64,000 nt of DNA. It comes from an uncultured Aquimarina sp. GTDB lineage: Bacteria > Bacteroidota > Bacteroidia > Flavobacteriales > Flavobacteriaceae. The notes below the pieces were generated by a model. That model was given only the letters and a program-made list of their open reading frames with translations. It did not search any database and had not been told where the DNA came from. The position numbers and the translations under genes are program-made. The stretch spans positions 238,686 to 302,685 of the forward strand of contig CANMMM010000002.1 in assembly GCA_947498935.1 (NCBI GenBank). Reading direction: 5' to 3'. Below, in pieces: positions 1 through 64,000 of this stretch; within the stretch, counting starts at the first letter, position 1, and the number at the start of each line of letters is the position of its first letter.

Positions 1-1435
1 TATTAACTTTCAACTCCTTAACTAACCAGTCTTGTAATACCTTCGTTCGTATCGCATGCGTACTATCTGCCACTTGGAATTTCCAAGCTGGAAAGATGGT
101 CTGCACGGTATCTACTTTCATAAAATTAGATTGCAACACCTGTCCATATCCTAATGAAGAAAGATCTGGGAATCTAATTTTAGCATCTTTAGCTACAGCA
201 CTAAAAGAAACAGCTGGTGTACTGGATGCCTTATCTATTTGCTTATCCTTTTCTTCTAACTGCGCTTGTAATGCCTTTACTTGTTTCTGCAACTGTTTGT
301 TTTCGTCTTCTAATCGATTTAACTCTATAATATATCGATCATTTGCTTTAGAAATTTGCTCAATACCTCGCGCTTTATTCCCTCGTATTGTAAGTGTAAA
401 GTCGTTTAATTCTGGATAGCTCAAAAATTCATTTTGCAACGCACTTATTGTAGCTTCAGAAATCTCACCATCAAAAAACAACTTTAGGGTTTTGTTTTCA
501 TAACTGTACAAATCTTTACGTAGGTATAGGTTTTCATTGGCATGCACCTTCTCTTTCATAAATAGCTCATACCCTCCCTGACACTTGCTCTCTCCTAGTG
601 TAATCCAGAATGTCCACAGTGCAGGAATCATAACCATTAAGGCGATAAAAGAAGCTACTCTAGCGACTCGCTTACGTTTGGCAGAATTCGCATAACGTAG
701 CATTGGAAATTTCAATAATTTAAGCACTACAAAAGTAGCCAGCGCGATAAAAATGGTATTGATTGTAAAAAGATACATCGCCCCTAGTGCATATTCATAT
801 TTACCTATCGCCAATCCAAAACCTACCGTACACAATGGAGGCATTAATGCGGTAGCAATAGCTACCCCAAAGATCACACTAGCTATTGTTCCTTTTTTAG
901 TTCTAGCAATAATCAATGCCAGTCCCCCAAAAAATGCAATCAATACATCTCTAATATCAGGCTTGGTTCTAGCTAATAACTCCGATGATTCTACTTTGAG
1001 CGGGAATAATAGAAAAAACAACCACGCTGTCAATACACTCAGCACTACCATTACCCCAAAATTGATCAATGACTTGCGCAGGGTATCAATATCATTTACT
1101 GCAATTGACATTCCCATCCCTAAGATGGGCCCCATTAATGGGGATATTAACATGGCTCCGATGACTACAGGAATCGAATTGGCATTGAGACCTATGGATG
1201 CAATAAAAATCGAACAAATCAAAATCCATGCGGTAGCCCCTTTAAAAGGAATATCCGCTTTGATCAGTTCTATGGTACTTTCTCGATCTGTATCGTGCCT
1301 AAAGTCTAATAATTCTTTTAAAAAAGTAGAGGCATTACGATACAATCCTTTTGCATCTTGTTTGATTGCCTGTTTTTGTTCTTCTACTTTTTTATCTTGA
1401 ATTTGCTCATCAGAATCCTGCGTATTTTCTGCCAT
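1..1435 (-). CDS. DUF389 membrane protein (TIGR00341-like), 3' end outside the window
   Basis: I read this gene directly from the minus strand; 478 codons lie in the window and the reading frame stays open to base 1. The ATG at 1435 is two bases after the manC stop, so the two are almost certainly co-transcribed. A charged N-terminus is followed by several hydrophobic segments with the DUF389 hallmarks ISPLMGPILGMG and TALMPPLCTVGFG. After the last membrane segment comes a polar region with a predicted coiled coil (ENKQLQKQVKALQAQLEEKD). DUF389 proteins are integral membrane proteins of unknown function. The coiled coil probably lies outside the membrane on the periplasmic side, but that is inference. 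The large plus-strand open frame at 753-1400 is its antisense shadow. Confidence 0.8.
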   Translation of the reverse strand, partial: MAENTQDSDEQIQDKKVEEQKQAIKQDAKGLYRNASTFLKELLDFRHDTDRESTIELIKADIPFKGATAWILICSIFIASIGLNANSIPVVIGAMLISPLMGPILGMGMSIAVNDIDTLRKSLINFGVMVVLSVLTAWLFFLLFPLKVESSELLARTKPDIRDVLIAFFGGLALIIARTKKGTIASVIFGVAIATALMPPLCTVGFGLAIGKYEYALGAMYLFTINTIFIALATFVVLKLLKFPMLRYANSAKRKRVARVASFIALMVMIPALWTFWITLGESKCQGGYELFMKEKVHANENLYLRKDLYSYENKTLKLFFDGEISEATISALQNEFLSYPELNDFTLTIRGNKARGIEQISKANDRYIIELNRLEDENKQLQKQVKALQAQLEEKDKQIDKASSTPAVSFSAVAKDAKIRFPDLSSLGYGQVLQSNFMKVDTVQTIFPAWKFQVADSTHAIRTKVLQDWLVKELKVN

Positions 1436-1437
1436 AA

Positions 1438-2514
1438 TTATCCGTATTTTTCTCCGTATGTGTCTTTAATTTTTTTAAGTACTTGCTTGATATCCTGCTC
1501 CTTTTCCTTTGGATAAATCAACAATACTTCTTCTTTATCTACCACAATATAGTCTTTTAATCCATCAATCACCACTATTTTATCTGTAGCGGTACGAATC
1601 ATATTTCCCGTAGCGTCTTCTGCTAGCACTCTAGCATTGACTACTGCATTAGACACTTCATTTTTATCTAATTTATCGTACAATGATCCCCAAGTACCCA
1701 AATCATTCCAATCAAAAGTAGCAGGTAGGACATAGACATTGGTTGCTTTTTCTAAAATAGCATAATCTATTGATATATTTTCTGCTAGCGGATAATTTTC
1801 TGCTATAAAATCGCTTTCTTGTGGTGTATTGTAGTGTGCTATTCCTTTTTTAAACAGCTCTGTCATTGCTGGCTGGTATGTTTCAAAGGCTTTGATGATA
1901 CTCGCTGCACTCCACATAAAGATTCCTGCATTCCACAAATAATTTCCTTGACTTAGAAATTGTTTTGCCGTGTTATAATCTGGTTTTTCAGTGAATTGCG
2001 CTACTTTTTTTATAGCGTCTTGCTGTTGCTCATATTGGATGTACCCATAGCCTGTATTCGGAAAGGTAGGCTGTATTCCCAAGGTCATTAGCATATCACT
2101 TGCAGCACACGCTTCGAAACTCTGTTCTAGATTGGCTGTAAATGCTGCTTCATCTTCTATCCAATGATCACTAGGTGCCACAACCATTACAGCATCTGGA
2201 TTTTGCTGTTGGATTTTTAATGATGCATACAGAATACATGGAGCTGTATTACGCATAGCAGGTTCCGTTACTACCTGCTGTGCAGTAGCCTGTGGTAATT
2301 GTTCTAACACTAGGTCTTTGTAACGTTCATTGGTCAGGATAAAGATCTGTTCTACAGGAATACTCTTAGAAAGCCTGTGAAATGTACGCTGAATGAGCGT
2401 TTCTCCTGTCCCTAGCATGTCATGAAACTGCTTTGGGAATTCCGTGGTACTTACAGGCCAAAATCTGGATCCTACACCGCCAGCCATTAATATGGCATAA
2501 TAATTCTTGTTCAT
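1438..2514 (-). CDS. manC: Mannose-1-phosphate guanylyltransferase
   Basis: A 358-residue nucleotidyltransferase making GDP-mannose from GTP and mannose-1-phosphate in the cytoplasm, for polysaccharide and glycolipid synthesis. The N-terminus has the glycine-rich nucleotide loop MAGGVGSRFWPVS and then FPKQFH, both typical of the ManC/CpsB family. Further conserved blocks are VVAPSDHWI, TGYGYIQ, FTEKPD and the WNAGIFMW stretch. It is the short form without the phosphomannose isomerase domain of bifunctional AlgA/ManC. It sits three bases after the SprT-like gene and two bases before the DUF389 gene, which indicates one operon. A NudK-like GDP-mannose hydrolase lies about 5 kb away on the same strand. 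Confidence 0.93.
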   Translation of the reverse strand: MNKNYYAILMAGGVGSRFWPVSTTEFPKQFHDMLGTGETLIQRTFHRLSKSIPVEQIFILTNERYKDLVLEQLPQATAQQVVTEPAMRNTAPCILYASLKIQQQNPDAVMVVAPSDHWIEDEAAFTANLEQSFEACAASDMLMTLGIQPTFPNTGYGYIQYEQQQDAIKKVAQFTEKPDYNTAKQFLSQGNYLWNAGIFMWSAASIIKAFETYQPAMTELFKKGIAHYNTPQESDFIAENYPLAENISIDYAILEKATNVYVLPATFDWNDLGTWGSLYDKLDKNEVSNAVVNARVLAEDATGNMIRTATDKIVVIDGLKDYIVVDKEEVLLIYPKEKEQDIKQVLKKIKDTYGEKYG

Positions 2515-2517
2515 AAG

Positions 2518-3114
2518 TTAGTTAAGTAATTCAACCTCAGCGTTGGGGTTAAACAGGTAGGTTCTACCTGTGCTGAGCTCTACACATTCATATCTCTTTA
2601 TACGTTTGTTACCTCTCTGAAATATTTTGCCATTGTACAATCTAAATCGACTTCCTAATGGTATTTCAAAGATATAATTTTTATCATTTTCTGGATCATA
2701 TTGCTTCAGAGCTAATGCTAATTTTTCGTCTGTATCGCTACTTGCTCTTGGATTTTTAAAATGATGCGCTATAATAGGCAATAAGGTCGATGGAAAAATA
2801 TCTGGATGTATAAACGGCAGCATTAATTGCTGAAATGTACGCTTCCACTCTATCCCATGTGGCTTTATAGTCCTTCCGTATTGCTCAAATGCTACTAAAT
2901 GTGCTATTTCATGAATCAGTGTGATAAAAAAACGGTATTTATTGGACGAAGCATTGATGGTAATTCGATGCTGCCCATTAGGCATTCTACGGTAATCCCC
3001 ATGTCTTGTTACACGCTGACTCACTATTTTGAGATGTACCTTATTTTTAACTATGAGGTTACATGCTGCCTGGACAGCACGCTCTGGTATATATTTAGCC
3101 AGTATTTCCTTCAT
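2518..3114 (-). CDS. SprT-like zinc metallopeptidase-fold protein
   Basis: A protein of about 198 residues starting at the ATG at 3114 (MKEILAKYIPERAV); an in-frame ATG 15 bases upstream is possible but adds nothing conserved. The zincin motif HEIAH is followed by a conserved KPHGIEWKRTFQQLM segment that resembles the third-ligand region of SprT/Spartan domains. The C-terminal part is basic and contains a single Cys, so the usual CxxC zinc ribbon of SprT is absent or degraded. Bacteroidota genomes commonly carry this short SprT-like protein; its substrate is unknown. It is the first gene of a tight run with manC and the DUF389 gene. Confidence 0.8.
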   Translation of the reverse strand: MKEILAKYIPERAVQAACNLIVKNKVHLKIVSQRVTRHGDYRRMPNGQHRITINASSNKYRFFITLIHEIAHLVAFEQYGRTIKPHGIEWKRTFQQLMLPFIHPDIFPSTLLPIIAHHFKNPRASSDTDEKLALALKQYDPENDKNYIFEIPLGSRFRLYNGKIFQRGNKRIKRYECVELSTGRTYLFNPNAEVELLN

Positions 3115-3543
3115 GAGCGCAAAATACAAAAAAATAAGCCCAGTACTATACTGCTTAGGCTTTACTTATTACCGATACATGCTACACTATTTTTATAGCA
3201 GCAGCACTATTTTTTAACTATATCGATTTCGAATATTTCCCCTAAACAAACCACACTACCTTAAAACCGATTTTTACGCTTTTTACCTAAACATTAACAG
3301 ACAACACTTCGTTAATTCTAATATTTTTAACAAAAATACTCCTTCACCCCTTAAAAAATGCTCATTACTACGGTTTTACAATAATAAAACAATGTTATTA
3401 TGTTAATTTTTGTGTCTTTTGACGACAAAAAAATAATATTTGTCGAATATCCATTTTTTTTAATCAATTGTTAATCAATAATTAATACTTTTACAAAACA
3501 CATATCCCACACCCCTTTAAATTAAAAATTAACATCTTAGCGT
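3115..3543. other. AT-rich divergent intergenic region
   Basis: No credible coding frame. The region separates the minus-strand sprT-like operon from the plus-strand small exported protein and must hold both promoters. It is very AT-rich with several T and A runs. I could not find a convincing pair of Bacteroidota promoter boxes (TTTG and TAnnTTTG) at the expected spacing. Confidence 0.5.
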
Positions 3544-3945
3544 ATGAAAAATACTACATTTTTATTTTTATTGCTATTTAGCTCCGTTATTTTTGCCCAA
3601 GATTTAGAAGACACCTCTACTACAGAGACAAAACCTACTAAAGAAGCTTTAAAAGAACAAGCCAAAGAAGAAAAGAAAGCTGAAAAAGAATTAGAAAAAA
3701 TGGCGAAGGTTCGAGCGAACGAACTTCAAAAAGAACTCAACCTAAACAATTATGCTAGTTATAAAATTTTAGAATCTATTATTAAGTATTCTAAAAAAGC
3801 AAATAAGGTCATCCAATCCGATATTTCAGAACAAGAAAAGACAAAAAACCTAAGCAACATTGTATACTTTCAGAACGAAGAATTAAAAAAAGTACTTACT
3901 GTACATCAGTTCTACAAGTATCTAGAAATAAGCGGCCTCAATTAA
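3544..3945 (+). CDS. Small exported charged helical protein, function unknown
   Basis: 133 residues. The N-terminus is a clear Sec signal peptide (KNTTFLFLLLFSSVIFAQ) with probable cleavage after the Ala of FAQ, typical of Flavobacteriaceae. The mature part begins with an acidic/Thr patch, then a highly charged Lys/Glu helix (roughly residues 30-55), then an all-helical segment ending HQFYKYLEISGLN. This resembles small periplasmic proteins of Bacteroidota with no assigned function. It stands alone on the plus strand and ends opposite a convergent pseudogene, with a long hairpin between them. Confidence 0.7.
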   Translation: MKNTTFLFLLLFSSVIFAQDLEDTSTTETKPTKEALKEQAKEEKKAEKELEKMAKVRANELQKELNLNNYASYKILESIIKYSKKANKVIQSDISEQEKTKNLSNIVYFQNEELKKVLTVHQFYKYLEISGLN

Positions 3946-4072
3946 AAAAATATTCAAAATTCAGATAACATTACACTCAACTAAAATGTATCAAAAAGAA
4001 TGATGATTTACAATCAGAGATGCTTTCTCTATTCTTTATGATTACATATATGCTTACATATCTATTCTTATC

Positions 4073-4123
4073 TTAGCCATTTCCCCTATAGCAGCTAGTT
4101 AGCTAATAGGAGAAAATGGCTAA
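4073..4123. terminator. Long hairpin between convergent genes
   Basis: Arms 4073-4089 and 4106-4123 (TTAGCCATTT... / ...AAATGGCTAA) pair almost perfectly over about 17 bp with one small irregularity and a 16-base loop. It lies between the 3' ends of the plus-strand exported-protein gene and the minus-strand T9SS remnant. A shared terminator is the simplest reading, although neither side has a strong T run. Confidence 0.55.
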
Positions 4124-4133
4124 AATAATATAG

Positions 4134-4673
4134 TTATCTATGTATTATTTTTTTACGTTCGACAACACCTCCAATAGCTATCTCTACAAAATACACTCCT
4201 GATGGATGATCTACAATTGATAATGAATACTCTAGAGTCGCATTTGATTTATCTATTGTTTCTACTTGTACTACTCTACCCAACATATCATACACCCTAA
4301 TACTTCCTATTCCTGTTACGTCTGGATGGTGCAACTGCACACGAACTACCCCATCAGTAGTCGGATTCGGAAATACACGTATTGTATCTTCAACAGCTAT
4401 TATATCGGATACGCCCAGCACATGCTGTTTTTCTAATAAAAAATCATCTATGACAAATACCCCAGAAAAGCCCTGATTGTACATATTCCAAGAAAAATAA
4501 TACACCCCAGATGTGGGTACGGAAAATTCATAAGCAACCGCTTCATATGTATCATTGGTAATCTTTTTAAAATCATGAATTTCCTGAACTATAGCATCTA
4601 CTCTACCAAAACAACAAATATATACTTGGAAATTTTTGAGTTCCATAGCGCTGCTATGCAACTCAAAAATCAC
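4134..4673 (-). pseudogene. 5'-truncated T9SS cargo protein with C-terminal sorting domain
   Basis: The open frame ends in a typical type A Por-secretion sorting domain: RVFPNPTTDG, then RVYDMLGRVVQ, then PSGVYFVEI and a basic end VERKKIIHR. The roughly 80 residues before it (EFSVPTSGVYYFSWNMYNQG) look like the tail of a beta-sandwich domain. There is no signal peptide, and the first residues are encoded by a dispersed family 1 repeat whose edge lies at about 4631. A T9SS cargo without a Sec signal cannot be exported, so I call it a remnant whose 5' part was lost at or near the repeat. A deliberately short protein is less likely. Confidence 0.65.
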
Positions 4674-4732
4674 TGTATTTGATCACAAAATCTTACGATG
4701 TTCGCTGAAATCAAAAAAGTGCAAACCACTTC
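4631..4732 (+). repeat. Dispersed repeat family 1, copy A (left end missing)
   Basis: It shares the family core TGAGTTCC(A/G)TAGC..TGCTATGCAAC, the TTTGATCACAAAATCTTACGATG segment and the right end AAAAAGTGCAAACCACTTC. The left terminal repeat is absent, and the copy abuts the truncated T9SS gene. Confidence 0.75.
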
Positions 4733-4754
4733 TTGTACTACTTCTATTATTACA

Positions 4755-5438
4755 TTACGGAGTACTACTTGACACTTGTAATACTTTGGCATTATAAAAT
4801 CGATTCCCCGTAAGTGAGAAGTCCATAACATAGCTTGCCATTTCTATGGGCGTAAGTGGCGCTTTATACCCAGGAAACGCTTCTTCTAACATTTCTGTTT
4901 GCACTGCTCCTATAGCCAACACATTAAAAGCAACACCGCTTTCTTTGTATTCTTCTGCTAGTAATTCACTAAGTGTAATAACAGCTCCTTTACTAGAACT
5001 GTACGCCGCTAAGCCCGGAAACTTCATACTTCCTTGCACTCCTCCCATACTACTAATAGTAACGACATGACTTCCTTGGCTCATAAAAGGAAGTACTCGT
5101 TTTGTTATTTCTGCTACCCCAAAAACATTTACTTTATATACTTCTTCAAAGTCTTGCATGGTTAATTCAGCGAATGGGGCATTGACTAGCTTACCTGCGT
5201 TATTAATGAGAATATCTACATGCTTCCAATTCGACCGAATATACTTTTCCATCGATTCATGGTCTGCTAGATTGGTAATATCAAAGGAAAAAGTATGGAT
5301 ATTAGGATGCTGTAAGACTGCAATAGGCTCTTCGTTTCTAGACAATGCTACTACTTGATGTCCTTGGTCTGCAAATAATTTTGCTGTTTCGTAGCCTATT
5401 CCTCGACTAGCTCCTGTGATGATGATATTTTTTTTCAT
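4755..5438 (-). CDS. Short-chain dehydrogenase/reductase (SDR)
   Basis: About 227 residues from the ATG at 5438 (MKKNIIITGASRG); an upstream in-frame ATG at 5477 adds 13 residues lying before the Rossmann strand and is probably not used. Classical SDR features are visible in order: the cofactor loop TGASRGIG, the NNAG motif after strand 4, and the catalytic Ser (VTISSMGG) and Tyr/Lys pair (YSSSK). The substrate cannot be told. The absence of an Arg at the end of strand 2 (ALSRNEEP has one nearby) leaves NADPH against NADH undecided. It is monocistronic between two repeat copies. Confidence 0.88.
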   Translation of the reverse strand: MKKNIIITGASRGIGYETAKLFADQGHQVVALSRNEEPIAVLQHPNIHTFSFDITNLADHESMEKYIRSNWKHVDILINNAGKLVNAPFAELTMQDFEEVYKVNVFGVAEITKRVLPFMSQGSHVVTISSMGGVQGSMKFPGLAAYSSSKGAVITLSELLAEEYKESGVAFNVLAIGAVQTEMLEEAFPGYKAPLTPIEMASYVMDFSLTGNRFYNAKVLQVSSSTP

Positions 5439-5565
5439 GTATGCTACTATTATTATCAGTCCTACAAAGTTACACAACTCATTGTTTCAACAACTTACGT
5501 AACACTTAGGACTGCTCACTTTTTTTAGTGTTTCTTTCGTTTGCTTATTTACTACGCATGAGTAT

Positions 5566-5656
5566 GCGTTAGAGATAGGAGTGGAAATCCCACAGCCCGA
5601 CCTTAGGAGGTGCGAGGAATTGCAACGGATAGCCCGACCCCTTGTGGGTAACGCCC
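5566..5656 (-). repeat. Dispersed repeat family 2, copy 1
   Basis: About 90 bp bounded by GCGTTAG and AACGCCC, read on the minus strand relative to the GGGCGTT...CCCTAACGC orientation. It has the conserved inner blocks GTGGAAATCCCACAGCCCGAC, GTGCGAGGAATTG and ATAGCCCGACCC. It lies between the M28 peptidase and SDR genes. Confidence 0.9.
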
Positions 5657-5677
5657 TAATACATAGACTAGATTTTT

Positions 5678-6628
5678 TTATTTATACAGTTTAATTTCTT
5701 GTTCTGGTGTATTAGTCATACGACGTAAGGCTGGGATGCAGGCATTGATAAAATTAGCCATAAACTCAAAATCAAGCTGCTCTACTTCATCATCTACATG
5801 ATGGTAATAGTTATAATTGGTAAAATCGAAGGTAGATATGGTTTGAGCCGGTACCTTAAAGGTTTTATAAAAAGGATAGTTATCACTACGTCGAAAAAGT
5901 CCGAAGGCTTTGGCTTTGGGCAAGAAACCTATCAACTCACTTCCTACATACTCGTTTATTTTTTCTGCCATGTTTGATTTTTTGTAGCCTGTAATATACG
6001 CTTGATAACTTTTATCTATCAATGGCACACCTATCATTTCGAAATTAACAAGTGTATAGAGAGGCAGCTGCTTCTCTTTTAACACATTGGCTAAATGCTC
6101 TGACCCAAGCAAGCCTTGCTCTTCTGCCCCGAATAGAACGAATAGCATGCTTCGCTTATTACTATGCGTGGTTGCAAAATATTTTGCTGCTGCTAGTACA
6201 GCCGTACTTCCTGCTGCATTGTCATTAGCTCCATTAGCAATGGTATCATTGGCTACTTTTTTGGCGGTTCCGATATGATCGAAGTGCGCCCCTACAATTA
6301 CATACTCTTTAGCCAACTCAGGATCTGTACCTTCTAAATAACCTACTACATTGTATGTTTTCACTCCTTTTGCCTGAAATTCGTCTAAAAAGTTTGAAAA
6401 ATAGGGCTTCAAACCATATTTAGTGAATTCTGCTTCTGCAAATTGCGCTGCTTTTTCCAACCCTATACTTCCTGTATCTCTACCTGACAATTCATCACTG
6501 GCTAAGAAACTCATGATACGATTTACTTCTTCAGGTGTTGTGGAAGGTGCTGGTGGCTGCTGAGCTACTGTTGCCTGCTTACACCCTACCAGTATGGTCA
6601 TAAATCCTAAAAGTATCAATTGCTTCAT
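5678..6628 (-). CDS. M28-family metallopeptidase lipoprotein
   Basis: 316 residues from the ATG at 6628. The N-terminus is a lipoprotein signal with lipobox LVGC, so the enzyme should be anchored in the cell envelope. M28 zinc ligands are visible: AHFDHIG (His, with the catalytic Asp), GANDNAAGS (bridging Asp), GAEEQGLLGS (catalytic Glu and ligand Glu), and a C-terminal His in YYHHVDDE. An Asp ligand is expected near FEMIG, where Glu is seen instead. The family includes aminopeptidases and glutaminyl cyclases. This one is of the common Bacteroidota 'M28 family peptidase' type, with unknown substrate. Confidence 0.88.
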   Translation of the reverse strand: MKQLILLGFMTILVGCKQATVAQQPPAPSTTPEEVNRIMSFLASDELSGRDTGSIGLEKAAQFAEAEFTKYGLKPYFSNFLDEFQAKGVKTYNVVGYLEGTDPELAKEYVIVGAHFDHIGTAKKVANDTIANGANDNAAGSTAVLAAAKYFATTHSNKRSMLFVLFGAEEQGLLGSEHLANVLKEKQLPLYTLVNFEMIGVPLIDKSYQAYITGYKKSNMAEKINEYVGSELIGFLPKAKAFGLFRRSDNYPFYKTFKVPAQTISTFDFTNYNYYHHVDDEVEQLDFEFMANFINACIPALRRMTNTPEQEIKLYK

Positions 6629-6700
6629 TTTTTTGTTTTTATATGGCATACCTTTTTGGTTAAATATAGTCAAAAAAATACCTTTTTTTTAACTTATAGA

Positions 6701-7294
6701 CTAACTTGCATCCATTATTCCTTTGATCTTTAACGCTTGCAGAAGCATAACGGTTCTGGCATCATTAATCTCCCCTGTGGCAATCATCTGATAAGCTGCA
6801 TCAAATGACATTTCTACTACATCTACGTATTCCTCTTCTTGAGCTATCCCTCCTCCATAAGCTACTTTCATATCATCTGTATAAGGCGCTATAAAAAGGT
6901 GTGCTATTTCTGTCATTACCGCAGGCGAGACATATACTGCACCTACTTTTTCTACTTCTTGGATCTGATAACCTGTTTCTTCTAGCGCTTCTTTGATAGC
7001 ACAAACTTCTGGAGTATCCCCGTCTAATGACCCTGCACAGACCTCTATGTTCATCCCAGAACTATTGCCGTTTAAATAGGTAGGCAAACGAAATTGCTGG
7101 GTGAGTACGACTGTTTTTTGGGCTACATTATACAATAATACCGAGGCTCCATCTCCATGATCATACACTTCTCTAAGGTGTTTTTCTTCTGCATGAGCTG
7201 CCGTATGCTGATAGTCATACACATATTCTTTGAGTAAAAATGTTTTACAGGATAATGTATGCTCTTGTAGATTTTTGATTCGTGTATTCATCAT
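6701..7294 (-). CDS. nudK: Nudix hydrolase, GDP-mannose pyrophosphatase type
   Basis: 197 residues. The Nudix box is GDTPEVCAIKEALEETGY, with the usual Arg of REUxEE replaced by Lys. The surrounding sequence closely follows E. coli NudK: the REVYDHGDGASVLLYN start, QFRLPTYLNGNSSG, IEVCAG, YVSPAVMTEIAHLFIAPY and the GGGIAQEEE segment. NudK cleaves GDP-mannose to GMP and mannose-1-phosphate. The start is MMNTR; either Met is possible. A manC gene lies nearby on the same strand, so synthesis and breakdown of the same nucleotide sugar are neighbours. Confidence 0.85.
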   Translation of the reverse strand: MMNTRIKNLQEHTLSCKTFLLKEYVYDYQHTAAHAEEKHLREVYDHGDGASVLLYNVAQKTVVLTQQFRLPTYLNGNSSGMNIEVCAGSLDGDTPEVCAIKEALEETGYQIQEVEKVGAVYVSPAVMTEIAHLFIAPYTDDMKVAYGGGIAQEEEYVDVVEMSFDAAYQMIATGEINDARTVMLLQALKIKGIMDAS

Positions 7295-7325
7295 TGTTTT
7301 TTTTTAAGCATCAGCTACTTTGCAT

Positions 7326-7360
7326 AAAAAAATCCCACTTCGTTGTGAATGAAGTGGGAT
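7326..7360 (-). terminator. Rho-independent terminator of pdhC
   Basis: Arms 7332-7341 and 7351-7360 (ATCCCACTTC / GAAGTGGGAT) form a perfect 10-bp stem. On the minus strand the hairpin is followed by a run of seven T. It lies about 30 bases after the pdhC stop. Confidence 0.88.
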
Positions 7361-7386
7361 CATTATGCTTACATGCTTGCCGTTTA

Positions 7387-8976
7387 TTACGCTAGCATTG
7401 TTACTGGATTTTCTAGGTATTGTTTTAATGTCTGTAGGAATTGTGCTCCTGTGGCTCCATCTACAGTTCTATGGTCGCAAGCTAGTGTTACTTTCATTGT
7501 ATTACCTACTACAATCTGTCCGTCTTTTACGACTGGTTTCTCTACAATAGCTCCTACGGATAATATTGCAGAATTTGGCTGATTGATAATAGAGGTAAAT
7601 TCCTGTATTCCAAACATTCCTAAATTAGACACTGTAAATGTGCTTCCGCTCATTTCTTGTGGTGTCAATTTCTTATCTCTTGCCTTCTTGGCTAACGAAC
7701 GCACATTACCATTGATCTGCATCACCGTCATTTGATCTGTAAATGGTAGTACTGGCACTACTAATCCGTCTGGTACTGCTACTGCTACTCCTACACTAAT
7801 GTGCTTGTTATACACAGTAACATCATCTTTCCATGACGTATTCACTTGTGGGTGTTTTCTAAGCGCCATTGCACAGGCTTTTACTACCAAGTCATTAAAA
7901 GACACTTTGGTATCTGGTAATGCATTGATAATCTTACGCGATGCTATTGCGTTGTCCATATTAGCCTCTATAGTGAGGTAATAATGTGGTGCTGTAAACT
8001 TAGACGCAGACAGACTCTTGGCAATTGCTTTACGCATTTGTGAGTTTTTCACTTCTTCTGTACTTACTTCTCCTGCTGGAACAAAAGCTTGTACTGCTGG
8101 TGCATCTGATTTAGCAGCTGCTGGTGCTGCTGCAGATGGTGTAAAGGATTCTACGTCTTTTTTGGTAATTCTACCATTTTCTCCGCTTCCTTTTACGTCT
8201 GCTAAATTAATACCTTTATCTGCTGCTATCTTCTTAGCTAATGGTGATGCAAATATTCTTCCTCCACTTGTAGTAGCTGCTGGTGCTGCTTCTTGTACTG
8301 GTGCTGCTGAAGCCGCAGGTGTACTGGCTGGTGCTGCTGCAGGTGCTGCTTTTGCTACAGTTCCATCTTTAATACCTGAAACGTCTGTTCCTGCTGAGCC
8401 TATGATCGCTAACAATGCATCTACTGGTGCTGTTTGCCCTTCATTGATCCCAATATGTAACAGGGTCCCATTGTAGAACGACTCAAATTCCATAGTAGCC
8501 TTATCCGTTTCGATCTCTGCTAAGATATCTCCTTCTGCTACTTCATCTCCTACTTTCTTCAGCCAAGTTGCTACTGTTCCTTCTTCCATAGTATCACTAA
8601 GACGTGGCATAGTGATTACTTCTACTCCTTCTGGTATTGCTGCACTAGCTGCTGGTGCTGCAGTTGGCGTTTCATCTGCTACAACTTCTGGAGCAGCTGT
8701 CGCTGCGCCTCCACTTAGTAATGCAGATATATCTTCTCCTTCATCTCCTATAATGGCCAACAACTGATCTACAGGTGCTGTTTCCCCTTCTTCTATTCCG
8801 ATATGAAGTAATATCCCATCATAGAACGACTCAAACTCCATTGTAGCCTTGTCTGTTTCTATTTCTGCTAAGATATCCCCTTCACTAATTTTGTCTCCTT
8901 TTTTTACAAGCCACTTCGCAACTACCCCTTCTTCCATGGTATCGCTCAATCGCGGCATATTAATTACTGTTGCCAT
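7387..8976 (-). CDS. pdhC: Pyruvate dehydrogenase E2, dihydrolipoamide acetyltransferase
   Basis: 529 residues. There are two N-terminal lipoyl domains (about 2-78 and 119-195), each with the lipoylation motif ETDKATMEFES. An Ala/Pro-rich linker leads to the peripheral subunit-binding domain near 240-280 (FASPLAKKIAADKGINLADVKGSG). The catalytic acetyltransferase domain fills about 305-529 and ends with the active-site DHRTVDGATGAQFL. It transfers the acetyl group from lipoamide to CoA at the core of the pyruvate dehydrogenase complex. It lies three bases after pdhA and is closed by a strong terminator, so pdhA-pdhC form a short operon. Confidence 0.96.
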   Translation of the reverse strand: MATVINMPRLSDTMEEGVVAKWLVKKGDKISEGDILAEIETDKATMEFESFYDGILLHIGIEEGETAPVDQLLAIIGDEGEDISALLSGGAATAAPEVVADETPTAAPAASAAIPEGVEVITMPRLSDTMEEGTVATWLKKVGDEVAEGDILAEIETDKATMEFESFYNGTLLHIGINEGQTAPVDALLAIIGSAGTDVSGIKDGTVAKAAPAAAPASTPAASAAPVQEAAPAATTSGGRIFASPLAKKIAADKGINLADVKGSGENGRITKKDVESFTPSAAAPAAAKSDAPAVQAFVPAGEVSTEEVKNSQMRKAIAKSLSASKFTAPHYYLTIEANMDNAIASRKIINALPDTKVSFNDLVVKACAMALRKHPQVNTSWKDDVTVYNKHISVGVAVAVPDGLVVPVLPFTDQMTVMQINGNVRSLAKKARDKKLTPQEMSGSTFTVSNLGMFGIQEFTSIINQPNSAILSVGAIVEKPVVKDGQIVVGNTMKVTLACDHRTVDGATGAQFLQTLKQYLENPVTMLA

Positions 8977-8979
8977 ACT

Positions 8980-9981
8980 CTATTGTGGTTTGTGTGCTAA
9001 AAATGGGTAGTCTTCTTGTTCGTACACCACATCATACATTACATTCTTCTCTGGGAATGGTGATTCTTCTGCAAATTTTTGACATTCTGCAACTTTGTCT
9101 TTTACAGCCTTGTCAATAGCAGCTATTTCTTCATCAGTAGCATACTTCTTTTCCTTGATCACATCTAATACTTGTGTGATTGGATCGATTTTTTGGTATT
9201 CTGCTACTTCTTCTTTAGTACGGTATTTCTGAGCATCACTCATAGAATGCCCTCTATATCTATATGTTTTAAGCTCTAAGAAAGTTGGCCCTCCACCTGT
9301 TCGCGCTCTTGTAATAGCTTCATCCATAGCTTCTGCTACTTTTACTGGATTCATTGCATCTACAGGACCACATGGCATTTCGTATCCTAAACCTAATTTC
9401 CAAATATCTGTGTGATTTGCTGTTCTTTCTACAGAAGTTCCCATAGCATATCCATTGTTTTCTACACAGAAAACTACTGGAAGATTCCATAGCATCGCTA
9501 GGTTAAAAGATTCGTGTAATGAACCTTGCCTAGTAGCTCCGTCTCCCATAAATGTTAAGGTAACCGCGTCTCTTTTATGATATTTATCTCCAAATGCTAA
9601 CCCTGCTCCTAATGGTATTTGCCCTCCTACAATTCCGTGTCCACCATAAAAACGGTGTTCTTTAGAAAAGATATGCATAGACCCACCTAATCCTTGCGAG
9701 GTTCCTGTACCTTTTCCGTACAATTCTGCCATCACTCTTTTGGGATCTACTCCCATTCCGATAGGTTGCACGTGATTACGATATGCCGTAATCATCTTAT
9801 CTTTGGTAAGATCCATTGCATGTAATGCCCCAGCCAAAATAGCTTCCTGACCATTATATAAATGTAAAAAACCTCTTACTTTTTGCTGGATATATACTTG
9901 AGCAAGTTTGTCTTCAAACTTTCTCCAGAAAAGCATATCTTCATACCACTTCAGGTAAACTTCTTTGGTTACTTTTTTCAT
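8980..9981 (-). CDS. pdhA: Pyruvate dehydrogenase E1 component, alpha subunit
   Basis: 333 residues. The thiamine diphosphate motif begins at GDGATRQGSLHE and ends with ENNGYAMGTS. Other family blocks are RGFLHLYNGQEA, the GGSMHIF stretch with GHGIVGGQIPLGAG, and the phosphorylation-loop-like RYRGHSMSDAQKYRTKEE. It decarboxylates pyruvate together with E1 beta, whose gene is not in this window. A possible -7 element in the TAnnTTTG pattern lies on the minus strand at 10085-10092, but I see no matching -33 box. Confidence 0.95.
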   Translation of the reverse strand: MKKVTKEVYLKWYEDMLFWRKFEDKLAQVYIQQKVRGFLHLYNGQEAILAGALHAMDLTKDKMITAYRNHVQPIGMGVDPKRVMAELYGKGTGTSQGLGGSMHIFSKEHRFYGGHGIVGGQIPLGAGLAFGDKYHKRDAVTLTFMGDGATRQGSLHESFNLAMLWNLPVVFCVENNGYAMGTSVERTANHTDIWKLGLGYEMPCGPVDAMNPVKVAEAMDEAITRARTGGGPTFLELKTYRYRGHSMSDAQKYRTKEEVAEYQKIDPITQVLDVIKEKKYATDEEIAAIDKAVKDKVAECQKFAEESPFPEKNVMYDVVYEQEDYPFLAHKPQ

Positions 9982-10144
9982 TTAAAAAACGTAATGATAT
10001 TTTCAAAATACAGCCAATTACTCTAAACTGACCCTGCCTAATATCTACAGAATTTTTCTGTTGTACTATCAACTAAGCTAAAAACAAAAATAATATATTC
10101 AGTACTAAGGAAGAAATAGATTTCTAGAAAAACTTACGAAAACG

Positions 10145-10639
10145 TTATAAATAAGTTTTATCAAAAACCAATGGCAGCAGATTAGCCAGTGAACTTGATT
10201 TCACCACTTTCCCTGTTTCTCCCGTAAAAAAGATCTCTATAGGCTGTTCTTGTTTCACTTCGTATTCAGCTATTGCTTGTCTACATGCGCCACAAGGTGG
10301 TGTAGGTGTAGACAACTTATGACGTAAGGATTTAGCACTAATAGCCATTTTCAAGATCGTTTCTTCTGGAAACTGCGCTCCTGCATAATAAATTGCTGTT
10401 CGTTCTGCACACAAACCCGAAGGGTAACATGCATTTTCTTGATTATTGCCTTCTATAATTTGCCCATTAGATAACAACAATGCTGCTCCTACTAAAAAAT
10501 TAGAGTAAGGTGCATATGCTTTATCTCTAATCCAAAAAGAACGCTGCATGAGCTGCTGAACATCTCGTGGCAATTCCTCTACTGTATCATATATCTCTAA
10601 TCTAGTTTTGATTTCTATTTCTTTCATTGGTTCATTCAC
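10145..10639 (-). CDS. cdd: Cytidine deaminase
   Basis: 164 residues. The zinc-dependent deaminase signature is complete: CAERTAI (ligand Cys plus catalytic Glu) and PCGACRQ (two ligand Cys). Upstream YAPYSNFLVGAALL and the GCxxENA-like GNNQENACYPSG are typical of tetrameric Cdd enzymes. It hydrolyses cytidine or deoxycytidine to uridine in pyrimidine salvage. The position between pdhA and porV is one I know from other Flavobacteriaceae, which supports orthology. The start could also be the internal MKEIEIKT a few codons later. Confidence 0.93.
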   Translation of the reverse strand: MNEPMKEIEIKTRLEIYDTVEELPRDVQQLMQRSFWIRDKAYAPYSNFLVGAALLLSNGQIIEGNNQENACYPSGLCAERTAIYYAGAQFPEETILKMAISAKSLRHKLSTPTPPCGACRQAIAEYEVKQEQPIEIFFTGETGKVVKSSSLANLLPLVFDKTYL

Positions 10640-10686
10640 TTATTAAATCCATCTGGCTAATCTTACACCCGTTTTATGCAACAGAA

Positions 10687-10718
10687 AATCTATTACAGCT
10701 ACAAAACCTGACACTCTG
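10687..10718 (+). repeat. Short dispersed repeat family 3, copy 1
   Basis: The pattern ATCTATTAC(A/G)GCT...AAAACCTGACACTC is shared with 23284-23325 and, more loosely, 46750-46790. It lies in the cdd/porV gap. Confidence 0.5.
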
Positions 10719-10835
10719 TTCTATTTCTAAATGCACCCTAGAGGTAGGCTAACATTTAAAAAACATCCAATTTTATTGCTTCCCCAACCCTCATAAAAGA
10801 ATACTATTACACACCCCTACTTTATTACCTTATTA

Positions 10836-10925
10836 GGGCGTTACCACAAGGGTCGGGCTTTCCGCTACAATTCCTCGCTCCTCCTATCGTCGTAGCTGTG
10901 GGATTTTCACTGCAATCCCTAACGC
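10836..10925 (+). repeat. Dispersed repeat family 2, copy 2
   Basis: GGGCGTTACCACAAGGGTCGGGCT start and ATCCCTAACGC end, with the TTCCTCGC block in the middle. Together with the short family 3 repeat and the porV terminator it explains most of the 450-base cdd/porV gap; I see no gene there. Confidence 0.9.
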
Positions 10926-11031
10926 AAATAAACAACACTCGCCAAGATGACAAAGCAGAAATAAACTGGCTTAAAAATTATACCATAGATGGTTTTATTT
11001 CCTAATCACTATTTTTTTGGAAATATGGCAC

Positions 11032-11064
11032 AAAAAAAATACCCAATGCATCTGCATTGAGTAT
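11032..11064 (-). terminator. Rho-independent terminator after porV
   Basis: Arms 11039-11050 and 11053-11064 (ATACCCAATGCA / TGCATTGAGTAT) pair with one mismatch. On the minus strand they are followed by eight T. It lies 25 bases past the porV stop. Confidence 0.85.
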
Positions 11065-11089
11065 TTTATATTTTATTTAACGTGTCTGA

Positions 11090-12259
11090 TTACCTATCGT
11101 AATAGTCATCTCCAAAATTGAAAGAAAGTCCAAAACGTAGCGTTCCTTCTAATGGACTACTTACTGCTGAAGTTGAGAACAAGTACGATAAATCAATATT
11201 AACAATTGTATATTTGAATCCTGCTCCTAAGGAAACGAATTTTCTTGCTCCTTTTTCTTCTGCTTCATTAAAGTATCCTCCTCTAAAAGAAAAAACATCT
11301 CTATATACATATTCAGCTCCTAATGCCCATGTAAATTCTTTTAACTCTTCACTAAACCCATCTGGTGCATCTCCCCAAGAAGAGAAAATTGCTCCGAATT
11401 CACTGATTTCTTGGTACTCCTGATTCGCATTATTCTGCTCTTCAGCTGTGATTTGCCCATCTCCATCAGCATCTGCATCTAAAGGTGTAGGCACCAATAA
11501 TTTTGCTATTTCTAATGTAGGCGTGATTTTATTGTATTCATCTAACATAAAGTCAAACCCTGCACCTACTCTAAATGTAGTAGGTATAAAATCTTCTTGT
11601 CCCGCATCATCATATTTGATTTTTGGTCCAATGTTAGAAATACTTACTCCTGCTCTCCATCTACCGTTGAAAGAATTATATGCTATTTCCTCACTCTGGT
11701 AATATCCTGAGATATCTACACCAAAGCTACTTGCTGCTTCCGCTTCTGACACCTGATCTAATTTTAAGTCTGAACGTAAGTATCTTCCTGTTACCGCCAT
11801 TGAGAAGTTAGGATCTAACTGTAACGCATAGGTAACATCGAATGTAAGTTCATTTGGCTTCTGAATAAGCCCTAATTGATCTGCTGTTTCTCTAAATTCT
11901 ATTTCTCCTAAACTAAAGAATTTAAAACTTGCAGCAAAAGCGCTTCTTTCATTGAATCTATTGTAGTAAGTAACATTTCCTAAACCGATATCGTTTACCA
12001 AACTACTCAGGTATGGTGTATAGTTTACCCCTACTCCTTGTTGTTTTGAAGAGAAAGCATATTTTGCAGGGTTCCATTGTTGTGAAAATGCATCTGGTGC
12101 TGTTGCAACTCCTTGATCTCCCATCCCTGCTGCTCGTGCATCCGCTGCTATTAATAAAAAAGGTACTGCCGTCGTTATAGCTCTTCTCTGTTCTTGTTGT
12201 TGCCCCCTCAGGTTACATACCATAAGAAATGCAACTGCAAGAGTTATCATCTTTCTCAT
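11090..12259 (-). CDS. porV: Type IX secretion outer-membrane protein PorV (LptO)
   Basis: 389 residues with an N-terminal signal peptide (ITLAVAFLMVCNLRGQ). The diagnostic segment FLLIAADARAAGMGDQG followed by GVATAPDAFSQQWNPAKYAF identifies PorV, a FadL-like beta barrel. It ends in an aromatic-rich strand (LRFGLSFNFGDDYYDR). PorV shuttles cargo from the translocon to the attachment complex and works with the sortase PorU, encoded directly upstream. An insert near residues 255-285 is acidic and Asn-rich (DADADGDGQITAEEQN) and resembles a calcium-binding loop. Confidence 0.95.
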   Translation of the reverse strand: MRKMITLAVAFLMVCNLRGQQQEQRRAITTAVPFLLIAADARAAGMGDQGVATAPDAFSQQWNPAKYAFSSKQQGVGVNYTPYLSSLVNDIGLGNVTYYNRFNERSAFAASFKFFSLGEIEFRETADQLGLIQKPNELTFDVTYALQLDPNFSMAVTGRYLRSDLKLDQVSEAEAASSFGVDISGYYQSEEIAYNSFNGRWRAGVSISNIGPKIKYDDAGQEDFIPTTFRVGAGFDFMLDEYNKITPTLEIAKLLVPTPLDADADGDGQITAEEQNNANQEYQEISEFGAIFSSWGDAPDGFSEELKEFTWALGAEYVYRDVFSFRGGYFNEAEEKGARKFVSLGAGFKYTIVNIDLSYLFSTSAVSSPLEGTLRFGLSFNFGDDYYDR

Positions 12260-12301
12260 ATTGAAAATTAATTTAAAATGTAAAGTTATTTAGTTTCCCA
12301 A

Positions 12302-15300
12302 TTATAATAAAACGAGTTTTTCAAACTTTTCAACCCGTTGATTTGTTAACGTTGATTTTACTGAAATCTTGTACACATAGACGCCTTTCCCTAGTTTTTG
12401 TCCAAAATCATCTTTTCCATCCCACTGAATATCATCCGTATAACTATTCTTTCCTGATAATGATTGATTCGTTGTCCAGATCACTTTTCCCGAGACTGTA
12501 AAGACCTGTATTTGTACTTCCAAGAGGTCTGCTGCTGCTCCTGAATGCTCAAACCAAAACTCGGTATGACTCACGAATGGATTTGGATAATTCAATACAT
12601 TATTCAGGCTAAAACCTGTTGATTCTTTTACCACAAACTGCAACTCCTGAGTGGATGAGTTATTATACACATCCCAACCTTTGAACGTGAGTGTATGCAA
12701 TCCTGGCTCCAAGTCTCTAAACTTAAAGTTTACGACTCCTTTGGTAAAATCATCTATTTCGGTTTCATAAAAATCATTCATTATATACGGATTCGCATCA
12801 TCTCCATCCAATATCGCCGAGATATCATGTCCTATTCCACTTGCCGTATTAATTCCGTTTTCATCCTGCAATTTAGCTATTAAAACTGGGGAATCATCGG
12901 TTACGCCTCCAGAAATAAAATTTTCATCATTCATAAATAATGAAATTTGCGGTCCTGTTGTGTCTTCTGGCGCATTTTCATTAATTCCTCCTATACGAAT
13001 TGTTTCATCTGCTCCTGACTGGTCTTCTAAAACACCATCTCTAGCTGCATAAAAACTAATTCTTCCATTAGCTACAGGAATACCTATATCTCTGGGTACT
13101 ACAAATTCAAATTCGAAAGCTCCATTTTTCACCGAAGCCTTTCCTCTAAATATTACTTCCCCTAAAGTAGAAAAATTTAATTTAATTATTTCACCACTCG
13201 TATTTTTTGTCCCATCATTGGCCAAAGTTTGCCTTTCAATATCCTTATCATATATAGTAGTAGATAGTATTCCATTATAATCCGTCAATAACGTTCCCGA
13301 CGCATCTACTACCTCTCCTGCTATTTTCACTTTACTCAATGCTTCCAAAGGTGCTACATCTCCTGAGATAGGCGTATCGTTTATTGTGGTCAATCGCACC
13401 GAAGGCTTTGGAATTGCCAATTTCATTGCTGGATCTCCAAAATATACAACTACCCTTCTACTATTTGTTGTATACGAATTTTTCATCTGCCTTACCGCCT
13501 CTGCTACTGAAGGATAGGAGGATCCATCAGGAAACAAAAATCCAGAAAGACGATCATTTACTGAAATTCCAAAATTTACATTTACATCTCGAGTTGTACT
13601 AATCAATCCAACCACTCCTCCTTGCGTGTTTGTATACGTAAACTCTCCTGCTGTCTCCCTACAGGGATTATCGAACTTTGTAAACTCACAAGTTACTGTT
13701 ATCAATACTGGCCACTTGTATTCATTTTTTAATTCAGCAGCATTGGATTTATTAAATACAAACTCCTTTGCTAGCCCATCTTCACCACCATGACCAAAAT
13801 AATCTACTACAATAGCTCCTGATTCTATCGCACGAGTAATCTCTTGATTCACTACAGGGTATCTATCTCCTGATGATGATGACTCTTGCTTAAATGCATC
13901 TGCGTAAATTTTAGTAATGTTTAGAAAAGGTTTTCTCTCTACCAATTCATCTCCTAATTCATCTAAGTTACGCTGGATGGATTCTTCCCAGTCCGCATCT
14001 ACATCGTCTGATATTAATAACATAGAGTTTCTCCATCTTCCTAGCGACTTTTGCTGATCATACTTAATAATCTTAGCAACCATGGCATCGGCTACCTGTG
14101 GAGTATCTGATAATATCCTACCTACTGCTATATCCAATTGATCGCTACTAACCATCAGACCTTCATCTGGATCCATCGAACCAAAAAAGTCATCCGTAAC
14201 GAAAGAGCTTAATAACGAGAAACTTTCAACACTTTCAAAAGTCGGAACAATATTAGAATCTTTACAATTTTGCTGCTCTAATCTATTTTTATAATCGATA
14301 GAAGCATCTCCTAAGAGACATAAATATTTAATTCTTTCTGTAGGCGCTGATGCATTATCATACACATATTTTACCATATTTCTAATCGCTACAATATCTT
14401 GTTTCCCACTACTGAATTCGTGATATATCTTATCTAGCGTTACTATTTTTACATTATAATTATTCGTGTCCCTATGATGCTGTGCTAATGCATTAGCGGC
14501 CGATAGATAACTTTGATCTGCTATAATTATGTAATCTACATCTTCAAAAGCACCTTGTGCATTTCTAAAAATCGTACCTTTTATATCTTGATTTTCTACT
14601 CTAGTAATCGCATCTTTTAAGGGCTGGTACACATCACTATCTACCACTGTTATGTATTGCTTGGGTTCCCCCATGGTAGTTTTAAAACGTATTGTAGCTT
14701 GCCCAGCTGTATTCTCAACTGCTGAAATAGAGGCTGGATTTGTTACATCCCACACCTGTTGTACACTTGCTGTGTTTCCTATAGTATATTCCCCTACACC
14801 ATCTAATGTAGCTACTTCATCAGAGGAAAATAGCATTTGTGTAGCAGCCGCAATCAATCTTCGCTGCGCTTTTACACTTATAAAATCTAAATAGGCAATC
14901 GCAGACGGATTGCCCTGCTTGTTGTATTGCAACTGTATGTTTACTTGATCAGAAGTCGCTGTAATGGACTGTATGGCTTGTTTTTCAGACCCTAATGAAG
15001 TACCTCCAATACTCCCGAAGTTTATTTGTCCTATTTGATCACCCCCAGCACTTATCGACAATTGTGAAGCTGAAGTAGCTACCGCTGCTGCATATACTTT
15101 TAACTCTACAGGCGCTGTGGTAACTAAATTAGGAAAGTTGAATGCGTATTGACGTGTGGTTTGTATATCAAATCGATCTCCAAACCACCTTCTACCTAAT
15201 TTAGCCACACTATTTTCATCTACTTCATAGAATTGGTAATCTGTAAACGTATTTATCTGAGTTGTTGACGCTTCATCAGGCTCCACATAATTAACAATTC

Positions 15301-16156
15301 GTTTTCCATTATTTCCACCAGCAGTTACGTAATAATAGGATTTATCTGCATACAAATTTAAGTTAGTGCTATTTTCTGCGCTGAATCCTGTAGTTCCTTC
15401 TCCATAGAAAAGGATATAATCATTACCGTCAAACCTTCCATCTTCTCCTCCTATTAGTTGTATTGCATTTTCTCTAAGATCATATGCCGAATTCTCTCTA
15501 TTGAGTAATGGCATCATTCGACCGCCATTTCCATAAATTTTTATAGTTGCAGGATTTATTGAAGATACATCCATCCCTAGACTACTTAAGAAATCAGGCG
15601 TGATTTTAAATACCCCTGATTTATCTACATAAAAACGAAACCATTCGCCTGTAGCTAACACAGAATTACTAGTACTTAAACTCTTTGCAGCAATTGATTT
15701 TGTGCTACTGTTGTTTGCAACTTGCTCTGCATAAACCACCTCAAAAGCTGTAATTTTTTTAAAGAGAGTACCTTCTTTTATAATAGGAGAAACACTTACA
15801 AATCCTTGATTTCGGTCTCTTGCTTTTGTAGACCTCACCTCATACTCCAATTTAGACGGTATCGCAGTCACATCTAAGCCTTTTAAATCGGATGGACTGA
15901 TTACTTGGTATTGTATGTTTTGTAGCGAGGCTGTCCTTTTATTTATTACAGCAGATTCATCCCACCGAGCTACAAATCGTACTCCTTTCGAGGTGGAATA
16001 TTCAAAATTAGCTTCATCAAATCCTGGTACTACAATTGTAGATGAAGATGTATGTAGTTGAACATCCTTCCAATTGATCGTAAAATCTTTCTTTTGTTGC
16101 GCTACAGACGTCAGAAAAACCAACAGCACACTTAAAAATATAATTCTCTTCATCAT
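12302..16156 (-). CDS. porU: Type IX secretion sortase PorU (C25 gingipain-like)
   Basis: 1284 residues with a Sec signal peptide (RIIFLSVLLVFLTSVAQ). The C25 peptidase domain covers the middle. The catalytic His lies in DYFGHGGEDGLA, the catalytic Cys in VTCEFTKFDNP, and PTFESVESFSLLSSFVTDDFFG precedes them. The C-terminal part has Ig-like folds and a gliding-type end (YPNPFVSHTEFWFEH ... GKGVYVYKISVKS). PorU removes the C-terminal signal of T9SS cargo and attaches it to the cell surface. It is divergent from gldJ. A TAnnTTTG-like box at 16231-16238 with a TTG at 16256-16258 (minus strand) may be its promoter. Confidence 0.95.
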   Translation of the reverse strand: MMKRIIFLSVLLVFLTSVAQQKKDFTINWKDVQLHTSSSTIVVPGFDEANFEYSTSKGVRFVARWDESAVINKRTASLQNIQYQVISPSDLKGLDVTAIPSKLEYEVRSTKARDRNQGFVSVSPIIKEGTLFKKITAFEVVYAEQVANNSSTKSIAAKSLSTSNSVLATGEWFRFYVDKSGVFKITPDFLSSLGMDVSSINPATIKIYGNGGRMMPLLNRENSAYDLRENAIQLIGGEDGRFDGNDYILFYGEGTTGFSAENSTNLNLYADKSYYYVTAGGNNGKRIVNYVEPDEASTTQINTFTDYQFYEVDENSVAKLGRRWFGDRFDIQTTRQYAFNFPNLVTTAPVELKVYAAAVATSASQLSISAGGDQIGQINFGSIGGTSLGSEKQAIQSITATSDQVNIQLQYNKQGNPSAIAYLDFISVKAQRRLIAAATQMLFSSDEVATLDGVGEYTIGNTASVQQVWDVTNPASISAVENTAGQATIRFKTTMGEPKQYITVVDSDVYQPLKDAITRVENQDIKGTIFRNAQGAFEDVDYIIIADQSYLSAANALAQHHRDTNNYNVKIVTLDKIYHEFSSGKQDIVAIRNMVKYVYDNASAPTERIKYLCLLGDASIDYKNRLEQQNCKDSNIVPTFESVESFSLLSSFVTDDFFGSMDPDEGLMVSSDQLDIAVGRILSDTPQVADAMVAKIIKYDQQKSLGRWRNSMLLISDDVDADWEESIQRNLDELGDELVERKPFLNITKIYADAFKQESSSSGDRYPVVNQEITRAIESGAIVVDYFGHGGEDGLAKEFVFNKSNAAELKNEYKWPVLITVTCEFTKFDNPCRETAGEFTYTNTQGGVVGLISTTRDVNVNFGISVNDRLSGFLFPDGSSYPSVAEAVRQMKNSYTTNSRRVVVYFGDPAMKLAIPKPSVRLTTINDTPISGDVAPLEALSKVKIAGEVVDASGTLLTDYNGILSTTIYDKDIERQTLANDGTKNTSGEIIKLNFSTLGEVIFRGKASVKNGAFEFEFVVPRDIGIPVANGRISFYAARDGVLEDQSGADETIRIGGINENAPEDTTGPQISLFMNDENFISGGVTDDSPVLIAKLQDENGINTASGIGHDISAILDGDDANPYIMNDFYETEIDDFTKGVVNFKFRDLEPGLHTLTFKGWDVYNNSSTQELQFVVKESTGFSLNNVLNYPNPFVSHTEFWFEHSGAAADLLEVQIQVFTVSGKVIWTTNQSLSGKNSYTDDIQWDGKDDFGQKLGKGVYVYKISVKSTLTNQRVEKFEKLVLL

Positions 16157-16372
16157 AGCATTTATAACGGGCTTAGTACTAGTTTAGTGTTTACTAAAAT
16201 ATACTTTTTCTTCAAAAATAATAATAAAGACAAAAATATAGCGTTAAACCAGAGTCAATGATAAAATCAGATTTTTTTTCGTGATTTTGTATTATTTAAA
16301 AAATATTAGGGTAAATTTAACGTTAATTGTTATATTGCAAGCCCTAATTTCTACTTTAACGAACTTAAGATT

Positions 16373-18052
16373 ATGAAAAACGCGTTAGTTTTTAAGTCAT
16401 TTTTGACTCTCTTCATTAGCTTTCTACTGTTTAGCTGTAACTCAACAGATTACGGCACTAGCTCTAGAGCCACAGGTTGGAAATACAATTCCAAAGACGG
16501 CGGATTTCAGGTAAACACAAATTACAAAGAGCAAGAAACAGGTCCTGGATTGGTATTCATCGAAGGTGGTACTTTTACTATGGGACGTGTGCAAGATGAT
16601 GTAATGCATGATTGGAACAACACTCCTACACAACAACACATCCAATCTTTTTACATGGATGAAACGGAAGTAACTAACATCATGTATTTAGAATATTTGG
16701 ATTGGTTAAAAGGAGTATATCCTCCTACAGATCCAAAATATAAAGAAATTTATGGAGGTTCACTACCTGATACGCTTGTATGGAGAAATCGTTTAGGATT
16801 CAACGAAATGATGACTAACAATTATTTACGTCATCCTGCCTATGCGAATTATCCTGTAGTAGGGGTAAACTGGATACAAGCTGTACAGTTTAGTAAATGG
16901 AGAACCGATCGTGTAAACGAAAGAATTTTAGAAGAAGAAAGTGTAATTAAAAGAAATGCGCCTTTTGAAGACGTATCTGCAGAAAGTACTTTTAATACCG
17001 AAACGTATTTAAACGCTCCTTCTGAAACTTATGGTGGTAATGACGAAGCTACACGTGGAGGAAAACAATCACAGCAATACGCTAAGAAAAATGACTCTAC
17101 AGGTTTATATATCCAACGTAAAGATGGATTATTGTTACCACAATATCGATTACCTACAGAAGCTGAGTGGGAATATGCCGCTTTAGGACTTGTAGAATTA
17201 AGAAGTTATAACATTTACAGAGGTAGAAAAAAGTATCCATGGAATGGACAATATTCTCGCTCTGGAAAAAGAAGAACACAAGGAGATCAACTAGCGAACT
17301 TCAAGCAAGGTGATGGTGATTACGGTGGTATCGCTGGATGGAGTGATGACGGCGCTGATATTACTGCTCCTGTAGCATCCTATGACGCTAATGACTTTGG
17401 CTTATATGACATGGCTGGAAATGTAGCTGAATGGGTAGCTGATATCTACAGACCTATCGTAGATGATGAGTATAATGACTTTAACTACTATAGAGGAAAT
17501 GTATATACAAAGAATGCAATCAATCCTGATGGAACTGTAAAAATCGTAACTACAGATTCTATTATATACGATACATTAAGTAATGGGAAAATTGTTGCAA
17601 CTATACTCCCTGGAGGTATCTTACAAACTCCTGTAGATGAAAAAGAAACATATTTAAGAACTAATTTCACAAAGAGTGATAATATCAACTTTAGAGATGG
17701 TGACAAGAGTTCTTCTAGATACTATGAAGGTTTCCAAGATGAAAACATCCCTAATAGAAGAATGTACAATGATCCTATCCATAAAGTTGAATCTAGTGAT
17801 GAAGATAGCACGAAGTTAGATCGTAGATATGACGAATCTAGTAATAGAACTACGCTAATTGGAGATGATAAGCGTGTATACAAAGGAGGTTCTTGGAAAG
17901 ATAGAGCCTATTGGCTAGACCCTGCGCAAAGAAGATTCTTCCCGCAAGATATGTCTACAGACTATATCGGATTTAGAAATGCAATGTCTCGTGTTGGTGA
18001 AAAATCTAAAATTAAGAAAACACCTAAGCACAAAAAGCCTAGAAAAAAATAA
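16373..18052 (+). CDS. gldJ: Gliding motility lipoprotein GldJ
   Basis: 559 residues. The N-terminal lipoprotein signal has lipobox LFSC at about residues 19-22. The body is an FGE/SUMF1-type fold: GLVFIEGGTFTMGR near residue 60, FYMDETEVTN, YRLPTEAEWEYAA, DMAGNVAEWVADIY and VYKGGSWKDRAYWLDPAQRRFF. A basic Lys-rich tail (KKTPKHKKPRKK) closes it, as in other GldJ proteins. GldJ is needed for gliding and for stability of the T9SS motor ring protein GldK. The acidic stretch around residues 440-500 is family-specific. It is followed by a terminator and then murF, the usual Flavobacteriaceae order. Confidence 0.95.
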   Translation: MKNALVFKSFLTLFISFLLFSCNSTDYGTSSRATGWKYNSKDGGFQVNTNYKEQETGPGLVFIEGGTFTMGRVQDDVMHDWNNTPTQQHIQSFYMDETEVTNIMYLEYLDWLKGVYPPTDPKYKEIYGGSLPDTLVWRNRLGFNEMMTNNYLRHPAYANYPVVGVNWIQAVQFSKWRTDRVNERILEEESVIKRNAPFEDVSAESTFNTETYLNAPSETYGGNDEATRGGKQSQQYAKKNDSTGLYIQRKDGLLLPQYRLPTEAEWEYAALGLVELRSYNIYRGRKKYPWNGQYSRSGKRRTQGDQLANFKQGDGDYGGIAGWSDDGADITAPVASYDANDFGLYDMAGNVAEWVADIYRPIVDDEYNDFNYYRGNVYTKNAINPDGTVKIVTTDSIIYDTLSNGKIVATILPGGILQTPVDEKETYLRTNFTKSDNINFRDGDKSSSRYYEGFQDENIPNRRMYNDPIHKVESSDEDSTKLDRRYDESSNRTTLIGDDKRVYKGGSWKDRAYWLDPAQRRFFPQDMSTDYIGFRNAMSRVGEKSKIKKTPKHKKPRKK

Positions 18053-18076
18053 ATAATCATATATGTATTATGATCA

Positions 18077-18107
18077 AAAGCCTTGCAGTTCTTGCAAGGC
18101 TTTTTTT
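18077..18107 (+). terminator. Rho-independent terminator after gldJ
   Basis: Arms 18077-18087 and 18093-18103 (AAAGCCTTGCA / TGCAAGGCTTT) followed by T7. It lies about 25 bases after the gldJ stop. Confidence 0.92.
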
Positions 18108-18110
18108 ATT

Positions 18111-18138
18111 GAAATCAAAAAAGTAAAAACCACTTCAT
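18111..18138 (+). repeat. Dispersed repeat family 1, right-end fragment
   Basis: GAAATCAAAAAAGTAAAAACCACTTCATT matches only the right end of the family. The rest of the gldJ-murF gap, to 18370, is AT-rich and holds no gene; it presumably carries the murF promoter. Confidence 0.6.
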
Positions 18139-18370
18139 TAAAAATGACACCTAAATATAATGCCTAACACAGCATTCCTTCAATAAGATACCTTGTATCA
18201 CTTTGTATACATTACTTATTCTAAAATTGAAAATTCATATCGCAGGTATCAGTTATTTTTCTGAAATTTACTGCTGTAAAGCGTATAGAAATAGCATTCA
18301 TTGTTTTTTTAAATCCATAAAAATGGTGTAGTTCTATACTTTTCATGTTTATCATCTTTATACACTACTT

Positions 18371-19663
18371 ATGACTATTGCCGAATTACATAACTTGTTC
18401 CTACAACATCACCAAATTTCTACAGATACGAGAACCATTCGTGAAGGAAGCTTATTTTTCGCCTTGAAAGGGGCTAATTTTAATGGCAATACCTATGCTA
18501 CAGAAGCACTAAAAAAAGGAGCCGCTTACGCTATCATTGATGAGGCACAATATACTGTATCTGAAAACCATATTTTAGTACATGATGTATTAGCAACACT
18601 TCAACAATTGGCTACATATCACCGAAAGTATCTAAATATCCCTATCATTGCTCTGACAGGAAGTAATGGAAAAACAACCACCAAAGAATTAATTAATTGT
18701 GTGCTCGCTACCCAATATCAAACTACTGCCACCATCGGCAATCTAAACAATCATATTGGTGTCCCCCTTACACTATTAGCAATGGATAAGGAAACGGAAA
18801 TAGGTATTGTAGAAATGGGTGCTAATCATCAAAAAGAAATCGAATTCCTGTGTGCTATTGCGCAACCGAATTATGGGTATATCACGAATATCGGAAAAGC
18901 TCACTTAGAGGGTTTCGGTGGTATTGAAGGCGTATTAAAGGGAAAAACAGAACTGTATCAGTATTTACAAGCAAACAATCAGTTAGTTTTTCTAAATGCA
19001 GATGATCAAAAACTGACCAAAGCGGCTATGGGAATAAAAACATTTACCTTCTCGCAGGAGGATACAAGTACAGATCTAAACATCCGATTAGAAGAAGCTG
19101 CACCTATGGTAACAGTAACTTGCAAAGAACAGCGAATTAAAAGTAACCTAATTGGCACTTACAACTTCACCAATATTGCTGCTGCTATCGCTATAGGTAG
19201 TTTTTTTGAGATAGACATTGTGCACTGCCACAAAGCTATAGAAAGTTATATTCCTGCTAATAATCGATCACAGATAATTACTAAAGATCATCTTTCTATC
19301 ATTCTAGATGCATATAATGCCAATCCTTCTAGTATGCAGGCGGCTCTCGCTAATTTTGAACAACAATCGCATCCTCATAAGATCGTATACCTAGGTGATA
19401 TGTTTGAACTAGGAAAAGAAGCTGACTATGAACATCAACAATTGGTAGATTACATCACTTCACTCCCCTCTCTAAAACAAATCCACCTTATCGGAACTTT
19501 GTTTAGCAAAACAACAACAAAAGATATGCGTGTCCAACAACATACTACCTTTGACGATTTTGCAACCACCCTTAACAGCACTGTAAATATCCCTACAGCT
19601 ATCTTAATCAAAGGATCTAGAGGTATGCAACTAGAACGAATTTTAAAGCTATTCAACGCATAA
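18371..19663 (+). CDS. murF: UDP-N-acetylmuramoyl-tripeptide--D-alanyl-D-alanine ligase
   Basis: 430 residues. The Mur ligase ATP loop is ALTGSNGKTTTKE at about residues 95-107. Then come NLNNHIGVPLT, the carbamylated-Lys region (AHLEGFGGIEGVLKGKTELYQYL), the central NFTNIAAAIAIG, and ILDAYNANPSSMQAAL typical of MurF. The N-terminal DTRTIREGSLFFALKG is the UDP-binding start. It adds D-Ala-D-Ala to the UDP-MurNAc tripeptide in the cytoplasm. The start at 18371 (MTIAELHNLF) matches the family N-terminus. Confidence 0.95.
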   Translation: MTIAELHNLFLQHHQISTDTRTIREGSLFFALKGANFNGNTYATEALKKGAAYAIIDEAQYTVSENHILVHDVLATLQQLATYHRKYLNIPIIALTGSNGKTTTKELINCVLATQYQTTATIGNLNNHIGVPLTLLAMDKETEIGIVEMGANHQKEIEFLCAIAQPNYGYITNIGKAHLEGFGGIEGVLKGKTELYQYLQANNQLVFLNADDQKLTKAAMGIKTFTFSQEDTSTDLNIRLEEAAPMVTVTCKEQRIKSNLIGTYNFTNIAAAIAIGSFFEIDIVHCHKAIESYIPANNRSQIITKDHLSIILDAYNANPSSMQAALANFEQQSHPHKIVYLGDMFELGKEADYEHQQLVDYITSLPSLKQIHLIGTLFSKTTTKDMRVQQHTTFDDFATTLNSTVNIPTAILIKGSRGMQLERILKLFNA

Positions 19664-19665
19664 AA

Positions 19666-19699
19666 AAAGCCCTTACTCAAGTTATTGAGTAAGGGCTTT
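19666..19699. terminator. Bidirectional terminator between murF and upxY
   Basis: Arms 19666-19680 and 19685-19699 (AAAGCCCTTACTCAA / TTGAGTAAGGGCTTT) form a perfect 15-bp stem. A-rich sequence precedes it and a short T run follows on the plus strand. It serves murF and could also stop upxY transcripts. Confidence 0.88.
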
Positions 19700-19706
19700 A
19701 CCATTA

Positions 19707-19867
19707 AAGCAGTTTACACTTTTTACAAATTACTACAAAAACGAGTTGTTTGACCAAAATTTTACAATTTTTGAGTTCCGTAGCACTGCTATGCAACAAA
19801 AAATACTGCTTTTAATCACAAAACCTTATGTTGTTCGCAGCAATCTAAAAAGTGTAAACCACTTCAT
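19707..19867 (+). repeat. Dispersed repeat family 1, copy B (longest)
   Basis: It starts with AGCAGTTTACACTTTTTACAA, contains GAGTTCCGTAGCACTGCTATGCAAC, and ends with AAAAAGTGTAAACCACTTC. The two ends are inverted repeats. It carries about 30 additional bases near the left end compared with copy C. Confidence 0.75.
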
Positions 19868-19890
19868 TACTGATTCCTTAACATGTTTTT

Positions 19891-20427
19891 TTAAACCATT
19901 GCCATATCGTTGGCTTCCTGAAAATAAGAAACGGGTAGCGTAGCGATTACATTTTGATGTAGAGACTCTAATCGTACGAGCACTTTTCGCTCATTATTAC
20001 ATCTCAAAATTTCGCATTCTAACCCACTAAGTGCTCCAAAGTTTATTTTACGAATCTCTCCTGTTTTAAAGACCTCACTAGTGGCTCTAACATCGGAGAT
20101 GCCATCTGCCTGTAAAAACAAGCGGATGTTTTCGATTTCTTTTTCTTGCACCTTTGCATATTCTCTTCCAAAACGAATATAATCACAGGCTCCATCTATA
20201 TCTAGAGGCTTGACGAATTCTTTGGATGAATTAATTTTCACGAAAACATACGACGGAAATAACGGTTTTAGAATTGTTTTTTTTCGATCTGACCATTGGC
20301 TAATTGTCTTGACTATCGGTAGAAAAGATTCCATTTCCTGTTCCAAAAGAAGTTGGTGTACTTTTCGTTCTTGGCGTGATCGTACATAAAGCACGTACCA
20401 ATAGCCACTCTCAAAATTTTTTAACAT
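19891..20427 (-). CDS. UpxY-family NusG-like transcription antiterminator
   Basis: 178 residues. The NGN domain is visible at the N-terminus (WYVLYVRSRQERKVHQLLLEQ, then LFPSYVFVKI). A C-terminal KOW-like domain follows (VFKTGEIRKINFGALSGLECEIL). This is the short paralogue of NusG that in Bacteroidota usually opens capsule or exopolysaccharide operons and acts on the leader of its own operon. Here no polysaccharide genes follow; the convergent murF terminator lies just downstream, so the gene is an orphan. The long non-coding leader upstream has several small hairpins. It could act in trans on another operon, possibly the NRPS locus, but there is no direct evidence. Confidence 0.85.
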   Translation of the reverse strand: MLKNFESGYWYVLYVRSRQERKVHQLLLEQEMESFLPIVKTISQWSDRKKTILKPLFPSYVFVKINSSKEFVKPLDIDGACDYIRFGREYAKVQEKEIENIRLFLQADGISDVRATSEVFKTGEIRKINFGALSGLECEILRCNNERKVLVRLESLHQNVIATLPVSYFQEANDMAMV

Positions 20428-20973
20428 ACTTAAGTGATTTGATTGATGAATAGGTTTACTAAAATTTCAAAGAACTACTGTAAGGGGACTAGAAAAAAAG
20501 GCGTATAGCTTCGCAACTATAAATCCCATTCTTTCTAAAATGCAATTCATTGCATGTATAGCTGAATAGACGAATACCACTGTTTCTAGAATAAGTGACA
20601 ATCAACTCATCAGCCAACATTATTGTTGGTAATAAAAGGGGGTAAATAATATCAGGTACTGTAAGTATTTAGAAGTACTCACAATCCAAAAGGTACTCTG
20701 TAAACGTTAAGTAGTTGTAGACACATACACGTACTTACAAGGGGGTATGCTGTAAGTTTTTTATGTCATACACTCAAATATAAATAAGATTTACCTGACA
20801 TAGATACGGCATAACCGTAAGTTAACCCAAAAAGGGAATTTTTAACTTTATTTTAAACAAAGAACTCAGTAATAACGTTTTATTTAACAAGTATTTAACT
20901 TATAAGAGAAGTTGAAAAAACCACTTTTACAAAAAACAAAAAAAGCACACTAACAACAAATATGTATATTCAT
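20428..20973 (-). promoter_or_regulatory. Long non-coding leader/upstream region of the UpxY-like gene
   Basis: About 550 bases without a gene. Small hairpins are visible: CCAACA/TGTTGG at 20614-20629 with a TTAT loop, and ATGCAA/TTGCAT near 20540-20556. TGTAAGTA/TACTTACA segments lie further apart (about 20660 and 20733). UpxY proteins normally act on such leaders, so a structured leader is plausible. No promoter box is assigned. Confidence 0.35.
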
Positions 20974-21014
20974 AAAAAAACCAAGTACAGCTAATAGCCA
21001 TACTTGGTTTTTTT
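20974..21014 (-). terminator. Rho-independent terminator after the TAP-type hydrolase
   Basis: Arms about 20974-20986 and 21001-21014 (AAAAACCAAGTA / TACTTGGTTTTT) have A and T runs outside the stem on both sides, so it can work in both directions. It is the first terminator downstream of the minus-strand hydrolase gene. Confidence 0.8.
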
Positions 21015-21019
21015 ATATA

Positions 21020-21143
21020 GAAGCGGTTTAAACTTTTTACAGTTTTTAAGTTCCGTAACGCTGCTATGCAACAAAAAAATAAATGCATATGATCACAAAA
21101 TCTTACGATGTTTGCTGAAATCGAAAAAGTCTAAATCAATTCA
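21020..21143 (+). repeat. Dispersed repeat family 1, copy C (near complete)
   Basis: GAAGCGGTTTAAACTTTTTAC at the left, GTTCCGTAACGCTGCTATGCAAC in the core, and GAAATCGAAAAAGTCTAAATC at the degenerate right end. It lies between the hydrolase stop and its terminator. Confidence 0.8.
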
Positions 21144-21180
21144 TAAAGCAACTTCTAATAAACAAGGAGTCTTTTTTGTA

Positions 21181-23094
21181 TCACATAGGGTATAATCCCC
21201 AATATAAAAAATACATTCCTAGCAATAGATTAGAAAATAAAACAGAAAATAGCACACTCCTATTTTCGATACGCTTAATCGCTATAAAAAAGTACAATGA
21301 TACGACTGCTACTAGTACCAAAAAGCTTATTAATAATGTAAAAATAAATGCATATGATTGAGGCACTCCAAATGCTAATATATACAGATTTTGAGCCACT
21401 GTATCTTTTAGGCTATACACTAAACCTCCGAATGTAACTAACCCCAATAGTGAACACACAATCAAGCCTATCTTTATAATACTAGACTGAGGCGTCGCCG
21501 CTAATTTTCGAAAAAATGAGCTACTCAATGCGATGACTGCTATCAAACAAATGAGCAGTGCTATAGCTAAAGGAATCCAAAATAATAAGTCCAACTTCGT
21601 AAGGCTATTCCCTAGATTGGAAACCCCTCCATTGATATGTACTTGATCTACAAAAGTGACGGTCTCTGTACTAAAAGTATTTTCTACAGGCTGATTGGGT
21701 GCATTGATAAAACGAGCAGCTACTCCAAATCCTGTTCTCGAAAAACTAGGAGCATGCCCATAAGCAGGAGCATCTACCCACTGCGCATTGGGTATCTTAG
21801 CTACTAACTCCTTTCCATTTTTTGTAGGAGTTATTGGATCAAAACCTCCTGTAAGGACCAATGTAGGTACATGTATCGCTGTCTTGGTACTATCGGTTAC
21901 GACACCTGCTGTTTTCCATTGATCACATACCGAAAAATCAGACTCATAAAACGATACACCCGCTGCTACTAAATGCTGCTCCTTTACATCTTGGGTATAC
22001 GCAGAAAATGCTTGTTGCGCAATACCTTCATTGCAGGTAACACTGTAATACACTCCATAATCTAATCCTAATGCCCCAGAAAAAGCAGCTACCAATGCAC
22101 TTAATGCCTTTTCATTTCGCTGGTGAAATTGATAAATCAATAAAGGAAGTACTTCTATTAATTTTCTTTGATATAAGGATTGATGGACGGCTATTTTAAA
22201 ATCTTCTGCATTGTAGGTAAACGATCCACTCTCTACTACAGTAGTATCTACTACGACAGTAATAGGACGTTCTTTGAGTGATGTTATGGTCTCCTGATAT
22301 ATTGTACGCAGCTTAGGGTAGGTTTGATCGCAATTCGGGTTCTTTTTACATTCTTTAAATACTTTTTCTAAACTATGTACATAATTAGACGTATTCGTAG
22401 CATAATAATCTGGTAAATCTGCAATAGGCGCATCCAATACTAATGTTTGCACATCCTCTGGATAGGTTTTGGTATATACCTGCGCAATATAAGTTCCAAA
22501 AGAAACACCATACACATGCCACTTTTTATACCCAAAATACGTTTTAAGTGCGTGCATATCTTCTACAATGGCCTTACTGGTATACGCATGTACGTCTACC
22601 CCGTTAGCAATCAATTGTTGCTTACAAGCGAGTGCTGCTGTTACCTTGTCCGCTGTATCAGATGCGGGAGATTGATCCTTGGCCAAAATTTCTAGCATCC
22701 TGTTACCTAAATCAGGACACAATCTCGGTGCTGAAAAACCGGTACCTCGTGTATCCACTAGGATAATGTCTTTGGTTTTTCGTAGTGGATGGTTGAGCCA
22801 CCAACCTATCCCCTCTATCGCTCCAGCACCAGGCCCCCCTTCAAACATCACCACTGCCTCTGCAGATGCTATTCCAGAAGTATTTTTAAGCACCGAAACA
22901 GCTAATTGAATTGTTTTCCCATCAGGTTTTTGCCAGTTTTCTGGAACACTAAATAATCCCCATGTAATCTCATGCGTAGCTAATTGAGTAGCGGTAGGAA
23001 AAAAAGAAGTGACAGTCTGAAATTGTGATATTTTTTCCTGACTGTACAGTGCAAAACAGCAGAGTATGCACAAGCTCATTAATTGTTTTTTCAT
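21181..23094 (-). CDS. TAP-like alpha/beta hydrolase (peptidase S33 type) with C-terminal membrane domain
   Basis: 637 residues. A Sec signal peptide (SLCILCCFALYSQ) leads to an alpha/beta hydrolase of the tripeptidyl-aminopeptidase type. Visible parts are the oxyanion-region GGPGAGAIEG, VDTRGTGFSAPRLCPD, the nucleophile in VYGVSFGTYIAQ, the acid in LVLTGGFDPITPTKNG and the His in YGHAPSF. About 120 residues after the catalytic His form four hydrophobic helices (from FWIPLAIALLICLIAV to the end LLGMYFLYWGLYPM). The usual SlpD/SlpE-type enzymes lack such a membrane tail. The catalytic domain is predicted to lie outside the cytoplasmic membrane. A role in peptide turnover is likely; whether it touches the neighbouring NRPS product is open. 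Confidence 0.82.
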   Translation of the reverse strand: MKKQLMSLCILCCFALYSQEKISQFQTVTSFFPTATQLATHEITWGLFSVPENWQKPDGKTIQLAVSVLKNTSGIASAEAVVMFEGGPGAGAIEGIGWWLNHPLRKTKDIILVDTRGTGFSAPRLCPDLGNRMLEILAKDQSPASDTADKVTAALACKQQLIANGVDVHAYTSKAIVEDMHALKTYFGYKKWHVYGVSFGTYIAQVYTKTYPEDVQTLVLDAPIADLPDYYATNTSNYVHSLEKVFKECKKNPNCDQTYPKLRTIYQETITSLKERPITVVVDTTVVESGSFTYNAEDFKIAVHQSLYQRKLIEVLPLLIYQFHQRNEKALSALVAAFSGALGLDYGVYYSVTCNEGIAQQAFSAYTQDVKEQHLVAAGVSFYESDFSVCDQWKTAGVVTDSTKTAIHVPTLVLTGGFDPITPTKNGKELVAKIPNAQWVDAPAYGHAPSFSRTGFGVAARFINAPNQPVENTFSTETVTFVDQVHINGGVSNLGNSLTKLDLLFWIPLAIALLICLIAVIALSSSFFRKLAATPQSSIIKIGLIVCSLLGLVTFGGLVYSLKDTVAQNLYILAFGVPQSYAFIFTLLISFLVLVAVVSLYFFIAIKRIENRSVLFSVLFSNLLLGMYFLYWGLYPM

Positions 23095-23152
23095 GTGTTT
23101 ATATGATTGTGTTAAGAATTTAAGTAAGAAAGTTCTTTAGCCTCTTTTATAT

Positions 23153-23276
23153 GAAGTGACTTAAACCAAATACAGTGTTTTTGTTACATAGCAGTGCTAT
23201 GAAGCGCTAAAACTGCACAATTTGGGTACAAAAGATCGTTTTTTGTAACGAATTGTAAAAAGTGTAAACCATTCCT
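23153..23276 (-). repeat. Dispersed repeat family 1, copy D (inverted, diverged)
   Basis: Read on the minus strand it shows the family core. On the plus strand the segment TTTTTGTTACATAGCAGTGCTATG mirrors GTTCCGTAGCACTGCTATGCAAC, and the ends GAAGTGACTTAAAC and GTGTAAACCATTCC are inverted. The small open frame here is a by-product of the repeat. Confidence 0.65.
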
Positions 23277-23283
23277 ATCATAG

Positions 23284-23325
23284 AAATCTATTACGGCTTG
23301 AAATTGCCGCAAAACCTGACACTCC
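23284..23325 (+). repeat. Short dispersed repeat family 3, copy 2
   Basis: AATCTATTACGGCT followed by AAAACCTGACACTCC, matching the element at 10687-10718. It directly follows family 1 copy D. Confidence 0.5.
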
Positions 23326-23349
23326 ATTTGGTATAGTATCATGCTTCGA

Positions 23350-23398
23350 AACACTTGTTCTACGACTACCCTGATTTTGTAGTCGTAGAACAAGTGTT
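23350..23398. terminator. Perfect 20-bp hairpin downstream of the NRPS locus
   Basis: Arms 23350-23369 and 23379-23398 (AACACTTGTTCTACGACTAC and its exact complement) with a 9-base loop. It lies 85 bases after the sfp stop and is the only strong structure downstream of the whole NRPS locus. No T run follows on the minus strand, so intrinsic termination is uncertain; it could instead protect the mRNA 3' end. Confidence 0.5.
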
Positions 23399-23483
23399 GC
23401 GGTTTTATGAAACTTAAAAAAAAAATTGAAATACCTCTATTTTAGAAAGCACACTCAATCCTCATTTTTGATGGTATCAAGAA

Positions 23484-24137
23484 TTAAAATGTATGTATTG
23501 GTATATTTTGTACTGTTATCGGCACAGTATCTAAAGGAGTTTCTGATGCGATATGGCAGCAATAATCTGCCGATACCTTAATTTCTGAAGTATAAAATCG
23601 TTGTGTATCAATCTCCGTAGTATCTTCATGAATTTCAAAGGACTGTAATGGAATAGACAATCCATTTCCATGCGCCTTTAGCACAGCTTCTTTTTGCGTC
23701 CAATAGGTATAAAATGCTGCTAGTCTATCTGTAGCATTTAATACGCGCTTCGCTTCATTAGCTGTCATCTGACATTCAAACACTGCGACATCAACTGGCT
23801 TTACTTGCTCTATATCAATCCCTATACATGGATAGTTATCTGCAATACAAGCCACCGCCATCTCGCCAGAGTGCGAAATATTAAACAATGTATCATTATT
23901 TTTTAAATACGGTTTGTCATAATGCGAAAAACACAATTCATGCATATTTATTGATTGCTGAAAACGCGTAAAACCTTCTCTGACCAATAATCTACCGAGT
24001 AAGGATAACTGCGCATCTTGCCATCTTCTGAATCGCGACAATCGCCTTTGGTATTCCTCTGTAAATAATCCAAGATACTTGTCTAATAGCGCATCGTGCT
24101 TCGTCTCATCTAGTTCCGTATATAAAATGTACATCAC
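23484..24137 (-). CDS. sfp: 4'-phosphopantetheinyl transferase, Sfp type
   Basis: 217 residues. Family signatures are present: the N-terminal RRLSRFRRWQDAQLSLLGRLL, the FNISHSGEMAVACI block, the magnesium site GIDIE and the WTQKEAVLKAHG motif. The enzyme moves the phosphopantetheine arm of CoA onto the serine of carrier domains. Its stop-to-start spacing to the upstream NRPS gene is three bases, so it is the last gene of that transcript and surely serves the seven T domains and the free carrier protein of this locus. Confidence 0.95.
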   Translation of the reverse strand: MMYILYTELDETKHDALLDKYLGLFTEEYQRRLSRFRRWQDAQLSLLGRLLVREGFTRFQQSINMHELCFSHYDKPYLKNNDTLFNISHSGEMAVACIADNYPCIGIDIEQVKPVDVAVFECQMTANEAKRVLNATDRLAAFYTYWTQKEAVLKAHGNGLSIPLQSFEIHEDTTEIDTQRFYTSEIKVSADYCCHIASETPLDTVPITVQNIPIHTF

Positions 24138-24140
24138 CCC

Positions 24141-27100
24141 TTAAAAATTAAAATCTATAGCCAGTGCTTCTTCCTGTTCTGACTCTAATATATGAGTTTT
24201 AAGCTTTACTACAGGCATATCAGATTCTTTTGTTACAGTTTCTAACAAATGTAGAAAAACTGTGTGTAACATCGTAATCGTACTTTCTTGATACAAACGT
24301 GTATCATAAGAAGTAGTGAGTTGTAGCAAACCATTCGCTTCGAAAAAGTTACATAACAGAGGGACTCTACTGTATTGTGTATCCATCGGCTGATACTGTA
24401 ATTGCACATCACCCATACGTATGCCCTCTTGGTATGCAAAATCTGGATTCTGATAGGTCACTAATATATCGAATAGCGCTTGCTGCGCAATGGCTACTGG
24501 CAACTCTTGATAGGTAGCGAGCTGTACTAATTGCTGCTGTACCTGTGCCAATACTGTAACAAATGATCGTGACTCATCCAATTGTATACGCAGCGGCAAG
24601 GTACTGGCAAACATACCGATCATATGTGCTATATCACTAGAATTCCTACCCGAATGCACTGTACCCAACACGATGTCTTTATGCCCACTGAGAGTATAAA
24701 TCAGTATATTCAGTAGTGTGACCACTACACTGTAGGGCGTACTCTGGTGTACAATAGCTAATTGTTTTAGGGCTGCTGTCTGTACAGCATCTAATACCAT
24801 CGTACTATGCTGCCCTGTCATCGTCGCAGAAGTGGTTGTGATAGGATCTACTACAATGCTTTGTTTAGGTTTGTACCCTGCTAATAGTTTTGTATAAAAT
24901 GCTATAGCTACCTCATCAGTCTCCAGTGCATCCATATACACTGCGTAATCCTTGAATTGCAGAGGCATATCGGTATTGCTGCTTGATACTCCCTGATAGG
25001 TATTGATCAATTCTTGGGTAAGAAATACCAATGACATACCGTCTATGATGATATGATGTGTACAAAACACTAATGTCGTACGCCTCGATTCACTATTATG
25101 TACCAACAGTATTCGTAGCAATACATCACTTTCGAGGTCAAAAGGAGTATGTATATACTCTTCTATCACGGAATGCGTAGCAATAGCAGTAGGAGTAGTT
25201 ACTGTATCCATCGCAAATACTACCTCCTCAGCAGTGCGTATTTTCTGAACTACATTCCCCTGCTGACTAAAAAAATTAGTACGTAAAACCTCATGTTTCA
25301 ATAATAACTCTTGCATCGATTGCTGCAATCGATTTGTATCAAGGCTGCCTTCTAACTCAAAAACAGCTACCATATTATAAGCAATCGATCGTTCTGGTTG
25401 CTGCGCAGCCATCCACAACTGATACTGTGCAGACGTAATAGGATATACCGTTTGTACTGCTGCTTGCGGAATAGTACTGTGTTGCTGCTGTGGTTGTGTT
25501 TCTAAAAACTGAGAAAAAGCAGCAATCGTAGGATACTCAAAAATATCGCGCAATGCAATTGCACATCCATATTGGGTAGTGATATTATGGGCTAATTTTA
25601 CAGCATTGAGCGAGTGCCCTCCTAGTGCAAAGAAATGATCATGGATACCGATAGCCCCATTATAATCCAGTGCTGCTTTCCACAATTCGACAAGCTGTTG
25701 TTGTACGGCAGTACTAGGATGTGTGGGTTCAGAATCTGTATGATGGATCGGTAGCGCACTGTCAGCTAATGTCTTTCGATCTATTTTTTTATTGGGGGTT
25801 AATGGAAAAGCATCAATCGCTACCCATGTACTTGGAATCATATAACTAGGTAATTCTTCCCTCAGTATAGCACCACTCTCTTCGATCTCATAAGACGCCA
25901 CTTCTTTCTGGATATACGCTACTAAAAATGCCGCTTGTCCTTGCTGTTTTTTACTCACCACTACCGCTTTTCGTATCTGCTGAATTTGATCGAGTTTGGT
26001 TTCTATATCGCCTAGCTCAATACGATACCCACGGATTTTTACCTGATGGTCATTTCTGCCTAAAAAAACCAATTCGCCTGCCGAATTCCATTGTACAAGA
26101 TCATTGGTGTTATAGATCAAGCCACTACCATGCGGATTTTTGATAAACTTCTGTGCTGTACGTATAGGATCTCCCACATACCCTTGCGCCAATCCATCAC
26201 CTCCGATATACAATGTCCCTTTAGCACCAATAGGTACTAATTGCAATTGTGCATCCAACACATAGAGCTGCGTATTCGCAATCGGAGTACCGATAATCGT
26301 TGCCTCTTTTGCGTGGTTAATTTTTTTAAGAGACGACCATATGGTTGTCTCCGTAGGTCCGTACATATTCCATACAGCAGCGCAATTGCTCAGTAAATTT
26401 GCTGCTAAATCCTGACTCAACACATCTCCTCCGCATAAGATTTTTAATCGCTTATCACCCTGCCATCCTCCATTGAATAACAATTGAAAAAAACTAGGGG
26501 TAGCTTGTAATAGTGTAGGTGCTACCTCTGCAATCGTATCCATCGTCTGTGTATGAGATGATAACGTAGCATTAGCAGCCACATACACACTCGCTCCAAC
26601 TACCAAAGGCGCAAAAAACTCTAAAACTGAAATATCAAAGGAGTACGTTGTAACTGCAAATAACACATCGGTATGTCCAATACCGGGAACCACGCACATG
26701 CTCTTCAAAAAATTGATTAACGAGCGATGTCCAATGGCTACCCCTTTGGGATTACCTGTAGATCCCGAAGTATAAATGATGTAAGCCGTAGTTGTCGGCG
26801 ATACTACCGGCAGTAGCATCTGCGCTTGATCTGCAATTGGTGTTAGTAGTTTAGCTAATGGTACTACTTCACAATTAGAAAACATATTTGTTTTCTTTTG
26901 ATCACTGATCACATACTGTAGCTCGCTATGCGTAATAATGTACTGCAATCGATTATGCGGAAACGTAGGATCTAGCGGAATATACGATTTCCCTGCCTTC
27001 ATAATCCCTAGTAATGTAGCTAGGGTATATACGGTACGCTCTAGCAATACGCCAATAGCAGGAGGCGCATCTTGTAATCCGATAAGATGCTGTGCAATAG

Positions 27101-28571
27101 TATCTGATACTTGGTCCAATGCTTTATACGATAGTATTGTCTGAGCATCGCTTACCGCTGTTTTCGTTGGGTACAGCAGTGCGGTTTCTTTAAACGCCGT
27201 GAGCAATGTCGTTTTTGAACGATCGACTTTAATCCCTGTCGTATTAAAGGTAGTCAGTAACTGTTTTTTTTCTAATGCTGCTAGATAATTAAATGCCACT
27301 AATTGTTGATGAGGCTGCGCTAGTATCGAGTACAATAGCTGCTCAAAATGGCCAACCATTCTAGACATCTGCGCCTGATCAAAATACCCTAGATTGTAAT
27401 CAAAATCAATCGTTACATCCTTGGTATCATCAAACTCCCTAACGTAGATCGCCAGTGCTACACGCTCTGACTTGTGTGATAAGGGGGTAACCGTGGTATT
27501 CGTATCCTGAAAATGTGCCGCGTAGTTCTGTTTTTCATACGACACTGTTATATGAAACAACTGCCCTTTTTCCTGAAAACCTGTAAGTTCCTGAATCAAT
27601 TTTCCGATCGGAAAACGCTGATGGCGGTAATCCTTACGCAATTGGTTTTTAATCGCTAGTAACAGCTCTTGGAAAGAAGTCTCCATATCTAATTGCATCC
27701 TCAGTGGCGTGACTCCCATAAATAAACCTACCGTTTTCTTTAAAGCAGCCGTTCCTCTGTTTAGCACTGGAAGTCCAATCACCATATCATTTTGCTGATA
27801 TACTCTGCCCATATACACATACAGCGCTCCTAAAATCAGATGAAAAGTACTGACCCCGAATTCTCTAGCCACTTCGCCTAATTGATCATACATAGCCCGC
27901 TTAATATACAGGGGTTGTCGCTCACTCTGGCACGCATACCCTTTGGTCACTTTCTTTTCAAATAACTGAGAAGGCAGCGACTCAAAACGTGTTTTCCAAT
28001 AGTCCAGATCCGCTGTATACTGCGCCGATGCCTGATAGGCTGTATCATTATCCATAAAATCCTGATACGTATATGGATATTGGGTCTGAATCGCTCCATA
28101 TTGTATCAGTTCATTATAATTCTGTACCAAACGCTGAAACATCAATGAAGCCCCCCATCCATCTGTAATAAGGTGATGATATACAGAAAATAGATAGTGC
28201 TTCATAGGACTCACCTTGACCAATATAAAACGGTGTAGCAAATCCCCACTAGTCATCTCAAAGGGTTGTACAAAAGTGGCTTGCATAAATGCCACTGCAC
28301 GCACATCGGCATCCGCATACATCGAAAAGTCCTGAATGGGCAAGGGCACTAAAAATTCTCCTGTAATACGTATTGCCAACGTATCGTTCTGCATATAATA
28401 GCGCGTCCTGTAGGTATCATGCTGTCGTATCAAATGCTGATATGCCTTTTCTAAAATACTTACATTGAGTACTCCTTCAATACTTATGCTGGCACCGATA
28501 TTACAAACCGGTTCTTCTGGATATAATAATTGCTCGAAATAAACATCTTGTTGTGGTAATGTGAGTTTCAT
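24141..28571 (-). CDS. NRPS, one module plus terminal condensation domain (C-A-T-C), predicted Gly
   Basis: 1476 residues. Order: condensation domain (about 1-440, HHLITDGWG near 132), adenylation domain (about 455-960, A3 YIIYTSGSTGNPKG near 600, A5 NMYGPTETTIW, A8 GRNDHQVKIRGYRIE), carrier domain (FFALGGHSLNAVKL near 984), then a complete second condensation domain (HHIIIDGMS near 1174). The hand-read ten-residue code is DILQLGMIWK, close to known glycine codes (DILQLGLIWK). There is no docking helix at the start, no epimerase and no thioesterase. It is probably the last NRPS to act, with the terminal C domain releasing or cyclising the chain, but its order relative to the other proteins is inferred. 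It is followed by sfp. Confidence 0.93.
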   Translation of the reverse strand: MKLTLPQQDVYFEQLLYPEEPVCNIGASISIEGVLNVSILEKAYQHLIRQHDTYRTRYYMQNDTLAIRITGEFLVPLPIQDFSMYADADVRAVAFMQATFVQPFEMTSGDLLHRFILVKVSPMKHYLFSVYHHLITDGWGASLMFQRLVQNYNELIQYGAIQTQYPYTYQDFMDNDTAYQASAQYTADLDYWKTRFESLPSQLFEKKVTKGYACQSERQPLYIKRAMYDQLGEVAREFGVSTFHLILGALYVYMGRVYQQNDMVIGLPVLNRGTAALKKTVGLFMGVTPLRMQLDMETSFQELLLAIKNQLRKDYRHQRFPIGKLIQELTGFQEKGQLFHITVSYEKQNYAAHFQDTNTTVTPLSHKSERVALAIYVREFDDTKDVTIDFDYNLGYFDQAQMSRMVGHFEQLLYSILAQPHQQLVAFNYLAALEKKQLLTTFNTTGIKVDRSKTTLLTAFKETALLYPTKTAVSDAQTILSYKALDQVSDTIAQHLIGLQDAPPAIGVLLERTVYTLATLLGIMKAGKSYIPLDPTFPHNRLQYIITHSELQYVISDQKKTNMFSNCEVVPLAKLLTPIADQAQMLLPVVSPTTTAYIIYTSGSTGNPKGVAIGHRSLINFLKSMCVVPGIGHTDVLFAVTTYSFDISVLEFFAPLVVGASVYVAANATLSSHTQTMDTIAEVAPTLLQATPSFFQLLFNGGWQGDKRLKILCGGDVLSQDLAANLLSNCAAVWNMYGPTETTIWSSLKKINHAKEATIIGTPIANTQLYVLDAQLQLVPIGAKGTLYIGGDGLAQGYVGDPIRTAQKFIKNPHGSGLIYNTNDLVQWNSAGELVFLGRNDHQVKIRGYRIELGDIETKLDQIQQIRKAVVVSKKQQGQAAFLVAYIQKEVASYEIEESGAILREELPSYMIPSTWVAIDAFPLTPNKKIDRKTLADSALPIHHTDSEPTHPSTAVQQQLVELWKAALDYNGAIGIHDHFFALGGHSLNAVKLAHNITTQYGCAIALRDIFEYPTIAAFSQFLETQPQQQHSTIPQAAVQTVYPITSAQYQLWMAAQQPERSIAYNMVAVFELEGSLDTNRLQQSMQELLLKHEVLRTNFFSQQGNVVQKIRTAEEVVFAMDTVTTPTAIATHSVIEEYIHTPFDLESDVLLRILLVHNSESRRTTLVFCTHHIIIDGMSLVFLTQELINTYQGVSSSNTDMPLQFKDYAVYMDALETDEVAIAFYTKLLAGYKPKQSIVVDPITTTSATMTGQHSTMVLDAVQTAALKQLAIVHQSTPYSVVVTLLNILIYTLSGHKDIVLGTVHSGRNSSDIAHMIGMFASTLPLRIQLDESRSFVTVLAQVQQQLVQLATYQELPVAIAQQALFDILVTYQNPDFAYQEGIRMGDVQLQYQPMDTQYSRVPLLCNFFEANGLLQLTTSYDTRLYQESTITMLHTVFLHLLETVTKESDMPVVKLKTHILESEQEEALAIDFNF

Positions 28572-28625
28572 GGAATAAGGGTATTTGGTTAATAAAGATG
28601 TTGATTACTGTACTATTAATCAGGT

Positions 28626-28716
28626 GGGCGTTCCCCAAGGGTCGGGCTATCCGCTACAATTCCTCGCACCTTCCTATCGGTCGGCACTGTGGGATTTCCA
28701 CTACTATCCCTAACGC
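28626..28716 (+). repeat. Dispersed repeat family 2, copy 3
   Basis: GGGCGTTCCCCAAGGGTCGGGCT start, TATCCCTAACGC end. It occupies the gap between the ABC exporter gene and the C-A-T-C NRPS gene. Confidence 0.9.
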
Positions 28717-28779
28717 ATAGCTATCGTAGCTAATAATGGACATATAGTTATCGAAGTAATGTACACTGTTTATAATGCA

Positions 28780-30414
28780 TTATACCCAAGATAACTCTTG
28801 CATAGCTGCTGTGTTCTTTACGGCTATATCTTTTACGATCTGCCCGTAATCGAATTTGATGATACGATCTGCATACTTAAAATAAGCATCATCATGCGTA
28901 ACCGCTATAATGGTTTTTCCTTGTTGTTTGAGCTTCGGTACAAGTACTGTATAAAAGTAATTTCTGAAATGAGGATCTTGATCCGCCGCCCACTCGTCGA
29001 GTACCAAAATAGGCTTATCTTCTAGTAGCGCAAAGATCAGTGACATCCGCTTACTCTGCCCTTTAGAGAACTTACGCCTTGCAGCTTCCTCGCTATCGTC
29101 TGTAACTACTGCATCCATTTTCATCAGTTTCAATAAATCTTGATATACAGTATTGTTCTGCAATTCGTAAGACTCGTAGTTATGAGAAAACAAATGATTG
29201 TCTGTAAACACAGCTGCCATTAGATGTTGTATATCTGATATAGCGGTAGTAGCCACTCCATTGAGTAGTGCTGTACCCGCTGATGCATCATACAGTTTGG
29301 TCAGCGTTTTGATAAAAGTACTTTTTCCAGATCCATTACCTCCTACTACAAAGATCGTTTCCCCTTGCTCGATGGTTAGATTCAGTGGCCCTAATGTAAA
29401 CTGCGAATCCTGTTCTGAAGTGGTTTGGTATGTATAACTAAGTTCTTGGAAGGTTAGTGATTCAAAAGTGGTATGAGTTGCCTGCGCTTGGGGTGTTTCT
29501 GTAATCTCAAAATCTTTGACAAATTTATGAATCCGTCGGTTGGCTACCATAAACCGCGTATATACCTGTTGTAGATTGATCAGATTATTGATGGGCCCAG
29601 AGATAAATAGAATAATCACTACATAGGCGATCACATCACTCCTATCCAATAACTCTAATGCTGGTAACAAAAATAAAATCACAGCGATCACAAAATACAA
29701 ACCATACTGACTGATGAGATTGATCGATAAAAAGACATAATTGATTTTAAAATCCAATACGCCTGCTTGGTCTCTATTGGGTATTAAAAATCGATTCATC
29801 AAGTGATCTCTCCTAAAAAAACTCAATTTCAATTCCTTGAATCCCTTCATCACATCGTCTACAAATTTGTAATAATGATCATTATAGACTCTGAGTTCTT
29901 CTACTTTTTTAGACATGGAGTTCATGACTACAAAGTAACAGACTGCCACTAGTGCGATCAATGCGACTACAATAAGTGCTGCGGGTACTGATAGTGTAAA
30001 TAAGTATACGAGGCATAGGACGACCATAAGCACCGAATTGATCGTATGGGTAACGGTATAGGGCAAGTGGGCAAATACTCGTAAGTCCTCTACTGCGGTA
30101 AAAAAGCGCTGAGAGCCTAACTTCTCTAATACATCTAGGGGTATTTGTAGCATTTTGCCAAACAATTGTTTTTCATTTTCATATAACTTCTGAAATGAGT
30201 GCTTGTTTAGTTGTTTCTGAAACACAATATTCAGTAAATATGTGTACATAATCAGTGCCAGAAAAACCAACCCCATGTAATCTTTTAGAAATACTGTATT
30301 GGCTGCTAATGCATTATTAATGATATAAATAATCCCAAAACTAAGCAAGGTATTAGGGATGGCATAGGCCAATAGAAAGAGTATTTCTTTGACCGAGATT
30401 TTAAATAATTGCAT
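28780..30414 (-). CDS. Cyclic peptide export ABC transporter (SyrD/PvdE type), fused permease-ATPase
   Basis: About 544 residues from the ATG at 30414 (MQLFKISVKEILFLL); upstream in-frame codons contain no membrane-protein features. Five to six membrane helices occupy about residues 1-310. The ATPase follows with Walker A VGGNGSGKST, a degenerate signature FSKGQSKRMS and Walker B LVLDEWAADQDP. The DEWAADQDP version is the hallmark of exporters that sit with lipopeptide and siderophore NRPS genes and move the peptide across the inner membrane. It fits export of the product of this locus. It has repeat copies on both sides. Confidence 0.92.
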   Translation of the reverse strand: MQLFKISVKEILFLLAYAIPNTLLSFGIIYIINNALAANTVFLKDYMGLVFLALIMYTYLLNIVFQKQLNKHSFQKLYENEKQLFGKMLQIPLDVLEKLGSQRFFTAVEDLRVFAHLPYTVTHTINSVLMVVLCLVYLFTLSVPAALIVVALIALVAVCYFVVMNSMSKKVEELRVYNDHYYKFVDDVMKGFKELKLSFFRRDHLMNRFLIPNRDQAGVLDFKINYVFLSINLISQYGLYFVIAVILFLLPALELLDRSDVIAYVVIILFISGPINNLINLQQVYTRFMVANRRIHKFVKDFEITETPQAQATHTTFESLTFQELSYTYQTTSEQDSQFTLGPLNLTIEQGETIFVVGGNGSGKSTFIKTLTKLYDASAGTALLNGVATTAISDIQHLMAAVFTDNHLFSHNYESYELQNNTVYQDLLKLMKMDAVVTDDSEEAARRKFSKGQSKRMSLIFALLEDKPILVLDEWAADQDPHFRNYFYTVLVPKLKQQGKTIIAVTHDDAYFKYADRIIKFDYGQIVKDIAVKNTAAMQELSWV

Positions 30415-30593
30415 GATGTTTTTTTGTGTGTTTTTGTAGCACCTACAGCTATCGCGACCTTCTTTATATTGGTTTCGTATCGAAAAAAAACACCGCTCCC
30501 CGCGCACTACACTATTGCATACTCGCTATTGCTCTATACGTGCCAACGATGTGTTGATTCGTGTAGATTGCAGATGGTGTACACACTATTGCC

Positions 30594-30684
30594 GCGTTAG
30601 GGATAGTAGTGAAAATCCCACAGCACCGACCGATAGGAAGGTGCGAGGAATTGTAACGGATAGCCCGACCCTTGGGGAACGCCC
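30594..30684 (-). repeat. Dispersed repeat family 2, copy 4
   Basis: GCGTTAGGGATAG start and GGGGAACGCCC end. Its last base is part of the TAG stop codon of the flavoprotein gene, so the element ends exactly at the reading frame. The gap from the exporter start to here otherwise holds only AT-rich sequence. Confidence 0.9.
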
Positions 30685-31796
30685 TAAGAGGACATAGCTA
30701 CAATCTTTTCGGAAAGCCGCTCTGTGATGTGGTAACAGTTCTTTAGAAAGAAATTAGGCATCTTTCCAAAACTTTTCATTCCGATTACGTAATAAGGAAT
30801 GTCTGTGACGTGTAGGTCTTCTAAATCATAAGAAATTTGACACGAAGAATTTACTTCGGGATCAATTTTGGTTTTTAATGCTGTTGGACACTGAAATTCA
30901 GCATCCAATTGGATATCAATGTTCGTGAGCAACGAGTAATCTGGGTGACAACCTGTATTGGCAAATATTTTATCCACCTCTAAAGTGGTTCCATTGGCAG
31001 CTGTAAGCACATAACTGTTGCCCTGAGGCTGTGACTGCTGTATCGCAAAATGCTCATGCAGTTGTACTAGCTTTTCTGTCACATAGCCTTGTACGGTATC
31101 TTCTAGCTTTTTGCTATTAGAATGGGCTACATTATTGAATTTTGCATTGTTTCGTACCAACCAATGAATGGCTAACGAGGGCTGTGCTGCTTGTAGTTTG
31201 ACCAAGGATTTCAGGCTATTCATGGCCGAGTGTCCATTACCTATTACGGCGACACTGCTATAGGCGGGCAATTGCTTTTCGATCTCTACATCGGCAATCG
31301 AATGCTCGATCTGATCGGTTGCTGCTGTGACTACCTGATTGTAATGCCCCCAATTTCCAGAGGCATCAATGACTGCTTGGCTATGTACCTGATGGGGTGT
31401 TCCTTCTTTTTCGTAGGTGATCGTAAACTGATGATCGGTATACTGTATATCTATCACCCTAGCGCCTAAGGTGATGGAATCTTGTAACAGTGGTAGTTCA
31501 GACAAGGGTTGGAGGTAATCGTCTACCAGTTCTTGCCCTGTAATAAAAGTAGTGGAGCGTTGTACTATGTTTTTTAGTTTGTACTTAAGGAAATGTTTTG
31601 TTAATAATGCATCTACATCTGTATCTACGACAGCATGTAGGGGGGTGAATAGGTGTACATGTCCCCATTCTAGGACATTGCTCCCTACTCGATTTCCTTG
31701 TTCTAATACTAAAAACTGCTCGTTCTTAATTGCCAATTTAGCCGCCATGGTCATCCCGATAGGGCCTGCTCCGATGATCACCGTTTTACTGTTCAT
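30684..31796 (-). CDS. FAD/NAD(P)-binding flavoprotein oxidoreductase
   Basis: 370 residues. The N-terminal dinucleotide fold is VIIGAGPIGMTMAAKLA with an acidic end LVLEQG. A second Rossmann motif, VIGNGHSAMNSLKSL, lies near residues 190-205 and should bind NAD(P)H. An EWGHVHLFTPLHAVVD segment follows the first fold. The layout is that of two-nucleotide-fold flavin monooxygenases or reductases, not of the ornithine N-hydroxylase or halogenase types. I recall related flavoproteins beside arsenic resistance genes, but not securely. The gene lies 17 bases after the ArsN-like gene, so it belongs to the same transcript and may oxidise or reduce the metalloid-containing intermediate. Confidence 0.75.
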   Translation of the reverse strand: MNSKTVIIGAGPIGMTMAAKLAIKNEQFLVLEQGNRVGSNVLEWGHVHLFTPLHAVVDTDVDALLTKHFLKYKLKNIVQRSTTFITGQELVDDYLQPLSELPLLQDSITLGARVIDIQYTDHQFTITYEKEGTPHQVHSQAVIDASGNWGHYNQVVTAATDQIEHSIADVEIEKQLPAYSSVAVIGNGHSAMNSLKSLVKLQAAQPSLAIHWLVRNNAKFNNVAHSNSKKLEDTVQGYVTEKLVQLHEHFAIQQSQPQGNSYVLTAANGTTLEVDKIFANTGCHPDYSLLTNIDIQLDAEFQCPTALKTKIDPEVNSSCQISYDLEDLHVTDIPYYVIGMKSFGKMPNFFLKNCYHITERLSEKIVAMSS

Positions 31797-31813
31797 ACAT
31801 AAAAATTGTTAGC

Positions 31814-32305
31814 CTATATGTTTGTAGATCTTCTTTCTAGGAATGTTACATCTCTCCATACAGCGTCCATTTTTCCAATTTTTTCTCGCGTACCTACTGT
31901 TCTAAATCCTTTGTTTAGATGTAATTGTATGCTAGGTATATTTTCTGGAAAAATACCACATTGCAATGTCCAGATATTATTGTTCTCAGAAAACGCAATT
32001 AGATGATCTAATAACACACTTCCGATGCCTTTTCCTCTTTGTTCTGTATCTACATATACGCTCACTTCGGTAACACCTGCATAAACGGCTCTGCTACTTA
32101 CTAGGCTTAAGCTACACCATCCTACTACATGTTCATCTACTGTGTATACACTGATCGATTCATTGATCTTGCCACTACTCCACTGCTCATAGGTGTAGGT
32201 AGCTACATTCGCTGCAGACTCAAATGTGGCATTTTTCGTGGCGATTCCTTGGATATAAATTTCCTGTATTCGAGGCCAATCATTTGAGTTTGCAGGTCTG
32301 ATCAT
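31814..32305 (-). CDS. arsN: ArsN1/phosphinothricin-type N-acetyltransferase (GNAT)
   Basis: 163 residues from the ATG at 32305 (MIRPANSNDWPRIQEIY); the upstream ATG at 32329 would overlap the previous gene. The GNAT acetyl-CoA loop is QRGKGIGSVLLDHLI. The flanks match the Pat/Bar/ArsN1 group: NATFES near residue 25, TEVSVYVD, the GIFPENIPSIQLHLNKGFRTVG segment and the KMDAVWRDVTFLERR end. These enzymes acetylate the alpha-amine of phosphinothricin or arsinothricin and give resistance; in bialaphos synthesis the same step prepares the NRPS substrate. Five bases separate it from the ArsL-like gene. Exact substrate is inferred from context. Confidence 0.78.
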   Translation of the reverse strand: MIRPANSNDWPRIQEIYIQGIATKNATFESAANVATYTYEQWSSGKINESISVYTVDEHVVGWCSLSLVSSRAVYAGVTEVSVYVDTEQRGKGIGSVLLDHLIAFSENNNIWTLQCGIFPENIPSIQLHLNKGFRTVGTREKIGKMDAVWRDVTFLERRSTNI

Positions 32306-32310
32306 AGTTT

Positions 32311-33543
32311 TTATCCTTTTATGCAACAACGCATTTTGATGTCTACATTGTCTCCTACTTCATTGGCATACATTTCATCTACTTGTGCGTCTGCATGCTT
32401 CCAATCATAATACGTGCCTTTGTCTACTAATTCTAGTGATTTGATGGTGTCATTATCTAACAACGGCGACCCTTTGTAGAGTAGCAAACGTGTTTTTAAT
32501 TGCATCTCATCAATATCTTCCATAAGCTTTGTGTCCTTTAGATAGTCTCCAAATTCGGCTAACTGCTTATTATCCATCCATGGATTATAGGTGATGAATG
32601 TAGGTACGATTTTAATCCCTGTTTGACGGAGAATTTCTAACCCTTCATTCATCTCTGCTAATGTAATCTTTTTTTCGAATTCTTTCAAGACTTGGTCTGA
32701 TGGAAATTCGAATGCACTGGTGATTTCTACGCATCCAAAGGCTTTTAAATCTGCAAAAAACTCTCGATACCTAATTACATCGTCTAAGCGTAGGGTGATG
32801 TCATAGGTAAGCTCTGGAAATAAGTTATGAATCGCTTCGATCACCTTGATACCTCTCTTACCTGTAGAAAAGAAATCTGCATCGATCACTGTGATGTGTT
32901 CTGCTCCCATGGCTACTAGTTGTTTTACATCTTCTAGTATCGCTTCTAGTGGATATTTAACAACGCGTTTCTGATAGGCGGCAAAGACAGAACAATAGGT
33001 ACATCCGTGAGCGCACCCTCTCATGGTCTCGATATTACCTACTAGTTTTCCGTTTTTGTAGGCATAGTTTTTTAGCGCTGGTAAGCTAGATCGATCGGGA
33101 GCTAAGAATTCGGTTCTTCTCAGCTTTTTTTCTGGGTACTTATTCGTAGTAGAATACACAAAATCTACTGCATACGGATCTGTACCATCGAGTATACTTT
33201 TGGTAATATCTCGGAGTACGGTTTCGAACTCTCCCATCACTACTAGACATTGTGCGTCTATCAAGAAGGTTTCTGGCTGTACAGTGGCATATTGATTGTA
33301 AAACACAATATGCTTATCATACCCTTTTTGGCGTATTTCTTTGGCCATTTTTACAGCACTATCGATGGCGCCAAAGGTAGGCACCGAAAAAGCGATCAAT
33401 GCACTAGTGGGATCATAAAAATATTCTTCTTGTGTGGTATCAAAAAGAGAAACTGTGGCGTGTGGGTCTAAAAAAGGTTTTACAGCGGCTAATCCTAGTG
33501 GCTGAAATCCTACTTCATCTGTGGATATTAATTGAACTTTCAT
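32311..33543 (-). CDS. ArsL-like radical SAM enzyme with RCC tail
   Basis: 410 residues. The radical SAM cluster motif is CAHGCTYC (CxxxCxxC) near residue 180, preceded by ETMRG. The N-terminal ~130 residues form a B12-binding-like alpha/beta domain starting KVQLISTDEVGFQPLGLAA, without the usual DxHxxG cobalamin motif. The last residues are RCCIKG. I recall a group called RCCLKC-tail radical SAM proteins, to which ArsL of arsinothricin biosynthesis belongs; ArsL transfers a 3-amino-3-carboxypropyl group from SAM to As(III). Here the final Cys is Gly. It lies 12 bases after the ArsM-like gene and 5 before the ArsN-like gene. Assignment to the ArsL group is likely but the reaction is not proven. 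Confidence 0.75.
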   Translation of the reverse strand: MKVQLISTDEVGFQPLGLAAVKPFLDPHATVSLFDTTQEEYFYDPTSALIAFSVPTFGAIDSAVKMAKEIRQKGYDKHIVFYNQYATVQPETFLIDAQCLVVMGEFETVLRDITKSILDGTDPYAVDFVYSTTNKYPEKKLRRTEFLAPDRSSLPALKNYAYKNGKLVGNIETMRGCAHGCTYCSVFAAYQKRVVKYPLEAILEDVKQLVAMGAEHITVIDADFFSTGKRGIKVIEAIHNLFPELTYDITLRLDDVIRYREFFADLKAFGCVEITSAFEFPSDQVLKEFEKKITLAEMNEGLEILRQTGIKIVPTFITYNPWMDNKQLAEFGDYLKDTKLMEDIDEMQLKTRLLLYKGSPLLDNDTIKSLELVDKGTYYDWKHADAQVDEMYANEVGDNVDIKMRCCIKG

Positions 33544-33555
33544 GGATATGATGTA

Positions 33556-34617
33556 TTAGCAAGAAACGCAACACGCAGCTTCTTCTTGGTTAGTAGATTC
33601 TATTTTGTTTTCTGGATTGATAAATACGAAGTCTTTTCCTGCAAAAGAACGCAGATGATCAAAGGTTTCTTCGCATACGAATACGCGTTTTCCTTTTGGA
33701 TATTTGTGATCCAGATCATCGATGATTTCATTAAAAGGACCTTTGTAGATTACTTGATACTCGCAGTTATTACATACGGTATTGACTGGTTTGAATCCTG
33801 TAAGAGTTACCGATCTAAAATCGATGCCTTCGATTTCTCTCCATACATCATTGTTCCAGTTCTCATATTTTACGTGGGCGAATCCATCTTTTACGAAGAC
33901 TCTCCCAAAATCTTCTTCTTCGAAACTACCTGTTAGGCATTCTGCCCATAAATTATCTTTGATTTTTAACTCGTGTGGTACGGTTTTAGAGCTTACAATA
34001 TCAGAAATCACGAATCGACCTCCTGGTTTTAGGACTCTATAGATTTCCTTAACCAAGGATCTTCTGTCTTCTTCTTCTACCAAGTTTAATACACAATTAG
34101 AAATCACTACATCATACGAATCACTAGGAATGGCTGGGGCATTGCGCAAGGTTTCTAAATAGGCATTAAAGTTTTTGATGTCTGAAAACTGACTGATGTC
34201 ACTTTTTTGTATATACCCATCTACCTTGTCTAGATCGATTTTCATGTCTTGGATTTCTGCGCGTACAAAATTGACCTTCCCTACATTTTCTCGGGCATTC
34301 ATTTCATCTTTGTACTTAGTAGCGATCTCTAACATATCGGTATTAATATCTACCCCTGTTACTTTACCACTAGGCCCCACTACTTTAGCGGTCATGTAGC
34401 ACATTTTTCCTACCCCCGATCCTAGATCCAATACATGATCACCTTCTTTGACATATAATGACGGATCTCCGCATCCGTAATCCTTGTCGATAATCTCTTG
34501 TGGCAATCCTTCTAATAATTCTGGATTGTACGATGTTGGGCAGCATAAATTAGGTGTGGCAGCTTCAGCTGCGCTAGAGTATACTTCTTTTACTTGTTCT
34601 TTGATTAAGTTCTCCAT
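33556..34617 (-). CDS. ArsM-like SAM-dependent methyltransferase with Cys-rich tail
   Basis: 353 residues. The SAM site is VLDLGSGVGKMCY, with VTGVDINTDML as motif II. The cysteine positions of arsenite methyltransferases are kept: NLCC near residue 25, YGCGDP near 47, VISNCVLNLV near 170 and LWAECLTGSFEEEDF near 225. A C-terminal extension has CNNC near residue 279 and ends AACCVSC; long ArsM forms that work with arsenosugar genes also end in Cys pairs. ArsM methylates trivalent arsenic in the cytoplasm. In arsinothricin synthesis an ArsM follows ArsL, the same gene pair as here. Other metalloids such as selenium or antimony cannot be excluded. Confidence 0.8.
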   Translation of the reverse strand: MENLIKEQVKEVYSSAAEAATPNLCCPTSYNPELLEGLPQEIIDKDYGCGDPSLYVKEGDHVLDLGSGVGKMCYMTAKVVGPSGKVTGVDINTDMLEIATKYKDEMNARENVGKVNFVRAEIQDMKIDLDKVDGYIQKSDISQFSDIKNFNAYLETLRNAPAIPSDSYDVVISNCVLNLVEEEDRRSLVKEIYRVLKPGGRFVISDIVSSKTVPHELKIKDNLWAECLTGSFEEEDFGRVFVKDGFAHVKYENWNNDVWREIEGIDFRSVTLTGFKPVNTVCNNCEYQVIYKGPFNEIIDDLDHKYPKGKRVFVCEETFDHLRSFAGKDFVFINPENKIESTNQEEAACCVSC

Positions 34618-34628
34618 GTGTGTGTCGT

Positions 34629-34868
34629 TTATTGATTGTTTTTAGTTTGTAACAAAGCATATACATCTTGTATTCTACAACAAGAAAGCATGTCTTTCAG
34701 TTCGATTTTTAGGTGATATTGATTGTATATTTTGGAAATGATATATACTGCCTGTATAGAATTAAGGCCTGCTTCCCAAATAAAGGTCTCGTATGTGTAC
34801 TTCGTATCTTCTGTAATGTCTCTAAACAGTGATACTATTTCTTCTTTGGCTATAATGGTAGTCTGCAT
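34629..34868 (-). CDS. Free-standing acyl/peptidyl carrier protein
   Basis: 79 residues with the size and predicted four-helix pattern of a carrier protein. The phosphopantetheine site is FIWEAGLNSIQAVYII; the serine lies in LNSI, with Asn in place of the usual Asp before it. A LSCCRIQDVYALL segment follows. The gene lies 49 bases after the Val-module NRPS, which ends in a condensation domain without its own downstream carrier, and 11 bases before the ArsM-like gene. It could hold the building block that this terminal condensation domain joins to the chain, or hold an arsenical amino acid during modification. Confidence 0.82.
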   Translation of the reverse strand: MQTTIIAKEEIVSLFRDITEDTKYTYETFIWEAGLNSIQAVYIISKIYNQYHLKIELKDMLSCCRIQDVYALLQTKNNQ

Positions 34869-34917
34869 TGAAAAAAAATTAAGTGATAGGTGTTAAATAG
34901 GATGTACGGACTAGCGA

Positions 34918-37900
34918 TTATACTAGTGTGGTGATAAATTCTTCGAAGAAACTGGTATACAACGCTTTCATATCCTCTTCGCAGAATCGGTCTGTATTAA
35001 AATAGTTATCGATAAAAATTTCGTTATTGCTATATTCACTGATGTAGGCATGGAAACTAAATTTTGGTTTATCTGGCGCTTCATCTACCGTAGGTGTGAG
35101 TGCGTAGGCTGCTGCTTGTACGGTGCTCACTGCGGTTTTGTACTGAATATGATTGATAAAGAATTCTATTTTTGGATACTTCTTATTGAGCTTGCTAAAA
35201 ATAAATTCTAATGGATACCCCTGACAGGAGGAAAAGAGATTGTAATCATGGATAAACTCTCTAAACTGTGTTGCTACAGGTACTGTATCTTCTGTAAAAT
35301 CAATCCCCATGATCGAGGTATTGGCAAACAGTCCGATCGTTTTTTCGAAATGAATACTTCTAGAACTCGATGGGTAGGCTACGATACTCTGGGGCTGATT
35401 GAATTTTTTATACACGGCATAGGCATAGAAGAAATAGAGTGTCGTAAACATCGAACACTTATAGGCTTTGGACAAGGCTTGTAATCTATGGATGAGTTCG
35501 TGTGGCAATCGCTGTCTAATAATTTTATAATCGGCTTGACACGCGGGCGTACAGGTACTTTCTTCAGCTTGGGCAGTATCACTACAGCTACTGGAAGTTT
35601 CGGAGCTATCACAGCTGCTGGTCGCTTCGCTACTACAACTGTCTGTAACGGTAGTACTGCAACTTGTAGTGGATTCGGTACTATCACAACTACTCGTCGT
35701 TTCGCTGCTACAGCTGTCTGTAGTGGTGGTGCTACAACTACTAGAAGCTTCGGAACTATCACAACTACTGGTAGCTTCGCTACTACAACTAGAAGCTTCA
35801 GTAGTGCCGCAACCACTTGGTTTAGTTGCAAAAACACCTTGCGAATAGTAATCGAGTAATAGCTGTGTTTTTTGTGGATTGTCTAATAAAGCAGTTCGCT
35901 GATAGGTGATATATTTATCATATGACAGGCTTTCTGAAACGGCATTGTACGCTTTGGTGATCCCTTTACTAACTTCGATATAGAGATTTCGGAATTCTTC
36001 GGCTAAAAGTTGCAGCGAGAATCCATCGATGATGATATGATGTACATTAAATAAAATAGTAGTGGTTTCATTTTCTACTACGATCACATCGAATAAGGGC
36101 CACTGCGACATATCATAGCGCTTGTGCAATAAGTTGCTTTCTTCTTCGCTAATGGATACATTTTCTTTATAAACTGGTGTATAGCTGTCTGTACTGTAGC
36201 GTACTCTAGGATTGTAATGGTCTGCATCTATCACATAAGAACGTAAGGAACGATGCTTATCGATCAATCGATTGATCACTTCATTGGTATGGGCACGATT
36301 GAGCTTTCTAGGGCTGCTGCTCTTAAAAAAAATGTTATACGATATATCATTCTGTACCTTGTCTAAGATCCAAATACGCATTTGTGTAAACGAGAGGGCA
36401 TCAGAAGATATGAGTTCCATCTCTTGCTGTCCTAACTGGTCTAGATATGTAGCGAGTGACTGGATGGTAGGGTACGAGAATAGAATATTGAAATCTACTG
36501 CCTTGTCTAATGTATTGCGAATCTGAGAGGTCAGTTTGGTCATGAGTAGGCTGTTTCCTCCTAGCTCGAAAAAATTATCGGTCGTACTCACCCTATCTAA
36601 TTGGAAGAGGGCTAACCATAATTCTAATAACTTCTTTTCGGTAGGAGTATTTGCGGCTACAAAAGCTGTAACTGCTAAATCTTCTCTACTAATCGCGGGT
36701 AGCAAATCGGCAGCCACTTTTCCATTGTGATTGAGTGGTATGGTATCGAGCTGCTTATAATAACTCGGGATCATGTAGTGCGGCAGGGCTTGTTTTAAAA
36801 GCGTTTTGATCTCACTAGCGGTGATTGCTGCCTGTGTTATATAATAACATACTAGTGATTTATCTCCGTCTTTTTCTTGTACATCTACTACGGCTTGCTG
36901 AATTGCTGGTACGAGCTGTTCTATATTTTTGGTGATTTCTGCCAGTTCGATACGATAGCCTCGGAGCTTGATCTGTGTATCATTTCTACCGATATACTCG
37001 ATCGTACCGTCGGACAACCATCGGGCTAGATCACCTGTTTTATACAGCGTATTCCCTGCTCTAAAAGGATCTTGTATGAATCGCTGACTTGTGAGTTCTG
37101 GCGCATTTACATATCCCTTGGCTACTCCATCTCCTCCTACATATAGTTCTCCTACTACTCCTACAGGACAGAGTGCCAATGCTTCATTGAGTACATAGGC
37201 ATGCGAATTAGGAATCGGTTTTCCGATAGGAATGGATGTTGGGTATTCCTTATCTTCAAGGGTATAGGTCGTAGAAAATGTGGTATTTTCGGTAGGTCCA
37301 TATCCATTGATAATTCGCAAGGAAGGATAGGCTCTTTGTAGCTTTCGGGTTTGGGCTACTGGTACGACATCTCCTCCTACCATCAATTGTGTTAGGGATT
37401 CGAATACTGTGTGGTCTTCTTCTACCACTTGCTTATACCAAGGGGCTGTCATCCATAGACTTTGTACTTCTTCTTGCTGCAAGCATTCTTTGAGCTTGGA
37501 AGTATCTACCAAGTCCTGCTGTGGCATGAGTACCAATGTAGCACCGTTTAATAATGTCCCAAAGAATTCTATGGTTACGGCATCAAAGGAGATCGATCCT
37601 GTAGAGAGCAATGTGAGTTTTTGATCCAGCGCTAAGAAATCTCCTGATTTCACCAAGCTGATAATATTTTTTTGTGTCACCATTACCCCCTTTGGCACTC
37701 CTGTAGTCCCTGAAGTATACATGATGTATGCTAGTGCCGATGGCGTAATTGCTGGTTGGATACATGCAGTGGCATAGGTTTCCTGACGTTCTGTAAACTG
37801 CTTACATACTGCTGAGGTAATGATTGTTTTGCATCCGCTATCCTCGATGATCCATTCTTTTCGATCTTCGGGATATGCTGGATCAATAGGTACATAGGCT

Positions 37901-39714
37901 GCTCCTACGGCTAAGATTCCGAAGATGGTGATCAGTGCTTCCTGACTTTTGGGCAATGAAACCCCTACAATGGAGTGTGTTCCGATTTGATACTCGGATT
38001 GTAGGAAATTGGCAAATTGATATACCTGTTCTTCAAATGCTTTATACGTAAGTGAAACGCCGTTTCCTCGAATGGCTATTGCATCGGGGTTTTGTGCTAC
38101 TTGATCAGCCAACAATGCTACGATGTTTTCTGTGCGTGGATATGAAACTTCTGTGGCATTAAAGCTGTGAAGAAGTTGCGTGGTTTCTGCATCAGACAGC
38201 AAACTCGCTTGGGTAATTGGTGCTGTTGGATTCGCTACTAACCAACCTAACAATGACTGGTAGTGATCGGTTAATTGCGTAATAAATGCCTGCGTGTATA
38301 TATCTGTATTGTATTCTACACTTAGACTCAATCCTGTATCAGTTTCTGTACAACTAAAGGTAAGATCAAACTTGGCAATGCTTCGCGTTGCAGCTTCATA
38401 AGGAGTGATCTCTACGCCTGTAAGTGTATCTGTTGTCGCAAGATTTTGAAGCTGAGATTGGTTTTGTAATACTATCATCACATCGAATAGTGGTGATCTG
38501 GATACGTCTTTTGTGAGATTGAGCTGTGTAATCAGATTCTCGAAAGGATAGCTTTGGTGTGCATAGGCTGCTACCAGTGTTTCTTTTTGGTGTGCCACTA
38601 ACGCATTGAAGGTCATGCCTGCTGGCACTTGTGTACGGATGGCTAATGTATTGATGTATAAACCGATTTGGTTTTCGAGATCTGGGTGCTCACGTCCTGC
38701 TACAGGCGTTCCTATCACAAAATCATCTTGTTGGGTATAGGTAAACAGTAGCGCATTGAGTCCTGCAAATAAGGTGGTAAATAGCGTAACGTCTTTGGAC
38801 TGCGAGTAGTCTTTGAGGGCGGCTAATAAGGTAGAGGAACAATGCTGCTCTACCAAATTTCCGTTAAATGTTTTGACGGCAGGTCTTACATAATCACTAG
38901 GTAAATCCAGCACTGGAATCTGTGTTTCGAACTGACTACGCCAGTACGCATCGGAGGCTTTGTAGGATTCGGATAATGCAAAGGTATCAGCCCATGCGGC
39001 ATAGTCTTTATATTGTATGCGCAATGGAGTTGGTGTATATGTAGCATCTTCTAGCAACTGATTGTAATGCTGCATGACCTCAGCTACTAATAACTCCGAG
39101 GACCATCCATCGCAAATGATATGGTGCAAGGTGACTATTAAGATATGTTCTTCTGCACTTTTAGTCAGTATGGAGGTGTGTAGTAATAACCCATTGGATA
39201 GATCGAAGGTCGTACTTTCTGCCATGGCTACTTCTTCTGATAGCTGCGCTTCGGAATGGTGCGTGACTTCTTTTTGTACTATCGAAAATTCGATACTGTC
39301 TGTATCTGTAATCGTTTGTACTACTTCTTCTGCTGCATCCATGCTAAAATTGGTACGCAGTATTTCGTGTTTGGCGATCAATTGATGAAAAGCACGTTCT
39401 AATACATCGATCTCTAAAGTACCTTTGAGTGCTAATGCACTAGACATATTATAAGCCGTATTCCCTCCTTCGAAACGACTGAGCAACCACATTCTTTTCT
39501 GGGCAGGAGTGGTCACATAGCTAGTCGCAGGAGGAGTGGCAGGGATCGGTACATGATTAGCGATGAGCCTGATGAGGTCTTGTTTGTTTTCTTTTATCTT
39601 GGCTAATAGCGTCTCTGTAAGAGCGCCCTTGGGAGCTTGAATCTTTAAATCGTCTCCTTTGGAGGTAAGCACGATGTCTAACTCCTGAAGCTCGTTTAGT
39701 AAATCTAATTCCAT
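34918..39714 (-). CDS. NRPS with docking domain, one module and a terminal C domain bearing a Cys-rich insert (predicted Val)
   Basis: 1598 residues. Order: TubC-type docking helix (about 1-50), condensation (HHIICDGWS near 200), adenylation (A3 YIMYTSGTTGVPKG near 668, A5 GYGPTENTTFS, A8 GRNDTQIKLRGYRIE), carrier (FFELGGNSLLMTKL near 1053), then a second condensation domain (HHIIIDGFS near 1227). The hand-read code DAIWMGGTFK is close to valine codes. Between the two lobes of the terminal C domain lies an insert, residues about 1300-1393, of Ser, Thr, Glu and Asp with 12 cysteines. The part after it continues as a normal C-terminal lobe, so the insert is in frame and the domain is whole. The adjoining genes are a carrier protein and ArsM/ArsL-like enzymes. 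Confidence 0.93.
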   Translation of the reverse strand: MELDLLNELQELDIVLTSKGDDLKIQAPKGALTETLLAKIKENKQDLIRLIANHVPIPATPPATSYVTTPAQKRMWLLSRFEGGNTAYNMSSALALKGTLEIDVLERAFHQLIAKHEILRTNFSMDAAEEVVQTITDTDSIEFSIVQKEVTHHSEAQLSEEVAMAESTTFDLSNGLLLHTSILTKSAEEHILIVTLHHIICDGWSSELLVAEVMQHYNQLLEDATYTPTPLRIQYKDYAAWADTFALSESYKASDAYWRSQFETQIPVLDLPSDYVRPAVKTFNGNLVEQHCSSTLLAALKDYSQSKDVTLFTTLFAGLNALLFTYTQQDDFVIGTPVAGREHPDLENQIGLYINTLAIRTQVPAGMTFNALVAHQKETLVAAYAHQSYPFENLITQLNLTKDVSRSPLFDVMIVLQNQSQLQNLATTDTLTGVEITPYEAATRSIAKFDLTFSCTETDTGLSLSVEYNTDIYTQAFITQLTDHYQSLLGWLVANPTAPITQASLLSDAETTQLLHSFNATEVSYPRTENIVALLADQVAQNPDAIAIRGNGVSLTYKAFEEQVYQFANFLQSEYQIGTHSIVGVSLPKSQEALITIFGILAVGAAYVPIDPAYPEDRKEWIIEDSGCKTIITSAVCKQFTERQETYATACIQPAITPSALAYIMYTSGTTGVPKGVMVTQKNIISLVKSGDFLALDQKLTLLSTGSISFDAVTIEFFGTLLNGATLVLMPQQDLVDTSKLKECLQQEEVQSLWMTAPWYKQVVEEDHTVFESLTQLMVGGDVVPVAQTRKLQRAYPSLRIINGYGPTENTTFSTTYTLEDKEYPTSIPIGKPIPNSHAYVLNEALALCPVGVVGELYVGGDGVAKGYVNAPELTSQRFIQDPFRAGNTLYKTGDLARWLSDGTIEYIGRNDTQIKLRGYRIELAEITKNIEQLVPAIQQAVVDVQEKDGDKSLVCYYITQAAITASEIKTLLKQALPHYMIPSYYKQLDTIPLNHNGKVAADLLPAISREDLAVTAFVAANTPTEKKLLELWLALFQLDRVSTTDNFFELGGNSLLMTKLTSQIRNTLDKAVDFNILFSYPTIQSLATYLDQLGQQEMELISSDALSFTQMRIWILDKVQNDISYNIFFKSSSPRKLNRAHTNEVINRLIDKHRSLRSYVIDADHYNPRVRYSTDSYTPVYKENVSISEEESNLLHKRYDMSQWPLFDVIVVENETTTILFNVHHIIIDGFSLQLLAEEFRNLYIEVSKGITKAYNAVSESLSYDKYITYQRTALLDNPQKTQLLLDYYSQGVFATKPSGCGTTEASSCSSEATSSCDSSEASSSCSTTTTDSCSSETTSSCDSTESTTSCSTTVTDSCSSEATSSCDSSETSSSCSDTAQAEESTCTPACQADYKIIRQRLPHELIHRLQALSKAYKCSMFTTLYFFYAYAVYKKFNQPQSIVAYPSSSRSIHFEKTIGLFANTSIMGIDFTEDTVPVATQFREFIHDYNLFSSCQGYPLEFIFSKLNKKYPKIEFFINHIQYKTAVSTVQAAAYALTPTVDEAPDKPKFSFHAYISEYSNNEIFIDNYFNTDRFCEEDMKALYTSFFEEFITTLV
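35563..35787 (-). repeat. Three 75-bp tandem repeats coding 25-residue Cys motifs
   Basis: Residues 1310-1384 of the NRPS are three units of 25 residues, each with cysteines spaced 8, 9, 8. Unit pattern: CSSEATSS, CDSSEASSS, CSTTTTDS, with conservative changes. Flanking cysteines at 1302, 1388 and 1392 bring the total to 12. The third unit ends with a diverged last segment. Open frames seen in the other frames here are by-products of the repeat. Confidence 0.95.
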
Positions 39715-39760
39715 GTTTTTGCATTGTTTTATACCTATTGGGTGCTATCGGTGTGTATTG

Positions 39761-39893
39761 GGTGAGCAACACAACATCACATAGGTGATGTGCGCTTACC
39801 TAATAGGTAATCGTGAGAATACTGTGTTTAAATAAAATGTGTGTACGTTAAATAGGCACTAGGTGTCTATGGTATACTAATTTGTTGCTCGCC
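39761..39893 (+). ncRNA. Candidate cloverleaf-like structured RNA or DNA element
   Basis: An outer stem (GGTGAGCAAC 39761-39770 with GTTGCTCGCC 39884-39893) encloses three hairpins: ACATCAC/GTGATGT (39774-39791), TTACCT/AGGTAA (39796-39810) and ATAGGCAC/GTGTCTAT (39852-39870). The two imperfect pairs, in the outer stem and the third hairpin, are G-U wobbles if the plus strand is read and A-C mismatches if the minus strand is read. That favours a plus-strand RNA, opposite to the NRPS transcript. It lies 46 bases upstream of the Val-module NRPS start. It is too large for a tRNA and I recognise no known family. The rest of this 407-base gap is family 2 copy 5 and AT-rich sequence. Confidence 0.4.
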
Positions 39894-40011
39894 TAACTGG
39901 ATACTGCTATCATCTTTGCTAGGTACTAACATCAAAAAAGTATAAGGGTTCAAAGTCTAAAAAATGTTTCTTTTATTGGGGTGTATGTTCATTAGTAACA
40001 ACGATCATTTT

Positions 40012-40099
40012 GCGTTAGGGATCGCAGTGGAAATCCCACAGCCCGACGATAGGAGGTGCGAGGAATTGGAGCGGAGAGCCCGACCCTTGGGGAACGCCC
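40012..40099 (-). repeat. Dispersed repeat family 2, copy 5
   Basis: GCGTTAGGGATCGCAGTGG start and TTGGGGAACGCCC end, in the gap between the bimodular and Val-module NRPS genes. Confidence 0.9.
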
Positions 40100-40121
40100 T
40101 CATATATATAAACCGTATCGC

Positions 40122-43100
40122 TTAAATCACTACCTCATCATACGATGCTGTGTCTACTGCCGCTGTTTTTTGATGCGTATTGAATTGTACCAATTGCGCA
40201 ATACTCGCGATCTCTTGATTGGCAAAAAAATCATTGAGTTTTAGTTGTAACCCAAAAGTCTGATTGATCTGATTGATCACTTGTAATGCTTGCAGACTAT
40301 GCCCTCCTAGTTCAAAGAAATTATCCGTTACTCCGATGGTATCGATGGCTAGGATGTCTTTCCAAATGGTGACTAATTGTGTTTCTATAGCATTGCTTGG
40401 GGCTACATAACTGTTCATCACTACAGGAGTTATGGAACGCGCTTCAAGGGCTTTTCTATCAATCTTCCCGTTGGGTGTTACTGGCAGTGTATCGAGCTGC
40501 GTGATGGTATTGGGCAGCATGTAGACTGGTAATTTGGAGGCCAAGTACTGTTTTAGCTCGGTTGTATCTTGGGGCGTATCGGCTGTATAATACGCAATCA
40601 ATGTATCTTGTTGTACAATCGCCACGACTTCTTGAATCGCACTTGTATAGCTCTGTAGAGTATGTTCTATGGCTGCTAACTCGATGCGGTAACCTCTGAG
40701 TTTTACTTGATGGTCTTTTCTGCCGATAAAGCTTAGGGTACCGTCTGGCAACCACTTCACAATATCCCCTGTATTATAGAGACGCTCGGTTGGAGCATCG
40801 GGATGTTCGATAAACTTGGCGGCTGTAGTCGTTGGCTGATTCAAATACCCTTTGGCCACACCATCTCCTGCTAGGTAAAGCGTGCCTTCTACGCCTATAG
40901 GTACAGGCTGTAGAAATTCGTTTAAAACATATGCACGTGTATTGGCGATCGGACGGCCAATAGGAATGGCACTGGTATGCTTCATATAGCGTGGCAATCG
41001 ATAGCAGGTGCTATAGGTGGTATCTTCTGAAGGGCCGTATAAGTTACGTACTTCAATCGGAGTGGATGCCAATTGATTGGCAATATCGATCGGAAAAGGT
41101 TCTCCTGCTAGATTGATCATACGGATACGATCTATCGCGACATCACTGGCTAAGAGGGCACGCATGCTAGAGGGTACGGTATTGATCAATATACGTGTAT
41201 CTAGTGGTATTGCTGCGGCTATATGCAGAGCGTCTTGTAAGATACGAACGGGTTTTCCAATAGCGAGTGGATAAAAGAGCTCGTATACGGATAGGTCAAA
41301 ACAATGCGAGGTGGCGGCATAGGCGATATCGAATCCATTAGCATCGAATTCCTGCTGTGCCCACTGTATCAGTGCTACTGCATTTCTATGGGTAATCATC
41401 ACGCCTTTTGGCGTCCCTGTAGTTCCTGAGGTATAGATCACATAGGCCGTTTGGGTAGGCGCTATCGTACTGTATACATTTGGAGTACTGTATTGCGTTT
41501 TAGTCGCTTCGAATTGCGCGAGCATCGCTGTATCCACTACACATCGGGCATGGCTATCATTCGCTATAAATTCAATCCGCTGCGCTGGGTATTGTATATC
41601 GATAGGTACATAGGCGGCACCTGTTTTTAGAATCCCTAATAAAACGACAGCTAATTGCTCGCTTCTAGGAATTTTTACGGCTACTAAATCTGTGGGTTGC
41701 ACTCCTGCTACTGCTTGCAAATAATGGGCAAACTGATTGGAAGCCTCCTGCAATTGCTGATAGGTAAGTGTTTTGGAATCATGGACAACAGCTGTGGCTG
41801 CTGGAGTGCGCATGACTTGCTGTTCGAATAGCGATACCAAGGTCATTTCCTGTGGGTAGGAAATGGCTGTTTGATTAAAAACATTGGTGATTTGATGGGT
41901 TTCTGCATCGGTTAGGTAACGTAATTGTCCGATGGGTTGCTGAGGAAACTCCATTCCTTGTGCGAGTATACTTTCTTCATGTACTCCGAGCTGCTGTATA
42001 AAAGCCGTATCGTATATATCGGTATTATACGTGAGGGTTAGTACCAGCTCATCTGCTTGCTCTGCAAATACAAAACTAAGATCAAACTGTGCTGTGGTTG
42101 TTTCTATATTATAGGGAATCATAGTGATACCTGTAGCGGTGGTAGGCTCTATGGCCAGGGAAGCTAACTGTTCTTGATTTTGATAGATCACCATCACATC
42201 GAACAATGCGGCTCGTGCAGTATCTCTCTGTAACTGTAATGTAGACACCAATTCATCGAATGGATAATGCTGATGCTCATAGGCTGCTGACAGCAATTCT
42301 TTTTGCTGAGCGAGTACTTGTGCAAAGGATTGCTGTGTATCGAGTTGGGTACGAATCGCTAAGGTATTTACATACATCCCCAGTTGTGCTTCTAGGTCTG
42401 GGTGTGTTCTGCCTGCGATTGGTGTTCCGATGATCAGATCCTGCTGATGGGTATAGGCCTGTAACAAGACATTGACACCTGCCATGAGTGCCATAAACAC
42501 TGTAGCATCGTGCTGGCTTGCCATTGCTTTTATTCGTGTTAAGAAAGCAGCTTCAAAACGGTGTGTGACGGTATGCCCATGATAGGTCTTAACCGCAGGT
42601 CGTTGCTTAGCAGTGGGTACTTCGAGCACAGGTATCGTGCCCTGGAACTGCGCTGTCCAATAGGTAGCAGCTGCGGTGTAGGCCGCTGTTTGGGTTTGCT
42701 GCTGTAACCATACTACATAGTCCTTATACTGTATCTTCAGAGGCGTAGGGCGATACGAAGCATCGGCTAGTAACTGATGGTATACTCGGATCATTGCTGC
42801 AAATAGTAAATTAACAGACCATCCATCTCCAATACTGTGGTGCATCACAAAGGACAATACGTATTCCGTGGGCGCTAGCTGTAGTAATGCTGCCTTGAAT
42901 AAGGGGGGTTGGGCAAGGTCAAAATGTGTGGATTGCAGCTGCTGCACATAGTCTGTAATCTCATCGCTTTCTGCCCCTGTCATATCGCTGTAAGCAATGG
43001 TAAATTCACAGGTTTCTGCCACCTTTTGGTATATCGTACCTGCGGAGTCGGTATGAAAACTGGTGCGTAAAATCTCATGCTGTTCTAGCAGCAACTGGCA

Positions 43101-46100
43101 TGCTGTTTCCAGTACAGATGGGACTACTGTGCCTGTAAGTGTTACTGCCCCTGACATATTGTAGGCAGTACTACCACCTTCTAATTGACTTAAGACAATG
43201 ATGCGCTGTTGTGCAGGTGTTAGAGGATATGTTGCTGCTACTGGCGCTGGTGGAATGGCTGTATACTGCACAGACGAACACTGCTGGGCAAGTTGTGCAA
43301 TGGTGGGTTGCTCAAAAAAGTCCTTATAAGCAATGGTCACTTGCGAGCGCTGGTACAATTGATTCAGTACCTGCCCAATCATCAGACTACTGCCCCCTAG
43401 TGCAAAAAAGTTGTCATGTATTCCTATGCGATCGACACCTAATACTTCTTGCCAAATAGCGACGAATGCGGTTTCGATAGCATTGGTTGGCGCTACATAT
43501 GCCGTTTGCTGCGGTGCTACCCCCTCTACTTGCTGTAAGGCACGTGTATCTATTTTGCCATTGGGAGTCAATGGCATGCTTTCCAACTCAGTATAATAGG
43601 TTGGTAACATATAACTAGGCACTAACGCCGCTAGATACTGCTGCAACTCCTCAATATCTATAGGGTGTGTAGTGGTATAATACACGCTTAATTGTGCTTC
43701 TTGTACCAGGGCTACTACTTGATGTAATGCCGTGGAAAACGACTGCACGGCACTTTCTATGGCACCTAGTTCTATTCGGTGTCCTCGTAATTGTATTTGA
43801 TCGTCATTTCTACCAATAAATACGAGACTCCCATCTACCATCCATTTTACGATGTCTCCTGTATCATATAATAGGGTTCCTGACTGGTAGGGATTATTGA
43901 TAAATTTTGCTGCTGTAAGTGCAGGTTGCTCATGATACCCCATAGCTACGCCATCGCCTCCGATGTATAACTTTCCGGGGACCCCGATAGGCACTACTGC
44001 TAGTTGTTCGTCTAAGATATAGATCGATGTATTGGCAATCGGTGTTCCGATCGTAATGGTATGCTGATCTAGCACTCTCCCCGCTGTAGCTACCACTGTG
44101 CATTCGGTAGGGCCGTAATTATTATACAATTCGAAGGTAGGAGCTTTCGATAGCAGTAGTGTATCTCCTCCCGTGAGTACTTTGGTATGTGGCAAAGCTA
44201 CCTCAGCAGCTACCAATACTTGACAGATCGCCGTAGGCAAGTAACTGTGGCTGATTTGGTGTGTATCCAGAAATGTACTGAGTACATCTGTTTGCACACG
44301 TATACTATCTTCTGTGATGGGGTACAAAGTAGCACCTGCCAATAGATACGGTGTCATTTCCCAAATAGATGCATCAAATGAAATCCCTGCATATAGCGTA
44401 GTTTTACTAGCCGAGGTGACTTGATAATACTGCTGATGCCAATAGCACAGATTCAGTAAATTTTGTTGGGTAACATTTACCCCTTTGGGCTGCCCTGTAG
44501 TACCTGATGTATATATTCGATACACTATTGGCGTAGCGATAGTTGTAGGAAGTACTGTATTTTCGGTATGCAATGTACTCGCTTCGAATGCCTGAAGCAC
44601 CGATGCATTTACCACCGTCTTACACTGACTGTCTGCTGTTATAAAATCGATACGTGCCCCTGGATATGCAGGGTCTATCGGCAGGTATATCGCATTGAGT
44701 TTTTGTGTCGCTATAAAAGCAATCACTAACCAGTGATTTCTTTCGACACTCACACCGATACAATCTCCTGCTACTACTCCTTCATGTTGATGCAAGTAAT
44801 GCGCTAATGCTGTAGCTGTATCCAATAGTGTTTGATAAGTCATCGATACCTCTTCGTACACAATCGCTATTGCCGAAGGGTTCTGCTCTACCTGCGCTTG
44901 GAACAAGCTTATAAAAGATTCCTTAGACGGATACGCCGCTACAGTAGTATTAAAGGTATATACGAGTCGTTCTTTCTGTACTGTGGGTACGTAATCCAAT
45001 GCAGCAATCGCAGTAGTTGGATCTGTAGTACAACTCGTTAGTACCTGTTGATATTGCATTGCCAAACGTTCTATAAAATCTGCGGTAAATAGTGCGGTAT
45101 TATACGTAAAGTGTACTGCATAGGAGGTACCTTCCTTTTTGATCATGCATTCTATATCGAATTTACTTGCTTGCTGCGCATAATCTACTGCTTCGATCGA
45201 GAGATTATCGGATACAACGATCCCTGATGATTCGGTCGTTTCTATAGAAAACATACTATCGAATAATGGATGCCTGCTACGATCCGTAGCCAATTGTAAT
45301 TCTTGTACCAACTGATCAAATGGATACTCTTGATGCTTATAAGCTGCTAGTGTGATCTCTTTTACGGTCTCTAGAGTAGTGATAAACGATGCATCGCCTT
45401 GTAGTCTAGTGCGTAATGCCAATGTATTTACATAAAACCCTATCTGATCTTGTACATCTGGATGTGTTCTTCCAGATATAGGAGTTCCGATACAACTATC
45501 TTCCTGTCCTGTATATCGATACAACAGTATTTTAAAAACACTCAATAATCCCATGAACAATGACGCACCACGAGCGGTACAAATGGCTTCTAGCTCCTGT
45601 ACTAATTGCTGATCTAGCGCCTGTACTATACAAGCCCCTTCATAGGTTTTGATGGCAGGTCTAGGCTGATAGGTAGGCAACTCCATCACAGGAACTGCTT
45701 CCTGAAACTGTGTCAACCAATAGTTTTTAGCAGCTGTATGCGTCGTTAGCTGCGCTTGTTGCCACACCGCATAGTCCGTATACTCAATCGGGTTTTCTGA
45801 TACAGGCACTTCCTGTCCCTGCACGATCGCTTGGTAATTAGCGATCAATTCTCGTAGCATAATTGTAGACGACCATGCATCGCTAATAATATGATGCATC
45901 ACCACGATCAATTGATAAGTCTCCGCTGCTGTACGCACTAATGTAACCCGTAGCAATGATTCATTCTCTAGATCAAAATGATACTCACATTCAGCCGCTA
46001 TCAATGTAGATGCCTCTGCTGCGATAGTATGCTCTAGATAGCTAAAACGGAATAGCGAAGCTTCTTTGCTACGAATGTATTGCACAGGGTTTCCTGTACT

Positions 46101-46496
46101 AGTATCTACCTTAAAATTAGTCCGTACTATCGAATGTTTAGCGACCAATCCTTTCCAGCTTTTTTCAAAAGCCGCTACCGATACCTGTCCTTTGATCGTG
46201 TAGACACTCGGCATATTATAAGCTACTGTATCTTGGGCAATATGCTGTATAAGCCATAAACGATATTGCGCAGATGACAAGGGGTAAAACGGTTGTTTCT
46301 CAGCCTTAGGAATGGCACTTGGAGACTCCGATACAGCATCCTCCAAGAATGTTACCAATGCCTGTTTATGCTGTTTGATCTCGTTTAATAAATCAGCTGT
46401 CATCACCCCCGTAGGTGCTTTGATGTCTAATTGCCCAGCTGTAATAGCTATAGAGATACCTAAGGCATCTAATTTTTTTAATAATTGTTGCATCAT
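40122..46496 (-). CDS. Bimodular NRPS (docking-C-A-T-C-A-T), predicted Leu then Ala
   Basis: About 2124 residues from the ATG pair at 46493-46496 (MMQQLLKKLDALGIS), where the TubC-type docking domain begins; an upstream in-frame ATG at 46541 adds a non-homologous lead. Order: docking (1-50), C1 (HHIISDAWS near 204, with Ala for the usual Gly), A1 (A3 near 664), T1 (FFALGGSSLMIG near 1034), C2 (HHSIGDGWS near 1220), A2 (A3 YVIYTSGTTGTPKG near 1689), T2 (FFELGGHSLQALQV near 2065). Hand-read codes are DAWYLGNVVK, leucine-like, and DLYTNALTYK, close to DLFNNALTYK of known alanine domains. There is no thioesterase, so the chain passes to another protein. The docking start suits partnership with the trimodular NRPS. 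Confidence 0.93.
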   Translation of the reverse strand: MMQQLLKKLDALGISIAITAGQLDIKAPTGVMTADLLNEIKQHKQALVTFLEDAVSESPSAIPKAEKQPFYPLSSAQYRLWLIQHIAQDTVAYNMPSVYTIKGQVSVAAFEKSWKGLVAKHSIVRTNFKVDTSTGNPVQYIRSKEASLFRFSYLEHTIAAEASTLIAAECEYHFDLENESLLRVTLVRTAAETYQLIVVMHHIISDAWSSTIMLRELIANYQAIVQGQEVPVSENPIEYTDYAVWQQAQLTTHTAAKNYWLTQFQEAVPVMELPTYQPRPAIKTYEGACIVQALDQQLVQELEAICTARGASLFMGLLSVFKILLYRYTGQEDSCIGTPISGRTHPDVQDQIGFYVNTLALRTRLQGDASFITTLETVKEITLAAYKHQEYPFDQLVQELQLATDRSRHPLFDSMFSIETTESSGIVVSDNLSIEAVDYAQQASKFDIECMIKKEGTSYAVHFTYNTALFTADFIERLAMQYQQVLTSCTTDPTTAIAALDYVPTVQKERLVYTFNTTVAAYPSKESFISLFQAQVEQNPSAIAIVYEEVSMTYQTLLDTATALAHYLHQHEGVVAGDCIGVSVERNHWLVIAFIATQKLNAIYLPIDPAYPGARIDFITADSQCKTVVNASVLQAFEASTLHTENTVLPTTIATPIVYRIYTSGTTGQPKGVNVTQQNLLNLCYWHQQYYQVTSASKTTLYAGISFDASIWEMTPYLLAGATLYPITEDSIRVQTDVLSTFLDTHQISHSYLPTAICQVLVAAEVALPHTKVLTGGDTLLLSKAPTFELYNNYGPTECTVVATAGRVLDQHTITIGTPIANTSIYILDEQLAVVPIGVPGKLYIGGDGVAMGYHEQPALTAAKFINNPYQSGTLLYDTGDIVKWMVDGSLVFIGRNDDQIQLRGHRIELGAIESAVQSFSTALHQVVALVQEAQLSVYYTTTHPIDIEELQQYLAALVPSYMLPTYYTELESMPLTPNGKIDTRALQQVEGVAPQQTAYVAPTNAIETAFVAIWQEVLGVDRIGIHDNFFALGGSSLMIGQVLNQLYQRSQVTIAYKDFFEQPTIAQLAQQCSSVQYTAIPPAPVAATYPLTPAQQRIIVLSQLEGGSTAYNMSGAVTLTGTVVPSVLETACQLLLEQHEILRTSFHTDSAGTIYQKVAETCEFTIAYSDMTGAESDEITDYVQQLQSTHFDLAQPPLFKAALLQLAPTEYVLSFVMHHSIGDGWSVNLLFAAMIRVYHQLLADASYRPTPLKIQYKDYVVWLQQQTQTAAYTAAATYWTAQFQGTIPVLEVPTAKQRPAVKTYHGHTVTHRFEAAFLTRIKAMASQHDATVFMALMAGVNVLLQAYTHQQDLIIGTPIAGRTHPDLEAQLGMYVNTLAIRTQLDTQQSFAQVLAQQKELLSAAYEHQHYPFDELVSTLQLQRDTARAALFDVMVIYQNQEQLASLAIEPTTATGITMIPYNIETTTAQFDLSFVFAEQADELVLTLTYNTDIYDTAFIQQLGVHEESILAQGMEFPQQPIGQLRYLTDAETHQITNVFNQTAISYPQEMTLVSLFEQQVMRTPAATAVVHDSKTLTYQQLQEASNQFAHYLQAVAGVQPTDLVAVKIPRSEQLAVVLLGILKTGAAYVPIDIQYPAQRIEFIANDSHARCVVDTAMLAQFEATKTQYSTPNVYSTIAPTQTAYVIYTSGTTGTPKGVMITHRNAVALIQWAQQEFDANGFDIAYAATSHCFDLSVYELFYPLAIGKPVRILQDALHIAAAIPLDTRILINTVPSSMRALLASDVAIDRIRMINLAGEPFPIDIANQLASTPIEVRNLYGPSEDTTYSTCYRLPRYMKHTSAIPIGRPIANTRAYVLNEFLQPVPIGVEGTLYLAGDGVAKGYLNQPTTTAAKFIEHPDAPTERLYNTGDIVKWLPDGTLSFIGRKDHQVKLRGYRIELAAIEHTLQSYTSAIQEVVAIVQQDTLIAYYTADTPQDTTELKQYLASKLPVYMLPNTITQLDTLPVTPNGKIDRKALEARSITPVVMNSYVAPSNAIETQLVTIWKDILAIDTIGVTDNFFELGGHSLQALQVINQINQTFGLQLKLNDFFANQEIASIAQLVQFNTHQKTAAVDTASYDEVVI

Positions 46497-46576
46497 GTCA
46501 GAGAACTCGTGATTTTGGTGTGTGCAAAATGAGTAGTACAAACAATAGGTATGCTTGTAGTGTATCTATAAAAGTA

Positions 46577-46663
46577 GGGCGTTCCCCAAGGGTCGGGCTA
46601 TCCGCTACAATTCCTCGCACCTCCTGCGTCGGGCTGTGGGATTTCCACTCCTATCCCTAACGC
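46577..46663 (+). repeat. Dispersed repeat family 2, copy 6
   Basis: GGGCGTTCCCCAAGGGTCGGGCT start, CTATCCCTAACGC end. It sits in the 347-base gap between the receptor gene and the bimodular NRPS. Confidence 0.9.
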
Positions 46664-46749
46664 AGACAATGCGGTATCTAATAGTGTAACTGCTATACTG
46701 TACGAACAGCTAGCCATGGATCAGCTTTTCGTCTGTTTTATAAATAGAA

Positions 46750-46790
46750 CATCTATTACGATCAAAAAGCTGTTACGAAACCTGACACTT
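46750..46790 (+). repeat. Short dispersed repeat family 3, copy 3 (diverged)
   Basis: ATCTATTACGATC...GAAACCTGACACTTC resembles the copies at 10687 and 23284. No gene is seen in the rest of this gap. Confidence 0.4.
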
Positions 46791-46843
46791 CGCTATGTTC
46801 GATTGTTTTTACAACGCTCATAACGACGTGTTATCGAAGTGAT

Positions 46844-49240
46844 TTAATTTCCGGTTCTGCCTTTTTCTTCTTTATTTCCAGTAGCGTGACGTTTGGCTTT
46901 AATGTCTTTATTTCCAAACTTATAACTTACAGACAACTGAAAGTAACGACTGTCATAATAATAGCGTGCCGTCTGGAATACCCCATTTACTGTAGTTTCT
47001 GTACGCTCGGCAGAGGACTTAAACAGATCATCCCCTCGTAGTGAAATACTTAAATCTTTGTTCATTAATAACCACTGTAAGGATAGTGAGAATGAACTAG
47101 CTGACTTGGTGTCAAAAATCCCATTTACTCCTGGAAAAGCATACCAATAATTCACCCCTAGTAATACCGTCTTATCACTATTCAATGTGATGTCATTATA
47201 GGTAGAAAACGTAGCATTTACTCCTTTTTGGTCTTCCTCATCCTGCTCTAAGGTAAATTCGGATACCGAATAGTTAATATCAAAACTATTATTACTAGAC
47301 CACCACGATATTTTATCGAAGGTATAGTTTTCAGAAATCCCAAAACGATGTGTATTGATAAAATTTTCATTGGTAAATCGAATCACATTCGTCGATGCGT
47401 TCGGCAATGGTACCTGAGAAAACATTTCGTCTTCGTAACTAAAATAGGCTTTGGTCACGAAATTCTTATACGTATGCGTCAGTTCTACATTGTCTATAAA
47501 AGCAGGCTGTAAAAAGGCATTTCCTTCAATCGTCTGAAATGGATTTACAAAATAAATATTTGGATTCAGTTCAAAGAAACTAGGACGCTTGATACGCTTG
47601 CTATAATTTAAGGCCAAGGTAGCATTGTCCGTAGCTTGATAGGATAGGTATGCTGTGGGGAACAATTGCTCATAATCATTATCAAAATCCAGATTTAGAT
47701 TATCCGACGCCGAATTGGTCTGTGTAGCCTCAAAACGCAATCCTAACTGTGCTTCCCACTTCTCTCCGATTTTTTTATTCATCGATACATACGCTGCTTG
47801 TATATCCTCATTGTACTCAAAATCATTCGACGCTAGTGGCAGTGCTGTTACTGGCGAATCTACCAATCCACTATTAAAAAACACAATGTCATTCAATGAA
47901 GTAGACGTAGACAACTTACCTCCAAAACTAAACTTCGCCCATGTTGTAGGATAGTCTACATCGATTTTTCCAGAATAGTTCGTTACATCCTGCTCATTAG
48001 TATTAATTCCTCTATAGAATTGTTCCAAAGGTGGCGTGTTTATTACCGAATTTCCATCGTATGTTTTGGTATCTGGATTGTTATAGGTAAAGTAATCTAG
48101 ATTGATCACGATGTTACGTCCTAAGGTATCTAGTTTGATCTCATTATTATAATTCAGGGAGTGAATTTCTGGACTCAAATCCATTGTTCCATCAGACTCC
48201 AACGAACGTAAAACTGCATTCGTATTATTATCCCTTACGGTAGTAATCGGTGCATCTGTCACCGCATAATTGGTGCTGTTATATAGATATTGTGCTCCCA
48301 TAGACCAAGAAGGTGTGATGGTATAGGCTAGGTCAATTCGGGCATTCAATCCTGATACATTAGCCTTAAAAGGAGAGGCTGTATGCCAAACTCCATCAGG
48401 AAAAAAAGCATAGTCATCCTGCTCCTGATAATAATCTCCATCTCGATAATTAACAGACGATGCTACACTAAAGCCATTTTTATTAAAATTAAAGCTCCCC
48501 CCTACAGATCCAGATGCAAAACGACGCTGTCTAAAATAGGATTTTAATTGTGCATTCCACGAATCTTGTTTCGCCTGTTTGAGCGTAATATTGATCAATC
48601 CACTATTTCCTGCTGCTTCGTATTTTGCAGGTGGTGTAGTAATCACTTCTATATTCTTTATATCTTCTGAAGATACCGATCGTAAGAAATTGGCTAAATC
48701 TTCTTCTGATAACTGTACCATTTTATTATTGATCATTACGCGCATATTGCTCTTACCGATCATGGTGATATTATCATTTTGCACGCGTACACCTGGTGTT
48801 ACTTTCAGGACCTCTAATGCATCCCCTTCAGACGCCTTTGTAGAACTTTCTACATTAAACACCAGTCGATCGATCTTACGTTCTATCAGCTTTTTCTTGG
48901 CAGCAATAATGACCTCATCGAGTTGTTGTGCTTTTTGTACTTGAATCGTTCCTAAATCCGTATCAGCAGCTATAGTAACTGCTTGTTGGTGCAATTCTTC
49001 TCCTACATAAAACACTTGTAATGTATACTGAACTCCTGTTTCTACAGCAATGGTAAAAGCACCTGTTGCATCTGTAATCGTACCGATAGGATTTTTTCCA
49101 TCATTTGTAGTCAATACTACTTCGGCAAATTCTATGGGTTGTTGTGCTTCTTGGTCGATGAGTGTTCCTGTGAGTTGTACTTGAGCTACTACTGTATGAG
49201 CTATAAAAAACAGTAAGAGGATCAGTGTGTTGTGCTTCAT
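46844..49240 (-). CDS. TonB-dependent-receptor-like outer membrane beta-barrel protein
   Basis: 798 residues. A signal peptide (LILLLFFIAHTVVAQ) is followed by a carboxypeptidase-regulatory-like domain (about 20-105, ITDATGAFTIAV), a plug-like domain (about 110-220, with LEVLKVTPGVRV and NIEVITTPPAKYEAAGNSGLINI), then a long barrel with an outer-membrane-type aromatic strand near FQLSVSYKFG. It is of the 'outer membrane beta-barrel family protein' type common in Bacteroidota. The N-terminal TonB box is not clear. It lies inside the NRPS locus on the same strand, so it may take up the finished metallophore-like product or its complex. Basic residues close the protein (KRHATGNKEEKGR). Confidence 0.88.
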   Translation of the reverse strand: MKHNTLILLLFFIAHTVVAQVQLTGTLIDQEAQQPIEFAEVVLTTNDGKNPIGTITDATGAFTIAVETGVQYTLQVFYVGEELHQQAVTIAADTDLGTIQVQKAQQLDEVIIAAKKKLIERKIDRLVFNVESSTKASEGDALEVLKVTPGVRVQNDNITMIGKSNMRVMINNKMVQLSEEDLANFLRSVSSEDIKNIEVITTPPAKYEAAGNSGLINITLKQAKQDSWNAQLKSYFRQRRFASGSVGGSFNFNKNGFSVASSVNYRDGDYYQEQDDYAFFPDGVWHTASPFKANVSGLNARIDLAYTITPSWSMGAQYLYNSTNYAVTDAPITTVRDNNTNAVLRSLESDGTMDLSPEIHSLNYNNEIKLDTLGRNIVINLDYFTYNNPDTKTYDGNSVINTPPLEQFYRGINTNEQDVTNYSGKIDVDYPTTWAKFSFGGKLSTSTSLNDIVFFNSGLVDSPVTALPLASNDFEYNEDIQAAYVSMNKKIGEKWEAQLGLRFEATQTNSASDNLNLDFDNDYEQLFPTAYLSYQATDNATLALNYSKRIKRPSFFELNPNIYFVNPFQTIEGNAFLQPAFIDNVELTHTYKNFVTKAYFSYEDEMFSQVPLPNASTNVIRFTNENFINTHRFGISENYTFDKISWWSSNNSFDINYSVSEFTLEQDEEDQKGVNATFSTYNDITLNSDKTVLLGVNYWYAFPGVNGIFDTKSASSFSLSLQWLLMNKDLSISLRGDDLFKSSAERTETTVNGVFQTARYYYDSRYFQLSVSYKFGNKDIKAKRHATGNKEEKGRTGN

Positions 49241-49300
49241 GTGTGTTGAGTTATTTTTGAGTGATTGATTGGATTTCTTGATTGAATTAAAAATTTGATA

Positions 49301-49332
49301 ATTCCCCTAATCACACTACATTCTAGGGGAAT
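49301..49332. promoter_or_regulatory. Hairpin between the trimodular NRPS and the receptor gene
   Basis: Arms 49301-49309 and 49324-49332 (ATTCCCCTA / TAGGGGAAT), 14-base loop, 60 bases upstream of the receptor ATG. It could terminate part of the NRPS transcript, control the receptor, or bind a dimeric regulator. The sequence gives no way to choose. Confidence 0.4.
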
Positions 49333-49411
49333 GCAAAAATCGTAAAATTTGGGTAAAAACCATGGTTTTTACTACAAATAGCAAAATGTTAACATTACCT
49401 CCATCTTGCCT

Positions 49412-52400
49412 TTAAACTGTAAAGCTTTCAAATGTATTTTCTGTTGTTTCCTTATGTGTGATTTTATGGATTAATTGTGTATTTTCTACCAGTGCTGCTT
49501 GATCTTCTATAGTCGTATGTTCGAATAGTTTATCGAGTGTCAGCTGTACTCCAAAAGCTTCTTGTATACTACTAACTAATTTGGTAGCCGTGAGGCTATG
49601 CCCTCCTAGCTCGAAGAACTGCGCATCCTTACTAATTTTCTGTATTCCTAGAAGTTCACTCCATAGCTGTGCAATCTCTTTTTCTATAGGAGTTACGGGT
49701 TCGATATAGGTCTCCGTTACATCCATCTGCGCATCCATAGCAGCCAGTGTCTTTCGGTCTACCTTTTTATTAGGTGTCAGTGGAAAATCGGTAATATGTA
49801 CAAAAGCAGACGGAATCATATATGCTGGCACCACCGCTTTGAGATGTTGCTTCAATGCAGCAACCTCAATCCTAGTAGGTGCTGTATAAAATGCTACTAA
49901 AAATGAAGCCCCTACACCGTCTTTTTTGGCGATCACCACGGCTTGCTCAATTGTAGGCAATAGGTGTAATTGTGCCTCTATATCTCCCAGCTCTATGCGA
50001 TACCCTCGGATCTTTACCTGATGATCATTCCTGCCCAAAAATAACAACTCGCCATTTGTACCCCATTGTACCACATCTCCTGTATCGTACATCAAGCCTT
50101 TTCCATATGGATTAGGGATAAACTTAGTAGCTGTCATAGCTTGATCCCTATAATACCCTTTTGCTAATCCTGCTCCTGCAATATGCAATACCCCTTGTGC
50201 ACCTCTTGGCAACAACTCTTTATGAGTGCCTAACACCAACAAGGTAGTATTGTCTAGTGCCCTTCCTATACTGATGGCTTCTGCTGCACTAGTAATCTGT
50301 TTTACACTAGACCAAATGGTCGTTTCAGTAGGACCATACATATTCCATAACGCATGACATGATGTAAGCAATCGATCCGCTAATGCCTCACTCAGCGTAT
50401 CACCCCCGCATAAGATCGTACTGCTACTGCTACCCTGCCATCCTGCATTATATAACAACTGAAAAAAGCTAGGAGTGGCCTGAATCATTGTAGGTTGCAC
50501 TGTAGCAATTTCGTCTATCACCTCCTGTGTTACTCCCAGTGTTTCATTCGATGCGATAAACACACTAGCTCCCGATACCAATGGCACAAAAAATTCTAAA
50601 ATCGAAATATCAAAGGAATAGGTAGTTACCGCATACAATGTATCTGTAGGTTGCATACGCATCGTAGTTCGTATGCTTCTCAAAAAATTAAGTAGCGAGC
50701 GATGTCCTACTTCCACTCCTTTAGGAGCCCCCGTAGAACCCGATGTATAAATGATATAGGCTGTATCAGTCGCCATAGGAGCAAATGAATAATGATCCAC
50801 TGTTAGTTTCGCACTTTCTTGTAGCAACTGATCCGTAGTTATCGTATGTACCGACTCCGAATCGAAATAAGCATAGGCAGGATCACAAATCAAAGTAGTC
50901 GTCTGACTATGCGTAACGATATAGCGCAATCGCTCCATCGGAAATGTAGGATCTAATGGAATATACGCTTTTCCAGATTTGATAATCCCTAGCAAGATCG
51001 CAATCGTATCTACAGAACGGTTTAACACCACTCCAATCGTAGTAGCTGTAGCCGCTACCGCTGTATCTATATAGGCGGCAATTTGGTCTGATTGCTGCCC
51101 CAGCTCAGCATAGGTATACTGTCGTTTTGAGTCTCGTACTGCAATTGCCATTGGAGTCGTTTGCTCCCAATGTGCTATAGCGTCTAAAAATGTTGCTGTA
51201 TCTTCTAGTGATTGTTGACTCCCTGTACCCAGCGCTAGTATCGCTTCGGTCTGCTGTGGTGTAAACAAGTCTAACTGATGAATAGGACGTACTGCATGAG
51301 TGATACTCTGATCCATTAGCAACATGCATTGTGCACACAACGTTTGTATAAAGTCACTGGCGAATAAATCAGTATTATACACCAAGTGCAGTGCGAGCGT
51401 CCCCTCTCTTTCTTCGAATACAAAATCCAAATCAAACTTACTTGTTACCTCTTCAAGGAGCGATACCTCACGAATCGCTAATCCATCAATCGTCTGATAC
51501 GCTTTGGTTTCTTCTGCAGTGTCTTGTAGTGTAACCATCACATCAAACAAAGGATTACGCCCTACATCTCTAGGAATCTGAAGCGCGTCTACCAAATGGT
51601 CAAAAGGATAGGACTGATGCATCAAAGCTCCTTTAGTCGTTTCTTTTACTTTTTGTAAAACAGCCATCAGATCATCCGTACCTGAAAATTGTGTGCGTAA
51701 AGCCAGCGTATTGATATACACGCCCAATTGGTTTTGTAACTGGATATGTGTTCTACCCGCAATAGGCGTACCTATACTAATATCTTCCTGATTTGTATAC
51801 CGATGTAACAGTACTTTTACCACTGTAAGTACGCCCATAAACAGTGTACCTTCTTGCTCGACACAAAATGCTTTGAACGCCTGGTATGTCGTATCCGAAA
51901 AAGTAATCGTGTGTTGTTTTCCTGCGTAAGTACGCTGTCGTGGTCGTGATTGCTTATATGGTAAATCCAATACAGGAATACTTCCTGCAAAACGTTCTTT
52001 CCAATATGCCAATGCTGCTGTATACAAGGGCGTATGCAATTGTGCTTGCTCCCAAACTGCATAGTCTTTATACTGTATTTCTAGTGGTTTTAATTCCTGT
52101 GGTATTTGCTGTATGTAAGACGCATAAGATGCAAACAGCTCTTGTGTAAATAATGCGACCGACCAACCATCACTGATGATATGATGCAGTACCACAACGA
52201 GTGTATATGTATCTTTTGCTACAGGTAGTATCGATGCTCTGAGTAAGCACTCATTTTGTAGCTCAAAACGATGCTGTAATTCTTGCTGCACATACCCTTG
52301 TATTGCTTGCGTATCCATCACCATTCCCGCTGTAGGCGTCTGTAATGCAAATGCCTGATCAGCCGCAGATAGTACTTGCTGTACAACAGCTCCTGATGGC

Positions 52401-55400
52401 TGTTGTACAAACCGTGTTCTCAGTATTTCATGGCGGGCTATCAAAGTATCAAACGCTTGCTGTAAATAATGGATATTGATAGCTCCTTTTAGTTCAAAAA
52501 CTCCTGGCATATTGTACGCCACCGAACTTCCTTGAAATTGGCTCAACACCCATAGTCGTTGCTGAGCAGAAGACACAGGATAATATTCCTGATCAGCTAC
52601 TTTTTCTATAGGCTGAAATCCTGCTACGGCTGTTGCTTCTAAGAGCGCTGCCTGTGCTGCAATCGTAGTATGTAAAAACAAATCATTGAAGGATAGCTTC
52701 TTTCCAAATACTTTGGTCATCTCATTACTCAGCCTTGTGATTTTTAAACTATGTCCTCCTAGCGCAAAGAAATCATCTGTAACCCCTATTACATCATCTT
52801 CTAATATTTCCTGCCATATCGATAGTAGTTGTTTTTCGGTGTCGGTTTGCGGAGCGATATACAGTTCTTTAATCGTATCGGACTGTGCTACTGATGGCAA
52901 TGCTGCTTTGTCTATCTTTCCGTTAGGCGTAAGTGGCATAGCTGTTAACTGCACAAAATAGACCGGTACCATATAAGCAGGTACTTGCGTAGCTACATAT
53001 GCTTTTAAGGCTGCTTTATCGATCATAGTAGCAGCTACATAATACGCTACCAATGTTTTCTCTTCCTGAATCTGCTGTACAGCGACTACTGCCTGTTGTA
53101 ACTGATCACTGTATTGATTCAATACATTTTCTATCTCTCCTAATTCGATGCGATAGCCTCGGATCTTTACTTGATGATCCGTACGTCCCAAAAATGCAAT
53201 GGTTCCATCAGGCAACCATCGGGCAATATCTCCTGTCGCATATACCTTGCTATCAGCAGCATCGATAGTTATAAATTTTTGTTCAGTAAGGGTAGTACGC
53301 TGATAATACCCTTTACTCACCCCAGCACCTCCAATATGTAATTCACCATATACCCCCACAGGTACCAATTGCTTTTCTGAGTTTAGTATATAAATAGAAG
53401 TATTCGAAAAAGGCTTTCCGATAGGAGTAGTTCCCTGCATTTCTGTATCACAACCATCATAATACGTAGCATCAATGGTAGTCTCTGTCACGCCATACGT
53501 ATTCAACACCCGCGTATCTCCTACCTCGAACTGACGTTTGATCTTTATAAAAACATCATTTCCAAAACTATCAGAACCAAAAATGATCCTTTTTAGAAAA
53601 TCGTGCGGTAATCTATTCGCTTGTATGTATTCTAACAGCGGTATGAGTAATCCTGGGGTTCCCTCGAAAATAGAAATTTTATATTGTTGCATGAGTGCAT
53701 ACAAAGCCGCAGGATCTAACTTACTATCATCGGTAGGCAGTACCATCGTTCCGCCATTAAGTAGCGATCTACAAATATCGCCCACAAAAACATCAAAAGA
53801 AACACTGGCCAATTGCAATAAATTGATCTGAAATGCATCAAACTCAAATGCTGTCTTCCATGCTTCATGAATACTGACTACATTTCGGTGTGTAACCATT
53901 ACTCCTTTTGGAGTACCTGTTGTTCCAGATGTATAAATCACATATGCCAAACGATCCGCTAGCGTACCTTCATGCACTACATTTGCCTCACTATACGCAC
54001 TACGTTCTTTTTCGAATTGTGCTAAAAAAGCAGTATCGATGCACAATCGAGCGTGACTATCTTTCTCGATATACGCTATACGATCAGCTGGATACTGTAT
54101 ATCTATCGGCACATAGGCTGCTCCTGCTTTTAATATCCCAAAAATGGTACTGAGTACAGCTTCATTCTTAGGTAGTTTTATCGCTATCAGATCATCTGGT
54201 TGTAGCTGATACTTATCTCGTAAATAATGTGCTAATTGATTGGCACGCTTATTCAATACATCATACGTCATCGAAGTCGTCGTATGTACCACTGCCACCT
54301 CCTGAGGGGCACGAGCTACTTGCGCCTCGAAAATAGAAACCATATCTTGATGCGTTACCACAGTACTTATAGGAGTATTGAACACGGTGAGCAAGGTATT
54401 TACTTCTTGATCCGTTATATATCTAATCCCTGCTATTGATTTTTTTGGCTGTGCGATTGCTTGCCGCATCCACTGCTCGAAATGCGAAAACAGCGTCGTA
54501 ATCCACCCTTGATCATAGATCGATGTATTGTACTCAATCTCTAACACCAAGGAAGATTCTTTTTCTAAAAATGTAAAACTCAGATCCAGTTGTGCAGTTG
54601 TACGTGCCAATGGATATTCTCTAATCTGGATGCCCTTTGGCATATCCGCATTACTATTTGCTAACTGTAATTGCTCTTGATTTTGCAATACGACCATTAC
54701 ATCAAACAAGGCAGAACGCGAGGTATCTCTTTTTAGATCTAATGCAGCCACTAAAGCATCAAACGGATATTGCTGATGCGCATATGACGCTAATAATTGT
54801 GCTTTCTGTATCAATAATAGATCTTCAAAAGACATCGCATCCTCAAACTGCGTTCGAATTGCCAATGTATTCAGGTATAACCCTACTTGATCTTCTATAT
54901 CTGGATGTTCGCGCCCAGCTACAGGAGTACCAATAATCATATCTTTCTGCCCCGTATACGCATGTAGCAGCCCTTTTACCCCTGCTAGCAAACTCATAAA
55001 CAAAGTAGTCTGATACCTTTTAGAAACAGCATATAACTGCTCTAGAAAATCCCCTTCAAATCGATGCGTACAGGTCTTCCCCTCATAATTCTGTACAGCA
55101 GGGCGTTTCTTGAAACTAGGCAGTTCCAATACGGGTAGCGTACCTCTTAGTTGGGTCAACCAATACGCCTCTGATTCCTGATAAGAAACCGTATCTTTTT
55201 GTACCTGATGCCAAACCGCATAATCTTTGTATTGTATTGCTAATGGAACAGGAGTATAAGTAGCATCCTTTTGCAATGCCTTGTAGTTCGCCATCAACTC
55301 CTTAGTCAATAACGCGATACTCCACCCATCACCAATACTATGATGCATCACTAACGAAACTAATTGTATATTGTGTGTAGCTCGTAATACCGTAGCACGT

Positions 55401-58147
55401 ATCAGAGGCGCTTGATCCAATGCAAAAGGCAGAGACTGTTCTGCTATAATACCTGCATCTATATTTTCTTTAGTATCACCGCGTACATCTAGATAGTTCA
55501 ATGTCGTATTCAATACCTCCATATCCATTACATATTGACATAGCATGCCCGTGCTATCTATCCTAAAACACGTGCGTAGTATCTCATGTCGCTCTAGCAC
55601 CAACGCAAAAGCACGCTGAAAAACTGCAATATCCAGTACACCTTCTAATGCTACGCCCCCTGCCATATTATAGGCTTTATTACCACCTTCTAACTGGCTT
55701 AGTACCCAAATACGGTGTTGCGATGGCGTCAATGGATACCCATCTGACACCGCTGCTTTAGGAATCGATATATACGTATTTTGGGTAATGGTATTCGCGA
55801 TACTTTGAATTACAGGAGTATCAAAAAAATCTTGGTAACTAATACTACCATTCAGGCGTTTATACACTTGATTGATCACCTGTCCGATCATCAGACTATG
55901 CCCTCCTAACTCAAAGAAATTGTCCTGTACTCCTATTTTCTCTACACCTAATACTTCTTTCCATATGGCTACTAAAGCTACTTCTGTATCAGTCGTAGGT
56001 GCTACATACGCGGTACGAACGCTAGGTGTAGTATAAGTAACTGCTAGTCGTTTTCGATCCACCTTGCCATTAGGTGTTAGTGGAATCGATGTGATCGATT
56101 CATAATACATAGGAATCATATAGCTTGGCAACACCTCCTTAAGATATGCAGTAAGTTGCTCTTGATCTATCGACATTCCCCCCGTATAAAAAGCTACTAA
56201 ATGCTGATCGATGACCAATACCTCTACTTGCTTTATCGCTGCTGAATAACCAATAATAGCATGTGCTATCGCTTCCAGTTCGATACGATAGCCTCTTAAT
56301 TTTACTTGGGCATCACTACGACCTACGTATGCCAAATTACCATCAGGCATCCAGTATACAAGATCTCCTGTGTCGTACATTTTCTCACCCTCTCGATACG
56401 GATTATCGATAAATTTTGCTGCTGTTAACGACGGTTTATTCAAGTACCCTTTCGATACACCAGCCCCTGCAAGGTAAAGCCGTCCTGTAACCCCCACAGG
56501 TACTAGCTTCATATGCACATCCAGAACATATACCTGTGTATTCGGTAGTGGCTTGCCTATAGGAATAGCAGCCGTATATATTTTATCTTTTGTTAATCGG
56601 TATGCTGTACTATAAGTAGTATCTTCTGATGGACCATATAAATTACGAACTTCGATATTCGTTGTAGCCAGTCTATTGGCTATATCTACAGGAAACACCT
56701 CTCCTGCTAAGTTCACAATCGTTACTTTCTCTAAACTGACCTCACTATCCAGTAAATAACGCATACTAGAAGGCACCGTATTGATCAAAATTCCTTCATC
56801 TTCGGTAATCGTACTAGGTATCGCTAATGCATCCGTGAGGATACGAATTGATTTTCCCACAGACAGCGGATAAAATAGTTCGTATATCGACAGGTCAAAA
56901 CAATACGATGTAGCTGCATACGCTCTTTGGAATTTTGTACTATCAAACGTCTGTTGCGCCCAACCTATCATCGCTACCGCATTGCGATGCGTGATCAAAA
57001 CTCCTTTTGGATTTCCTGTAGTACCCGAAGTATAAATCACATAGGCCACATCTGTAACCAATGATCTTGGTGGAATAGCCTTGGTACTGTATTGCGCTGC
57101 GACCTGTTCAAAATCATCTACTATCGCTCTATCTATGACCAATTGCACTCCACTATCCTGCTCTATATATGCAATTCGCTGAGGTGGATATTGCATATCA
57201 ATCGGCACATACGCAGCTCCCGATTTTAGGACACCTAGTAATACCACTAATAATTGCTCCGTACGTGCAATCTTTACACCTAATAGATGCTGTGGTTGCA
57301 CTTCATATCTGTGCATTAGATACGCAGCAAACTGATTCGCTTTCTTATTGAGCTCATCATAGGTCAAGGTACGATCGCCATAGACCACGGCAGTGTGATG
57401 TGGAGCGTTTATGACTTGATCTTCAAACAACCCATGTAAGGTGGTAACTGGAATGGGTATAGCAGATACTTGCGATCTAGCGAGTAATGCTGTTCTATCA
57501 GATGCTGTAATAATAGGAATTCGAGTCGTGAGCTCCGTTACATAGTTTTCTAAGCCTAGTAACCAATCTTGATATGCTGCTACTACTTGACGAGCCATTT
57601 CTGGAGCAATAAACGCTTCGTCAAATAGCAGTTGTATCGTCAATCCCTCTGCTGTTTTCTGTATCCACATTACACATGGAGTAGACTGGAGTAACGCTGT
57701 ATCAATAGCTGTATCCGTGTAGAAGAAACTACACGCAGCATACCGACTAAACTCATCCCCTTGCACCAGAGCAGTATCATATTTTGAATACTTGTATACT
57801 TCTTGTATTTCTTCTTTTACCGTTTGCAAATACATTTTAAAAGACTGATCGACTACCGAAGGTATTTTTAATAACAATGGAACCGTATCACTCCCCATTT
57901 TTGATGTATACATCAATCCCTCTACACACCCAAAACGATGTAATAATGCACTGTAAATCGTAAGTAAAATGGTATACTCTGCAATAGCAGTAGCTCCACT
58001 TAATTTAGAAAAATATAGAAGTTCTTCCTCTGTAATTGTTTTTGTTATCACCGTTTTATCGGCAGTAGTGGTTACAGTTATTTTAGGAATATCATTAATT
58101 TTTGCTAACCAATAATTAGTTGCTATTTTTTGATGAATGTGTGTCAA
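49412..58147 (-). CDS. Trimodular NRPS, predicted Ala-Orn-Gly, with half a condensation domain at its N-terminus
   Basis: 2911 residues, the first and largest gene of the locus. About 225 N-terminal residues resemble only the C-terminal lobe of a condensation domain; no HHxxxDG motif is present, which suits an initiating module. Then A1 (A3 near 372, code DLYTNALTYK, Ala-like), T1 (FFELGGHSLMIG near 752), C (HHSIGDGWS near 934), A2 (A3 near 1412, code DVGEIGTIDK, close to ornithine codes DVGEIGSIDK), T2 (FFALGGHSLKITRL near 1796), C (HHIISDGWS near 1992), A3 (A3 YIIYTSGSTGAPKG near 2469, code DILQLGMIWK, Gly-like), T3 (FFELGGHSLTATKL near 2849). No epimerase or thioesterase. Codes were read by hand against GrsA and need checking. 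Confidence 0.94.
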   Translation of the reverse strand: MTHIHQKIATNYWLAKINDIPKITVTTTADKTVITKTITEEELLYFSKLSGATAIAEYTILLTIYSALLHRFGCVEGLMYTSKMGSDTVPLLLKIPSVVDQSFKMYLQTVKEEIQEVYKYSKYDTALVQGDEFSRYAACSFFYTDTAIDTALLQSTPCVMWIQKTAEGLTIQLLFDEAFIAPEMARQVVAAYQDWLLGLENYVTELTTRIPIITASDRTALLARSQVSAIPIPVTTLHGLFEDQVINAPHHTAVVYGDRTLTYDELNKKANQFAAYLMHRYEVQPQHLLGVKIARTEQLLVVLLGVLKSGAAYVPIDMQYPPQRIAYIEQDSGVQLVIDRAIVDDFEQVAAQYSTKAIPPRSLVTDVAYVIYTSGTTGNPKGVLITHRNAVAMIGWAQQTFDSTKFQRAYAATSYCFDLSIYELFYPLSVGKSIRILTDALAIPSTITEDEGILINTVPSSMRYLLDSEVSLEKVTIVNLAGEVFPVDIANRLATTNIEVRNLYGPSEDTTYSTAYRLTKDKIYTAAIPIGKPLPNTQVYVLDVHMKLVPVGVTGRLYLAGAGVSKGYLNKPSLTAAKFIDNPYREGEKMYDTGDLVYWMPDGNLAYVGRSDAQVKLRGYRIELEAIAHAIIGYSAAIKQVEVLVIDQHLVAFYTGGMSIDQEQLTAYLKEVLPSYMIPMYYESITSIPLTPNGKVDRKRLAVTYTTPSVRTAYVAPTTDTEVALVAIWKEVLGVEKIGVQDNFFELGGHSLMIGQVINQVYKRLNGSISYQDFFDTPVIQSIANTITQNTYISIPKAAVSDGYPLTPSQHRIWVLSQLEGGNKAYNMAGGVALEGVLDIAVFQRAFALVLERHEILRTCFRIDSTGMLCQYVMDMEVLNTTLNYLDVRGDTKENIDAGIIAEQSLPFALDQAPLIRATVLRATHNIQLVSLVMHHSIGDGWSIALLTKELMANYKALQKDATYTPVPLAIQYKDYAVWHQVQKDTVSYQESEAYWLTQLRGTLPVLELPSFKKRPAVQNYEGKTCTHRFEGDFLEQLYAVSKRYQTTLFMSLLAGVKGLLHAYTGQKDMIIGTPVAGREHPDIEDQVGLYLNTLAIRTQFEDAMSFEDLLLIQKAQLLASYAHQQYPFDALVAALDLKRDTSRSALFDVMVVLQNQEQLQLANSNADMPKGIQIREYPLARTTAQLDLSFTFLEKESSLVLEIEYNTSIYDQGWITTLFSHFEQWMRQAIAQPKKSIAGIRYITDQEVNTLLTVFNTPISTVVTHQDMVSIFEAQVARAPQEVAVVHTTTSMTYDVLNKRANQLAHYLRDKYQLQPDDLIAIKLPKNEAVLSTIFGILKAGAAYVPIDIQYPADRIAYIEKDSHARLCIDTAFLAQFEKERSAYSEANVVHEGTLADRLAYVIYTSGTTGTPKGVMVTHRNVVSIHEAWKTAFEFDAFQINLLQLASVSFDVFVGDICRSLLNGGTMVLPTDDSKLDPAALYALMQQYKISIFEGTPGLLIPLLEYIQANRLPHDFLKRIIFGSDSFGNDVFIKIKRQFEVGDTRVLNTYGVTETTIDATYYDGCDTEMQGTTPIGKPFSNTSIYILNSEKQLVPVGVYGELHIGGAGVSKGYYQRTTLTEQKFITIDAADSKVYATGDIARWLPDGTIAFLGRTDHQVKIRGYRIELGEIENVLNQYSDQLQQAVVAVQQIQEEKTLVAYYVAATMIDKAALKAYVATQVPAYMVPVYFVQLTAMPLTPNGKIDKAALPSVAQSDTIKELYIAPQTDTEKQLLSIWQEILEDDVIGVTDDFFALGGHSLKITRLSNEMTKVFGKKLSFNDLFLHTTIAAQAALLEATAVAGFQPIEKVADQEYYPVSSAQQRLWVLSQFQGSSVAYNMPGVFELKGAINIHYLQQAFDTLIARHEILRTRFVQQPSGAVVQQVLSAADQAFALQTPTAGMVMDTQAIQGYVQQELQHRFELQNECLLRASILPVAKDTYTLVVVLHHIISDGWSVALFTQELFASYASYIQQIPQELKPLEIQYKDYAVWEQAQLHTPLYTAALAYWKERFAGSIPVLDLPYKQSRPRQRTYAGKQHTITFSDTTYQAFKAFCVEQEGTLFMGVLTVVKVLLHRYTNQEDISIGTPIAGRTHIQLQNQLGVYINTLALRTQFSGTDDLMAVLQKVKETTKGALMHQSYPFDHLVDALQIPRDVGRNPLFDVMVTLQDTAEETKAYQTIDGLAIREVSLLEEVTSKFDLDFVFEEREGTLALHLVYNTDLFASDFIQTLCAQCMLLMDQSITHAVRPIHQLDLFTPQQTEAILALGTGSQQSLEDTATFLDAIAHWEQTTPMAIAVRDSKRQYTYAELGQQSDQIAAYIDTAVAATATTIGVVLNRSVDTIAILLGIIKSGKAYIPLDPTFPMERLRYIVTHSQTTTLICDPAYAYFDSESVHTITTDQLLQESAKLTVDHYSFAPMATDTAYIIYTSGSTGAPKGVEVGHRSLLNFLRSIRTTMRMQPTDTLYAVTTYSFDISILEFFVPLVSGASVFIASNETLGVTQEVIDEIATVQPTMIQATPSFFQLLYNAGWQGSSSSTILCGGDTLSEALADRLLTSCHALWNMYGPTETTIWSSVKQITSAAEAISIGRALDNTTLLVLGTHKELLPRGAQGVLHIAGAGLAKGYYRDQAMTATKFIPNPYGKGLMYDTGDVVQWGTNGELLFLGRNDHQVKIRGYRIELGDIEAQLHLLPTIEQAVVIAKKDGVGASFLVAFYTAPTRIEVAALKQHLKAVVPAYMIPSAFVHITDFPLTPNKKVDRKTLAAMDAQMDVTETYIEPVTPIEKEIAQLWSELLGIQKISKDAQFFELGGHSLTATKLVSSIQEAFGVQLTLDKLFEHTTIEDQAALVENTQLIHKITHKETTENTFESFTV

Positions 58148-58165
58148 CGTATCGTAGGGTTTAGT

Positions 58166-58235
58166 GAAGTGGTTTTAACTTTTTGCAATCTTTGAGGTCT
58201 ACAGGACTGCTGTACAATAAAAAATTTCTGCATCT
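58166..58235 (+). repeat. Dispersed repeat family 1, copy E (left half only)
   Basis: Begins GAAGTGGTTTTAACTTTTTGCAATC and stops at CTGCATC, where family 2 copy 7 starts without a gap. It ends 20 bases upstream of the trimodular NRPS start. Confidence 0.65.
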
Positions 58236-58324
58236 GGGCGTTACCACAAGGGTCGGGCTATCCATTGCAATTCCTCGCTCCTCCTCACGTCGGGCTGTGG
58301 GATTTCCATTCCTATCCCTAACGC
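58236..58324 (+). repeat. Dispersed repeat family 2, copy 7
   Basis: GGGCGTTACCACAAGGGTCGGGCT start, CCTATCCCTAACGC end. It lies upstream of the first NRPS gene and replaces the right half of family 1 copy E. Confidence 0.9.
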
Positions 58325-59510
58325 AAGTATTTCGTTTCTAAAATAGTACAGTATTATACCAAACAGCTATACTATTTATAATGAGCCAATAATTTTCTGT
58401 ACAGTAGTTATATTCGTTTTAATCTTGTTACAAGTGTCATAAAGAATATAGTATAGTGTATCATAGTTACTATGGTATTATAGCTACCTTATTTGTAACT
58501 AATTAATGACAAATCGATAAACAATATAGTCTATAAAGTGAAGTACTATTACTTAGTGAGATCGATGAGAAGAAATACATGTTGAGTTTATTTTAAGAGA
58601 TTGATATTATAAGAGTGGTAATAGACTTTTGTATGATGTGCTATAAAACGATTTTTTGCACTCACATTTTGCAATTTTTGAGTTTCGCAGCATTGCTATG
58701 CAACAAAAAACACTGCATTTGATCATAAAACATCAATTGTAGCCGAAATCAAAAAAAGTGTACACCTATTATAGTATCTAAATGTTACGTAATCTATATG
58801 GTGTACCAAAATATGGATTCAGAGGAATGAATCAAACAGGGCTTCGCCTCCTACACTCCCAATATCAGTTTTCCAAATCGAGAAGTGTATGTTTTGATGA
58901 ACCTAGTACTCATCAAATAAAAGAAATGTCATCATGCTATATTTAATAACAAAACATCTGCTCTGTGTAAATACAACAACAGTAACACAACCTTATATAT
59001 TTAAAAAAAATACAATAAAGAAGTAATACTATTACGGTTAAACAAAGGTAATACCTCTGTATTGCTGCGGAAAATTACACTTTTCTCAAAAATAAACAAG
59101 TTAAAGAAAACACTAAAATCTCCAAAAATAACAATTTGTTATCTTTTTGTTATTTTTACATCTCTTCATCATCTCAAACAACTTTCTAACTATCAAAAAT
59201 TTACTAAACCCACACTATTTATTTTGTACTAGTAAGATTTCAATCTACCTACTATGTTACCAAATCATTAAAATTCCCTCTGCTTCTTCTTTTTTACATA
59301 GCACTCATCAGAAAGCTTTCTATAGTCCTACACACTAGTTTTTACTGCTATATTAACATAGCGTTTCAACCAAACTTTATCATTGAGGTGTACAAAATTT
59401 TCTTTTGAAGTATATTAGAAGCTTATAGACAATCTCTTCACCTATAGCAACTACCACATCTGTCATTTTTTTTTATACATAATCATACCTAAACTCTGTA
59501 TGTTTGTGGT
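58325..59510. other. Long AT-rich non-coding region upstream of the NRPS locus
   Basis: No convincing gene in about 1.2 kb. It must contain the divergent promoters of the NRPS locus and of the 2OG oxygenase gene. Family 1 copy F lies in it. A TATGTTTG that fits the TAnnTTTG box is at 59499-59506, only four bases before the oxygenase ATG, so the box would imply a leaderless mRNA or is chance. Confidence 0.5.
58664..58766 (+). repeat. Dispersed repeat family 1, copy F
   Basis: TTTTGCAATTTTTGAGTTTCGCAGCATTGCTATGCAAC core, then TTTGATCATAAAACATC and the right end GAAATCAAAAAAAGTGTACACC. Confidence 0.75.
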
Positions 59511-61766
59511 ATGCAGAAAAAAACACAATCTATCGTAGAGTTATTACAAAGTATCAAAGGTAATGGTACATTTGCAGTTTCTGGAACAACGAATTTGATC
59601 ATACCTGGCCTCAGAATAGATGGAGTTGGAGAAGTGAGCTTCCCTTTAAACGTCAACCAGATTCAATCTATAATTGATGTATCTCACAAAGCTCCTTTTG
59701 GAAAAGGTAGCGAAACAATTTATGATGATTCGGTACGTAATGTATGGGAAATAGATGCTAAATCAATTTCTTTTCATAATCCAGAATGGCTTCCTTTGAT
59801 GAACTCCATTGTCAATCAAGCAAAAAAAGGACTTGGTTTTGAAAAACAAAATACTGTACAAGCTAACCTGTATAAACTTTTAATTTATGAATCAGGTAGT
59901 TTCTTCTTACCTCATAAAGATTCTGAAAAAGAAACAGGAATGTTTGGCACCTTAGTCATTGGATTACCTAGCAAACATACTGGAGGCGAATTGAAAGTAA
60001 GCTTTGACAACAGAACTCAAATAGTTGATTTTTCAGCAGCACACAACACTTATAAATTTCCCTTTACTGCTTTTTTTGCAGATTGCGAACACGAAATTAA
60101 ACCTGTCACATCAGGCTTTAGAATCTGCCTTGTATATAATTTATTGAGTACTAATTCTAATCTACAAATAAAAAGTACTGCATTTAGCTTACAACAACAT
60201 AAAATAGCAGATATCTTAAACTCCTCAGAGCAAGAATTTAAAGAACTTCCAAAAGCTATTTTGCTAGGTCATGAGTACACCCCTACCAATTTCTCATTAG
60301 CAAATTTAAAAGGTCATGATAAACCAAGAGCCGAAGCATTATTAGGCGCCGCTGAAAAAGCAGGTTATTATGCACAATTGGCATTGGTAACACATTATCA
60401 AAATGGTCAATTAGAAGCTGATTATGATTATTACAATAATTACAACAGATATAATCACGGACCAGAAATAGATGGTACAATGGGAGAGGTGTATGATGAA
60501 TACACCTATATAGAACATTGGAATGGCGATTACCCTGGATTAGAAGATTTATATCTAGAAAATAAAGAGATCATTACCGATCTTAATCTAGGAGAAGGAG
60601 AACCTACAGAGAAAGAAGAAGAAGGGTTTACCGGCAATGCTGGAATGACTATAGAATACTGGTATCATTATGGAGCAGTTGTTCTATGGCCTAAAAGCAA
60701 ACATATTTCTATTCTTAAAAATAGACCGCTGAGCAATCAATTGGAATGGTTAGCATACTATATGAAGAAAATTCAAATCCCAAATTCTAAATATATCCAT
60801 AACATTAGGGAGCTTATTATAGGTTTTTCTAAAACGAATTGTGATTTCGAACAGCGCAGCAGCCTAGATTTTAGCATCCTTGCTATAGCCATATGCTATA
60901 TTGATGATGAAACAATCACAGCTAAATTAAATAATACATTAAGCAAAGTATTTGATAATATCAACCCTGAAAGCTGGTGTGCCTTACTTGAAAAATATGG
61001 CATGAACGTCTTTAAAGAAGTATTTGTTGCAATAGAAAATTCTAAAAACCTTTATCAGATAGGTCATCTAATACATATTCTCAAAAAGATGGTACAAAAG
61101 AAAACAGATCTTAATCCTTTACTCAAAGCACAGCTAGATTTCATACCAAACTATATTCATACAGATGACATTCAAAACATATCAGATTTATATGTATACG
61201 AAGAAGAAAATTATGCTTTTGAAAGAACTGAAGTTGCGATTCGTCTAATACAAGATATTTTGATGTTGAGTACTTATAAAGATAATGACGCTAATTGGAT
61301 CAATAAGACATCAAAGCAGATCACAAAATCTTTATCAAGAAAATACCTTAATAAGGTTTTATCAAAAGTTTTATTAGACTCAAATCATAAAACTCCTTTA
61401 TTTTACAACATTAGAGAGGTATGCACAAAAGAATTATCTAAAAAAACAACTAAAAAACCACAACCTCCCAGTAATTGGACTAGAAAAATCCCTAATTCAA
61501 AGCGAAATGCTAGTGTTTGGGAAATGCTATCCGCTTTTTTAAATTCTCCTGTAGATGCTGTGTATGAATATAAAGCTAATCAACAATTAAGAGAAAAAGT
61601 AAAAGATGCAATTAACAATGTAACTATTGATCTAAAAACTGAAACTATTGAAAAAGGTAGGCCATATACTTTAAAAATCACCAAAACCCAAAAAGAATAT
61701 AAGAAACTACTAAAGTACTGGCACGAAGACAAAATGCTTTTAGAGGAGTTAGAGAAAATTGGTTAA
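59511..61766 (+). CDS. Large protein with an N-terminal 2OG-Fe(II) oxygenase domain
   Basis: 751 residues. The first 230 residues form a prolyl-hydroxylase-like double-stranded helix domain: LLIYESGSFFLPHKDSE (HxD iron ligands), GTLVIGLPSKHTGGEL, CEHEIKPVTSGFRICLVYNL (second His and the Arg that holds 2-oxoglutarate). The remaining 500 residues are mostly helical, with an acidic patch (GEGEPTEKEEEGF) and no domain I recognise. The same architecture occurs as a hypothetical '2OG-Fe(II) oxygenase' in scattered bacteria. Substrate is unknown. It is divergent from the NRPS locus and more AT-rich; a role in tailoring the peptide is possible but unsupported. Confidence 0.75.
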   Translation: MQKKTQSIVELLQSIKGNGTFAVSGTTNLIIPGLRIDGVGEVSFPLNVNQIQSIIDVSHKAPFGKGSETIYDDSVRNVWEIDAKSISFHNPEWLPLMNSIVNQAKKGLGFEKQNTVQANLYKLLIYESGSFFLPHKDSEKETGMFGTLVIGLPSKHTGGELKVSFDNRTQIVDFSAAHNTYKFPFTAFFADCEHEIKPVTSGFRICLVYNLLSTNSNLQIKSTAFSLQQHKIADILNSSEQEFKELPKAILLGHEYTPTNFSLANLKGHDKPRAEALLGAAEKAGYYAQLALVTHYQNGQLEADYDYYNNYNRYNHGPEIDGTMGEVYDEYTYIEHWNGDYPGLEDLYLENKEIITDLNLGEGEPTEKEEEGFTGNAGMTIEYWYHYGAVVLWPKSKHISILKNRPLSNQLEWLAYYMKKIQIPNSKYIHNIRELIIGFSKTNCDFEQRSSLDFSILAIAICYIDDETITAKLNNTLSKVFDNINPESWCALLEKYGMNVFKEVFVAIENSKNLYQIGHLIHILKKMVQKKTDLNPLLKAQLDFIPNYIHTDDIQNISDLYVYEEENYAFERTEVAIRLIQDILMLSTYKDNDANWINKTSKQITKSLSRKYLNKVLSKVLLDSNHKTPLFYNIREVCTKELSKKTTKKPQPPSNWTRKIPNSKRNASVWEMLSAFLNSPVDAVYEYKANQQLREKVKDAINNVTIDLKTETIEKGRPYTLKITKTQKEYKKLLKYWHEDKMLLEELEKIG

Positions 61767-61837
61767 TCTTATTTTTTTTTAAAGAATACGAAATATATAC
61801 CTGATCAAGAAAAACAACGATTTACAGCACTATAACT

Positions 61838-61925
61838 GCGTTAGGGATAGCAGAGGAAATCCCGCAGTACGACGTGAGGAGTGCGAGGAATTGGAACGAA
61901 TAGCCCGACCCTTGTGGTAACGCCC
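61838..61925 (-). repeat. Dispersed repeat family 2, copy 8
   Basis: GCGTTAGGGATAGCAGAGG start and GTGGTAACGCCC end. It is the rightmost copy, in the 434-base gap between the oxygenase and GNAT genes, where I see no gene. Confidence 0.88.
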
Positions 61926-62032
61926 AAATAACGAACAAACCCAAAAATTTGTGGAGTGCAGCGCTGAGCTTTTGGTAAAAGTGGGACTATTTCCATTTCT
62001 ATCGTATCTTTGTATAGTACTGAGCACATATT

Positions 62033-62081
62033 GGGTTATGAGTTAATATTTTATGTTTCGCAACACAAATACTCATAACCC
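62033..62081 (+). terminator. Inverted repeat with T run after the 2OG oxygenase gene
   Basis: Arms 62033-62043 and 62071-62081 (GGGTTATGAGT / ACTCATAACCC), a 27-base loop, then TTTTAT. It may be a terminator, though it is 270 bases past the oxygenase stop and the loop is long. Confidence 0.4.
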
Positions 62082-62091
62082 TTTTATATGC

Positions 62092-62115
62092 TCAAAAAAG
62101 TTTAAATCACTTCAT
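62092..62115 (+). repeat. Dispersed repeat family 1, right-end fragment
   Basis: AAAAAAGTTTAAATCACTTCATT resembles only the family's right end; about 85 bases upstream of the GNAT start. Confidence 0.45.
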
Positions 62116-62200
62116 TCTTAAATAAGACTCAAAAAACAGAAGAGATTATAAATTTAATATCAGAAAATATTCAAATAATACTTCTAAAATTATATTCCTA

Positions 62201-62773
62201 ATGAGAGGAGCTACTTTAAATGATAAAAAAAGAATAGTGGATATCATTTCTTCTTCTTTTGATCAAAACAAATCCATTAACTATGTAATTAAACAAGATG
62301 AAAAAAGATACCAGAGAATAAAATTACTTATCGAATATTCCTTTTTTTATGGAATGAAATTTGGTAAAGTATATATCTCTAATGATAATAAAGCTGCTTG
62401 TATAGTCTTGTTCCCTAACAAAAAGAAAGTTACTATAGAGTCTATTTTATGGGATTTAAAGTTAGCAATAAAATGTATAGGTCTTAAAAGAGTCCCTGCC
62501 GTAATGAAACGTGAGAGTTTAGTAAAAAAAAATCATCCTAAAGAAGATTTTATTCACTTATGGTATATAGGAGTAGATCCTAAGTATCAAAATCAAAGAA
62601 TAGGGAGTAATCTTTTGAAAAAAGTCCTTATTGAAGACACCTCTAAACCTTATTATTTAGAAACTTCAACATTATCAAATTTAACATTTTATCAAAAAAT
62701 TGGTTTTAAAATTATTAATAAAATAGATTTGGGTTACAAATTGTTCGTAATGAAAAAAGAAGCGAATGTTTAA
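62201..62773 (+). CDS. GNAT-family N-acetyltransferase
   Basis: 190 residues. The acetyl-CoA loop is YQNQRIGSNLLKKVLIED within LWYIGVDPKYQNQRIG, and the end TSTLSNLTFYQKIGFKII is the typical GNAT C-terminus. The N-terminal half (about 100 residues) is helical and basic. Substrate unknown. Its last codons overlap the start of the next gene by eight bases, so the two are translated together. It is not close to the ArsN-like GNAT of the NRPS locus. Confidence 0.85.
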   Translation: MRGATLNDKKRIVDIISSSFDQNKSINYVIKQDEKRYQRIKLLIEYSFFYGMKFGKVYISNDNKAACIVLFPNKKKVTIESILWDLKLAIKCIGLKRVPAVMKRESLVKKNHPKEDFIHLWYIGVDPKYQNQRIGSNLLKKVLIEDTSKPYYLETSTLSNLTFYQKIGFKIINKIDLGYKLFVMKKEANV

Positions 62774-63872
62774 CACTGAAATGCACATTAGTACTTTTGT
62801 AATTCTCGTACTTCAATCTTTAGTTCTTTTCTCTCTATTATTGTTTTTTCTGTCTCGTCCTAGGGATAATTCAAGATTGAGATTTCTAATTCTAACCATC
62901 ACTTATATTTTATATAACTTTTTTTCAGGAGTTTTTCCCGACGATAGATTTTCTATAAGCATTTATATTCAAAATATTATTGCTTATTTGGTAGGAATAA
63001 TTGTTGCAGTTTACTTTATTTATTACATCTACAAAGAATTTTATATATATCCATTTAAACAATTTAGCGTTAAAACCCTCTTTATAGTTTTAACAGTTTC
63101 TTTTATTTCTTTTTTTGCAATCCCATACTATTTCACTGAAAATTTATCCCTTTCAAGAAAACTTTTTATAATTACCCCTCTTTTCATTTCATTTACTTTT
63201 TTTTATCAAGTCGGTAAAGAATTATTAGGACTCTATAAAACTTCTTCCCCTAAGAATAGTGAAGACCGTTATTATAAAACGAGAATTCTAGCTGGTTATT
63301 TAGGATTATTTTCTCTGTCCCTGATGCCCTTGATTGTGGCAATAGGAGATTATCAAAGTGTGGAACAGCCAGTAGTCAATTCAGGGTATATTATCATGAC
63401 AATAATTTACATAATCGATTTAATTCATAAATCAAAACTAGAAAGTGCTATTCTATATGAATTACATAAAGATTTAAAGAATAAAAAGAATCTCACAATT
63501 CCTGATGATACAACTAAAAAAATACTTGAAGAACTTAATAATTTTGAAAGAAAAAAATTATTCTTACAAAAAGATATAGACATTAAAAGCTTATCAAAAA
63601 AAATTAATACAAATACTAAGTATTTGTCAAAAACAATAAATGATCATAAAAACCTGAATTTTAATGCTTACATCAATGAATTAAGGATTGAACACACCAT
63701 TAAAATACTCCATGAAAAACCTAAATTAAGAAATTACACTATTACGCACCTAGCTAAAGAGGTTGGTTTTAACAATGCAGAGGCTTTTTCCCGTGCTTTC
63801 CGAAATACAACCGGAAAGAAGCCTTCTATTTATATCAAAGACTTATCTAATGAAAACTCAATGCTAAAATAA
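62766..63872 (+). CDS. Membrane-anchored AraC-family transcriptional regulator
   Basis: 368 residues. The first 220 or so form six to seven hydrophobic helices (for example FVILVLQSLVLFSLLLFFL and IYIQNIIAYLVGIIVAVYFIYY). A charged linker then leads to an AraC-type double helix-turn-helix near residues 255-365: DIKSLSKKINTNTKYLSKTIN and ITHLAKEVGFNNAEAFSRAFRNTTGKKP. The combination suggests a regulator that senses a signal in the membrane. It overlaps the GNAT gene, so the pair is one unit and may be its own target. A second in-frame ATG lies five codons on. Confidence 0.88.
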   Translation: MFNTEMHISTFVILVLQSLVLFSLLLFFLSRPRDNSRLRFLILTITYILYNFFSGVFPDDRFSISIYIQNIIAYLVGIIVAVYFIYYIYKEFYIYPFKQFSVKTLFIVLTVSFISFFAIPYYFTENLSLSRKLFIITPLFISFTFFYQVGKELLGLYKTSSPKNSEDRYYKTRILAGYLGLFSLSLMPLIVAIGDYQSVEQPVVNSGYIIMTIIYIIDLIHKSKLESAILYELHKDLKNKKNLTIPDDTTKKILEELNNFERKKLFLQKDIDIKSLSKKINTNTKYLSKTINDHKNLNFNAYINELRIEHTIKILHEKPKLRNYTITHLAKEVGFNNAEAFSRAFRNTTGKKPSIYIKDLSNENSMLK

Positions 63873-63926
63873 AAGCGTTTAGAGCGCAATTTAGAGGTGT
63901 AAAATCTATTCCTTTTTTCCTATTTA

Positions 63927-64000
63927 GGGTCTGCTGAGAAACTCGGCCTTCATTGATTTTCAAATTGATGATCAAATTGTTTTGGTTTTCTTTTTGAATA
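63927..64000 (-). mobile_element. Probable insertion-sequence edge with transposase C-terminus
   Basis: GGGTCTGCTGAGAAACTCGGCC at 63927 looks like a terminal inverted repeat. A minus-strand frame enters from the window edge and ends at 63950 (SKRKPKQFDHQFENQ), about 24 bases inside the putative end. Such spacing is usual between a transposase stop and the element's end. The other end and most of the gene are outside the window, so family cannot be assigned. Confidence 0.4.

Follow-up and report, generated by a model that had tools for sequence, protein, structure and literature searches.

Few bacterial natural products with C–As bonds are known, according to the available text of one report (PMC12159101). 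Arsinothricin can be produced in E. coli by ArsL and ArsM, which are sufficient (PMC8552651). The reaction proposed for ArsL moves the 3-amino-3-carboxypropyl group from SAM to As(III). The closest described gene sets are arsQML, from Burkholderia gladioli GSRB05 (PMC8552651), and a Pseudomonas amygdali plasmid region annotated as arsQ-arsL-arsM. Both combine ArsM-type and ArsL-type enzymes, as does the block described here, and the P. amygdali region also carries an ArsN1, like the GNAT acetyltransferase of our block. In the locus studied here, unlike these two, the radical SAM enzyme has an RCCIKG tail and comes from a clade that is sister to ArsL, and the ArsM-like protein is from another branch; no ArsQ match was found among the scanned neighbour genes, and a carrier protein and nonribosomal peptide synthetase (NRPS) genes surround the block. 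The ArsL loci on plasmids of Priestia, Pantoea, Alicyclobacillus and Klebsiella also pair an ArsL-type enzyme with a GNAT or ArsN1, ArsM being annotated in three of the four. They differ in having an ATP-grasp protein nearby, a class able to form peptide bonds, in place of the NRPS; no NRPS gene is annotated in the opened stretches.

The bisenarsan cluster of Streptomyces offers a precedent for an organoarsenical joined to an assembly-line product, in that case a polyketide acyl group, but as described in the available text its C–As bond is formed without SAM enzymes and the assembly line is a PKS, not an NRPS (PMC12159101). Our literature searches found no report of an arsenical amino acid in a nonribosomal peptide. 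Bialaphos (phosphinothricin tripeptide) is a nonribosomal peptide whose warhead is a glutamate analogue, and an N-acetyltransferase serves for self-protection. It would be the phosphorus parallel of the arsenopeptide proposed below, whereas our block holds arsenic-type and not phosphonate genes.

A compact arsenic-type block inside an NRPS cluster

In the window (the whole stretch of DNA analysed, 64,000 nucleotides), four arsenic-type genes and a stand-alone carrier protein form a tight block on the minus strand inside an NRPS cluster, flanked on either side by NRPS genes. The block opens with the carrier protein, followed by the ArsM-like methyltransferase, the radical SAM enzyme, the GNAT and a flavoprotein, with gaps of 11, 12, 5 and 17 bp. 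The initial annotation had described three neighbouring genes spaced by 5 and 12 bases; all three ORFs were confirmed on the minus strand with gaps of 12 and 5 bp, and the neighbours it had named are present as well, namely a carrier protein (PF00550), an exporter (TIGR01194), an Sfp-type phosphopantetheinyl transferase (PPTase; PF01648) and NRPS genes on either side. That annotation included neither the flavoprotein (31796-30684), which is the fourth arsenic-type gene, nor the tight link of 11 bp between carrier protein and methyltransferase. The window ORFs that were scanned yielded neither an ArsR-type regulator nor an arsenite pump, and the genome itself gave no ACR3 or ArsB match.

The surrounding cluster is not peculiar to this genome. 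Nine related NRPS clusters from the same genus (L082-L099) served as the comparison set: the exporter and an N4-type C-A-T-C module are found in all nine, the hydrolase in seven, and the PPTase and a TonB-type protein in six each. Orthologs of the exporter occur in eight other genomes of the genus. None of the five block genes (carrier protein plus four arsenic-type genes) gave a tblastn match in any of the nine related clusters, where the slot of the arsenic-type block is occupied by other tailoring genes.

The radical SAM gene was not found beyond its own genome in five genome samples (thresholds of 1e-20 to 1e-40; the draws overlap). Three other genomes of the genus sample showed partial matches of 76-85 bits, which we did not count as members. 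Since no other sampled genome holds the gene, no second case of NRPS linkage is in hand. A scan of genome contigs for relatives returned three distant loci and a search of viral contigs none; on plasmids, 39 records matched, and the 20 listed comprise 16 RCCLKC/ArsL proteins, one CUAEP protein and three relatives at 25%.

Family placement of the four enzymes

The ArsM-like SAM methyltransferase (33556..34617, minus strand; 353 aa) was assigned from NCBIfam, a cysteine alignment and structure matches. Its best NCBIfam match is arsinothricin ArsM (NF040538), at 333.1 bits and under the curated cut-off of 500, a model on which the P. amygdali ArsM reaches 608.9 bits; it groups in the broad ArsM-like family, apart from arsinothricin ArsM. 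The conserved arsenic-type cysteines reported initially could be verified, as four Cys (in LCC, YGCGDP, SNCVLN and WAEC) align with those of the P. amygdali protein. Among solved structures, the best five of the eight matches listed are arsenite/arsenic methyltransferases.

The radical SAM enzyme (32311..33543, minus strand; 410 aa) belongs to a CCIKG-tail sister clade of ArsL, as judged from NCBIfam, alignment and tree. ArsL is its best NCBIfam match (NF040542, 397.3 bits, under the curated cut-off of 450), and residues common to ArsL are conserved in the alignment. A CxxxCxxC motif and an RCC tail like that of ArsL had been noted before; the motif is indeed present as C177/C181/C184, and the C-terminal end reads RCCIKG, whereas the ArsL model takes its name from RCCLKC; the tail retains the CC pair and the K but lacks the last Cys. 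In a quick tree without bootstrap, with one CUAEP protein as outgroup, the enzyme falls in a sister clade outside the RCCLKC rows, and the 26 CCIKG rows are split from the 48 RCCLKC rows by one long branch (100% SH-aLRT). Profile search and phylogeny had been proposed as a check on the metalloid assignment, and clustering with non-metalloid families was not seen: the enzyme groups with ArsL and not with the CUAEP outgroup. The CUAEP/CCAEP family, second best at 286 bits, was rejected on account of the tail and of this tree with its one CUAEP outgroup. The pairing of a CCIKG radical SAM enzyme with a methyltransferase recurs: of the other 25 CCIKG rows, eight have a counterpart among the best 120 methyltransferases listed whose longest contig is equally long.

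The ArsN1a-like GNAT acetyltransferase (31814..32305, minus strand) has 163 aa when read from the ATG at 32305; the ORF list uses a TTG at 32329, and the NCBIfam scan was made on the TTG-start form. NCBIfam, alignment and the context of relatives all contributed to its assignment. The earlier reading of a Pat/ArsN1-type GNAT holds in that ArsN1a (NF040503) is the best match, at 136.5 bits where the cut-off of 170 is not reached, followed by ArsN1b at 75.4. Its relatives adjoin ars or ArsR-family genes in three of four opened regions, including one with a canonical ArsL; the relative in Pseudoalteromonas lies away from ars genes. Arg75 and Arg77 of PpArsN1 bind arsinothricin, according to the available text (PMC6465285). 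At their place the GNAT of the window has SSR, P. amygdali ArsN1b RAR and two ArsN1a proteins SHR, so that one Arg is kept, in a comparison read by eye that takes the PpArsN1 residues from that text and has PpArsN1 itself outside the alignment.

The last gene of the block encodes a Pyr_redox flavoprotein (30684..31796, minus strand; 370 aa) of a type that often neighbours ars genes, as judged from Pfam and relatives' context. Its plasmid relatives adjoin ars or ArsR-family genes in six of eight opened regions, the exceptions being a Kurthia relative not beside ars genes and one region without annotation. The best match is Pyr_redox_3, with a weak one to Lys_Orn_oxgnase (PF13434, 33.8 bits, above the Pfam cut-off of 21.3); the same model gives 341.4 bits for a Lys/Orn monooxygenase encoded upstream of the exporter gene in the related cluster G816. 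Two plasmid relatives were scanned, of which the one from Kurthia has a weak Lys_Orn_oxgnase match (25.0 bits) and the one from an Arthrobacter ars operon has none.

The initial annotation had recognised the arsinothricin gene set within an NRPS locus. The arsenic-type families and their setting stand, but this is not literally the arsinothricin gene set, because all three proteins score under their cut-offs, the tail lacks its last Cys and the methyltransferase belongs to another group within the broad ArsM-like family. As a prediction from sequence, arsenic chemistry of the block is well supported by the best family matches, the ArsM cysteines, the structure matches and the ars-adjacent relatives of GNAT and flavoprotein.

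Assembly line and proposed route

Four NRPS proteins are encoded on the minus strand. N1 (49412..58147; 2911 aa; A-T-C-A-T-C-A-T) has the codes DLYNNALTYK, DVGEIGTIDK and DILQLGMIWK, which we take to be Ala-, Orn- and Gly-like. N2 (40122..46541; 2139 aa; docking-C-A-T-C-A-T) carries DAWSLGNVVK and DLYNNALTYK, presumably Leu-like and Ala-like, and N3 (34918..39714; 1598 aa; docking-C-A-T-C) carries DAIMMGGTFK, read here as Val-like. N4 (24141..28571; 1476 aa; C-A-T-C), the module conserved in the nine related clusters, has DILQLGMIWK, again assumed to be Gly-like. The same strand encodes a TonB-dependent/OMP beta-barrel protein (46844..49240; 798 aa; PF14905, PF00593), a cyclic-peptide-type ABC exporter (28780..30507; 575 aa; TIGR01194 at 288.2 bits, cut-off 286.2), the Sfp-type PPTase (23484..24137; 217 aa; PF01648) and an alpha/beta hydrolase with a TAP-like domain (21181..23094; 637 aa; PF00561, PF08386).

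The last domain of N3 is a C domain whose HHIIIDG is intact, and the next gene encodes the stand-alone carrier protein (34629..34868, minus strand; 79 aa, LNS motif; PF00550 at 23.9 bits, cut-off 20.8), which comes without an A domain and brings a predicted phosphopantetheine site next to the arsenic-type genes. Three related clusters also have C-terminal C-like stretches and no carrier-protein match, so the last domain of N3 may act otherwise. Judged by general code rules, none of the seven A-domain codes of the cluster looks Glu-like, and no enzyme or A domain to load the carrier protein was identified among these seven and two others. The genome has 13 AMP-binding matches, seven of them in the NRPS cluster; loading by an A domain elsewhere was considered, and the two checked of the other six do not look Glu-like by the same rules. 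One is an A-domain fusion of 1034 aa (code DMWIAASIVK), the other a stand-alone enzyme of 507 aa (DFVTSGYVYK) in a locus with sugar-transferase-like proteins (neighbours judged by eye).

We lean, with close to an even chance and no more, towards a reading in which the arsenic-type genes and the carrier protein make an arsinothricin-like amino acid that is joined to a nonribosomal peptide. We infer the catalytic steps, the module order and the entry of the arsenical into the peptide, the last from gene and domain order. The radical SAM enzyme would transfer SAM's 3-amino-3-carboxypropyl group to As(III), as proposed for ArsL, and so produce a hydroxyarsinothricin-like amino acid whose trivalent arsenic the methyltransferase would methylate. 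The flavoprotein would set the oxidation state of the arsenic, and the GNAT would protect the cell by N-acetylating stray free arsenical amino acid. The modules would work in the order N4 (Gly), N1 (Ala-Orn-Gly), N2 (Leu-like, Ala) and N3 (Val-like). N4's terminal C domain would act for the first N1 module, and that of N3 would join the chain to the carrier-bound arsenical residue or to the free arsenical amino acid. Finally, the ABC exporter would secrete the product, which the hydrolase may trim.

A more specific version, which we hold with greater doubt, sees here the first nonribosomal arsenopeptide: an arsinothricin-like warhead, the product of a new sister enzyme of ArsL, would sit on its own carrier and be joined by a C domain with an arsenic-binding Cys-rich loop, yielding an arsenical antibiotic delivered in peptide form. 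The loop would be an insert of Ser/Thr/Cys-rich repeats within N3's terminal C domain (35539..35814, minus strand), with 12 Cys in 92 aa. We rejected this insert as proof of arsenic binding because similar Cys density occurs elsewhere, the repeat conserves Cys at chance level, no near relative is among the homologs listed and the structure prediction has low confidence (pLDDT 52.5). In 20 sampled genome pieces, whose 221 six-frame ORFs of at least 200 aa surely include spurious ones, a count of 12 Cys in 92 residues is also reached by three ORFs of a single piece (L052), and 10 by one ORF of another (L057). By hand count, the three Cys of the repeat lie within its 16 invariant positions out of 25, no more than chance, and the homolog search, capped at 8000 candidates, gave no near relative among the 12 matches listed, the insert itself included.

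Competing readings and significance

The alternative that survives best, though we think it rather unlikely, is that the arsenic-type genes make up a pathway complete in itself, serving either arsenic detoxification or the synthesis of an arsinothricin-like amino acid in free form, and have settled in the tailoring slot, the peptide being arsenic-free. The sufficiency of ArsL and ArsM for arsinothricin in E. coli (PMC8552651) speaks for it, as does the lack of any annotated NRPS gene in five opened canonical-ArsL plasmid regions, all with a GNAT or ArsN1, and of a recognised Glu-like A domain in the cluster. However, the carrier protein heads the tight block, the block was found only here and occupies a slot of tailoring genes, and neither the scanned window ORFs (ArsR-type regulator, arsenite pump) nor the genome (ACR3, ArsB) gave a match.

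It is improbable that the CCIKG enzyme no longer works on arsenic but on a different acceptor, for instance as a peptide-tailoring enzyme that donates part of SAM to another metalloid or to a substrate that is a peptide or sits on a carrier, with methyltransferase and GNAT following the product. Its sub-cut-off ArsL score, the long separating branch and the lost tail Cys would fit, and among solved structures its closest folds are radical SAM enzymes of the cobalamin class, some of which act on carbon substrates; yet the partner genes are arsenic-type by family and context, and the tail keeps its CC pair alongside the residues common to ArsL. Least credible by far is a hydroxamate siderophore cluster with ornithine hydroxylated by the flavoprotein and acylated by the GNAT, a reading raised by the presumably Orn-like N1 code and the TonB-type protein and helped by the weak Lys_Orn_oxgnase match and the real monooxygenase of G816, but the flavoprotein, at one tenth of that enzyme's bits and with Pyr_redox_3 as its best match, is not a clear N-monooxygenase, its Kurthia relative has the same weak side match and the Arthrobacter ars-operon one none, the GNAT matches ArsN1a first, and the ArsL and ArsM relatives would be left unexplained.

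The arsenical peptide stays the reading that we favour, at the tentative strength given above. Because the cluster occurs across the genus and the contents of its tailoring slot vary, the question can be tested by comparing strains that have the block with strains that lack it. The CCIKG clade is, peptide aside, a new target for learning the role of the ArsL RCC tail. If the reading is true, such an arsenic-bearing nonribosomal peptide would open a new class, link the ars and NRPS fields, and be the arsenic counterpart of bialaphos.

The arsenic-type gene block

The three adjacent open reading frames that the initial annotation described as ArsM-, ArsL- and ArsN-like are indeed present on the minus strand, separated by 12 and 5 bp: a methyltransferase (34617-33556), a radical SAM enzyme (33543-32311) and a GNAT (32305-31814). 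Their assignment held in part: the top NCBIfam model is arsinothricin-related for all three, but all score below the curated cut-offs. The methyltransferase reaches 333 bits on the arsinothricin ArsM model (cut-off 500 bits; next family 159), the radical SAM enzyme 397 bits on the ArsL model (cut-off 450 bits; next family 286) and the GNAT 136.5 bits on the ArsN1a model (cut-off 170 bits; next ArsN1b, 75). The likeness to these families is far above chance, and none of the three (0/3) is a curated member.

The best plasmid relatives of the GNAT among the matches listed (15 of 1419 records) are 49-53% identical. In three of four opened regions they adjoin ars genes, namely ACR3, ArsC and ArsO in Hymenobacter, arsDABC in Cronobacter and canonical ArsL in Klebsiella; the Pseudoalteromonas region has no adjacent ars genes. 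The trio is followed by a flavoprotein (31796-30684, minus strand), a further arsenic-type gene that the initial annotation had left out. Its plasmid relatives (125 records, best 20 listed) are about 30-33% identical. Either ars genes or a regulator of the ArsR family is present in six of the eight regions opened, and one of these six includes ArsN1a. The Kurthia region has no ArsR-family or ars gene and the Sinorhizobium region is without annotation. Given these families and the ars contexts of the relatives, four adjacent genes thus belong to four families, all of arsenic type, and we consider the arsenic type of the cassette well supported and very probably correct. Neither ACR3 (TIGR00832) nor ArsB (PF02040) arsenite pumps had a match in the organism's own genome, estimated to be 99.96% complete, which is odd given such a cassette.

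The radical SAM enzyme and its methyltransferase

A search of 5.8 billion proteins returned 150 relatives of the radical SAM enzyme, the best 120 of which were listed. The closest (P0002-P0024, 42-66% identity; P0026-P0027, 38-39%) end in RCCIKG or KCCIKG (CCIKG rows), and source-named ArsL proteins among the matches listed are 34-38% identical. A tree of 76 rows was built from the window protein, relatives P0002-P0069 longer than 350 aa, P0089, P0108, P0114, P0118, four plasmid ArsLs and a single CUAEP outgroup; the fragments P0025 and P0032 were dropped by length and the remaining listed matches left out. In this quick tree without bootstrap, a single branch with 100% SH-aLRT splits 26 CCIKG rows from 48 rows with the canonical RCCLKC tail of ArsL, and the one RCCIKC row falls outside both groups. 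The AlphaFold2 prediction is of good quality (pLDDT 92, with residues 407-410 below 50), and its closest solved folds are the radical SAM enzymes TsrM, OxsB, AprD4, MgmA and CysS, which we take to be of the cobalamin class. Gene expression in E. coli shows that hydroxyarsinothricin needs ArsL, and the authors propose that ArsL moves the 3-amino-3-carboxypropyl group of SAM onto As(III) (PMC8552651). This transfer is reportedly the subject of a 2024 study by Yao and colleagues, cited in PMC12159101.

In the methyltransferase, the Cys positions of the Pseudomonas amygdali arsinothricin ArsM are conserved in alignment, and arsenite or arsenic methyltransferases take the first five places among the eight PDB matches listed for it. 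It is not a clear ortholog of the P. amygdali protein, because the latter scores 609 bits on the arsinothricin ArsM model and lies on a long branch outside the others in a quick tree. Three methyltransferases sharing a longest-contig size with a CCIKG enzyme score 337-357 bits on that model, and three relatives without such a link 355-376 bits. Among the best 120 of 6865 methyltransferase matches, at least 8 of the remaining 25 CCIKG rows find a partner on a longest contig of identical size (6230, 583144, 4788, 20807, 25204, 11616, 25884 and 7833), indirect evidence that the two genes are co-located in relatives. Since the tree places two of the eight paired methyltransferases (P0132 and P0134) away from the rest, the pairing may have several origins, having arisen more than once.

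The radical SAM gene was matched in 1/395 sampled genomes of the class, 1/397 of the family, 1/395 of the order and 1/395 of the phylum, each time the organism's own, and in 4/66 of the genus, three of these being partial matches of 76-85 bits. No second case of its linkage to an NRPS was found in these samples.

The assembly line and the site of the block

The NRPS proteins N1, N2, N3 and N4 carry seven A domains, whose codes presumably read Ala, Orn, Gly, Leu-like, Ala, Val-like and Gly. TubC-type docking domains open N2 and N3, and C domains terminate N3 and N4. The roughly 200 aa preceding the first A domain of N1 resemble, by eye, the end of a C domain, and no HHxxxD motif was found there. 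In the simplest pairing, N4 would stand upstream of N1, and the stand-alone carrier protein (34868-34629, minus strand), which has no A domain, would follow N3 as the final position of the line; no enzyme loading it was identified. Divergent from N1, a 751-aa protein (59511-61766, plus strand) scores 26.2 bits as a 2OG-Fe(II) oxygenase, just under the cut-off of 27. Elsewhere, the opened region L026 encodes a 1034-aa protein (2946-6050) with an amino-acid adenylation domain; its remainder has no Pfam domain and resembles a membrane-bound oxidoreductase by eye.

Orthologs of the cyclic-peptide-type ABC exporter (55-69% identity) occur in nine clusters of eight other genomes of the genus. All nine have an N4-type (Gly-type C-A-T-C) module downstream of the exporter, in G800 with intervening genes spanning about 8 kb. 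Nine aligned code letters are identical throughout, the tenth column being gapped. A hydrolase accompanies seven, a PPTase six and a TonB-type protein six (one at 25% identity). The NRPS core and tailoring genes upstream of the exporter vary among the nine. The carrier protein, methyltransferase, radical SAM enzyme, GNAT and flavoprotein had no tblastn match (E up to 1e-3) in any of them, with 40 kb searched in eight and 30.7 kb in one. The slot upstream of the exporter (four genes scanned) instead holds a thioesterase and a TauD-type dioxygenase in G794, a Pyr_redox flavoprotein in G813 and a Lys/Orn monooxygenase in G816. The arsenic block therefore occupies the tailoring-gene site of this cluster family, a position that argues against its having landed there at random.

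A candidate arsenical peptide

N3-like proteins of three related clusters (G798, G794 and G822a) also end in a C-like stretch, showing that such a stretch need not partner a stand-alone carrier protein. These stretches have neither HHxxxD nor a Cys-rich insert, whereas N3 of the window retains HHIIIDG. Its terminal C domain contains a Ser/Thr/Cys-rich insert (35539-35814; 12 Cys per 92 residues), a 75-bp tandem repeat of 2.8 copies at the linker joining the C-domain halves. It is tempting to assign it arsenic binding. Nonetheless, this role stays that of a candidate, because other parts of the sampled genome hold stretches similarly rich in Cys and the AlphaFold2 model has low confidence at the insert.

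That an arsenical is incorporated into the peptide is, in our view, the best single explanation, at slightly under an even chance. A nonribosomal arsenopeptide with its warhead on a carrier protein of its own and an arsenic-binding Cys-rich loop in the C domain is a more tentative proposal, possible and somewhat doubtful; the insert being part of it, the background Cys density of the genome lowers its chances. No report of an arsenic-containing nonribosomal peptide was found in the open-access literature, as covered by titles and abstract openings, a scope that most subscription journals lie outside.

Plasmid regions with an RCCLKC-tail or ArsL protein carry a GNAT or ArsN1 in all five opened, an annotated ArsM in four and an ATP-grasp gene in four; an annotated NRPS gene was found in none of the five. 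The ATP-grasp enzymes lie near RCCLKC-tail ArsL on plasmids of Priestia, Pantoea, Alicyclobacillus and Klebsiella (L008, L009, L011 and L035). They might link arsinothricin to a second amino acid and, if so, these plasmids would hold a route to arsenical peptides that requires no NRPS.
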